Source of the DNA: an uncultured bacterium
Lineage (GTDB): Bacteria; Bacillota; Clostridia; Oscillospirales; Oscillospiraceae
Assembly (NCBI GenBank): GCA_947176765.1
Contig: CAMWRX010000025.1
Location: forward strand, 1-33,354
Reading direction: 5' to 3'
Length of the DNA: 33,354 nucleotides
The position numbers were made by a program, and so were the translations under genes. How positions within the stretch are numbered: position 1 is the stretch's first letter; each line of letters begins with the position of its first letter. Shown one piece after another: positions 1 to 33,354 of this stretch. Under the pieces are notes generated by a model. It was given only the letters and a program-made list of their open reading frames with translations. It ran no database searches and had not been told where the DNA came from.

Positions 1-401
1 CCCCTGTCGCGCCTCCCGCCCCTGATATGGGGATGTACTAAGCGAAAGCTGATGGATTTAGCGGGCTTGTCGGCCACCAGGGCCGCCGCGAGTGCGGCGT
101 CACGAGTGTTTTGCCGCAGGCAAAACCTCGGCGCAGGGCGAATTCACTTCGCCCGAGCATACTAAATCAAAAGGGGCCCCCATCGGGCCTGCCCGATGGG
201 GAACGCCGACAAGCCCGAGCCCCCCGCTCCCGCGGCTCCCGCCGCACCCGACATGGGGATGTATTAATTCGGGCCAAGCTGCATATCGTTTGCTTTCACC
301 TTTGGCGAAAGCTCACTCATTCCGCTGGCCCTCATTTCCCCACAAAGCCAAAGGTCGGCTTTGCGGGGGCCCCGGGGCGGCTAAGCAGCCTTAACAGCAA
401 C
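1..401. repeat. hairpin-rich intergenic repeat region
   Basis: I see no convincing gene here. Open frames on the plus strand run on into the antisense of nrdR and look like composition artefacts. The stretch is a mosaic of short inverted repeats. Examples are gttttgcc/ggcaaaac at about 108-126, gggcgaa/ttcgccc at about 137-155, and a block at 173-201 that opens with ggggccccca and folds on itself. The motif catggggatgta, in the forms gatatggggatgtactaa (about 23-41) and gacatggggatgtattaa (about 250-267), occurs twice. The ggggccccca block resembles the start of the spacer at 28840-28996, so this is probably a dispersed intergenic repeat family. Confidence 0.5.
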
Positions 402-405
402 GCAA

Positions 406-440
406 AAAAGAACCCCGGGCCGCTGACCCGGGGTTCTTTT
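406..440 (-). terminator. intrinsic terminator of nrdR
   Basis: A perfect 14-bp inverted repeat (406-419 with 427-440, 7-nt loop) has a GC core flanked by an A run and a T run. It therefore works as a terminator in both directions. It lies 15 bp past the nrdR stop codon and should end that transcript. Confidence 0.85.
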
Positions 441-455
441 GCACTCAAATTTGCC

Positions 456-923
456 TCACTTTTCCTCCAGAAGCTTGGTCAACTCCGCCATGAAGGTGTT
501 GATATCCTTGAATTGGCGGTAGACAGAGGCGAAGCGGACGTAGGACACCTCGTCCACATCCTTCAGCTTTTCCATGACCAGCTCGCCGATCTCGGTGGTG
601 GGCACCTCCCGCTCCATCTCGTTTTGCAGGGACTGCTCGATCTCAGCCGCCAGCCGCTCCAGCGTGGAGATGGGGACGGAGCGCTTCTCACAGGACTTGA
701 GCATACTGCCCAGCAGCTTGTTCCTGTCGAACGCCTGACGGCTGCCGTCCCGCTTGATGACCATCAGCGGCAGGCTTTCCATGATCTCATAAGTAGTGAA
801 GCGCTTGCGGCAGGCAAGGCACTCCCGGCGGCGGCGGATGCTGCTCCCCTCGTCAGCGGGGCGGGAGTCTACGACCTTACTCTCCAAATGGGCGCAATAC
901 GGGCATTTCACGGCAGCATCCAT
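456..923 (-). CDS. nrdR: transcriptional repressor NrdR
   Basis: NrdR is the zinc-ribbon/ATP-cone repressor of ribonucleotide reductase genes and senses dATP/ATP. The product shows the N-terminal ribbon CPYC (C7, C10) with CLAC (C35, C38), then the usual RRRREC and RFTTYE motifs, and an ATP-cone domain from about residue 50. At 155 residues the length is normal for the family. Two starts are possible. The ATG at 923 has ggaagg directly against it, which is too close. A GTG at 911 gives VKCPYC, matching the usual family N-terminus with 151 residues, and sits 12 nt after the same ggaagg. The GTG may be the true start. The gene is monocistronic, with its own terminator and promoter. The identity is secure. 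Confidence 0.95.
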
Positions 924-930
924 CCTTCCA

Positions 931-978
931 GGCGGCATGAAGTTTAAATATAATTGCCGCCTCGGGGCTATTATATCA
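931..978 (-). promoter_or_regulatory. nrdR promoter (extended -10) and leader hairpin
   Basis: On the minus strand, TGATATAAT (970-978) is an extended -10 element; no good -35 is visible. The leader then contains a 7-bp inverted repeat (931-937 with 955-961) around an AT-rich 17-nt loop, ending just before the Shine-Dalgarno. It could affect translation, but I see no known riboswitch in it and no clear NrdR box. Confidence 0.5.
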
Positions 979-1025
979 CAGGGCGTCATAAATGGGTACT
1001 ATTTTTAAAAAAATTTTTCCAGCTC

Positions 1026-1055
1026 GTATAACCCGGCGTTAAGCGTGGCATACTG
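1026..1055 (+). promoter_or_regulatory. putative forespore (sigma-G-like) promoter
   Basis: GTATA (1026-1030) is followed after 18 bp by CATACTG (1049-1055). The known sigma-G consensus is roughly GMATR-N18-CATNMTA, so only the last base of the -10 is off. A start near 1061 would leave a leader of about 15 nt before the ATG at 1076. No sigma-A promoter is visible here. The assignment is by eye from consensus. Confidence 0.45.
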
Positions 1056-1075
1056 TTCTGCGTGAGGTGATAATC

Positions 1076-1255
1076 ATGGATAACCGCAATTTCAACAACT
1101 CTGAAAACAAGAATCAGCAGAACAGCCAGAACAAGAACCAGCAGAACGGCCAGAACAAGAACCAGCAGAACGGCCAGAACAAGAACCAGCAGAGCGGCCA
1201 GAACAAGAAGGACTCCAACAACCCCGAGAACCGGAACAACAGCCGGGGCTACTGA
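1076..1255 (+). CDS. small Asn/Gln-rich repeat protein, possible spore protein
   Basis: This 59-residue, very hydrophilic protein consists mostly of an 8-residue repeat, NKNQQNGQ with slight variation, present about four times. It has almost no hydrophobic residues, no Cys and no membrane segment. The ATG at 1076 is chosen over an in-frame GTG at 1067 because gaggtga (1064-1070) is correctly placed for the ATG. The repeats and the N, Q and K composition recall gamma-type small acid-soluble spore proteins such as SspE, which are amino-acid stores. I cannot show homology, and low-complexity sequence can converge. The sigma-G-like promoter directly upstream fits a forespore product. A hairpin terminator follows. 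The gene is likely real; its function is inferred only. Confidence 0.65.
   Translation: MDNRNFNNSENKNQQNSQNKNQQNGQNKNQQNGQNKNQQSGQNKKDSNNPENRNNSRGY
1106..1201 (+). repeat. 24-bp tandem repeat within coding sequence
   Basis: Four head-to-tail copies of a 24-bp unit beginning aacaagaa(t/c)cagcag start at 1106, 1130, 1154 and 1178; a partial fifth starts at 1202. The copies are nearly identical at DNA level. This suggests recent expansion and possible length variation between strains. Confidence 0.85.
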
Positions 1256-1263
1256 GTTGGGCA

Positions 1264-1300
1264 GGAAACGGAGGGCGTAGCTGCCCTCCGTTTCCGCTTT
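1264..1300 (+). terminator. stem-loop terminator
   Basis: A 13-bp inverted repeat (1264-1276 with 1283-1295) starts just after the stop codon at 1255. It is followed by a short T-containing tail. It separates the repeat-protein gene from the next gene. Confidence 0.65.
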
Positions 1301-1315
1301 GCAGGAGGAAACGCC

Positions 1316-1507
1316 ATGAAGCACAAAAAGCCCGATGAGCGGGAGCTGGCGGCCCAGGATCCCCAATACCGTCCGCCCCCCTATGAGGATCTGTCCAGCC
1401 TGGTGGCGGGGCGGATGCAGGCCGGGCCCCAGTCCACACCCCCCAGAGCGGGGTTTGAGCTGGATGACTGGCAGGATCCGGAGCTGTTTCACTCGCCGGA
1501 GCTGTAA
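1316..1507 (+). CDS. hypothetical protein, 63 aa
   Basis: I do not recognise this protein. It is charged and proline-rich, with no signal peptide, no membrane segment and no Cys. Support for a real gene comes from a strong Shine-Dalgarno, aggagga (1303-1309), correctly spaced before the ATG, from its placement between two terminators, and from an acidic C-terminus that does not look like random read-through. No promoter of its own was found; read-through from the upstream gene is possible. Confidence 0.6.
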   Translation: MKHKKPDERELAAQDPQYRPPPYEDLSSLVAGRMQAGPQSTPPRAGFELDDWQDPELFHSPEL

Positions 1508-1508
1508 C

Positions 1509-1542
1509 AAAGAGCGCCCCCGCGTACGCGGGGGCGCTCTTT
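1509..1542. terminator. bidirectional terminator, 34-bp perfect palindrome
   Basis: Positions 1509-1525 and 1526-1542 are perfect reverse complements with no spacer. The stem is GC-rich with AAA and TTT ends. It lies between the convergent genes ending at 1507 (+) and 1545 (-), so it probably terminates both. Confidence 0.85.
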
Positions 1543-1544
1543 CC

Positions 1545-1808
1545 TTAATCCAGTTCCAGCTCCAGCCAGGGCAGCTCCTCCGCCGCGTCCTTCAGCACCC
1601 GGAGCAGGCGGCGGCCAAAGGGCGTCTCCACCATGGTTTCCCGGTGGAGCACTTCCAGCCGCACCGGCCGGCCCAAGTCCGTCAGGCAGTCATACAGAGC
1701 GTCCAGGTTCCGCCCCCACCACTCCGGCAGGGCCAGCGCCTGACCCAGCAGCTCCATGGCCTCTTCCCGGTCGCGCAGCCGGGCGCCGTCCAATCTGATC
1801 GTCTCCAT
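1545..1808 (-). CDS. barstar family RNase inhibitor
   Basis: Barstar binds and blocks barnase in the cytoplasm. The product (87 aa, the usual length) carries the family core ALPEWWGRNLDALYDCLTD. This aligns with the barnase-binding helix and loop of Bacillus barstar: Asp39 is kept, while Tyr29 and Trp38 are replaced by other aromatic residues (Trp and Tyr). The ATG at 1808 is preferred because ggggag lies 8 nt before it. A GTG at 1814 would overlap the upstream stop codon. The gene starts directly after the barnase-like lipoprotein gene, so the two are one operon and probably translationally coupled. This is a classic toxin-immunity arrangement. Confidence 0.9.
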   Translation of the reverse strand: METIRLDGARLRDREEAMELLGQALALPEWWGRNLDALYDCLTDLGRPVRLEVLHRETMVETPFGRRLLRVLKDAAEELPWLELELD

Positions 1809-1810
1809 AC

Positions 1811-2410
1811 TCACGGCTCCCCATAGAGCAGCTCAAAGCTCTCATAATGATCCCCGGTGTAGTAGATCAGTCCATCGTTAGAGTACACGATCCGCTTGGC
1901 CCCCCGGGAGGACGCGCCGACGGTGTCGATGTCGCACTCCTGGTAGCTGCGGCCCTCCGCCTCCGGCAGCAGGCCCTCATAGTTGCCGAAGCGGCTGCCG
2001 CCGATGGCGGTGCCCTCCCCGGTGTAGCGCTCCACACTGCCGCCGCTCCAGCCCTTGTCCTCGGCCTGCCGTTTGGTCACGTAGTTGCCCGGCAGATGGC
2101 CGTAGAGGTGAATGTACAGCGCTACTTCCTCCTTGGAGCTGTACCAGCCGTCCTCGGCGACGGCGGGAGGCTCGCTCTCCGGGGTCTGCGTTTCGGGCTC
2201 CTGTATCTCAGGCGCCTGTGATTCTGTCCGCTCCGTTTCGGCGGGAGGCTCAGACTCCAGCTCATGGGACGGTTCCTCGGACACAACGGCGCTGGGGCCG
2301 GACGGCGCTGCGTCAGAGGGGGCGGGGGCGTCCGCTTCGGGGCCGCCGCAGGCGGTGAGCATCAGTGCCCATACCAGGGCCAGCAGAAGAGCGGAAATTC
2401 GTTTTGTCAT
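1811..2410 (-). CDS. lipoprotein-anchored barnase-type ribonuclease
   Basis: This 199-residue protein has a signal peptide ending in the lipobox LTAC (C21). A Pro/Glu/Thr/Ser-rich spacer (about 24-86) follows, then a barnase (RNase N1/T1 family) domain at about 87-199. Aligned by eye with Bacillus barnase, the key residues are present: K113 (K27), E158 (general base E73), R169 (R83), R173 (R87) and H188 (general acid H102, in GDHYESF). Barnase R59 is replaced by Y144. It should be an active endoribonuclease held on the outer face of the membrane. The ATG at 2410 is chosen because it gives a normal signal peptide; a GTG at 2419 is possible. The next gene encodes barstar. Likely roles are nutrient RNA degradation or antagonism of neighbouring cells; which one cannot be told from sequence. 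Confidence 0.9.
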   Translation of the reverse strand: MTKRISALLLALVWALMLTACGGPEADAPAPSDAAPSGPSAVVSEEPSHELESEPPAETERTESQAPEIQEPETQTPESEPPAVAEDGWYSSKEEVALYIHLYGHLPGNYVTKRQAEDKGWSGGSVERYTGEGTAIGGSRFGNYEGLLPEAEGRSYQECDIDTVGASSRGAKRIVYSNDGLIYYTGDHYESFELLYGEP

Positions 2411-2467
2411 CACAATCACTCAGATCCACAAAAAATAGGCGCGTATCCAAATTTTCGCGTCATCTAC

Positions 2468-2496
2468 ATCATACGATACACGGCGGCACCTGTCAA
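2468..2496 (-). promoter_or_regulatory. sigma-A promoter of the barnase-barstar operon
   Basis: On the minus strand, TTGACA (2491-2496) and TATGAT (2468-2473) are separated by exactly 17 bp. This is a near-consensus promoter with a leader of about 50 nt. It diverges from the promoter of the AAA+ gene. Confidence 0.85.
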
Positions 2497-2508
2497 CCCG
2501 TTTTACCC

Positions 2509-2537
2509 TTGCGGCTTTTCAAAAAAAGGTTTATAAT
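2509..2537 (+). promoter_or_regulatory. sigma-A promoter of the AAA+ ATPase gene
   Basis: TTGCGG (2509-2514) and a perfect TATAAT (2532-2537) are separated by 17 bp. The leader to the ATG at 2580 is about 36 nt. Confidence 0.8.
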
Positions 2538-2579
2538 AGGAGCCGAATCAACGCCAAGAGAAAAAGGAGCGTGCCCGCC

Positions 2580-4061
2580 ATGTCCCAGCCCATGACCCCC
2601 GCCGCCGTCCATAAGCAGTATGACGAGGCGATGACCGCCTTCCGCCGTCAGATCGCGGATCCCTCTGCCCGGGTAGCCTTTGGCCGGGAGGCCGACGGCT
2701 TCATGCGCAGCTGTGCCTGCGGCGTGTGGCAGACCGACCAGGGGCTCACTCCCCGCCATGTGGAGCATTACAACGCCATCTACTCCAAGGGCAACCCGGT
2801 GCCCACCGCCCTGTATTGGGAGCTGGCCTCCGCCGTGGAGGGCTATGGCGGCTTCGTGCTGCCCAGCTTCTTCCGCCGCCTGGTGCAGGCGGATCTGGAG
2901 CAGGGGCGCAGCCAGAGCCGCCGGTTTGTGGACACCTTTACCTTGATGCTGCTTCTGTTTGCCGCCGTGGACGGCAAGGTAAGCGAGGCGGAAGCTGGGT
3001 TTGTCAACGCCTGCGCCGACTCCCTGTTCGCTTACTGCGACCATGCCGGGGTAGCCGGGGGCAAATCCGATCTGGATGTGAACGAGTTTGTGGCCCGCCG
3101 CACTGACGGCGCGCCCGTCAAAACCGGGAAACCGGAGGACGAGGCGGTCTCCCCCGCCCCCGCCAAAGCGGAAGAGGCAAAAAAGGAGGAGGCTCCGGCG
3201 GAGCCGGAGGAGACGCTGGACGAGCTGCTGGCCCAGCTGGACGGGCTGTGCGGACTGGACAAGGTGAAAGAGGACGTCAAGAGCCTCATCAATCTGGTGA
3301 AAGTGCGCAAGCTGCGCCAGGAGGCGGGGCTGCCTGTGCCGCCCATGTCCCTGCACCTGGTGTTTATGGGCAACCCCGGCACCGGCAAGACCACCGTGGC
3401 CCGGCTGCTGGCAAAAATCTACCACGCCGTCGGCGTGCTGTCCAAGGGCCAGCTGGTGGAGGTGGATCGCTCCGGACTGGTGGCCGGCTTTGTGGGCCAG
3501 ACCGCCCTCAAAACCCAGGAGGCCATCGACAAGGCCCTGGGCGGTGTGCTGTTCATCGACGAGGCCTATGCCCTGGCCAACCAGGACAATGCCAATGACT
3601 TTGGCCGGGAGGCCATTGAGGTGCTGCTCAAGGGAATGGAGGATCACCGGGACAACCTCATCGTCATTGTGGCGGGGTACACCGATCTGATGGGGGATTT
3701 CATCCACGCCAACCCTGGTCTGGAGAGCCGGTTCAACAAGTATTTCTATTTTGAGGACTACGATGGCGGGCAGTTGGCGGAGATTTTCCGCTCCGTATGC
3801 AAAAAGAACGGCTACGAGCTGGACGAGGAAACGGACAAGGCGGCCGCGGAGGCGTTCCAAGTGATGTATGACCGCCGTGATGAGAACTTTGGCAACGCCC
3901 GGGACGTGCGCAACGTGTTTGAGGGCGCAGTAGCCCGCCAGGCCAACCGGGTGGCGGCCATGGAGTCGCCGAAGATAGAGGATCTGATGGCGCTGACGGT
4001 AGCCGACCTGGATCTGGAGGAGAGCGGCGAGGCGGAAAATTCTGAAAATCCCAAAGAATGA
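2580..4061 (+). CDS. TerB-like/AAA+ ATPase of the CbbX/SpoVK family
   Basis: The 493-residue product has an N-terminal helical region with a TerB-like stretch (about 118-150, containing AAVDGKVSEAE). An Ala/Glu/Lys-rich linker (about 180-210) follows, then a CbxX/CfqX-type AAA+ module. Walker A is GNPGTGKTT (about 263-271) and Walker B is VLFIDEAYAL (about 322-331). The segment GLESRFNKYF and the C-terminal NARDVRN motif are typical of CbbX and SpoVK. The family remodels protein complexes using ATP; SpoVK acts in sporulation. The linkage to a TerB-like domain suggests a membrane or stress context, but the substrate is unknown. The ATG at 2580 follows aaggag by 11 nt; a GTG at 2571 is too close to it. 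The gene stands alone before tRNA-Leu. Confidence 0.88.
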   Translation: MSQPMTPAAVHKQYDEAMTAFRRQIADPSARVAFGREADGFMRSCACGVWQTDQGLTPRHVEHYNAIYSKGNPVPTALYWELASAVEGYGGFVLPSFFRRLVQADLEQGRSQSRRFVDTFTLMLLLFAAVDGKVSEAEAGFVNACADSLFAYCDHAGVAGGKSDLDVNEFVARRTDGAPVKTGKPEDEAVSPAPAKAEEAKKEEAPAEPEETLDELLAQLDGLCGLDKVKEDVKSLINLVKVRKLRQEAGLPVPPMSLHLVFMGNPGTGKTTVARLLAKIYHAVGVLSKGQLVEVDRSGLVAGFVGQTALKTQEAIDKALGGVLFIDEAYALANQDNANDFGREAIEVLLKGMEDHRDNLIVIVAGYTDLMGDFIHANPGLESRFNKYFYFEDYDGGQLAEIFRSVCKKNGYELDEETDKAAAEAFQVMYDRRDENFGNARDVRNVFEGAVARQANRVAAMESPKIEDLMALTVADLDLEESGEAENSENPKE

Positions 4062-4064
4062 CCC

Positions 4065-4093
4065 TTGCGTTTGGGGAAAAAGTGTAGTATAAT
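4065..4093 (+). promoter_or_regulatory. tRNA-Leu promoter
   Basis: TTGCGT (4065-4070) and TATAAT (4088-4093) are separated by 17 bp. The expected transcription start is a few bases before the mature tRNA end at 4107. The promoter begins 4 bp after the stop codon of the AAA+ gene. Confidence 0.85.
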
Positions 4094-4106
4094 ACCCCAT
4101 GCGCTT

Positions 4107-4191
4107 GCCGGTGTGATGGAATTGGTAGACGTACTTGACTCAAAATCAAGCGCCGCGAGGCGTGCCGGTTCGAGTCCGGCCACCGGCACCA
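4107..4191 (+). tRNA. tRNA-Leu (anticodon CAA)
   Basis: The acceptor stem GCCGGTG (4107-4113) pairs with CACCGGC (4181-4187). The discriminator A and an encoded CCA follow, ending at 4191. The D arm contains TGGTAGAC. The anticodon stem CTTGA/TCAAG encloses the loop CTCAAAA, so the anticodon is CAA, which reads UUG. A long variable arm (class II) and the GGTTCGAGTCC T-arm are present. All features fit a functional tRNA-Leu. Confidence 0.97.
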
Positions 4192-4228
4192 AAAATAAAA
4201 GGACTGCTATGGCAGTCCTTTTATTTTT
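4191..4228 (+). terminator. tRNA-Leu terminator
   Basis: A 17-bp stem (4191-4207 with 4212-4228) has a GC-rich top, ggactgc/gcagtcc, and an A/T base ending in ttttattttt. Its first A is also the last base of the encoded CCA end. Confidence 0.9.
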
Positions 4229-4236
4229 GGGTACCA

Positions 4237-4350
4237 GGCAGTCCACAGGACTGCCCGACCCGTCGTTCACCGGAGGGGCGTCATTCGGCTTCGCCGAACG
4301 ACTGCCCCGACAGCCTTCGGCTGTCCAGCGAATGACGGTCCCTTTTTTTA
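4237..4350. other. structured intergenic segment with nested hairpins
   Basis: No gene is visible between the tRNA terminator and the MATE gene terminator. There is a hairpin ggcagtcc/ggactgcc (4237-4255). A 9-bp outer stem (4279-4287 with 4329-4337) then encloses two inner hairpins, ttcgg/ccgaa and gacagcc/ggctgtc. A T-rich tract follows at 4342-4354. It could be a second terminator, a small structured RNA or a dispersed repeat. The rest, to 4476, is AT-rich with no feature seen. Confidence 0.45.
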
Positions 4351-4476
4351 TTTTGCTGAGATGTTTTGTCGAACTTTTGGATAGCGATTTTACCACGTTG
4401 AACCACACAAAAAATATACAGACACCATTTCCTGAGATATGCGGAAGTGCATCACGATTAAAGCCACCTAAAACAC

Positions 4477-4504
4477 AGGGCCGGAGCGGTAACGCTCCGG
4501 CCCT
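4477..4504 (-). terminator. MATE gene terminator
   Basis: A 12-bp perfect inverted repeat (4477-4488 with 4493-4504, loop gtaa) lies 10 bp beyond the MATE stop codon. On the minus strand it is followed by gtgtttt. Confidence 0.75.
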
Positions 4505-4514
4505 CCCATCATAT

Positions 4515-5894
4515 TCAGGGGCAGTTCTGTTCCCATGGTTCTCGTTCCGCAGTTTCCAGCTTTTGATCCTGGGCGGCGGTGAAGGCATAACACCCCAGGA
4601 AAAGCGCAATCTGTACCAGAGAGGAGCAGGGTGTGGCCAGTCCCACTTTGAACAGGGACACCGGTTCCAGCCGGCTCATGAACAGGGACACGGGGATGCG
4701 CACCAAAAACGCCCCCACGATACCCTGGATCATGACGAAGGTGGTGTTTCCCCTGCCGTTGAAATAGCCGATGAAGCAGAACAGGATGGAGGTAAGCAGG
4801 GTGTCTATGGCGTAGGCCCGGAGGTAGTCTGCCGCCGCTTTGATCACCGCGGCGTCCCGGGCAAACAGCCCCGCCAGCAGATTCCCATGGAAGAAGGTCA
4901 GCCACGCCAGCACTACGCCACAGCACAAGGACGCGCCCATGCCATAGAGCATGGCCTTTTTCGCCCGGCTCCGCTGCCCGGCACCGATGTTCTGGGCCAC
5001 AAAGGCGGACAAGGACTGTCCAAAGGCCGAGGGCACCAGCATGATAAAGCCGCACAGCTTCTCCGCTACCCCCACCCCGGCGGAGGCGATGACCCCCAGG
5101 CCGTTGACAATGGCGGCGATGGCCAGGAAGGAGACGCTTACCAGCACATCCTGGAGGGCCACCGGGGCGCCCAGGCGCAGGATGCGCCCGGTGTACTGGG
5201 GATCAAAGCGGATGTCCTGACGGGAAAAGGAAAAGGGCAGACCCCGATGAGCGGTGAACACCAGGCTCAGCGCCACACTGACAGCCTGGGCCAGCACCGT
5301 GGCCAGCGCCGCTCCGGCTACCCCCAGGCCGCACGCCCCAACCAGCACCAGATCCCCGACGATGTTGACCACGCAGGCAATAGACACGGTGAGCAGGGGT
5401 GTTTTGGAGTCCCCGATGCCCCGGAACATAGCCCCCAGCACGTTATAGGCCACGATGAACACCGCGCCGCCCGAACAGATGCGCACATAGGTCACCGTCT
5501 GCGCAAAAGCTTCGGCAGGGGCCTGCATGAGCCGCGCCATGGGAGACGCCGCCCATACCATCGCCCCTGTCAGCAGCAGCGCCACCGCCGCGAACAGGGC
5601 GATGGCACTGCCCAGCACCTGTCCGCCCTCCTCCGACCTGCCCTCGCCCAGCTTCTGCCCCAGCAGCACCGTGGCCCCCATGGACAGCCCGGTAACCAGG
5701 CATGTGACAGTGTGCATCACCTGGCTGCCGGTGGACACGGCGGACACATCAGCAGGCTGGCCAAACTGGCCCACCACCATTAGATCCACCGCGCCGTACA
5801 TGGCCTGCAAAAACAGCGCCAGCAGCACAGGGAATGTAAAGCGAAGCAGCGGGGTCAGAATAGGCCCCTCAATAAAGCTCCCAGTCCGTTTCAC
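4515..5894 (-). CDS. MATE family multidrug/cation antiporter
   Basis: The product is a 459-residue integral membrane protein with about 12 hydrophobic segments in two homologous halves, typical of MATE (NorM/DinF) transporters. These export cationic drugs or metabolites using Na+ or H+ gradients. Family-like elements include PVLLALFLQAMYGAVDLMVVG near the N-terminus, repeated near the middle as APVALQDVLVS, and the loop MFRGIGDSKTP. The GTG at 5894 is chosen because it gives the normal MATE length and follows gagggggtcag. The frame stays open upstream to 6050, but that part overlaps the structured leader and reads as non-membrane sequence. The substrate cannot be told. Expression is probably controlled by the leader at 5895-6015. 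Confidence 0.9.
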   Translation of the reverse strand: MKRTGSFIEGPILTPLLRFTFPVLLALFLQAMYGAVDLMVVGQFGQPADVSAVSTGSQVMHTVTCLVTGLSMGATVLLGQKLGEGRSEEGGQVLGSAIALFAAVALLLTGAMVWAASPMARLMQAPAEAFAQTVTYVRICSGGAVFIVAYNVLGAMFRGIGDSKTPLLTVSIACVVNIVGDLVLVGACGLGVAGAALATVLAQAVSVALSLVFTAHRGLPFSFSRQDIRFDPQYTGRILRLGAPVALQDVLVSVSFLAIAAIVNGLGVIASAGVGVAEKLCGFIMLVPSAFGQSLSAFVAQNIGAGQRSRAKKAMLYGMGASLCCGVVLAWLTFFHGNLLAGLFARDAAVIKAAADYLRAYAIDTLLTSILFCFIGYFNGRGNTTFVMIQGIVGAFLVRIPVSLFMSRLEPVSLFKVGLATPCSSLVQIALFLGCYAFTAAQDQKLETAEREPWEQNCP

Positions 5895-6015
5895 AAAAGC
5901 TGACCCCCTCGATTTTGGATCGGAGCAAGAAAAAGGCCCAGATAAGCCGCGGGCATCCCAGCCCGCCATCTTATCCGGACCTGCGCCTCCTGCGGGCGCA
6001 TCTCCTCCGATGAAC
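5891..6015 (-). promoter_or_regulatory. structured leader/attenuator of the MATE gene with short uORF
   Basis: Transcription should start near 6015. The RNA then has a small hairpin (5982-5987 with 5995-6000). A long stem follows (5934-5946 with 5970-5982, continued inward by gcgggc/gcccgc) and ends in five U residues, which is the form of an intrinsic terminator inside the leader. The 5' end (6005-6011) is complementary to 5919-5925 just after the U run, so a 7-bp closing helix is possible. A 36-codon frame runs from an ATG at 6001 through the hairpins to a TGA at 5893-5891 that overlaps the MATE GTG start. This suggests attenuation by a ligand or by a stalled ribosome. I could not match it to a known riboswitch class. 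Confidence 0.6.
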
Positions 6016-6021
6016 AGGATC

Positions 6022-6050
6022 AGTATATCCCTGTGGCGGACGTTTGTCAA
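6022..6050 (-). promoter_or_regulatory. sigma-A promoter of the MATE gene
   Basis: On the minus strand, TTGACA (6045-6050) and TATACT (6022-6027) are separated by 17 bp. This is a strong promoter, consistent with control downstream by attenuation. Confidence 0.88.
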
Positions 6051-6072
6051 GGCGGCCGGTCAAAGTTTGCCC

Positions 6073-6101
6073 TCGACTTGAACGGCAATATGTGCTATAC
6101 T
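6073..6101 (+). promoter_or_regulatory. probable promoter of the esterase gene
   Basis: TGCTATACT (6093-6101) is an extended -10 element. The -35 position 17 bp upstream (6073-6078, tcgact) is weak. The leader to the ATG at 6133 is about 25 nt. Confidence 0.6.
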
Positions 6102-6132
6102 AAAAAATCAACAAATAACGGAGGTGGCCGAC

Positions 6133-6963
6133 ATGGCTTTTTTACAGATGAATCTGATGTCAGAATCCCTGATGCGGACGGTCAATGTCAACGTGATCCT
6201 GCCCGCTGACAAGCTTCCCCTTCCCGGAAAGCCGCGAAAGGACGTCAGGCCGTACAAGACCCTGTATCTGCTTCATGGCATATTGGGAAGCCAGATCGAC
6301 TGGGTCAGCGGAACAAATATCCAGCGCTGGGCGGAGGAGAAGGATTTGGCCGTGGTGATGCCCGCCGGGGAGAACGGCTTCTATGTGGATCGAGAGGCCG
6401 CCCATGCCCTGTACGGCGAGTTTATCGGGAAAGAGCTGGTGGATCTGACCCGAAAAATGTTCCCCCTCTCCCACAGGCGGGAGGACACCTGCCTCGCCGG
6501 GCTCTCCATGGGCGGATACGGGGCGCTTCGCAACGGGTTGAAATACCACGAGAACTTTGGGTACATCGCGGGCCTCTCCTCCGCCACCATCGTGGAGGGG
6601 CTTGAGGATCGCACCGACAACGTGGATGCCTTTTTCGCGTCCCGCAGCTTTGCGGAAAGCTTCCTCGGAGATCTGAGCAAGGTAAAAAACAGCGATAAGG
6701 ATATCTACTGGCTGGCGAAAACGTTGTCCTCCGCCAAGGCGGAGCTCCCCCGCGTGTATCTGGCCTGCGGAACGCAGGACGATCTGTTGGATCGAAACCG
6801 TAATCTGCGGGATGCCCTGCGGGGATATGGCTTTGACGTGACCTATCAGGAGGCGTCCGGCGGCCATGAGTGGGATTTCTGGAACAGCCAGATCAAACAG
6901 GTGCTGGAGTGGCTCCCGCTATCAGGAGATGCTGGGATCAGCAGCGGCAACATCGGGACTTAA
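6133..6963 (+). CDS. alpha/beta-hydrolase esterase (tributyrin esterase/CE1-like)
   Basis: This 276-residue cytoplasmic protein belongs to the esterase D/CE1-like group. It has YLLHGILGS near the N-terminus (oxyanion region) and the nucleophile elbow GLSMGGYG (Ser125). The acid is in GTQDD (D216 or D217), and the catalytic His is in SGGHEWDFW (H245). Known relatives hydrolyse short-chain acyl esters, including acetyl or feruloyl groups on sugars. The substrate here is unknown. There is no signal peptide, so the substrate is probably intracellular. The ATG at 6133 follows ggaggtg by about 6 nt; an in-frame GTG at 6124 lies inside the Shine-Dalgarno. The last 13 residues after EWLPL are not typical of the family and may come from the decayed DNA that follows. 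Confidence 0.9.
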   Translation: MAFLQMNLMSESLMRTVNVNVILPADKLPLPGKPRKDVRPYKTLYLLHGILGSQIDWVSGTNIQRWAEEKDLAVVMPAGENGFYVDREAAHALYGEFIGKELVDLTRKMFPLSHRREDTCLAGLSMGGYGALRNGLKYHENFGYIAGLSSATIVEGLEDRTDNVDAFFASRSFAESFLGDLSKVKNSDKDIYWLAKTLSSAKAELPRVYLACGTQDDLLDRNRNLRDALRGYGFDVTYQEASGGHEWDFWNSQIKQVLEWLPLSGDAGISSGNIGT

Positions 6964-7315
6964 ACGAATCGAACTGGATAGGACAAGAGCTTCCCCCATG
7001 GCGGCGCTATTTCCAAAAGCCGGTGCTGCGCCATTCGGGGCATACCTTCAGCAGCTCAAAAATTGCGGTACAGCCTGCTTCGTATTCAAAAAACAAGCAG
7101 CCAAGCTCCTCACCATCGTTTTCGTCACAGGCTAGCTTCTTTCCTGCCTGCATCACATTGCCTGAAAACTCTGTAGACCAAACTGGATGATTATGAGGCA
7201 TCATCTAAAACAGTCTTCAGATGCTTCATGCTCATATATTTCTTATTGCCCCACTGGGTACCAGCGGTAATTTCTTGCAGAAAAAAGCGGCTTCCTGATA
7301 TGCCCCGACCGCACG
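6964..7315. other. decayed sequence, no intact gene
   Basis: No intact gene is visible. On the minus strand two short frames look protein-like and may be pieces of one broken gene. One reads through about 7205-7285 (with NKKYMSMKHLKTVLDDA) and the next continues at 7007-7204 (with EELGCLFFEYEAGCTAIFELL). They are joined by a stop codon/frameshift. I do not recognise the family. Together with the radical SAM scrap downstream, this marks a former accessory region. Confidence 0.4.
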
Positions 7316-7346
7316 GCGGCCGGTCCCCTGATAGGAGACCGGCCGC
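7316..7346 (+). terminator. stem-loop terminator
   Basis: A 10-bp GC-rich inverted repeat (7316-7325 with 7337-7346) is followed by tgtccttta. It may terminate leftover transcription from the esterase side. Confidence 0.55.
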
Positions 7347-7604
7347 TGTCCTTTACCCTTCATCATAAAACAATTATGCAGCTTTATTTTAGTGAAATAT
7401 CCTCCGCCGCAACAGGCTGTCGATAAGGACTAAATCGCTCGTTGACCAGGGCCGCAAACCATGCCGCGCTTCCCATGAATCGGCCGGACTTCGATTCAAA
7501 GCTCGCCTTGTGACGGTTCCTGGGTCTGCGACCGCACTTCCCGGAAGTACGCGAGGCACTCCGCGCGGCGACACATTGCTCGCCGGCCTCCTCGGTCTTT
7601 GATA

Positions 7605-7773
7605 AACCCGCGTTGTCGCCGTCGCAATAATCACACGCCTCTACGTATTTTTTGTCCAATAGCTTGTAGATTGCAGTCCTAAGCGCTTTTTTGCCGGAGT
7701 TCCGACCATAATCGCTTATACATACCTCGACATTCGGTTTCGTTCCGACGTGCTGCGCACTGGTAAAAACCAA
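7605..7773 (-). pseudogene. C-terminal remnant of a radical SAM gene
   Basis: The minus-strand frame contains KALRTAIYKLL...KKYVEACDYCDGDNA. This matches by eye the C-terminal pattern of the intact radical SAM protein upstream in the same direction (RKNLRKFYSRRY...YGCRYCNAPEKK), including the CxYC cysteines. No radical SAM core remains. Beyond about 7605 the frame runs on to 7384 through unrelated sequence. That tail ends in ALVNERFSPYRQ, which faintly recalls the LPLYRQ motif of IS66 transposases; I would not rely on it. The likely origin is decay of a duplicated or older copy of the radical SAM gene. Confidence 0.5.
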
Positions 7774-7923
7774 TTCCTATTTATATAAACTCCAATCATT
7801 GTATGTCTTGGCCTTTGCGTGAAAAACAGCCGTGGTTAGGGTTTGTGGAAGCATCGGGGCGGTCTGTCCCTACAGCCAGGCGCAGCGATGCATTGTCCAT
7901 CAGATCCGCTGATCCACCCGCTT
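7774..7923. other. non-coding gap before the radical SAM gene end
   Basis: There is no intact gene. A minus-strand frame ending at about 7783 (TTAVFHAKAKTYNDWSLYK) looks like the tail of a lost protein. No terminator is clear after the radical SAM stop codon. Confidence 0.35.
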
Positions 7924-8766
7924 TCATTCTAATTGTTCAGCCATTTTGACTTTCTTTTTTTCGGGCGCATTGCAGTACCTGCATCCGTAAGAATATCTTC
8001 TGCTGTAAAACTTTCTGAGATTTTTTCTGGATTCTTCTACGTCGTCCGTTATCTCCAGAAGATCGGATTCCGGAAAATCAATGAGCCCAAGGTCATATGC
8101 ATTACTTAAACGCGGACATTGAAATAACTTTCCATTTGTATATTGCCTTGCTCCGCCCAGATAACAATCATAGGACGTACATGCCATCATTATTTTAGTA
8201 TGATGATAATCTTTTATTTCCCCATAATCATACCAGAATTGTTTTGAGGGTTCATCGTGATAGAAAAAGGTCTGGACATGATACCTTTGGCATAGCTCCC
8301 TGATGACAGGATAATTTTCGCTATGCATTTCATACTGGCTGAAATGCATGACGACCCTTGTGTTCCCTATTAATTTTAGCAAGTCTTCTGACGGAAGTTC
8401 TTTTCCATTGGAAACAATGCGGATCTCGCCAACCTTTTGACTTTCCAACACATAGTTCACAATATCAAGCAGGTATCTGGATAAGGGCGTTTCACCTCCT
8501 ACCAGTGAAAGGACCTTAATAAATGAAACAGCGTTGATCAGATGATCAAAATGCTTCTTAAAGTCTTGAAATGTCATATCACTGGCATTTTGCCCGTAGC
8601 GCGGAATCAGATGACCGCAATGCTTGCATTTCATGTTGCAGCGTGTTGTGATACGCATTTCAATGTACGGCAGACAATAGTCTGTGTCTACAATCCTTTT
8701 TGCCCCCTTCCATCTCCCTTCTATCACAAGAGGAAGCTTGATCATGGCTTTGATGTATTTAAACAA
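7924..8766 (-). CDS. radical SAM protein associated with polysaccharide genes
   Basis: This 280-residue protein has the radical SAM cluster motif CNMKCKHC (C43, C47, C50), followed by the SAM-binding stretch SLVGGETPL. C-terminal cysteines in YGCRYCNAP could bind an auxiliary cluster. It should cleave S-adenosylmethionine reductively to start a radical reaction. The substrate is unknown; its place beside glycosyltransferases suggests sugar or glycan modification. The start is a TTG at 8766: aggaggt lies 8 nt upstream, and the frame overlaps the end of the GT2 gene by 8 nt. An ATG at 8742 has no comparable site. The gene is AT-rich compared with the flanks and belongs to the acquired island. 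It is the last gene of the minus-strand group. Confidence 0.85.
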   Translation of the reverse strand: MFKYIKAMIKLPLVIEGRWKGAKRIVDTDYCLPYIEMRITTRCNMKCKHCGHLIPRYGQNASDMTFQDFKKHFDHLINAVSFIKVLSLVGGETPLSRYLLDIVNYVLESQKVGEIRIVSNGKELPSEDLLKLIGNTRVVMHFSQYEMHSENYPVIRELCQRYHVQTFFYHDEPSKQFWYDYGEIKDYHHTKIMMACTSYDCYLGGARQYTNGKLFQCPRLSNAYDLGLIDFPESDLLEITDDVEESRKNLRKFYSRRYSYGCRYCNAPEKKKVKMAEQLE

Positions 8767-9796
8767 ACTCGCCTACCTCCTTTTTTTCTTTATACCTCCT
8801 CCAAATAGAACGCAGATGCAGCATACGGAACACATTTTCAAATCCAATTACTTTTTCCACTTTCCTTACAAACGCATACTGTCTTCCTGCCGCGAAGTCT
8901 ATATATCTCTTCTTGCTTTTTAGCCTTTCCATCATTTCTTTCTTCTCTTCTTTAGGCAGAAAGGTTGCCCTCGTACAAAGCGAATGATACTGCCGCGCAA
9001 AATCACTGAGCAGGAGACTTTTCAGTTCACCATCCGGTAACCTTTGTTCTGCATCCCTGATATTCTCTTCAATCGCCCACAAAAAATCAGACAGGTTTTG
9101 ATAGGATGCCACCTCACTGGTTGAGTTCTTCCTATTCCTCCTGTAAACATAAACGATATTGGGCATTACCTCTATTCGCTTCGCCTTCAGCAAAATCCTC
9201 CATATAAGGTATACATCCTCATACTTATGCCCCTCTGGGAATTGCAGTTCCTGGCCTGCAAACAGCTCCCTGTCATAAGCATAAAACCAGGGAAACCAGA
9301 AAAACATGGAATCCCCTTTCAAATGGACTGTCAAAAATTCCTCTGCTGTGTATCCTTTCCCTGCGCCATCAGTCCGAAAGTCATTCATACAGCTTTTGTT
9401 ATAAATCACCTTACTCCCATCCGAGAATGCCGATACCCCATGATACGCGACGATATCCGGGCTGTTGCTTTTCCTCTGGATATAATGTGCCAAATTCCGA
9501 AAATTGTCCTTACCGCAAAGATAATCATCGCCATCAATAAAGATGATATAATCCCCCTTGGAAATTCTGATTCCCTGGTTACGGGCCTTACTCTGTCCTT
9601 GGTTCTCCTGGTGGATAACATGGATACACTCATATTTCCTGGCATATTCATCACAGATTTTTCCACTGCCATCTGTTGAACCGTCATTGATCAGAATGAT
9701 TTCATAATCGGAGAAGCTTTGGCAAAGCACACTGTCTATGCATTCCTGTATATAATTCTCAATATTATATACAGGTATCACAACACTAAATAGCAT
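8759..9796 (-). CDS. GT2 family glycosyltransferase
   Basis: The 345-residue product has the classic GT-A nucleotide-sugar fold. It starts with FSVVIPVYN, then DYEIILINDGSTDGS, then the metal-binding motif in FIDGDDYL. This is typical of cytoplasmic inverting GT2 enzymes that add a sugar to a lipid-linked glycan. The donor and acceptor are unknown. The ATG at 9796 has a good gaggag Shine-Dalgarno about 8 nt upstream. The 3' end overlaps the radical SAM gene. The gene is AT-rich, like the rest of the island. Confidence 0.93.
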   Translation of the reverse strand: MLFSVVIPVYNIENYIQECIDSVLCQSFSDYEIILINDGSTDGSGKICDEYARKYECIHVIHQENQGQSKARNQGIRISKGDYIIFIDGDDYLCGKDNFRNLAHYIQRKSNSPDIVAYHGVSAFSDGSKVIYNKSCMNDFRTDGAGKGYTAEEFLTVHLKGDSMFFWFPWFYAYDRELFAGQELQFPEGHKYEDVYLIWRILLKAKRIEVMPNIVYVYRRNRKNSTSEVASYQNLSDFLWAIEENIRDAEQRLPDGELKSLLLSDFARQYHSLCTRATFLPKEEKKEMMERLKSKKRYIDFAAGRQYAFVRKVEKVIGFENVFRMLHLRSIWRRYKEKKEVGEFV

Positions 9797-9824
9797 AATG
9801 TCTTCTCCTCATTTGGCCCCAGTA

Positions 9825-10739
9825 CTACCCTTGCCGTTTACTTTTTCTAAACCTCTGCTTCCAATCATAATCCTTTACAAATTTCCAAAGAACCCATACA
9901 AATCGGTAAGGCTCCAGCAGGAGCCTGCCTGCGATACGTAGGTGGCTGGATGGATGCGCGTGCCATTCCGCCATTGCCCAGAGGGGGTACATCGTCCCCT
10001 TGTAGCCGCTGTTCCATGGCTTATTGGGCCCTGCATAATGGACAACTTTTGCCAAACTCCGCGTTTTCTTTATGGACAAGGTTTTCAGGTACTCCACCAG
10101 ATAGAGAAGATTGGCCATCAAGTTATAGGTGTCCCCCACCTGTTTGGTTCTGCCCTCATACAGGAGATTGAGTATATCCTGATCCGGAAACTCCAGTTCA
10201 TCTTTCCATTTTGTGACCAGGGCGCTTATTTCTTCCTGCTCTATTTCTTCCCGTATCCTCTTTAAATCCATCAAAAGCATTCCAGAATTGAAATAGACAG
10301 AATCCTTTTTCAATTCCTGCTTTATTCTGCACCCCAATAACTCTATGGGGCGGTCCTTGACCACTACCATCAGAGCCCCGTCAAAATCGATCTCCCACAA
10401 GCTGCGCAGAGAACCGTTAATCATTATATCCGGATCCAGATACAATACCCGGTCTTCATTCGGCAGCAGCCATGGGGCAAGCAGGCGATAGTACATTTCC
10501 TTTGAAAAATGTTCCATAACAGGCGCATTTTCAAAAGCGTCCTCTTCTATTTGTACCTCCAAAAGCTCCGCTTTATATAAATGACAAAAATCCCTCAGCA
10601 TTCCAACACTTGAAGCGCTGATTTCCGTGTGCATCAGAAAAACAGTGACCGGCTCCTCCTGGGTGGAAAAGAGACTGTAAAGCATCACTTTAAGCGGATA
10701 AATATATTTTTCATTTACTGTTACCAGAATTTTCATCAT
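9825..10739 (-). CDS. GT8 family glycosyltransferase (first copy)
   Basis: This 304-residue GT8 (LgtC/glycogenin-like retaining transferase) has an N-terminal KILVTVNEKYI strand. It also has the DxD metal site in RVLYLDPDI, the FNSGMLLMDL motif, PDQDILN, and a late VVHYAGPNKPW with the conserved His and Lys-Pro-Trp. It probably transfers galactose or glucose from a UDP donor. It resembles the second GT8 of this window at 22693-23601 (same N-terminal and EMYYR...LYLDPDI patterns), but its DNA is much richer in A+T. Two ATGs (10739, 10736) are possible, and neither has a strong Shine-Dalgarno. It is the first gene of the island's minus-strand group. Confidence 0.92.
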   Translation of the reverse strand: MMKILVTVNEKYIYPLKVMLYSLFSTQEEPVTVFLMHTEISASSVGMLRDFCHLYKAELLEVQIEEDAFENAPVMEHFSKEMYYRLLAPWLLPNEDRVLYLDPDIMINGSLRSLWEIDFDGALMVVVKDRPIELLGCRIKQELKKDSVYFNSGMLLMDLKRIREEIEQEEISALVTKWKDELEFPDQDILNLLYEGRTKQVGDTYNLMANLLYLVEYLKTLSIKKTRSLAKVVHYAGPNKPWNSGYKGTMYPLWAMAEWHAHPSSHLRIAGRLLLEPYRFVWVLWKFVKDYDWKQRFRKSKRQG

Positions 10740-11033
10740 TCTTTTCCGTCACTTCCCTTATTTCCTATCACCGTGCCGCCATTTCCACAGCGTATATCCA
10801 TCAGGGCAAGAAGCGGGTACAAATAAAAATGTTCTCTTTTCATCTTTACCGATACCCTCTTAAACGCTCTATTCCGCATCGATCACACAGGCCTAACTTC
10901 TTTTGTCTTTTTTGATACAATATACAATTATTCGACCAATTTTTGGGCAAATCATACAACCGATTGCCTCTTTATATTACTTATTATTTTTGCTATTATA
11001 TTGATGGAGTAATTAGGCTGGGAGGTATGCTTT
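10740..11033. promoter_or_regulatory. divergent intergenic region with flippase promoter
   Basis: This AT-rich spacer separates the divergent GT8 and flippase genes. On the plus strand, TGCTATTAT (10991-10999) is a plausible extended -10 for the flippase, with a leader of about 28 nt; no good -35 is visible. No convincing promoter was found for the GT8 direction. No gene is seen in it. Confidence 0.4.
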
Positions 11034-12554
11034 TTGCGATCAAAATTATTTTTGAAAAGTAGCCTTATCACATTTTTTTCTAAATTATTCTGTCACTTAG
11101 TGGATTTTATTTGTCGCACTGTCCTCATCTACACCCTTCCGCAGGAGTATGTCGGGGTCAATGGACTGCTCTCCAGCGCTCTGGCGGTTCTTTCTTTGTC
11201 CGAGCTTGGATTCGGCACCGTTCTTGTATACAGTATGTACGTGCCGTTTGCTCAAAAGGATGAGGAAAAACTTCTCGCACTCACAGACTTTTACAAAAAA
11301 GCGTATCACATCATTGCTGCCCTTGTTGGCTTACTCGGAATATGTCTCGCTCCTTTTCTTCCCTATATTGTCAATGATTGTCCTGATATTCCGGGATTAT
11401 CTGTTTTTTACCTACTCTATATGGCAAATATGATATGCTCTTATGCGTTCACGTATCATCAGTCCCTATTTCATGTCGATCAGAGACCCTATATTATCAC
11501 TTTTTATTACCACCTGCTCCGTATCGTCAGAACAGTCCTGCAGATCGTCATATTAATTACCACGCGCAATTTCTTTCTCTATTTATTTGTAATGATTCCG
11601 TTTACACTTTTCACCAATCTTTTGCTGTCATGGAAAGCGAAAAAAGAATATCCCTTTTTGAACTCTGACCGCCATCCGAAGCTGGCTGCTGATGAAAAGA
11701 AAAACATCTTCAAAAACGTTTATGCCATGTTTAACCACCGTGTGAGCTCAACGATATTAAACTCTACCGATAATCTTCTGATCAGTTTTTTTCTGGGGCT
11801 CACAACCGTGGCCCGCAATGACAGCTATAACATGATACTGAACTTTGTCCGTTCCATGCTTACCTCCTTTTTTGCTCCACTGAACGCAAGTGTGGGAAAT
11901 TATTACGCGCTCAACACAGAAGAAGAAACGCACTCCTTATTTGAAACCCTTCACTTTGCTACCCTCTGGCTTTACACCTTCTGTACTGCCAGTTTCTTCC
12001 TTCTCGTAAACCCTGCGATCACCTTCGTATGGGGTGAAGAGTTCCTTCTTTCATTTCCCGCCGTCTTGCTGATATCGGTAAACTTTTATATTATGGGAAT
12101 CCGCCAGATGCCCAATACCTTTAAGGAGGCTATGGGATTTCTCTATCAGGACCGCTATATACCAATTGTGGAAGCCTTCGCAAATCTTGCCCTGTCTATT
12201 CTCCTTGGCAAGTTTATCGGCATTGTCGGTATCTTTGTAGGCACCTTCATCAGTGTTGTTTTCACATCTTTTTGGGTGGAACCCTATATCCTGATGCGTG
12301 ATGGATTTCACCGCTCCACGAAGGTCTTCTGGCTTAAGAATATCAGATACCTGCTCACAAGCACTCTTGCCATAGCGCTTACCTGGCTTTGCTGCCTGCC
12401 CTTTGAACTGCCTTTGTTAGCGCTCATAGGGGTTCGAATCGTTTTATGTTTGACTATCCCCAACATCATCTTTTTGCTGTTTTTCTTCAAAACCCCGGAG
12501 TTTCGTATGCTGCGCGATCTCCTAATGCAGTCCCTTCAAAAATCAGGCAGCTGA
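11034..12554 (+). CDS. Wzx-like polysaccharide flippase (MOP superfamily)
   Basis: This 506-residue membrane protein has about 12-14 hydrophobic segments. It begins with a Wzx/RfbX-type first helix and the motif YVGVNGLLSSALAVLSLSELG, typical of oligosaccharide flippases. It should move a lipid-linked glycan unit across the membrane. The start is a TTG at 11034, supported by gggaggt 7 nt upstream; a nearby ATG at 11027 is out of frame and soon stops. The gene faces away from the GT8/GT2/radical SAM group but shares its A+T-rich composition, so it probably belongs to the same acquired glycan set. It converges on the Pel-like operon without a clear terminator in the gap 12555-12659. Confidence 0.9.
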   Translation: MRSKLFLKSSLITFFSKLFCHLVDFICRTVLIYTLPQEYVGVNGLLSSALAVLSLSELGFGTVLVYSMYVPFAQKDEEKLLALTDFYKKAYHIIAALVGLLGICLAPFLPYIVNDCPDIPGLSVFYLLYMANMICSYAFTYHQSLFHVDQRPYIITFYYHLLRIVRTVLQIVILITTRNFFLYLFVMIPFTLFTNLLLSWKAKKEYPFLNSDRHPKLAADEKKNIFKNVYAMFNHRVSSTILNSTDNLLISFFLGLTTVARNDSYNMILNFVRSMLTSFFAPLNASVGNYYALNTEEETHSLFETLHFATLWLYTFCTASFFLLVNPAITFVWGEEFLLSFPAVLLISVNFYIMGIRQMPNTFKEAMGFLYQDRYIPIVEAFANLALSILLGKFIGIVGIFVGTFISVVFTSFWVEPYILMRDGFHRSTKVFWLKNIRYLLTSTLAIALTWLCCLPFELPLLALIGVRIVLCLTIPNIIFLLFFFKTPEFRMLRDLLMQSLQKSGS

Positions 12555-12659
12555 CCATGCGGTGCGCTCCAGCAAGTCAGCACAAGTATAGCGGGTTTGC
12601 TGCAGGTGCCGCAGCTGCCCCGGTCGTTAGGGAAACCGCCTCTCTTCCCGCGCCGCGGG

Positions 12660-14975
12660 CTATCCTTCCTCCGCCCTCAGCTGCGCCAGCTTCTCGTCCA
12701 CCTCGGTGACGTCTTCCTCCCGCTCCAGCATCCGGGCCCGGAGCTGCTCATAATAATCCAGCTCGGAGATAACGTTATAGCCGTAATCAATGGCTAAATT
12801 GTTGGGCATGAAAAGGTTCTGCTCAAACTTGTAGACGACGCACCTCTCATCCTCCAGGTAGACCTCCATCTGGTCTGGGAACGCCCTGCTGTACTCCTCC
12901 AGCCAGCAGGCCAGCTTGGCCTCCAGCGTCCGCCTGTTATCCGTGTACTTATAATAGTCGGTGAGGTTACTCTCCGTAATGCCCAGCAGCTCACCGGTTA
13001 TCGCCCGATCCGCGTCGGCCTTGTCCAGCGGCGGGAGCTCATATTTCTCGCCCACCAGACGGGTCTCATGATAGAGGATCGGCTGCTTCTCAAGGATAAA
13101 AAACACATACTCTGTCGGAATCTCCAGGTACATATCCTCCTGATACCGTTCCATGCCGGTGATAAACTCCCAAAGCTCATAGTGATAGCCGCCGTTGCGC
13201 ACCAGCGCCAGTTCATCCACAGAGGACACGATCGTCCACGTCCCCTTGGGGAATTCCTCCTCCACCTTGACACACGCCTCCGCCGCAAGGGAGTACTGCA
13301 AGTCGAAATATGTCTGCAACGCGATATGTCCGTCGAAAAACGCGCCATAAACCAGCACGCCTACAGCGCCATAGGCGCCCAGAGTCCCCAGAATATTCGC
13401 CCGTCCCGGAAGCGCACAGAACAGGGCCTCCAGCGGAAAGGCCAGCATAATTGGCCCGACATAACCCAAAAAAACAGCGATGCGATCCCAATACATGATC
13501 TCCGGTATGCCTAAAAGCTTGCTGTTCCCCATCATGACTATAATCAGCAGATACAGCCAGACGCCGGCGCACATCCGCCCGCCCCATTCCAGCTTTCTCC
13601 TGCACAGCACCACCACAAAAAATACCGCAAAGATCCCCATACTGGACCAGAGCACATAGCCCCAGTCCGCATTCATGAACTCCGTCTGGTACTTGAATAT
13701 TTGTATGATCCTTTCCAGCAGGCCAAACTCTTCCGCAGTCTCCGCAGCCTCCGCAGCTTCCACATCCGGCTCCTCTGTTTCGATCGGTTCTGTCTCGGCC
13801 TCGTCTGTGTCCTCCGTCTGGCCCGCAGAGGATGATATGACGCTGAGCGCCCAGTTCATGGAGCCCTGCCAGGACTTTCCCGACACCAGGCCAAGCACAA
13901 GCGGCAGGATGCTGAGCATCGCAATGAGGATTACAAGGGAGATCAGCCGTTTCAGCATATCCGGCTTCAATACGGTGCGGATGAACGCCAGACAGCAGCA
14001 GGCACACAGGATCACGGCCATGATCACCGTATAAAAATGCATGGACAGGGTGAGGGCGGCGCTGAAAGCGAAATACAACCCGTCCTCCCGCTTCTTGTCC
14101 TGAAGATACTTTCCCAGGAAGTAGACACAGGGAAGCAGGAACAGGGCCCCGAACTCCTGGGGGAGGGTGGTCATCGCGCGGTTGCCAAAGCTAAATCTGG
14201 CGTAATCCGTCACACAGTAGATTACCACCGGGATGACCGCCGCCGCCCGGGAGCGGAACACCCGCCGGGAGAAAAACCACAGCACGACCACCATAAGCAG
14301 GCAGTTGACCGCGCCAAAATAGCGCATGACCACATTGATATGCAAGCCCGTCAGCTTGTGCATCATGGAGACGATGTTGTGCATCCCAAAGGGATAGACA
14401 CCATCGTAAAAGATGTCCCCCTGTTCCATGAAATTGATCCAGTCATTGTGGACATATATGTCGGAGTATGAATAGGAATAATTCGTAAATACCAGCGGCC
14501 ATCTGCTCCAGATCAGCACCCCCAGCGCCGCCAGCACCACAATATACGCGGCCGCCTGCGTGGGGTTGGGCCGCCATTTTTTGTCTTGAAGCGCTTCCTT
14601 ACAGCTTTGCGCCCGCCGACCGGCCGCCTGCCTTGCCAGCAGCCCCAGCTTGTACTGGCCGCTTCCCACCAGCGCCAGCCACCGCAGCGCCGACTGGGCC
14701 GCGTCCCAGTAGGAGACGTGCTTCACAAGCTTCAAATAGACCAGCGCCACCGCAAGGAGCGCAATTACCAGCGTGACGGCATTGTAAATGTGCAGCAAGC
14801 CCAGCAGGTATACACAGCTGATCACCGACAAATAGGAGGCGATCAGTGCCTTGAGGGCGTTCTCTCCGGCGTTTTCCCCCCACAACGGGCGGCCCATCAG
14901 CTTTGCGGGGATAAAAACCAGGTACAGCAGAAAGAAAAAGGCGAACCGGATGAAATAGAGCACACTGTCCACCAT
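12660..14975 (-). CDS. large multispanning membrane protein, GT-C-like, last gene of the Pel-like operon
   Basis: I do not recognise a named family with certainty. The 771-residue product has about 11-13 membrane segments from residue 1 to about 500, then a soluble C-terminal region of roughly 180 residues. An early outward-facing loop has YSDIYVHNDWINF followed by VYPFGMHN, the Asp/His-rich pattern of GT-C transferases. A long acidic insert rich in Glu, Thr and Ala lies in a loop around residues 390-425. The ATG at 14975 follows a gaaggggg site, 14 nt after the PelE-like gene. Canonical Pel operons lack such a protein. It may add sugars on the outer face, or take the role that PelB/PelC play in Gram-negative species. 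Confidence 0.75.
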   Translation of the reverse strand: MVDSVLYFIRFAFFFLLYLVFIPAKLMGRPLWGENAGENALKALIASYLSVISCVYLLGLLHIYNAVTLVIALLAVALVYLKLVKHVSYWDAAQSALRWLALVGSGQYKLGLLARQAAGRRAQSCKEALQDKKWRPNPTQAAAYIVVLAALGVLIWSRWPLVFTNYSYSYSDIYVHNDWINFMEQGDIFYDGVYPFGMHNIVSMMHKLTGLHINVVMRYFGAVNCLLMVVVLWFFSRRVFRSRAAAVIPVVIYCVTDYARFSFGNRAMTTLPQEFGALFLLPCVYFLGKYLQDKKREDGLYFAFSAALTLSMHFYTVIMAVILCACCCLAFIRTVLKPDMLKRLISLVILIAMLSILPLVLGLVSGKSWQGSMNWALSVISSSAGQTEDTDEAETEPIETEEPDVEAAEAAETAEEFGLLERIIQIFKYQTEFMNADWGYVLWSSMGIFAVFFVVVLCRRKLEWGGRMCAGVWLYLLIIVMMGNSKLLGIPEIMYWDRIAVFLGYVGPIMLAFPLEALFCALPGRANILGTLGAYGAVGVLVYGAFFDGHIALQTYFDLQYSLAAEACVKVEEEFPKGTWTIVSSVDELALVRNGGYHYELWEFITGMERYQEDMYLEIPTEYVFFILEKQPILYHETRLVGEKYELPPLDKADADRAITGELLGITESNLTDYYKYTDNRRTLEAKLACWLEEYSRAFPDQMEVYLEDERCVVYKFEQNLFMPNNLAIDYGYNVISELDYYEQLRARMLEREEDVTEVDEKLAQLRAEEG

Positions 14976-14989
14976 ACAAAAACCCCCTT

Positions 14990-15898
14990 CTATTTCGCCA
15001 GCCAGAACCGCACGATCCGCAGCCCCTCTTCCGACAGGGAGACGCTGGACCCGGTCAGCCGCTTCAGCGCCTCGTCGAACTCCTCTTTTTTCCCCAGAGC
15101 GTACTTGATGTACATCACGTTCAGATGGGACTCCTCCGCCTCGGGCAGCCGCTCCAGGGACAGCTCCGCCCACTCCTCGGCCTCCTTGAACCTGCCCACG
15201 CCGTGCAGGGCGCGCACCATGGCGGCATAGTACGCCGGTGTAATCGCCTCTGGGTGGTTTTTGTCCAAATTCTGAACCAGCTCGATGAGCATATACCGAT
15301 ACTTGTTCTCCTCTACCTTCAGCAGGCCGCCACTGTTCAGGATGCGAAGCACCGCGTCCAGCAGCTCCTGGTTGGCCTGCAAATTGGCGCGGTCCTTGTC
15401 ATAAGCCACTTGCAGGCCGTTCAGTTCCGTAGTAAACCGGCCCAGCGCGTCCGTCAGGGCGGTGGCGGCGTAGTGGGAGGTCTCGGAGTCATCATTCTCC
15501 GCCGCCTTGCGCACCAGCGTCAGGTTCTCTCTGGCGTCCAGCCGCAGCATATTCAGCATGGCCCGCCGCTTGTCCCTGGTGTTGGATACGGCCAGCACCT
15601 CCTCCAGGGGCAGCATCTCCAGCTCCCGCTCCTTATCCACGGGCTGGAGGAACTTCTTCCGGGTCTTGTCGATGCTCAGGCTCTCATAGTCCACATCTTC
15701 CTTCCGGAGCATAAGATCCACCAGAAAGCTAAACAAAAAGCACAGAATCCCCACTACCGGGCACAGCACCATCGTGACGCCCCGCTGGAACACATAGATA
15801 GAGCGTTTTTTCAGCCACATCGCCACCATATACACCAGCGATAGCACGGTGTTGATAAGCACGATCCAAAGGATCACCATATTACTGTTGAAGCCCAT
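14990..15898 (-). CDS. PelE-like membrane-anchored TPR protein
   Basis: The 302-residue product has two membrane segments (about 7-27 and 41-63) followed by helical TPR-like repeats, clearest at about 218-285 (AYYAAMVRALHGVGRFKEAEEWAELSLERLP). Two N-terminal helices plus TPRs is the layout of PelE, which works with PelD and PelG in the Pel synthase complex. The order PelD-PelE is also conserved. The start is uncertain. The ATG at 15898 overlaps the end of the PelD gene by 17 nt; an ATG at 15880 lies directly after the PelD stop codon. The similarity is architectural and positional rather than by motif, so I give the assignment as likely. Confidence 0.75.
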   Translation of the reverse strand: MGFNSNMVILWIVLINTVLSLVYMVAMWLKKRSIYVFQRGVTMVLCPVVGILCFLFSFLVDLMLRKEDVDYESLSIDKTRKKFLQPVDKERELEMLPLEEVLAVSNTRDKRRAMLNMLRLDARENLTLVRKAAENDDSETSHYAATALTDALGRFTTELNGLQVAYDKDRANLQANQELLDAVLRILNSGGLLKVEENKYRYMLIELVQNLDKNHPEAITPAYYAAMVRALHGVGRFKEAEEWAELSLERLPEAEESHLNVMYIKYALGKKEEFDEALKRLTGSSVSLSEEGLRIVRFWLAK

Positions 15899-18083
15899 CC
15901 GCCAAAACCGCCTCGCTCTTTATTCCGTTATTGTTCAGTTTATTCACCACAAAGGACGAATCCGCGTAATTTGCGTGGACCAGGATGTGTACATATGTGT
16001 CCTCGTCTCTGATCTTGCCCAGCCGGTCATCCTCCCGGGTCAGCAGCTTGAGCCGGTTGCTCAGCGTCTCCATGGACTCGCCCTGGGCATCCACGCGGAT
16101 CAGGCTGTAGTCCGCCTCCTCATACCGCACAGAGCCCAGCTTTTCCTCCATCTGCTGCCGGAACACCTCCGGGAGCAGGACATCCGTACCGGGATAATAC
16201 TTCCGATCCCGCCCTGCCTCCTCATAGCGGTAGCTGCGCTCCAGGCTGGCGGTGATGATCCGGGACAGCACCAGGAACAGATCCTTCTGATAGACGTTCA
16301 GTTGGTCAAACTCCATATTCCACAGCATAATGATGTAGATCATCCGGCCGCCGGAATAGATGGGTGCGGCCATTCTGGGCATCTCGGAGCCTACGGAGCG
16401 GTCCACAAAAATGCCCGGTTCCCCCAGCACACGGCGCAGCTCCGGATAGTCGCCCACCCGGAAAGCCCGCTTCATCCCCAATGCCTCCTGCCCAGTGGCG
16501 CCGGACAGGTGAAAATATCCCTCCTGCCCCGCCCGATAGAGACTTACATCCTTCACCTTCATGATCTTCTGCACTACGCCCAGGGAGGACCGCGCCACCT
16601 TCTCCGGGTCCAGCACGTCCAGCTCCGAGACAATGCTGTACACCTTCCCGATACTGTCCCCGTAATTCAACAGGCGCTGCTCAAAGGCGCGCTTGATTTC
16701 CACATTGGTTTTGTCCACCTCATAGAGCATATCGTACTCTTCCTCGATATCATTCGCCCGCTCCTCCTGCTCCCGGAGGCGGAGCTTAAAGCGCAGGATG
16801 GTATAGGAGACAATAATGGCAATGATAAGGTAAAACAAAAATCCGAAGATAAACGGATACTGGGAAATCAGGGCAGAAAGCCCCAGCCCGGTCTGCCGCA
16901 TGGCAAAATACAGATTTGCCCCCGTGGTCAGCACCACGGCCAGCACGCTGTGCCCCACGCCCAATCCAATGGCGGCTATTAAAATATACAGCAGCATGAA
17001 ATCTACCCGCTGAAACATCTCCATGGTTCCCAGCGTATTGGTCAAAAGCAGCGACACCAAAAACAGCGCCAGATTTTCCACCAGCCGCTTCCCGCCGGCG
17101 GCAAACGCGCGCAGGTCGTCTTTCCAGCGCTTTTTGACCCTGTTTTTCTCCTCTGCCTGGGCAGCTTTGTCCCGCTCCACCAGGCGTTCGCTGTTTTTGT
17201 CTACAAACGCGAAGGTGCGCGCCAGGCCGGTAGACAGCTCTACATGGGGCGCGTAGGAAAACTCCGCGGCAAACCGGCTCCCATCCAAGGAGAAGCAGCC
17301 CTCCTCCTCACACTCCCGCGCCCGCACGGGATGTCCGCACAGATCCTGAAGCCGCGCGGCAAGCTCCTTGTCCGAAACCACCGACGCGCCCTCGACCTGG
17401 TAGAGAAGTTCCTGGGGGCGGGGACTGCAAAGGGCCTTGTATACCGCGTCCACCGCGTCCGACACATAGATCGCCATGGTTTGGGCGGGATCTTCCCGCC
17501 GAACCGTCCCGCTTATTTTTCCATCCAGGCAGAGCTGCTCGATGGGATTGAGCTTTTCATATAAAAAATGGGAAGGTCCGTACACCTCCGGGAAACGCAG
17601 GATGGTGACCGCCGTGACCGCGTCATGGTAAAGCCGGCACAGGCACTCGCCGCTGTAAGCAGTCATCCCCGCCGCCCCCGCGGGCCTCGGCTCCTGCTCC
17701 GGTGTCAGCTTCTCCCCGGCATTCTCGCCAAACACCGCCATGCTGGACAGGTAGATGAAATGCTTCACCCCATATGCCTTTGCCCAGATCAGTATGTTGT
17801 TCAGATTGGCGGCATATTGGGTGGAGGTCCTGTCATTTCCCCAGTCATATCCATCGTCCTGCGCGCCCAAAAACACGATGGCGTCAGGCAGGACGCTGTG
17901 GATGATGTATTTCACCGCCACCTCATCAGGCTCGAACTCATAGATGCTGTGGGCGGGCAGCCGCGCCGCCTTCATTTTGGAATTTTTCCCCGCGATGGTG
18001 TAGACCTCGCACTGTTCCCGGCGCAGACGCTCAATCAGATAATTCATCATAAAGCCGTATGAACCGACCACCAGAACCTTCAT
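15882..18083 (-). CDS. PelD-like cyclic di-GMP receptor fused to an N-terminal SDR/epimerase domain
   Basis: This 733-residue protein has four parts. Residues 1-300 are an extended SDR (NAD-dependent epimerase) fold with GSYGFMM in place of GxxGxxG, LSSMAVFG, and Y143 in YSGEC, so the catalytic YxxxK Lys is Cys147. Residues 334-432 hold four membrane segments. Residues 455-615 look like a GAF domain. Residues 630-730 are a degenerate GGDEF domain. There, RxxD (R683, D686) sits where the inhibitory cyclic di-GMP site lies, while GGDEF is replaced by RDEDT. TM-GAF-degenerate GGDEF is exactly PelD, which switches on Pel synthesis when cyclic di-GMP binds. The ATG at 18083 overlaps the pelG stop codon by 4 nt and has an aggagg site. 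The SDR part is probably not an active epimerase and may be structural or NAD-sensing. Confidence 0.85.
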   Translation of the reverse strand: MKVLVVGSYGFMMNYLIERLRREQCEVYTIAGKNSKMKAARLPAHSIYEFEPDEVAVKYIIHSVLPDAIVFLGAQDDGYDWGNDRTSTQYAANLNNILIWAKAYGVKHFIYLSSMAVFGENAGEKLTPEQEPRPAGAAGMTAYSGECLCRLYHDAVTAVTILRFPEVYGPSHFLYEKLNPIEQLCLDGKISGTVRREDPAQTMAIYVSDAVDAVYKALCSPRPQELLYQVEGASVVSDKELAARLQDLCGHPVRARECEEEGCFSLDGSRFAAEFSYAPHVELSTGLARTFAFVDKNSERLVERDKAAQAEEKNRVKKRWKDDLRAFAAGGKRLVENLALFLVSLLLTNTLGTMEMFQRVDFMLLYILIAAIGLGVGHSVLAVVLTTGANLYFAMRQTGLGLSALISQYPFIFGFLFYLIIAIIVSYTILRFKLRLREQEERANDIEEEYDMLYEVDKTNVEIKRAFEQRLLNYGDSIGKVYSIVSELDVLDPEKVARSSLGVVQKIMKVKDVSLYRAGQEGYFHLSGATGQEALGMKRAFRVGDYPELRRVLGEPGIFVDRSVGSEMPRMAAPIYSGGRMIYIIMLWNMEFDQLNVYQKDLFLVLSRIITASLERSYRYEEAGRDRKYYPGTDVLLPEVFRQQMEEKLGSVRYEEADYSLIRVDAQGESMETLSNRLKLLTREDDRLGKIRDEDTYVHILVHANYADSSFVVNKLNNNGIKSEAVLADGLQQ

Positions 18084-19552
18084 CGCGATCCCTCCTGCCC
18101 TTCCTTCCGGAATTGATAAATCGTAGTCACACTGTGCGCCCCGCGGGACCTCACCCGGGGCACAATTCTGCCCTGCCCGAAGATGTGGTCGTCCAGGTGG
18201 ATCAAAATATGCCGGATGCGGAAAAAGCAGACCGTAAACGCGCATAGTCCGCCAAAGGCCGCCCCCAGCCCTGCCTGCGCGGCCGGCAGCTTTACTGCGA
18301 TCAGGCTGCCTATCGTAACGCCGGCCAGCAGCGTAAAGCCTGCTATAGCCGCTCCCGTCACGTCATTGAGATAATACAGGTAAATCATCAGGCACTGGAC
18401 CAAATAGATGATCATATAGGCCACGGACAGCACCGGATACATGGTCAGCATCAGGCCCTCGATGCCCAGCTTGGGCAGCACCGCAATGGCTGCCAGATAC
18501 ACCAGAATGTTTACAATGGCCTGAATCTGGATGATGTACAGCGTCTCCCGGCGCAGGGTCTCAACCATATCCCGCTTGGCGCGCCGAATGTCCTTGTCCG
18601 CCGCGCCCACCACCGATTCGCAGTAGGTTTGGTATGCCATGTGGAACTTCGTTTCCACATTTACCACAAAAACCACCTGGATGGAGATATTGCTGAGCAT
18701 GGCCAGATAGGTCGCCATGTCATAGGTAGGCGCGGACCGGAACACATTGGCGGTAACAATGCTGAAATCCGAGAAGAACCAAAACACAAAATTGTGGGCA
18801 TAAAGCCCCATCACGTAGAACTCATTGGCCAGAACCAGCGGCAGGTTCTTTTTCAGGCTGCGCAGCAGCTCCCAGCCCGTTTCACCATGCACCGGAAAAG
18901 TGCGCTGGATGCGGGTACACATAAGCATGGCGATCAGCGTAAAGCCCACCGCCAGCGACAGCAGGATAATGTCCCGCATGGGCGCCAGCTTCCAATACAC
19001 GCACACACAGGCCAGCAGAAGACTGACAGCAAAGCTTCCCAGGAAGCTGTAACTGATCTTCCGATACTCCTTCAAAATGGTGATGATGCTCATATAAAAG
19101 AACGTGAAGGACAGACCGGAAAAAAAGATATACGCAATAAAAATGTAATAGAGCGGCAGATGGCCCACCCAGTACATGGCGCAGCCGAAGGGGATCCCCA
19201 GCAGGGCCGTCAGGCCGGCCACCAGCAGATTTCCCGCCTCCACCGCGGAGGCGATCCCGTTGTAGTCCTCGCAGTATACCTTGTCCGCCATGTGTTTGGA
19301 CAGCAGAATATTCACCCCGGCCACCAGGATGAGGGCAAATATGAAGACATACAGGATGGTAGAGCTAAGCACCTCCCTGTCGCGATAGGCCATCTCCGCA
19401 TAGGGTGGCAGCAGATACATCAGGTTCAGCGCCAAAATGACGATCAAGTTTGGCCCAATGGTGACGATGGTGGCATAAGCCCCCGCAAAAATGGTGCTGA
19501 ACACGCTCCGTTTTTTGAACAGCCGCTTTAATTCAAAGCCAATTCCCGCCAT
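18080..19552 (-). CDS. pelG: Pel exopolysaccharide transporter PelG
   Basis: The 490-residue product starts MAGIGFELKRLFKK, the PelG signature, and has about 12 membrane segments. It is a MOP-superfamily protein that, with PelD, PelE and PelF, forms the inner-membrane Pel synthase and moves the polymer out. The short cytoplasmic C-terminus is basic. Its ATG overlaps the pelF stop codon by one base (TAATG), and its own stop overlaps the PelD gene by 4 nt, so the three are tightly coupled in translation. Confidence 0.93.
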   Translation of the reverse strand: MAGIGFELKRLFKKRSVFSTIFAGAYATIVTIGPNLIVILALNLMYLLPPYAEMAYRDREVLSSTILYVFIFALILVAGVNILLSKHMADKVYCEDYNGIASAVEAGNLLVAGLTALLGIPFGCAMYWVGHLPLYYIFIAYIFFSGLSFTFFYMSIITILKEYRKISYSFLGSFAVSLLLACVCVYWKLAPMRDIILLSLAVGFTLIAMLMCTRIQRTFPVHGETGWELLRSLKKNLPLVLANEFYVMGLYAHNFVFWFFSDFSIVTANVFRSAPTYDMATYLAMLSNISIQVVFVVNVETKFHMAYQTYCESVVGAADKDIRRAKRDMVETLRRETLYIIQIQAIVNILVYLAAIAVLPKLGIEGLMLTMYPVLSVAYMIIYLVQCLMIYLYYLNDVTGAAIAGFTLLAGVTIGSLIAVKLPAAQAGLGAAFGGLCAFTVCFFRIRHILIHLDDHIFGQGRIVPRVRSRGAHSVTTIYQFRKEGQEGSR

Positions 19553-20970
19553 TATGTACCTGCCTCCCCTTCAAACTGCCGGTAAAGCTCGTGGTATGTC
19601 GCGGTGACCTGCTGATTTCGATAAAATTCCCGGGTGCGGATTCTGCCCACATTTCCCATTTCCGCCCGCAGCGTCTCATTTTCGGCCAGCTCTACGATAG
19701 CGTCCGCAATCCTGTCCACGCCCATCACCGGCACAACAATCCCGCTTCTCCCCAGGCGATCCTTCTCATTGCCATACAGCAGCTCATAGCAGCCGCCCAC
19801 ATCGGTGGCGATGCAGGGCTTGGCGGCGGCCATGGCCTCCAAGATGCTCAGCGGCTGGCCCTCGGAAATGCTGGTCAGAATGACCATGTCCATCTTTCCC
19901 AGATAGTCCCGTATATCCACCAGTCCGGTGAAGATGACATCCTTCACCTGGAAGGTCTCAATAACCTCCCGGCACTCTTCGTAGTATTGCGGATTCTCAT
20001 CCGTGGGGCCCATAATATACAGCCGTAAGGAAGGAACCTTCGCCTTGGCCAGCGCAAAGGCGTTGATCATCGTCTTGACGTCCTTGATGGGCACCACCCG
20101 GAGCAGCGCACCCACATTGATGTATGGATCGTCCGGCTCCTTCTCCGCAATGCCCTCCAGCCGCTCCATATACACGCCGTTTGAAATGACCCTGGTTTTC
20201 TCCTCCGGGCATCCCAGCTCCAGCTGGATCCTCCGCGCGGAGTCGAACAGGGAAATCACCTGCTCCGCGCAGTCATAGATGCAGCCGGACAGGGTGTAAA
20301 AGTAGCGAATCCAGATGTCCTTAAAGATGCCCTGGGTCCAGTCCACCTTGATGATCTCCTCCTCCCGCTCCCGGGTGTAAATCCCGTGCTCGGTGAGGAT
20401 CACCGGCTTGTTGTATAAATAGTGCCCCTTGCACGCCAGAACCCCGGCGTAGCCCGTGGAGATGGCGTGATAGCAGTCCGCCTCGGCCACCGGGGTTTTC
20501 AGCACCGTGAACAGCGGCAGATACAGTGAGCGCATACTCCACAAAAAATCGGTGAAGGTACACTGGGAGTATTTTTCCACATATAGTTCCTGCACCACCT
20601 CAAAAAAGGCGCTCCCCATCAGAACATCGTTGACCGACAGGTCTTTCCGGTCAAAGAAGCGGAACAGGCCCGGCCAGTCCACATCCTCCCCGAACAGCAG
20701 CTTGCGGAAGCAGGCCTTTTCGTCCTCGTTCACTGTCGTCTTTTTCCTGAACCATTTCACCACGTCTTTGTCGTTGAGGTAGGATTCCCGAAGCTCCGCC
20801 ACATTGGCGGGCGGCTCATACCGGAACTGCCCGCTCTGTTCCCTGTCCGGCAGAACAGTGTAGATGGTGAAGTCGATGTGCGAACTGGCCTCCAGCAGCA
20901 TCTGCACCCAGCTGGAAACGCCGCCCACCACATAGGGATAGCACCCCTCCACAAACATCGCCACGTTCAT
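19552..20970 (-). CDS. pelF: Pel polysaccharide glycosyltransferase PelF (GT4)
   Basis: This 472-residue soluble GT4 begins with MNVAMFVEGCYPYVVGGVSSW, the typical PelF N-terminus. It has the acceptor-side TEHGIYTREREEEI and the donor-binding SISEGQPLSILEAMA (EX7E-type) motif near the C-terminus. In Pseudomonas, PelF polymerises the Pel backbone from UDP-activated sugars. It is cytoplasmic and recruited to PelD/E/G. The ATG at 20970 has a strong gaggagg site; 17 nt separate it from the upstream gene. Confidence 0.95.
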   Translation of the reverse strand: MNVAMFVEGCYPYVVGGVSSWVQMLLEASSHIDFTIYTVLPDREQSGQFRYEPPANVAELRESYLNDKDVVKWFRKKTTVNEDEKACFRKLLFGEDVDWPGLFRFFDRKDLSVNDVLMGSAFFEVVQELYVEKYSQCTFTDFLWSMRSLYLPLFTVLKTPVAEADCYHAISTGYAGVLACKGHYLYNKPVILTEHGIYTREREEEIIKVDWTQGIFKDIWIRYFYTLSGCIYDCAEQVISLFDSARRIQLELGCPEEKTRVISNGVYMERLEGIAEKEPDDPYINVGALLRVVPIKDVKTMINAFALAKAKVPSLRLYIMGPTDENPQYYEECREVIETFQVKDVIFTGLVDIRDYLGKMDMVILTSISEGQPLSILEAMAAAKPCIATDVGGCYELLYGNEKDRLGRSGIVVPVMGVDRIADAIVELAENETLRAEMGNVGRIRTREFYRNQQVTATYHELYRQFEGEAGT

Positions 20971-20987
20971 CCGACGCCCTCCTCTTC

Positions 20988-22502
20988 TTACTGCGCTCTC
21001 TCCCGGAGCAAAACTGTCGCGTCCCGATCCATCACCTTGACCAGATACGCGGTTTCCCCAATCTGGGTGACCTCGCAGTTATTCCCGGCCACCGCCCGCT
21101 TTTCTGTCCGCACGATATAGAAGCACACTTCGTCGAAGCCCTCTGTCTCAATGGAGATGTATTCCTCCCCCATCCGGATTTCCGGCTGGATCAGGACGTA
21201 CCGCTTATATCGCTCCTGCGCCATGGACAGCGTCATGGCGTCCATCCAGTCCGTGTCCTGATAGAGGTCGTGCATCAGCTTGGACAGCTCCAGGAAATAG
21301 GCGTTCCACTCATAACCCGGGTCGCTGGCATTCTCCCCCATGATCTCGGTCATATCCAGACAATGCACCGCTAGCCCCTGCCCGGAGACGCCGGTCTGCA
21401 TTTTGAATGCATTCTGCGCCGTGCGCAGGTGTCCCGAGCAGGTGCGGGGAAGCGCCAGTTCCACCTCCTGCGTCCCCTCGACCACCTCGCAGCCCCTGTG
21501 CCGGATCATGTCCATCAGGCTCTGGGTTTCCCGCTGGACGTCCGCCGATGGCGGGCCATCCATTTGGGTGCTGATTACCAGCCCGTGGGCTTCACACAGC
21601 TTCACCATGGACGGCCACACAAGATCCCGCAGGAACATATTGGTGTCCCGGCTGTACAGCTCCCGGATCTGCTCCTCATAGGGGTTATCCAAAACCGGGA
21701 AGGAGTCCAGCAGGTTCACCTTGGCGTTGACCACCGGGTACACAAACACATCCTCCGCACAGGACAGCAGCCCCGTCAGAATCCCCATACCGTATTCCCC
21801 GGTCAGAAAATCGCCGTTGATGACATAAAACCGGCCCTCGCCATACCGCTTCTCCCAGATGAGCGGGATCAGATCCTTCCGCTCCTTATCCTCCTGAGAC
21901 CACTCCACCATCAACTTCCCGCATCTGGCGTCCACCGTCACCTTGGACACAGTGCACGTCAGGCCATTGTGATACACCTGGCCCTGGATCAGCAGCTTCT
22001 CCGACAGCAGGATCCCATCGATCTCCGCACTTCCTTCGTTGTGCAGCACACCGATGGTCTTGTTCCGCTCCTGCGCGTCCGTTCCCGTCATAATGTGCGC
22101 AAAGATCAGCGTCTTGCCCTCTTGGGCATATCGCAGCAGCGCGTCCCCATCGCCGATCTCATCCCAGCTTTCCGCCGTGACGACAATGACATCGAGGCGC
22201 TCCGCCTGTTCCGCGGTGATCTCCTCTACGGTGGAAAATACCCCATAGGTCTTCTTGAGATTCGCCAGCAGCTCCGCCATCTCCTGGGCGCCGCCTTCCC
22301 CCTGGCGGCCGCACACCACGGCGATCTCCGGCTCCTCCGCCTCCCACGCGTCCACCGCGTTGTAATTCTGCGGCATTGAGATGGGCGTCAGCCGCTCGTA
22401 AATTCCCAGGTTTATTGACAGATTTCCCGCCATGATTAAGTAAAACACCAACATCGCCGCAAATGACAGGATGCAGGCCACATAGTCAGATCGTTTTAAC
22501 AT
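20988..22502 (-). CDS. DUF2194/PelA-deacetylase-like membrane-anchored protein
   Basis: The 504-residue product has an N-terminal membrane anchor (about 9-28). A Rossmann-like domain follows (about 58-250, with VIVVTAESWDEI and YVINGDFL), then a region resembling the deacetylase part of DUF2194 and Gram-positive PelA (about 253-480). Gram-positive Pel clusters encode a PelA reduced to its deacetylase, and this gene sits just before pelF. The family's metal motif, usually read as DDFP, appears here as LLDSFP (D266, S267). I also see no HxxxH of CE4 enzymes. So activity is doubtful, and the protein may act as a scaffold or polymer-binding factor. The alignment is by eye. The ATG at 22502 follows ggaggg. 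Confidence 0.7.
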   Translation of the reverse strand: MLKRSDYVACILSFAAMLVFYLIMAGNLSINLGIYERLTPISMPQNYNAVDAWEAEEPEIAVVCGRQGEGGAQEMAELLANLKKTYGVFSTVEEITAEQAERLDVIVVTAESWDEIGDGDALLRYAQEGKTLIFAHIMTGTDAQERNKTIGVLHNEGSAEIDGILLSEKLLIQGQVYHNGLTCTVSKVTVDARCGKLMVEWSQEDKERKDLIPLIWEKRYGEGRFYVINGDFLTGEYGMGILTGLLSCAEDVFVYPVVNAKVNLLDSFPVLDNPYEEQIRELYSRDTNMFLRDLVWPSMVKLCEAHGLVISTQMDGPPSADVQRETQSLMDMIRHRGCEVVEGTQEVELALPRTCSGHLRTAQNAFKMQTGVSGQGLAVHCLDMTEIMGENASDPGYEWNAYFLELSKLMHDLYQDTDWMDAMTLSMAQERYKRYVLIQPEIRMGEEYISIETEGFDEVCFYIVRTEKRAVAGNNCEVTQIGETAYLVKVMDRDATVLLRERAQ

Positions 22503-22515
22503 TTCCCTCCGCCCT

Positions 22516-22690
22516 TTATTGTGACAGATGTTCCCTGTACCAGCCGATGGTCAGGGCCAGTCCCTGCGCAAAGTCAAAGCCCGGGTGGCAGCCCAGCAGT
22601 CTCCGCGCCTTGTCGATGTCCGCGTGGGAGCGGCGCGCGTCTCCCTCCCTCGTTATAGGCCGGGATGATAACGCTCACCCGCTTATGTGC
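22516..22690 (-). pseudogene. deletion scar joining a GT2 start to the C-terminus of a UDP-GlcNAc 4-epimerase
   Basis: Reading the minus strand, the sequence first encodes VSVIIPAYNEG (about 22649-22678), the universal N-terminus of GT2 enzymes. Within a gagggaggga run it shifts frame into REGDARRSHADIDKARRLLG...FAQGLALTIGWY, ending at TAA (22516-22518). The second part matches the C-terminus of WbpP/PelX/GalE-type epimerases (GDxRxSxADIxKAxxLLG...GLxxxxxWY). A deletion at the short repeat has therefore removed most of both genes. PelX-type epimerases supply UDP-GalNAc for Pel, so the loss matters for what polymer is made. Confidence 0.75.
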
Positions 22691-22692
22691 GT

Positions 22693-23601
22693 TTATCTTG
22701 CCGCCCCTCCGCGCAGCAACAGCAGCAGCAGCCGTTTCCTGTCTCTCCAAAAGCTCCTTGCAATGTAATACAGCCGGAACCGGAACCGCCTGCGCTCCTC
22801 CTTGCTCAGCCGTTTCTTCAAATAGCGGTAATACTCTTTGAAATACTTCCCATAGTATTCCAACTGCCACGGCTTCAGCTTGCCCATGTAATGGACGATC
22901 ACCGGCTTCTCCTTGTCATGCCGCAGCTTCAGCGCAAATAACAGCAGATCCCACGCCGTTCTATAGCCGGTGTTGAAATTGTAAATCCGCGGGGCAAGCA
23001 GGAGGTCGTCTTGAAAATAGAGGTTCATCACATCCTGATCCGGGTAGGAAGTACTGTCCCGGTACTCCTCCAAAAGCCCGATGAAGCGATCCAGGGAAAA
23101 GTCCGCGCGCATTTTCTTCAGGTTGAACAGCAGCACGCCGGAATTGACATAGTAATAGCTCTCCGGCAGGCCGATGGCCGTCTTTTTGTCCGGCATCATA
23201 TAATTGACGGCGTAATCCGCGACGCCCACCAGGGCTTTCCCCTGGAAATCCATCTCATACAGCGGCGCGATGTCCCCCCGGATCAAAATATCCGGATCCA
23301 GATACAGCACCCGCTCCTCCGTCTCCGGCAGCAGCGTTCCGCACAGGAACCGATAGTACATCTCTTTCGGAAAATATCCGAACACAGGGGCATCCCGGAA
23401 CGCCGTCCCATCTACAAAGATTGGGAAGAACCGTCCGCTGCGCCCCGCCATGTACTCTTGGAGCCGCTCCCTGCTCTCCTCCGATACGTCTGAGTAGAGC
23501 AGATACAGATCCACCGGCCCCGGTTCCTGAGCATACAGTGAGTCCAGCATCACAAACAGGGGCCGTATGTATTTCTCGTTCAGCGTCACCAGAATATTCA
23601 T
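22693..23601 (-). CDS. GT8 family glycosyltransferase (second copy)
   Basis: The 302-residue product starts MNILVTLNEKYI. It has the metal site in RVLYLDPDI, then VNSGVLLFNL, PDQDVMNLY and VIVHYMGKLKPW, all GT8 marks. The C-terminus is very basic (RDRKR, then a Leu run), suggesting binding to the membrane surface. The ATG at 23601 is chosen because gagggaga lies about 7 nt upstream; an ATG at 23616 would fall inside the ribosome-binding region. It is a paralogue of the AT-rich GT8 at 9825, but with the GC content of the operon. It lies second in the Pel-like operon, just before the deletion scar, and probably decorates or initiates the glycan. Confidence 0.92.
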   Translation of the reverse strand: MNILVTLNEKYIRPLFVMLDSLYAQEPGPVDLYLLYSDVSEESRERLQEYMAGRSGRFFPIFVDGTAFRDAPVFGYFPKEMYYRFLCGTLLPETEERVLYLDPDILIRGDIAPLYEMDFQGKALVGVADYAVNYMMPDKKTAIGLPESYYYVNSGVLLFNLKKMRADFSLDRFIGLLEEYRDSTSYPDQDVMNLYFQDDLLLAPRIYNFNTGYRTAWDLLLFALKLRHDKEKPVIVHYMGKLKPWQLEYYGKYFKEYYRYLKKRLSKEERRRFRFRLYYIARSFWRDRKRLLLLLLRGGAAR

Positions 23602-23619
23602 CCGTCTCTCCCTCAATCC

Positions 23620-24696
23620 CTACAGCGCGTTCAGCAGCGTCTCCCACTGATCCAGCACAGTGCGCAGCGAGAACCGATCCACCGACAGCCTGGCCCGCTC
23701 CCCCAGCTCTTGGCGAAGCTGTTCCGAACCCATCAGCCGGCGCAGCCCTTGGGCAAATCCGGCACAGTCTCCCACGGGAAACAGGAGACCGTTCTCCCCG
23801 TCTGTGACAATATCCCGGGGGCCGGCCTTACAGGCAAAGCTGACCACCGGCCTGCCGTATGCCATAGCCTCGATGAGCACCATGCCGAAGCCCTCGTCCC
23901 GGGAGGACAGCGCGAAAATCCCCGCCTGCCGGTACAGCGCGCCCATATCCGCCGCCTGCCCGGGCAGCTCCACCCGGCGCAGCCCCAGTGTCTCGCGCTG
24001 CGCTTCCAGAGCCTGCCGCTCCTCTCCCTCGCCCACGATGCGCAGCGTCCAGTCCGGGAATTCGGCTTCCACCTCGGCCCAGCTCTCCAGCAGGAGGTCA
24101 AAACCCTTCGCCCGGGTCAGCCGCCCAGCGGCCAGCACCAACCGCTCTCCACCCCCCTCCCGGGCCGCGTCCTCAAAGGGATTGGGGTTGTAAATCTGGC
24201 ACAGCCTGCCCCGGATATTCAGATTCTCCTCGTAATACGCCCGATCCTCTTGGGTGAGCACCAGCACGACGTGGGAAAACCTCGCCGCCAGCCGCATGGC
24301 CACCCGGCGAAGCCGGTTGTTTTTGGGGAAATGGTAGTAGAAGTTGAAGTGCTCCCAGGCAATCCGCTTTACCCCTGCCAGGCCCGCCGTGGCCGGCAGG
24401 CTGTACAGCGTCAGAATCAGATCCACGTCCACCAGGACAGGCAGCGCTTCCTCCCGGACAGCCTTACGCAGCCTGCTCACCGTCCGCAGGTGCTGGACCA
24501 CCGTACTGGGATAGTCGTCCCCGAGACGGCGGAACGTAATCCTGCCGTCCAGCGGGAAGACCAGTTCGTCCTTCCCCCACACGCTGATTACCACCACCTG
24601 ATGGCCCCGCTCCGCCAGCCCATTGGCAATCTGCTGGAGCACCCGCTCCGTGCCGCCCGCATGGCTCATATTGCCAATCAAAAAGCCGATCTTCAT
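23620..24696 (-). CDS. GT4 family glycosyltransferase
   Basis: This 358-residue GT4 (GT-B fold) has KIGFLIGNMSHAGGTERVL at its N-terminus with the GGTE loop. The donor side holds VLAAGRLTRAKGFD and DEGFGMVLIEAMAYGRPVV (EX7E motif). It resembles enzymes of the amylovoran/WbnK type that use UDP-galactose or UDP-GalNAc. The exact sugar is unknown. The ATG at 24696 gives the normal GT4 N-terminus; an upstream in-frame ATG at 24759 would add 21 non-family residues. It is the first gene of the Pel-like operon, downstream of a long leader, and 18 bp before the GT8 gene. Confidence 0.92.
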   Translation of the reverse strand: MKIGFLIGNMSHAGGTERVLQQIANGLAERGHQVVVISVWGKDELVFPLDGRITFRRLGDDYPSTVVQHLRTVSRLRKAVREEALPVLVDVDLILTLYSLPATAGLAGVKRIAWEHFNFYYHFPKNNRLRRVAMRLAARFSHVVLVLTQEDRAYYEENLNIRGRLCQIYNPNPFEDAAREGGGERLVLAAGRLTRAKGFDLLLESWAEVEAEFPDWTLRIVGEGEERQALEAQRETLGLRRVELPGQAADMGALYRQAGIFALSSRDEGFGMVLIEAMAYGRPVVSFACKAGPRDIVTDGENGLLFPVGDCAGFAQGLRRLMGSEQLRQELGERARLSVDRFSLRTVLDQWETLLNAL

Positions 24697-24901
24697 CCCG
24701 CGTTTTCCCCCATAGCCGCCAGTAGCAGCAGCCCGCTTCCTCATACTGCCGCCGGTCATAAATTTCCTTGACGCCCACCAGCAGCCGCGCTGTTCCGCCG
24801 CTCAGAGGAATTTACCAGGTTCCTGTCCAAACTCAAATCAATGCTGCCCAAACGGCGGTTTGTGGACAATACAAACATTTTGTGACAATTCCTTGAACAA
24901 T
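24697..24901 (-). other. long leader of the Pel-like operon with a possible gene remnant
   Basis: The expected transcript start (near 24901) lies about 205 nt before the first gene. The proximal part (about 24700-24810) has a coding-like minus frame without a start codon (LLVGVKEIYDRRQYEEAG). It may be the tail of a lost upstream gene rather than a regulatory RNA. I looked for a cyclic di-GMP riboswitch core and did not see one. The AT-rich distal part has short repeats of the type ttgtca/tgtcca, possibly an operator. Confidence 0.4.
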
Positions 24902-24907
24902 ATTTAC

Positions 24908-24935
24908 ATTATAACATATATATAGAGAAATGCAA
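24908..24935 (-). promoter_or_regulatory. probable promoter of the Pel-like operon
   Basis: On the minus strand, TTGCAT (24930-24935), a 16-bp spacer and a perfect TATAAT (24908-24913) preceded by TGT form an extended -10 promoter. No other good promoter was found before the first operon gene. It should drive eight genes down to 12660. Confidence 0.7.
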
Positions 24936-24940
24936 GAGGG

Positions 24941-25077
24941 TGTTCCGCCATATACGTATTGCCAATCCCCCCTGTCTTGCTGGGAAGCCCCCGGTTTTCA
25001 TACGACTTTTTGATGAAATTGTTCCCCCAGCTAAGAAAGCGGAGCGAACTGTTCGCACTTCCTGTCCCGCGCCCCTC
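24941..25077. other. intergenic, nothing recognised
   Basis: This is the spacer between the divergent promoters of the Pel-like operon and the DUF362 gene. I see no gene, and open frames here run antisense into the DUF362 gene. No strong hairpin is evident. Confidence 0.4.
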
Positions 25078-25106
25078 TTGACGAACGGCCCGCCTTGCGA
25101 TAAGAT
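25078..25106 (+). promoter_or_regulatory. promoter of the DUF362 gene
   Basis: TTGACG (25078-25083) and TAAGAT (25101-25106) are separated by 17 bp. A leader of about 30 nt runs to the ATG at 25144. Confidence 0.7.
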
Positions 25107-25143
25107 ATAGGTGACTTTTATTTTGAAGATGAGGAGAATCGCT

Positions 25144-26007
25144 ATGAAATCCACCGTCTACTTCACCCGCGACCTCACTCCCGCCGCCATGCTCCGCCTG
25201 TATGACGCCCTGGGCGTTACCCTGGAGGGTAAGGTGGCCGTCAAGCTCCACTCCGGCGAGCCCGGCAACCAGAACTTCATCCGCCCCGACTTCATGAAGC
25301 CCATGATCGACAAGGTGGGCGGCACCATCGTGGAGTGCAACACCGCCTATGACGGCGGGCGCAACACCACCAAAGCCCACTGGGCCACCATCAAGAGCCA
25401 CGGCTGGTCCGCCATCGCCCCAGTGGACCTGATGGACGCGGAGGCCGACATGGAGCTGCCCATCCCCGGCGGCAAGGTCATCCAGAAAAACTTCGTGGGG
25501 GCCAACCTGGCCAACTACGACTCCCTGCTGGTGCTCAGCCACTTCAAGGGCCACCCCATGGGCGGCTTCGGCGGCGCTCTGAAAAATATCTCCATCGGCA
25601 TCGCCTCCTCCCGCGGCAAGCAGTATATCCATGGCGCGGGGGATATGGACAAGTTCTGGGATGCCGACCACGACTCCTTCCTGGAGTCCATGGCGGACGC
25701 GGCCTGGTCCATCCATGACCGCTTCCAGGGTAAAGCGGCCTATATCAACATCATGAAGAATATGTCTGTGGACTGCGACTGCTGCGCCGTGGCCGAGGAC
25801 CCCAAGATCGGCGACATCGGCATCCTGGCCTCCCTGGATCCGGTGGCTCTGGATCAGGCGTGTCTGGATCTGGTGTACCAGTCCGACGACCCGGGCAAGG
25901 CCGACCTCATCAAGCGCATTGAGTCCCGCAACGGCGTCCACACCGTGGAGGCCGCCGCCGCGCTGGGCATTGGCAGCCGGGAGTATGAGCTGGTCACCCT
26001 TGACTGA
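25144..26007 (+). CDS. DUF362 domain protein
   Basis: The 287-residue cytoplasmic product belongs to DUF362. Its core motif GHPMGGFGGALKNISIG (about 140-156) and the start VAVKLHSGEPGN are typical. Members are often linked to iron-sulfur centres; here a CDCC cluster (about 218-221) could bind metal, but the ferredoxin domain found in larger members is absent. Its role is unknown, and redox or metal-centre function is inference. The gene has aggaga before the ATG, its own promoter and a perfect 20-bp terminator, so it is monocistronic. Codon use is extremely biased to C-ending codons, suggesting high expression. Confidence 0.85.
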   Translation: MKSTVYFTRDLTPAAMLRLYDALGVTLEGKVAVKLHSGEPGNQNFIRPDFMKPMIDKVGGTIVECNTAYDGGRNTTKAHWATIKSHGWSAIAPVDLMDAEADMELPIPGGKVIQKNFVGANLANYDSLLVLSHFKGHPMGGFGGALKNISIGIASSRGKQYIHGAGDMDKFWDADHDSFLESMADAAWSIHDRFQGKAAYINIMKNMSVDCDCCAVAEDPKIGDIGILASLDPVALDQACLDLVYQSDDPGKADLIKRIESRNGVHTVEAAAALGIGSREYELVTLD

Positions 26008-26054
26008 AGAAGCGCGGCCCACAGCGTGACAACGCCGCACTTTTGAAGCCTAAG

Positions 26055-26098
26055 CAAAATGAAAGCCCTCCGGCGTAAGCCGGAGGGCTTTCATTTTG
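26055..26098. terminator. terminator, 20-bp perfect stem
   Basis: Positions 26055-26074 and 26079-26098 are perfect reverse complements around a gtaa loop. The stem has a GC core and CAAAATG/CATTTTG arms. It ends the DUF362 transcript and may also serve the convergent carboxypeptidase gene. Confidence 0.9.
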
Positions 26099-26239
26099 TT
26101 GAGAAAAGAGAGAGGGAGGAGATTGTCTGGTTTTGTACCTGACGTGATTATAATACCAGACCTGTCCCGGGAAATGTTGGACGATTTGCGAACCTTTTGT
26201 GAAGATTTCATGAACGCGTCGGAACGTGTGGCGCCAACC

Positions 26240-27604
26240 TCAGCGTCGGCCCCGGTAGCCGCCCGCGCCCACCCGGCGGCTTCCGCCCCGGTTGTAGCGC
26301 TTGCGGGCCTTCCGCTTAGGCCGCACCACCGTCAGAAAAAAAATCAGCGCAAAAACCAGTACCACACCTGTCGCCGCCAGCGCCTTCACCCACCATTTCC
26401 CCCAGTACTCCTGAATCTGCTGGACGGTGTACAGGAAGTTGGAGCGCTCCACGCTGTCCATCGCCACCATGTCTAACGTGCCGTAGGTGACGCCGTCATA
26501 CTGAAACGTAATGGTGCCCAGCTTATCCCCGGCGGCGACGGGGGCCTCGATGGACTCGGGGAGATCCACCAGCAGCTCCGCCCGCTTGGGGTCGTAGTCC
26601 GAGGGCATGGTGGCCTCGATCTTCCCCACCGGCTGGGCCATCACGTAGTCCGCCTCGTCGGACAGGGTGACCGCCACCTCCCGCAGGACATTCTCGGTTT
26701 CCTGATCCAGCAGGGTGATCCGATGAAAGTTGTCAAACGCCCACTCCAGCAGACGCTTGCTCTCGGAGAAGGAAAATTTGTGTCCCGTGCCCTCCTCGTC
26801 CTCGGTGCCCAGCACCACGCAGTAGAAGGTGCGGCCCAGCTCGTCTACGGCGGCGGAGGCCAGACAGCGCCCCGCCTCCCCGGTGTAGCCCGTCTTGATG
26901 CCGATGGCCTTGCCGTATGTATAGCCCGTGCCCGCGTAATAGCCGGTCAGCAAACCGTTGGAACTGTAAATGATCCGGGACTCCTGGAGATTGGTGGCCG
27001 GGAGCTCATAGGAGGGGGAGCGGACGATGGAGCGGAAGGTCTCGTTCTGCATGGCGGCGAAGGCCATGAGGTAGATGTCATAGGCGGTGGTGTAATGCTC
27101 CGGGTCGTGGAGGCCGTGGGGATTGGCGAAGTGGGTATCCTCCATGCCCAGCTCCTGGGCCTTGGCGTTCATCCGGACCACAAACTCCGCCGAAGTGCCC
27201 GCCACCGCCTCGGACAAGATGTTGCACGCCTCATTGCCGGAGGGAAGCAGGTCGCAGTAAAGCAGATCCAATATGGTCAGCTGCTCCCCCGCCTTGATGC
27301 CCGCGGTGGAACTGTCCCAGGGCAGATCCACCGCCTGGGCGGAGGCGGTGACCTGGGTGCTCAGGGAGATCTCACCCGCCGCTACCGCGTCCAGCACCAC
27401 CAGGGAGGTCATGATCTTGGTAATGGAGGCGGGATACATCCGCTGGCGGGCGTTGAAATCGTAGAGTACCTCGCCGCTGTCCCCGTCCACGATGATGACG
27501 GCCCGGGCTTTGGGCTGGGGGTCCTCCAGCGCCAGGGCGGGGCATACCAGGGACAGCGCCATAATCGCCGCCAAAAGCATAGAAAGAATTCGATATTTTT
27601 TCAT
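26240..27604 (-). CDS. D-alanyl-D-alanine carboxypeptidase, DacF/DacA type
   Basis: The 454-residue product has a Sec signal peptide (about 1-26). A penicillin-binding S11 peptidase domain follows with SITK (S60, K63), SGN (122-124) and KTG (in IGIKTGYTG, about 240). Then come a PBP5-type C-terminal beta domain (about 300-395), one membrane segment (about 412-432) and a short, very basic tail rich in Arg and Gly. It trims the terminal D-Ala from peptidoglycan stem peptides outside the membrane, and DacF types act in spore cortex or vegetative wall. The true membrane helix in place of an amphipathic one is slightly unusual. The ATG at 27604 follows gggaga. Confidence 0.95.
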   Translation of the reverse strand: MKKYRILSMLLAAIMALSLVCPALALEDPQPKARAVIIVDGDSGEVLYDFNARQRMYPASITKIMTSLVVLDAVAAGEISLSTQVTASAQAVDLPWDSSTAGIKAGEQLTILDLLYCDLLPSGNEACNILSEAVAGTSAEFVVRMNAKAQELGMEDTHFANPHGLHDPEHYTTAYDIYLMAFAAMQNETFRSIVRSPSYELPATNLQESRIIYSSNGLLTGYYAGTGYTYGKAIGIKTGYTGEAGRCLASAAVDELGRTFYCVVLGTEDEEGTGHKFSFSESKRLLEWAFDNFHRITLLDQETENVLREVAVTLSDEADYVMAQPVGKIEATMPSDYDPKRAELLVDLPESIEAPVAAGDKLGTITFQYDGVTYGTLDMVAMDSVERSNFLYTVQQIQEYWGKWWVKALAATGVVLVFALIFFLTVVRPKRKARKRYNRGGSRRVGAGGYRGRR

Positions 27605-27679
27605 AGGAATCTCCCGCGTTCTATGTTATAATATGATGTGCCGTTTTAGAACGGGCCAAATCAAAAGCGATATATGATG

Positions 27680-27708
27680 ATTATATCAGAAAATTTTCCC
27701 CGGCGCAA
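27680..27708 (-). promoter_or_regulatory. promoter of the carboxypeptidase gene
   Basis: On the minus strand, TTGCGC (27703-27708), a 17-bp spacer and TATAAT (27680-27685) preceded by TGA give a good extended promoter. The leader is about 70 nt. On the plus strand, TGTTATAAT (27624-27632) could be the extended -10 for the ComEA-like gene, but it has no -35. Confidence 0.65.
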
Positions 27709-27747
27709 CTGGGGAAAACAGGCTTTTGCGGATAAGGAGGGAGCAAT

Positions 27748-28158
27748 ATGCGCCTGACACGGCCAGGCCGCTGGATGGTAACGCTCATCATGACGGCCCC
27801 AGCCGTCATGAGCCTGTGCTTCGCTCAGCGAAGCACAAAAATGACCCCTCTCCCGGCGCTCCCCCACGATCCGCCCGCCGTGGTACAGACCAGCCGTGAG
27901 GCGCATACGGCATCAGAGGCCATGGCCTCCGACGCCCGGGTGGACATCAACACCGCCGGGCTGGACGAGCTGATGACCCTGCCCGGCATCGGCGAGGCCC
28001 GCGCCCAGGCCATTCTGGACGACCGGGAGGCCAACGGCCCCTACCGCTACCCGGAAAACCTGATCCGGGTGAAGGGGATCGGGGAGGGCATACTTGGCCA
28101 AATTTTGGATCAAATCACAGCAGGAGGTGAAGGCGATGCCCAGGATCTTAGTGGTTGA
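27748..28158 (+). CDS. ComEA-like helix-hairpin-helix protein
   Basis: This 136-residue protein has a hydrophobic N-terminal signal or anchor (about 9-26). A linker follows, then a ComEA-type helix-hairpin-helix domain (about 66-125) with VDINTAGLDELMTLPGIGEARAQAI and the second hairpin in IRVKGIGEGIL. ComEA binds incoming DNA at the cell surface during transformation. This version lacks the SLBB domain of full ComEA and may be just a surface DNA-binding protein. The ATG at 27748 has an ideal aaggaggg site. Its last 23 bases overlap the response regulator gene, so the two are co-transcribed. The signal-peptide region is built from two inverted repeats (see 27788-27837). Confidence 0.85.
   Translation: MRLTRPGRWMVTLIMTAPAVMSLCFAQRSTKMTPLPALPHDPPAVVQTSREAHTASEAMASDARVDINTAGLDELMTLPGIGEARAQAILDDREANGPYRYPENLIRVKGIGEGILGQILDQITAGGEGDAQDLSG
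27788..27837 (+). repeat. twin inverted repeats inside the ComEA-like signal peptide region
   Basis: A perfect 10-bp repeat (27788-27797 with 27802-27811) is followed at once by a perfect 9-bp repeat (27815-27823 with 27829-27837). Both are in the coding sequence, near the signal-peptide end. The second is followed by an A run. They could come from insertion of a small hairpin repeat, or affect translation of the mRNA. Confidence 0.6.
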
Positions 28159-28828
28159 CGACGAGCGCGTCATGGTAAAAGGCATCAAATTCAATTTGGA
28201 AAACGAGGGCTATCAGGTGGACACCGGCTCCGACGGCGAGGAGGCGGTGGACAAGGCCCGCATGGGGCAGTATGATCTCATCATATTGGATCTGATGATG
28301 CCCAAGATCGACGGCTTGCAGGCGTGCATGAAAATACGGGAGTTTTCCAACGTGCCCGTCATCATGCTGACGGCCAAGGGCGAGGACGCGGACAAGATCA
28401 TCGGTTTCGAGTGCGGGGCGGACGACTATATCACCAAGCCCTTCAACATCCTGGAGCTGAAAGCGCGCATCCGGGCCCTGCTCCGCCGGGCGGGGGCCGC
28501 CGCCCAGCAGCAGCGGGAGGCCGACCGGCTGACCCAGGGGAGCATCACCCTGGATCTGGCTGAGCGGGCCGCCTGGCGGGATGGGGAGCCTGTGGACCTG
28601 ACCGCCAAGGAATTCGACCTGATGGTGCTGCTGATGCAGAATCCGGGCCGGGTGTACAGCCGGGAAAATCTGCTGAATCTGGTGTGGGGATACGAGTATA
28701 TCGGGGAGTTCCGCACGGTGGACGTGCATATCCGCCGCCTGCGGGAGAAGCTGGAGCCCGACCCCGCCAATCCGGAGCATATTCTCACCAAGTGGGGCGT
28801 GGGCTACTATTTAGCAAATAACGCGTGA
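28136..28828 (+). CDS. OmpR/PhoB family response regulator
   Basis: The 230-residue product has a receiver domain (1-120) with the acidic pocket in VVDDE, the phosphoacceptor Asp52 in LIILDLMMP, and Lys in DYITKPF. A winged-helix DNA-binding domain follows (about 138-228, ending KWGVGYYL). It should be phosphorylated by the histidine kinase encoded next. The ATG at 28136 follows aggaggtg; upstream in-frame codons lie inside the ComEA-like gene. The coupling of a competence-like protein with a two-component system is notable. Targets cannot be told. Confidence 0.95.
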   Translation: MPRILVVDDERVMVKGIKFNLENEGYQVDTGSDGEEAVDKARMGQYDLIILDLMMPKIDGLQACMKIREFSNVPVIMLTAKGEDADKIIGFECGADDYITKPFNILELKARIRALLRRAGAAAQQQREADRLTQGSITLDLAERAAWRDGEPVDLTAKEFDLMVLLMQNPGRVYSRENLLNLVWGYEYIGEFRTVDVHIRRLREKLEPDPANPEHILTKWGVGYYLANNA

Positions 28829-28839
28829 GGAATACAACT

Positions 28840-28996
28840 GGGGCCCCCACGAAAGCCCAGCCGTTAGGCGGGTTTCGTGGGGAGACGAGACGCAGCAGAG
28901 CCGTTAAGCGGCAAAGCCGCGTCAGGCCTAAGCCGCGCAAAGCGCGGCCCACGGCGGACGAGCTTTTTCCGAAGGGAGAAGCGAGTGAGCGCAGCT
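28840..28996 (+). repeat. hairpin-rich intergenic element between regulator and kinase genes
   Basis: This spacer opens with ggggccccca, then cccacgaaa/tttcgtggg (about 28845-28878), and then a chain of small GC-rich hairpins (cggc/gccg, ccgcgc/gcgcgg). No gene is credible in it. The same opening block occurs at 173-201. It probably is a mobile intergenic repeat inserted between two genes of one operon. It may partly uncouple kinase from regulator expression. Confidence 0.5.
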
Positions 28997-29018
28997 TGCG
29001 GCGAGGAGGTGAGAGCGT

Positions 29019-30464
29019 ATGGCCGAGGCAAAACAGCGCAAGAGGGCAGTCCCTTTCTACCGCAGCATCCAGGCCAAGTATGCCCTGACCTACCTTCTGG
29101 TGGTGGCAACCATTCTCATCGTGCTGAACACCTACCCCGTGCTCATGGCGGAAAACATGGTGTTCACCTCCAAGGAGAGTACCCTGAAACGGCAGGCGCT
29201 GGTCATCGGCTCCACCCTGGCGGTGTCGGAGAACCTCACCCGGGAGAGCGTAGAGCAGACCATGGCCCTTCTGGAGGAGGCCCAGGGCACCCGGGTGCTG
29301 GTCACCGACGCCTCCGGCCTCATTATCTATGACAGCTCCACCCTGGACAACCGCCTGGGCGACTACGCCCTGATGGGGGAGGTGACCGCGGCCCTGCGGG
29401 GGCACGACGCCTCCCGCTCGGAGTATCGGGACAGGGCCATCCGCACCCGGGCGGCGGTGCCGGTGGTGTATCACGGCATGACTCTGGGGGCGGTGTACCT
29501 CTATGAATACGACACGGAGCAGGCGGAGGTGCTGCTGTCCATTTTGTCCAACCTGCGGTACATCTCCATCGTGATCTGCGTGGTGGCGCTGGTGCTGGTG
29601 CTGCTGCTGTCCAAGACCCTCACCCGGAACACCGTCCGTCTGCTGTCCGCCATCCGCCATGTGCGGGAGGGCGAGTACAGCCACCGGGTGGAGTCCCAAG
29701 GCCGGGACGAGATGGCCCAATTGGCGGACGAGTTTAACCAGCTCACCGACCGCCTCCAGACCACCGAGGAGGCCCGGCGGCGGTTTGTGTCCGACGCCTC
29801 CCACGAGCTGAAAACCCCCCTGGCCTCCATCCGGCTGCTCACCGACTCCATTTTGCAAAACGAGTCGGTGGACATGGCCACAGTGCGGGATTTCGTGGCC
29901 GACATCGGCGAGGAGGCGGAGCGCCTCACCCGCATCAGCGAGCATCTGCTGGCTTTGACCCGGCTGGACGCCGGGGCGGAGCGCACCCCCGAGCCGGTGG
30001 AGCTGGGGCAGGTGGCGGAAAAGGTGGTCCACCTCCTCTCCCCCGTGGCCCAGACCGCGGAGGTGGAGCTGCGGTGCAGTCTGGAGCCCGCCTGCGCTCT
30101 CATGGCCACGGAGGACGACCTGTACCAGGTGGCCTTCAATCTGGTGGAAAACGCCATCAAATACAACCTCCCCGGCGGGAGGGTGGACATCGTGGTGCGC
30201 CGCCGGGGAGATCGCGTGGCGCTCATCGTGTCCGACACCGGCATGGGCATCCCGACCGACGATCTGCCCAAAATCTTTGACCGCTTCTACCGGGTGGACA
30301 AGGCCCGGTCACGGGCGGCGGGAGGCACCGGCCTGGGGTTATCCATCGCCCGGGACACCGCCCGGGTTCATGGCGGGGACATTACCGCAGGGCCCAACCC
30401 GGCCGGCCGGGGCACACGGTTCGAGGCGGAGTTCCCCGCCCTGCGAGAGGGGGATGGCATATGA
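29019..30464 (+). CDS. membrane sensor histidine kinase
   Basis: The 481-residue kinase has a first membrane segment (about 22-45) and an extracellular sensor region (about 46-170). A second membrane segment (about 180-200), a HAMP domain (about 201-255) and a HisKA domain with SHELKTPL (His262) follow. The HATPase domain has N-box NLVENAIKYN, DTGMGIP, and GGTGLGLSIA. It is a PhoR/ResE-like class that phosphorylates the OmpR-type regulator upstream. The ATG at 29019 has a strong gaggaggtga site. The stop overlaps the GerMN lipoprotein gene (ATGA), so the lipoprotein is likely part of the same signalling unit. Confidence 0.95.
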   Translation: MAEAKQRKRAVPFYRSIQAKYALTYLLVVATILIVLNTYPVLMAENMVFTSKESTLKRQALVIGSTLAVSENLTRESVEQTMALLEEAQGTRVLVTDASGLIIYDSSTLDNRLGDYALMGEVTAALRGHDASRSEYRDRAIRTRAAVPVVYHGMTLGAVYLYEYDTEQAEVLLSILSNLRYISIVICVVALVLVLLLSKTLTRNTVRLLSAIRHVREGEYSHRVESQGRDEMAQLADEFNQLTDRLQTTEEARRRFVSDASHELKTPLASIRLLTDSILQNESVDMATVRDFVADIGEEAERLTRISEHLLALTRLDAGAERTPEPVELGQVAEKVVHLLSPVAQTAEVELRCSLEPACALMATEDDLYQVAFNLVENAIKYNLPGGRVDIVVRRRGDRVALIVSDTGMGIPTDDLPKIFDRFYRVDKARSRAAGGTGLGLSIARDTARVHGGDITAGPNPAGRGTRFEAEFPALREGDGI

Positions 30465-31351
30465 AAAAAACCGCTGTCTGGCTGCTGCTGGCCGCCCTGC
30501 TGCTGGCGCTGGCCTCCGGCTGCCACCGCGCCGGCCAGGAGGAGGAGCAGGGCCTGATGCTGTGGTTCCCCACCGACCCGGATCAGGAGCGGCTGTCCGC
30601 CGCCCTGGACAGCTGTCCGTACCAGGGAGAGAGCCCGTCCATCCCCGGCCTGCTGGCCGCCCTGCTGGCGGGGCCGCCGCCGGAGTCCTCCGGGCTGGTT
30701 CCCGCCATCCCCGCCGGGACGCGGGTGCTCAGCTGGTCGCTGGGCAACCGGGTGGTCGATGTGGAGCTGTCCGCCGCTTACGCGGAGCTGGTGGGCATTG
30801 ACCTGACGCTGGCGGACTACTGCATTACCCTCACGCTGACCCAGCTTCCGGGGGTGGACGGGGTGCGCATCACCGCCAACGGCGGGGGACAGTCCTACCG
30901 GGATCGGCAGGCGCTTTACCCCGAGGACGTGCTGTTTTCCGGTGCGGAGGAGGTGCCGGTAGAGGTCACCGCCGCCCTCTATTTCCGCCGGGAGGGCGGG
31001 GACTCCCTGGGCTATGAGCTGCGGACATTCCGGCTGACAGAGGACAAGGTGCCCGCCAAGGCGGTGCTCACCGCTCTCATCGCCGGCCCGGAGGACAAGG
31101 GATTGGTTCCCCTGCTGCCCAACCAGCTGACAGTGCGCTCCGCCTGGGTGGACGAAGGCATCTGCATCGCCGACCTGTCCGCCCATCTGCTGGACATCCC
31201 GGAGGAGGAACGGGCGCTGGCGATGGAATCCATTGTGGAGACACTGCGCAGCCTGGACACTGTGGATCAGGTACAGATTTTGATCGAGGGGGAGCCTGCA
31301 GAGGAATCCGGCAGGCCGGACACGGCCCGGCAGGCAGGCCCCTCGGAGTAA
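30461..31351 (+). CDS. GerMN domain lipoprotein
   Basis: The 296-residue product has a lipoprotein signal ending in LASGC (C21) and two GerMN-type domains (about 55-150 and 165-280). These show as two copies of the pattern LxALLAGP...V..ELSAA/DLSAH. GerMN domains occur in GerM of spores and in lipoproteins such as LpqB, where they sit beside a two-component kinase (MtrB). That layout is repeated here, since the gene overlaps the kinase stop by 4 nt. It may modulate the kinase sensor outside the membrane. The C-terminal tail is Glu/Pro/Gly-rich and disordered-looking. Confidence 0.9.
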   Translation: MKKTAVWLLLAALLLALASGCHRAGQEEEQGLMLWFPTDPDQERLSAALDSCPYQGESPSIPGLLAALLAGPPPESSGLVPAIPAGTRVLSWSLGNRVVDVELSAAYAELVGIDLTLADYCITLTLTQLPGVDGVRITANGGGQSYRDRQALYPEDVLFSGAEEVPVEVTAALYFRREGGDSLGYELRTFRLTEDKVPAKAVLTALIAGPEDKGLVPLLPNQLTVRSAWVDEGICIADLSAHLLDIPEEERALAMESIVETLRSLDTVDQVQILIEGEPAEESGRPDTARQAGPSE

Positions 31352-31398
31352 TCAACCCACGGCCCTGGGCCGAAACTATGATAAAAGGAGAAATCAAC

Positions 31399-32673
31399 AT
31401 GAATTTCGACACCAACTGCCTCCACGCGGGCTACCGCCCCGGCAACGGGGAACCCCGGAACATCCCCATCATCCAGTCCACTACCTTCCGTTACGAGACC
31501 AGCGAGGACATGGGCAAGCTGTTCGACCTGGAGGCGTCCGGCTACTTCTACACCCGCCTGCAAAACCCCACCAGCGACATGGTGGCGGCCCGGCTGTGCG
31601 CCCTGGAGGGGGGCACGGCGGCCATGCTGTTGTCCTCGGGGCAGGCGGCTAACTTCTTCGCCGTGTTCAACATTGCCTCGGCGGGGGATCACATCGTGTC
31701 CTCCTCCACCATTTACGGCGGCACCTACAACCTGTTTGCCGTCACCATGAAGCGGATGGGCATCGAGTTCACCTTCATTGACCCGGACTGCACCGAGGAC
31801 GAGTTGAACGCCGCCTTCCGGCCCAACACGAAAGCCCTGTTCGGCGAGACCATCGCCAACCCGGCCCTGACGGTGCTGGACATTGAGAAGTTCGCCCGGG
31901 CCGCCCACGCCCACGGCGTGCCCCTCATCGTGGACAACACCTTCGCCACCCCGGCCCTGTGCCGGCCCTTTGCGTGGGGCGCGGACATCGTCACCCACTC
32001 CACCACCAAGTATTTAGACGGCCACGCCGCCACGGTGGGCGGGGCCATTGTGGACTCGGGCAATTTTAATTGGAACGCCCACGCGGATAAGTACCCCGGC
32101 CTGACCACTCCCGACGACAGCTACCACGGCGTGACCTACACCGAGCGGTTCGGCCAGGGGGGCGCTTACGTCACCAAGGCGGTGGTACAGCTCATGCGGG
32201 ACTTCGGCTCCACCCCCGCCCCCATGAACGCGTGGCTCTTGGGCATGGGCATGGAAACCCTTCCCCTGCGCATGGCGCGGCACTGCGCCAACGCCCAGGG
32301 GGTGGCCCAGTGGCTGCAAAAGCACGAAAAGGTGGCCTGGGTGCGGTATGCCGGCCTGCCGGGGGACAAATATCATGAGCTGGCGCAGAAATACCTGTCC
32401 CACGGCTGCTGCGGGGTGGTCTCCTTCGGCGTCAAGGGCGGCCGGGCCGCCGCCGAACGGTTTATGGCAGGGCTGAAGCTGGCCTCCATCGCCACCCACG
32501 TGGCGGACGCCAAGACCTGCGTGCTCCACCCCGCCTCCGCCACCCACCGGCAGATGAACGACGCGGAGCTGGAAGCCGCCGGGGTATCCCCCGACCTGGT
32601 GCGCCTGTCCGTGGGCATCGAGGATCTGAACGACCTCATTGCCGACCTCAAGCAAGCCCTAAACGGGGTATAA
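31399..32673 (+). CDS. metY: O-acetylhomoserine sulfhydrylase (Cys/Met metabolism PLP enzyme)
   Basis: The 424-residue PLP enzyme belongs to the Cys/Met metabolism family. It makes homocysteine from O-acetylhomoserine and sulfide in methionine synthesis. The PLP Lys is K204 in THSTTKYLDGH. LSSGQAANFF, YGGTYNLF and VDNTFATP are as in MetY/Met17. The ATG at 31399 follows aaggag by 10 nt; an upstream ATG at 31378 precedes that site. Cystathionine gamma-synthase is the main alternative, but the length (about 425 versus about 380) and the insert around 215-250 favour the sulfhydrylase. A terminator follows. Confidence 0.9.
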   Translation: MNFDTNCLHAGYRPGNGEPRNIPIIQSTTFRYETSEDMGKLFDLEASGYFYTRLQNPTSDMVAARLCALEGGTAAMLLSSGQAANFFAVFNIASAGDHIVSSSTIYGGTYNLFAVTMKRMGIEFTFIDPDCTEDELNAAFRPNTKALFGETIANPALTVLDIEKFARAAHAHGVPLIVDNTFATPALCRPFAWGADIVTHSTTKYLDGHAATVGGAIVDSGNFNWNAHADKYPGLTTPDDSYHGVTYTERFGQGGAYVTKAVVQLMRDFGSTPAPMNAWLLGMGMETLPLRMARHCANAQGVAQWLQKHEKVAWVRYAGLPGDKYHELAQKYLSHGCCGVVSFGVKGGRAAAERFMAGLKLASIATHVADAKTCVLHPASATHRQMNDAELEAAGVSPDLVRLSVGIEDLNDLIADLKQALNGV

Positions 32674-32687
32674 CCTTTGTGACCGGA

Positions 32688-32717
32688 AAATGGAGCGGCC
32701 ACGCCGCTCCGTTTTTT
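32688..32717 (+). terminator. metY terminator
   Basis: A 7-bp stem (32692-32698 with 32704-32710) is flanked by AAAA and a run of six T residues (32712-32717). It is a classic intrinsic terminator. Confidence 0.9.
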
Positions 32718-32738
32718 CGGAAATGTTCAAAATTCCTC

Positions 32739-32769
32739 TTGACCTTTTACCAAGTGGAAGGTGTACCAT
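32739..32769 (+). promoter_or_regulatory. MerR-type promoter/operator with 19-bp spacer
   Basis: TTGACC (32739-32744) and TACCAT (32764-32769) are separated by 19 bp, the long spacer that MerR regulators need to twist. Between them lies an imperfect dyad, ACCTT...AAGGT (32742-32762), the usual MerR operator form. The regulator gene starts 25 bp later, so autoregulation is likely. Confidence 0.8.
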
Positions 32770-32793
32770 GGCCTCAACGAGGGAGGGAAAACG

Positions 32794-33354
32794 ATGAAGA
32801 TCAATCAGGTGGAGCAGCTGGTGGGCATCACCAAGGGTAACATCCGCTTCTATGAAAAGGAAGGGCTGCTCACCCCCGGGCGCAATAACGACAACGGCTA
32901 CCGGGACTACAGCGACGCCGACGTGGCGTGGCTGAAAAAAATCAAGCTGCTGCGGATGCTGGACGTGCCCATCGAAGAGATCCTGCGCCTCAAATCCGGG
33001 GCCCTCACCCTGGAGGACGCCATGGGGCGGCACATCATCCAGTTGGAGCGCAGGCAGGCCAACCTGGCGGCGGCCCAGGGCGTGTGCGCCCAGATCCGGG
33101 ACAGCCGCAGCCAACTGGACGGCCTGGACGTGGACGGCGTGCTGGCCAGCATGGAGCGGCAGGAACAGGAGGGGACAAAGTTCATGAACGTGGGAAAACA
33201 GGACAAATTGACCCGGTACGTCAGCCCCGTCGGGGCGGCGGTGGTCATGCTGGTGATGCTGGGGGCCCTCATCGGCCTCATCGTGTGGGGCTTCACCGTG
33301 GACGCGGCGGACGCGCCCCCCATCGGGGTCATCATCGCCATCGCGGCCATCCCG
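32794..33354 (+). CDS. MerR family regulator with C-terminal membrane segment (partial)
   Basis: The frame is open at the window end (187 codons seen). Residues 1-70 are a MerR winged helix: QVEQLVGITKGNIRFYEKEGLL, then GYRDYSDADV. A coiled-coil dimerisation helix follows at about 80-120. After about residue 145 the sequence turns hydrophobic (VSPVGAAVVMLVMLGALIGLIVW), with a second hydrophobic stretch beginning at the cut. It is thus a membrane-tethered MerR, with no Cys metal-binding loop. The signal may come from the membrane or an adjacent gene outside the window. The ATG at 32794 has a gggaggg site. Confidence 0.88.
   Translation, partial: MKINQVEQLVGITKGNIRFYEKEGLLTPGRNNDNGYRDYSDADVAWLKKIKLLRMLDVPIEEILRLKSGALTLEDAMGRHIIQLERRQANLAAAQGVCAQIRDSRSQLDGLDVDGVLASMERQEQEGTKFMNVGKQDKLTRYVSPVGAAVVMLVMLGALIGLIVWGFTVDAADAPPIGVIIAIAAIP

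Follow-up and report, generated by a model that had tools for sequence, protein, structure and literature searches.

Pel is among the best-studied biofilm polymers, and is a partly deacetylated alpha-1,4 GalNAc polysaccharide, the charge of which depends on PelA. The 33,354-nucleotide stretch of DNA from an uncultured Oscillospiraceae bacterium analysed here, referred to as the window, contains a Pel-related gene cluster with additional glycosyltransferases. Does such a cluster make Pel or another polymer? The first-pass annotation had proposed a branched or chemically different product, which is supported by the GT-C fold of the last protein of the cluster and by the loss of the active site of its PelADA.

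Organization of the gene cluster

PelF and PelG, which are expected in a Gram-positive Pel locus, are recognized in the window by family models (Table 1), and alignment shows that the E-x7-E motif of PelF is retained. Both proteins belong to the PelF and PelG families, and not to unrelated GT4 and MOP families, which the first-pass annotation had named as grounds for rejecting its proposal. The DUF2194/PelA-like protein, the leading GT4 and GT8, and the final 771-residue GT-C-like protein that it had described are also present. Its PelD- and PelE-like proteins, of 733 and 302 residues, do not match any PelD or PelE model; however, they align over most of their lengths with proteins at the PelD and PelE positions of other pel loci, the PelE-like protein with 27–29% identity to those of L015, L017, and L018. 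The putative PelD and PelE are assigned from this alignment and from gene position rather than from a model. The PelD-like protein consists of an SDR domain followed by membrane, GAF-like, and degenerate GGDEF-like parts, the last two assigned by alignment with other PelD proteins and from a published description (PMC7112168). Its RxxD motif is REDD (R683–D686), and RxxD is found in 43 of 48 aligned PelD proteins. The SDR domain lacks YxxxK, and the lysine is missing from that place in all 48.

Table 1 Features of the Pel-related cluster and its surroundings in contig CAMWRX010000025.1 (assembly GCA_947176765.1)
Feature	Coordinates	Strand	Evidence
GT4 glycosyltransferase, 358 aa, leading gene	23620..24696	-	PF00534, 133 bits
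GT8 glycosyltransferase, 302 aa	22693..23601	-	PF01501, 118 bits
Deletion scar, start of GT2 gene abutting end of epimerase gene	22503..22692	-	Reading frames, collinearity break
PelADA-like protein (DUF2194), 504 aa, probable pseudo-deacetylase	20988..22502	-	PF09960, 133 bits (cut-off 30.4)
PelF, GT4 polymerase, 472 aa	19552..20970	-	NCBIfam NF038011, 350 bits (cut-off 100)
PelG, exporter, 490 aa	18080..19552	-	PF16933, 358 bits, 1-452 of 452 (cut-off 29)
PelD-like protein, 733 aa	15882..18083	-	PF01370 at 3-221, alignment to other PelD
PelE-like protein, 302 aa	14990..15898	-	Alignment to PelE-position proteins
GTC, GT-C-fold membrane protein, 771 aa, mosaic relative to G1045	12660..14975	-	Predicted structure
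MOP-type flippase, 506 aa, convergent with GTC, possible system member	11034..12554	+	Similarity
Second GT8, 304 aa, possible system member	9825..10739	-	PF01501, 139 bits
Radical SAM protein, 280 aa, and GT2, 345 aa	7924..9796	-	PF04055, PF00535

The D-E-A-F-G order of the Bacillus cereus pel genes (PMC7112168) is not found in the window, where transcription proceeds in the rotated order A-F-G-D-E; the "expected order" of the first-pass annotation is thus incorrect. The window shares with pelDEADAFG of B. cereus ATCC 10987 the set of PelD, PelE, PelADA, PelF, and PelG without outer-membrane parts, and differs from it, apart from the rotation, in the SDR domain of PelD, the missing active-site residues of PelADA, and the additional GT4, GT8, and GT-C proteins (PMC7112168).

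The GT4 is 94% identical to that of the congener G1045 and 48–49% identical to those of L029, L034, and L036. The first GT8 is 91% identical to its G1045 counterpart over 267 residues (88% overall), and 45–60% identical to those of L025 (partial), L029, L034, and L036. The cluster may extend beyond the GT-C gene, because the MOP-type flippase adjoining it on the opposite strand and the second GT8 have relatives within related clusters. The flippase, which has no Pfam match, is 41% identical to the flippase ending the L036 cluster and 48% identical to one adjoining the G1045 cluster; the second GT8 is 54–55% identical to the terminal GT8 proteins of L029 and L034. Membership of the radical SAM and GT2 block, which has a low GC content of 40–42%, is unproven. 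Scans of the window did not reveal an excess of promoters (15, shuffle mean 15.5) or terminators (21, shuffle mean 17.9), and a promoter is accordingly not assigned.

PelADA lacks its active-site residues

B. cereus PelADA requires H350, H354, and H488 for activity, and Pel is not rescued in vivo by its mutants MT1 and MT2 (PMC13254593). PelADA of the window lacks the residues that an active de-N-acetylase would have: the HxxxH region is missing, D263 is replaced by serine (DS for DD), and H488 by aspartate. None of the 59 readable PelADA sequences from the best 80 of 166 confirmed loci encoding the GT-C protein, referred to as GTC, carries H350, H354, or H488 at the corresponding alignment position, and the DD pair is likewise absent from all of them. 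An H...H arrangement occurs somewhere in seven of the 59, and near the site in two (L040 and L043). Window-type PelADA has lost much of the CE core, and we did not notice a conserved metal site. PelADA of the window is probably a pseudo-deacetylase, as judged from its sequence.

Loci sampled by PelG yielded 23 readable PelADA sequences, after exclusion of two in which PelADA is cut off (L016 and L125) and two without PelADA between its neighbours (L126 and L133). The active site is dead in 9/9 loci with GTC and intact in 11 of 14 without visible GTC (Fisher 3.4e-4 for 9/9 versus 3/14, a value that treats kin loci as independent and is not a probability). The three dead sequences without visible GTC are from L132 and L175, the nearest outgroups of the GTC-bearing clade, and from L122. 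L021, L122, and L132 are short contigs, and GTC could lie beyond their ends.

GTC has a GT-C fold and accompanies pel genes

The predicted structure of GTC, from which its membrane topology was taken in place of a hydropathy plot, has a GT-C membrane fold. The fold is shared with STT3/PglB/AglB, ArnT, Pmt, EmbB, AftA, AftD, and ALG9/12 at identities of 7–13%; compared with STT3 and ArnT, GTC has about 135 extra N-terminal residues. The first outer loop contains an acidic residue, D172, which is invariant in 31/31 GTC relatives and in the model starts helix 172–184, following helix 138–158. We infer that D172 is catalytic. The window GTC has no Pfam or NCBIfam match, and a search of PDB sequences with a GTC profile retrieved only NuoJ, at 0.025. 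DUF6541 was rejected as an assignment: one of the 31 relatives matched it at 4.8e-4, amid similar chance matches. A DUF6541 search of 148 genomes had no matches, and neither had its controls. No GTC relatives were confirmed in viral contigs. Since the modelled fold leaves donor and acceptor undefined, GTC could act on another polymer.

Among the best 80 of 166 confirmed GTC relatives, at least one pel gene occurs in 71 loci, and pelF and pelG occur together in 63; the surveyed stretches are cut, and gene counts are lower bounds. The 63 loci include a GT2 similar to DPM/ArnC-like seeds in at least 54, DUF4832 in at least 38, DUF2304 in at least 35, and a MOP flippase in at least 21. Nine of the 80 show no pel gene (three stretches shorter than 9 kb and six of 13–22 kb), and the GTC family is therefore not exclusive to pel. 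The order A-F-G-D-E-GTC is found in 17 of the 80 and in a congener, and is therefore more than chance. GT4, GT8, and GTC accompany pel genes in other genomes and are not peculiar to this strain. In the tree, 28 GTC-bearing rows lie on one side of a single branch (SH-aLRT 100). Because these loci form one clade, the GTC-locus counts are not independent. GTC marks the whole clade and not one strain, and the dead PelADA and GTC may go back to one historical event.

The pel loci of clostridia and streptococci that contain cotH, PPP, DUF4956, and DUF4832 resemble the window in the fusion of SDR to PelD and in its altered SDR residues (PMC7112168). DUF4832 is common to them and the GTC loci, whereas the seeds used detected no relative of cotH, PPP, or DUF4956 in any of the 80 GTC loci. 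By contrast to GTC loci, most cotH/PPP/DUF4956-type loci examined here have an intact PelADA. Whitfield et al. (2020) had already placed Roseburia pel genes inside a larger capsule/teichoic-type glycosyltransferase cluster, and considered it unresolved whether such loci work at all or direct the synthesis of an unrelated polymer (PMC7112168). Like the GTC loci, the Roseburia cluster combines pel genes with further glycosyltransferases; however, the passages of that paper on Roseburia name neither a GT-C protein nor a dead deacetylase (PMC7112168). Loci titled Roseburia (L048) and Agathobacter (L050) bear GTC. Searches judged mainly from titles and abstracts, outside subscription journals and preprints, turned up no publication describing GT-C proteins or an inactive PelADA in pel loci.

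Loss of GT2 and epimerase genes from the window

The cluster of G1045, adjoining the same DUF362 gene, has the order GT4-GT8-GT2-epimerase-A-F-G-D-E-GTC. The window lacks 1,730 bp present in G1045, a loss that the first-pass annotation could not have recognized, and the collinear blocks break at window positions 22645/22647 (10864/12595 of L159). According to the reading frames, only a scar of a C55-P-sugar synthase gene is left in the cluster. The GT2 is present in G1045 and in L025, L026, L028–L032, L034, and L036; that of L025 matches ArnC over 3–294 of 309, and the L025 epimerase matches WbpP and WbgU. Elsewhere in the draft genome, the lost genes have weak relatives (GT2, 29% and 23%; epimerase, 31%). 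Contig C22 encodes a DPM-like GT2 with an open frame and a small membrane protein, which may substitute for the lost GT2. A further pelG fragment is located on the same contig.

The eight genes of the window are open, without inner stops. Their dN/dS values relative to G1045, which average over the time preceding the deletion, are 0.10–0.28 for seven genes (PelADA 0.27) and 0.34 for GTC. Without its GT2 and epimerase, this copy may be compromised; we infer that it still works.

Proposed function and alternative explanations

The gene variant suggests a different kind of surface polymer that has yet to be described. It is somewhat probable that the clade of Pel-related clusters makes a decorated polysaccharide that is not de-N-acetylated, through transfer by GTC onto the PelF chain. 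PelF would polymerize HexNAc, probably GalNAc, in the cytoplasm, and PelD, PelE, and PelG would retain the chain and export it; the RxxD motif of PelD is the probable sensor site for c-di-GMP. PelADA may serve as a guide or scaffold, because its overall architecture is retained and its metal site is lost. An undecaprenyl-phosphate carrier would be charged by the ArnC/DPM-like GT2, its sugar extended by GT4 and GT8, and the loaded carrier flipped by the MOP flippase, by analogy with GacIJKL and lactococcal Wps. At the outer face, GTC would transfer the sugar or short oligosaccharide to the chain, which would become branched. Similarly to the GTC clade, GacI-GacJ-GacK-GacL of group A streptococcus and WpsA/B-WpsG-WpsJ of lactococci combine a GT2, a small membrane partner, a Wzx flippase, and a GT-C protein; however, their backbone is rhamnan (PMC8035078, PMC10821137). 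GTC is likened to GacL and WpsJ by system parts, not by sequence. More tentatively, and with doubt prevailing, the clade can be seen as a widespread Pel branch of gut and rumen Firmicutes that has abandoned de-N-acetylation, whose chain is a scaffold glycosylated externally by GT-C, and which swaps side chains by recombination at the GTC gene and the genes behind it, such that close relatives would share a backbone but differ in their surfaces, as serotypes do.

It is highly improbable that the cluster is a standard Gram-positive pel locus, the product of which is the cationic, partly deacetylated GalN/GalNAc polymer and the accessory transferases of which are incidental neighbours. The genes for PelF, PelG, and the PelD- and PelE-like proteins all occur in it, PelF retains its E-x7-E motif, and accessory genes differ among Gram-positive pel loci (PMC7112168); however, the histidines required for activity are missing from every GTC-linked PelADA read, and GTC accompanies pel genes in 71 of 80 loci. 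A new activity of PelADA at the same site, for which the constraint on the protein and the many columns of the D-E-A-F-G subclade conserved at 90% or more across 40 rows could speak, is very unlikely, as the window type has lost much of the CE core and a conserved metal site was not observed. It is less far-fetched, although still improbable, that GTC links an independently made second surface polysaccharide to a Pel-type chain. This is how rhamnan and pellicle polysaccharide are linked in lactococci, in a model combining a GT2 with a small membrane partner, cytoplasmic glycosyltransferases, a Wzx flippase, and a GT-C protein (PMC10821137), and a DPM-like GT2, DUF2304, GT4, and flippase occur in many GTC loci; however, a non-systematic inspection of the genes considered did not reveal a polymerase that could make a second polymer.

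The remaining explanation concerns the strain and is compatible with a decorated polysaccharide as the product of the clade. After the loss of the GT2 and epimerase, the window copy would be a decaying remnant that yields nothing or a bare chain, which is rather unlikely. The 1,730-bp loss, the weakness of the relatives of the lost genes in the rest of the draft genome, and the extra pelG fragment are consistent with decay, but the open frames of all eight genes, their low dN/dS, and the open frame of the DPM-like GT2 on C22 argue against it, and the draft assembly could have collapsed the region.

Implications

The identification of GTC makes the question of Whitfield et al. about Roseburia-type loci testable (PMC7112168). 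If the whole clade, in Lachnospiraceae, Oscillospiraceae, and their relatives, lacks PelA activity and has a GT-C system instead, calling these bacteria Pel producers from PelF and PelG alone would mislead. They would then possess a decorated surface polymer of a class not yet described.

Gene content and order

The eight genes of the window cluster form a head-to-tail array on the minus strand, ordered GT4-GT8-A-F-G-D-E-GTC, in which A is the DUF2194 protein PelADA, F and G are PelF and PelG, D and E are PelD- and PelE-like proteins, and GTC is a membrane protein with a GT-C fold. With start codons set by hand, neighboring genes overlap slightly or are separated by at most 18 bases, except for 190 bases between GT8 and PelADA. 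Gram-positive pel operons described by Whitfield et al. (PMC7112168) have the order D-E-A-F-G, unlike the A-F-G-D-E of the window. Models from Pfam and NCBIfam support PelF, PelG, DUF2194, GT4, and GT8 and place an SDR domain in the PelD-like protein; none of them matched PelE or the 771-residue GTC. The E-x7-E motif is retained in all 84 PelF rows tested. The SDR domain of PelD is degenerate, and altered SDR residues in clostridial PelD are mentioned in PMC7112168.

Distribution and phylogeny of GTC-linked loci

PelG is scarce around the window: it was found in 6 of 42 genomes of the genus, 8 of 300 of the family, and 15 of 391 of the class, with the window's genome counted in each. Scanning genome contigs with the GTC alignment yielded 166 confirmed stretches. 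The 80 best loci were analyzed, some of them from the same genome or contig (for example, L056 and L098). Among these 80, at least one pel gene is present in 71, both pelF and pelG in 63, and none in nine. The window order A-F-G-D-E-GTC occurs in 17 loci, mainly from Lachnospiraceae and rumen Ruminococcus/Clostridia; 16 have D-E-A-F-G-GTC, 12 show this order except that D is not visible, nine have D-E-GTC-A-F-G, six GTC-D-E-A-F-G, and the remaining orders are partial. Among the 63 loci with pelF and pelG from this best 80, a nearby GT2 resembling the DPM/ArnC-like seeds was found in at least 54, DUF2304 in at least 35, and a MOP flippase in at least 21. The seeds used revealed no relatives of cotH, PPP, or DUF4956 in the best 80 of 166. 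The run opens with GT4 and GT8 as in the window, followed by GT2, in L029–L032 and L034; GT8 lies at the cut end of the stretch in L025, L026, L028, and L033, and GT4-GT8 is placed between PelE and GTC in L036.

In a PelF and PelG tree of 82 rows, the 69 rows with GTC cluster together (FastTree, local support 100), and in a 39-row tree the 28 rows with GTC form one side of a single branch (IQ-TREE quick, SH-aLRT 100, without bootstrap). The nearest outgroups, L175 and L132, have long branches, PelADA lacking its de-N-acetylase active-site residues, and no visible GTC, which fits active-site loss preceding or coinciding with GTC gain and means that the two did not become associated in several independent events. 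In the tree, the window and G1045, its congener, fall with the Lachnospiraceae loci L025, L026, and L028, separately from the GTC loci of other members of their own family and genus (L015, L017, L018, L173, and L174), which suggests transfer between lineages. Within the genus, pel loci are of at least four types (L159, L172, L173/L174, and L175). The gene frames on contig C22 of the window's genome are probably remains of an older, resident second D-E-A-F-G-type pel cluster; on the DUF2304-like frame, the Pfam model for DUF2304 gave no match at 0.01 or better.

GTC relatives without pel genes (L067, L070, L076, L079, L097, and L102, in stretches of 13–22 kb) lie in some cases among other glycosyltransferases, with titles including Enterocloster bolteae and Coprococcus catus; the GT-C family is also employed outside pel loci. 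The long GTC frame of L104 is a possible fusion with DUF4832. L126 and L133 contain D, E, F, and G, with no PelADA recognized between neighbors. In 11 window-type clusters (L025–L034 and L036), GTC and GT4 are followed by a type I pullulanase-like protein (PUD, CBM48, and GH13) with hydrophobic stretches at both termini, which is absent from the window. Its GH13 motifs appear intact, and the gene may hint at an alpha-glucan portion of the polymer.

Coordinates of features in the window and in related loci
Locus	Positions	Feature
Window	7924–12554	Low-GC block: flippase, GT8, GT2, radical SAM
Window	12940–14439	Divergent part of GTC
Window	12640–22645	Collinear with L159
Window	22647–24788	Collinear with L159
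L159 (G1045 pel locus)	14742–17604	2,861 bases with MOP-type flippase between GT4 and DUF362; absent there in window
L171 (G1045 variable tail)	10599–11690	Acyltransferase family 3 gene
L022 (C22)	7340–10073	72-residue PelG fragment adjoining nucleotidyltransferase-like frame, then DUF2304-like, GT4, DPM-like GT2 frames
L104	9950–13465	GTC frame, 1,171 residues; overlapping DUF4832 match at 12143
L029	13450–16140	Pullulanase-like protein

Differences between the window and G1045

The G1045 cluster adjoins the same DUF362 gene as the window (97.7% identical); the other flank differs: the esterase gene that borders the window cluster on the left is found on a different contig in G1045. Between GT8 and PelADA, G1045 has a GT2 and an epimerase. 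There, 1,730 G1045 bases are missing from the window, and the reading frames left in the scar correspond to the start of GT2 and the final 30 to 40 residues of the epimerase. Only weak relatives of the two lost genes are found elsewhere in the window's draft genome. The L025 GT2 matches ArnC over almost its full length (9hwj, E 2e-19), with chondroitin synthase scoring equally over the first 110 residues, and the L025 epimerase matches WbpP (E 1e-89) and WbgU. Because these two are UDP-GalNAc epimerases, GalNAc is proposed as a guess.

In 300-base bins, nucleotide identity between the window and G1045 is 91–97% from the end of the first part of GTC through PelADA, 54–77% across most of GTC, and again 93% in its last bin. 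GTC protein identity is 92–94% at residues 1–100 and 701–750, and 34–44% at residues 401–550. The dS is 0.66 in GTC and 0.15–0.25 in the other seven genes, a difference that suggests exchange and not rapid change. Downstream of GTC, the window has a block of 40–45% GC between the pel genes (55–65% GC) and high-GC flanks, which is not collinear with G1045; the corresponding GT4, acyltransferase, and weakly GT8-like stretch of G1045 are entirely unlike the window. In this one pair, the arrangement resembles a conserved backbone operon followed by a variable cassette for decoration. It is possible that the acyltransferase O-acetylates the polymer.

Proposed mechanism and implications

PelADA of B. 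cereus is predicted to sit on PelG and contact the exiting chain (PMC13254593). By analogy, PelADA without its active-site residues may retain this position as a chain guide. The presumed reaction of GacL and WpsJ is the addition of sugars supplied by an undecaprenyl-phosphate carrier (PMC8035078 and PMC10821137), and GTC might transfer sugars in the same manner. RxxD is retained in the window PelD and present in 43 of 48 PelD rows; because the genome also has two GGDEF matches, control by c-di-GMP is possible. Whitfield et al. (PMC7112168) place Roseburia pel loci inside a larger cluster with an unclear product; the loci analyzed here broaden this observation into a clade that has a GT-C protein and lacks the deacetylase residues.
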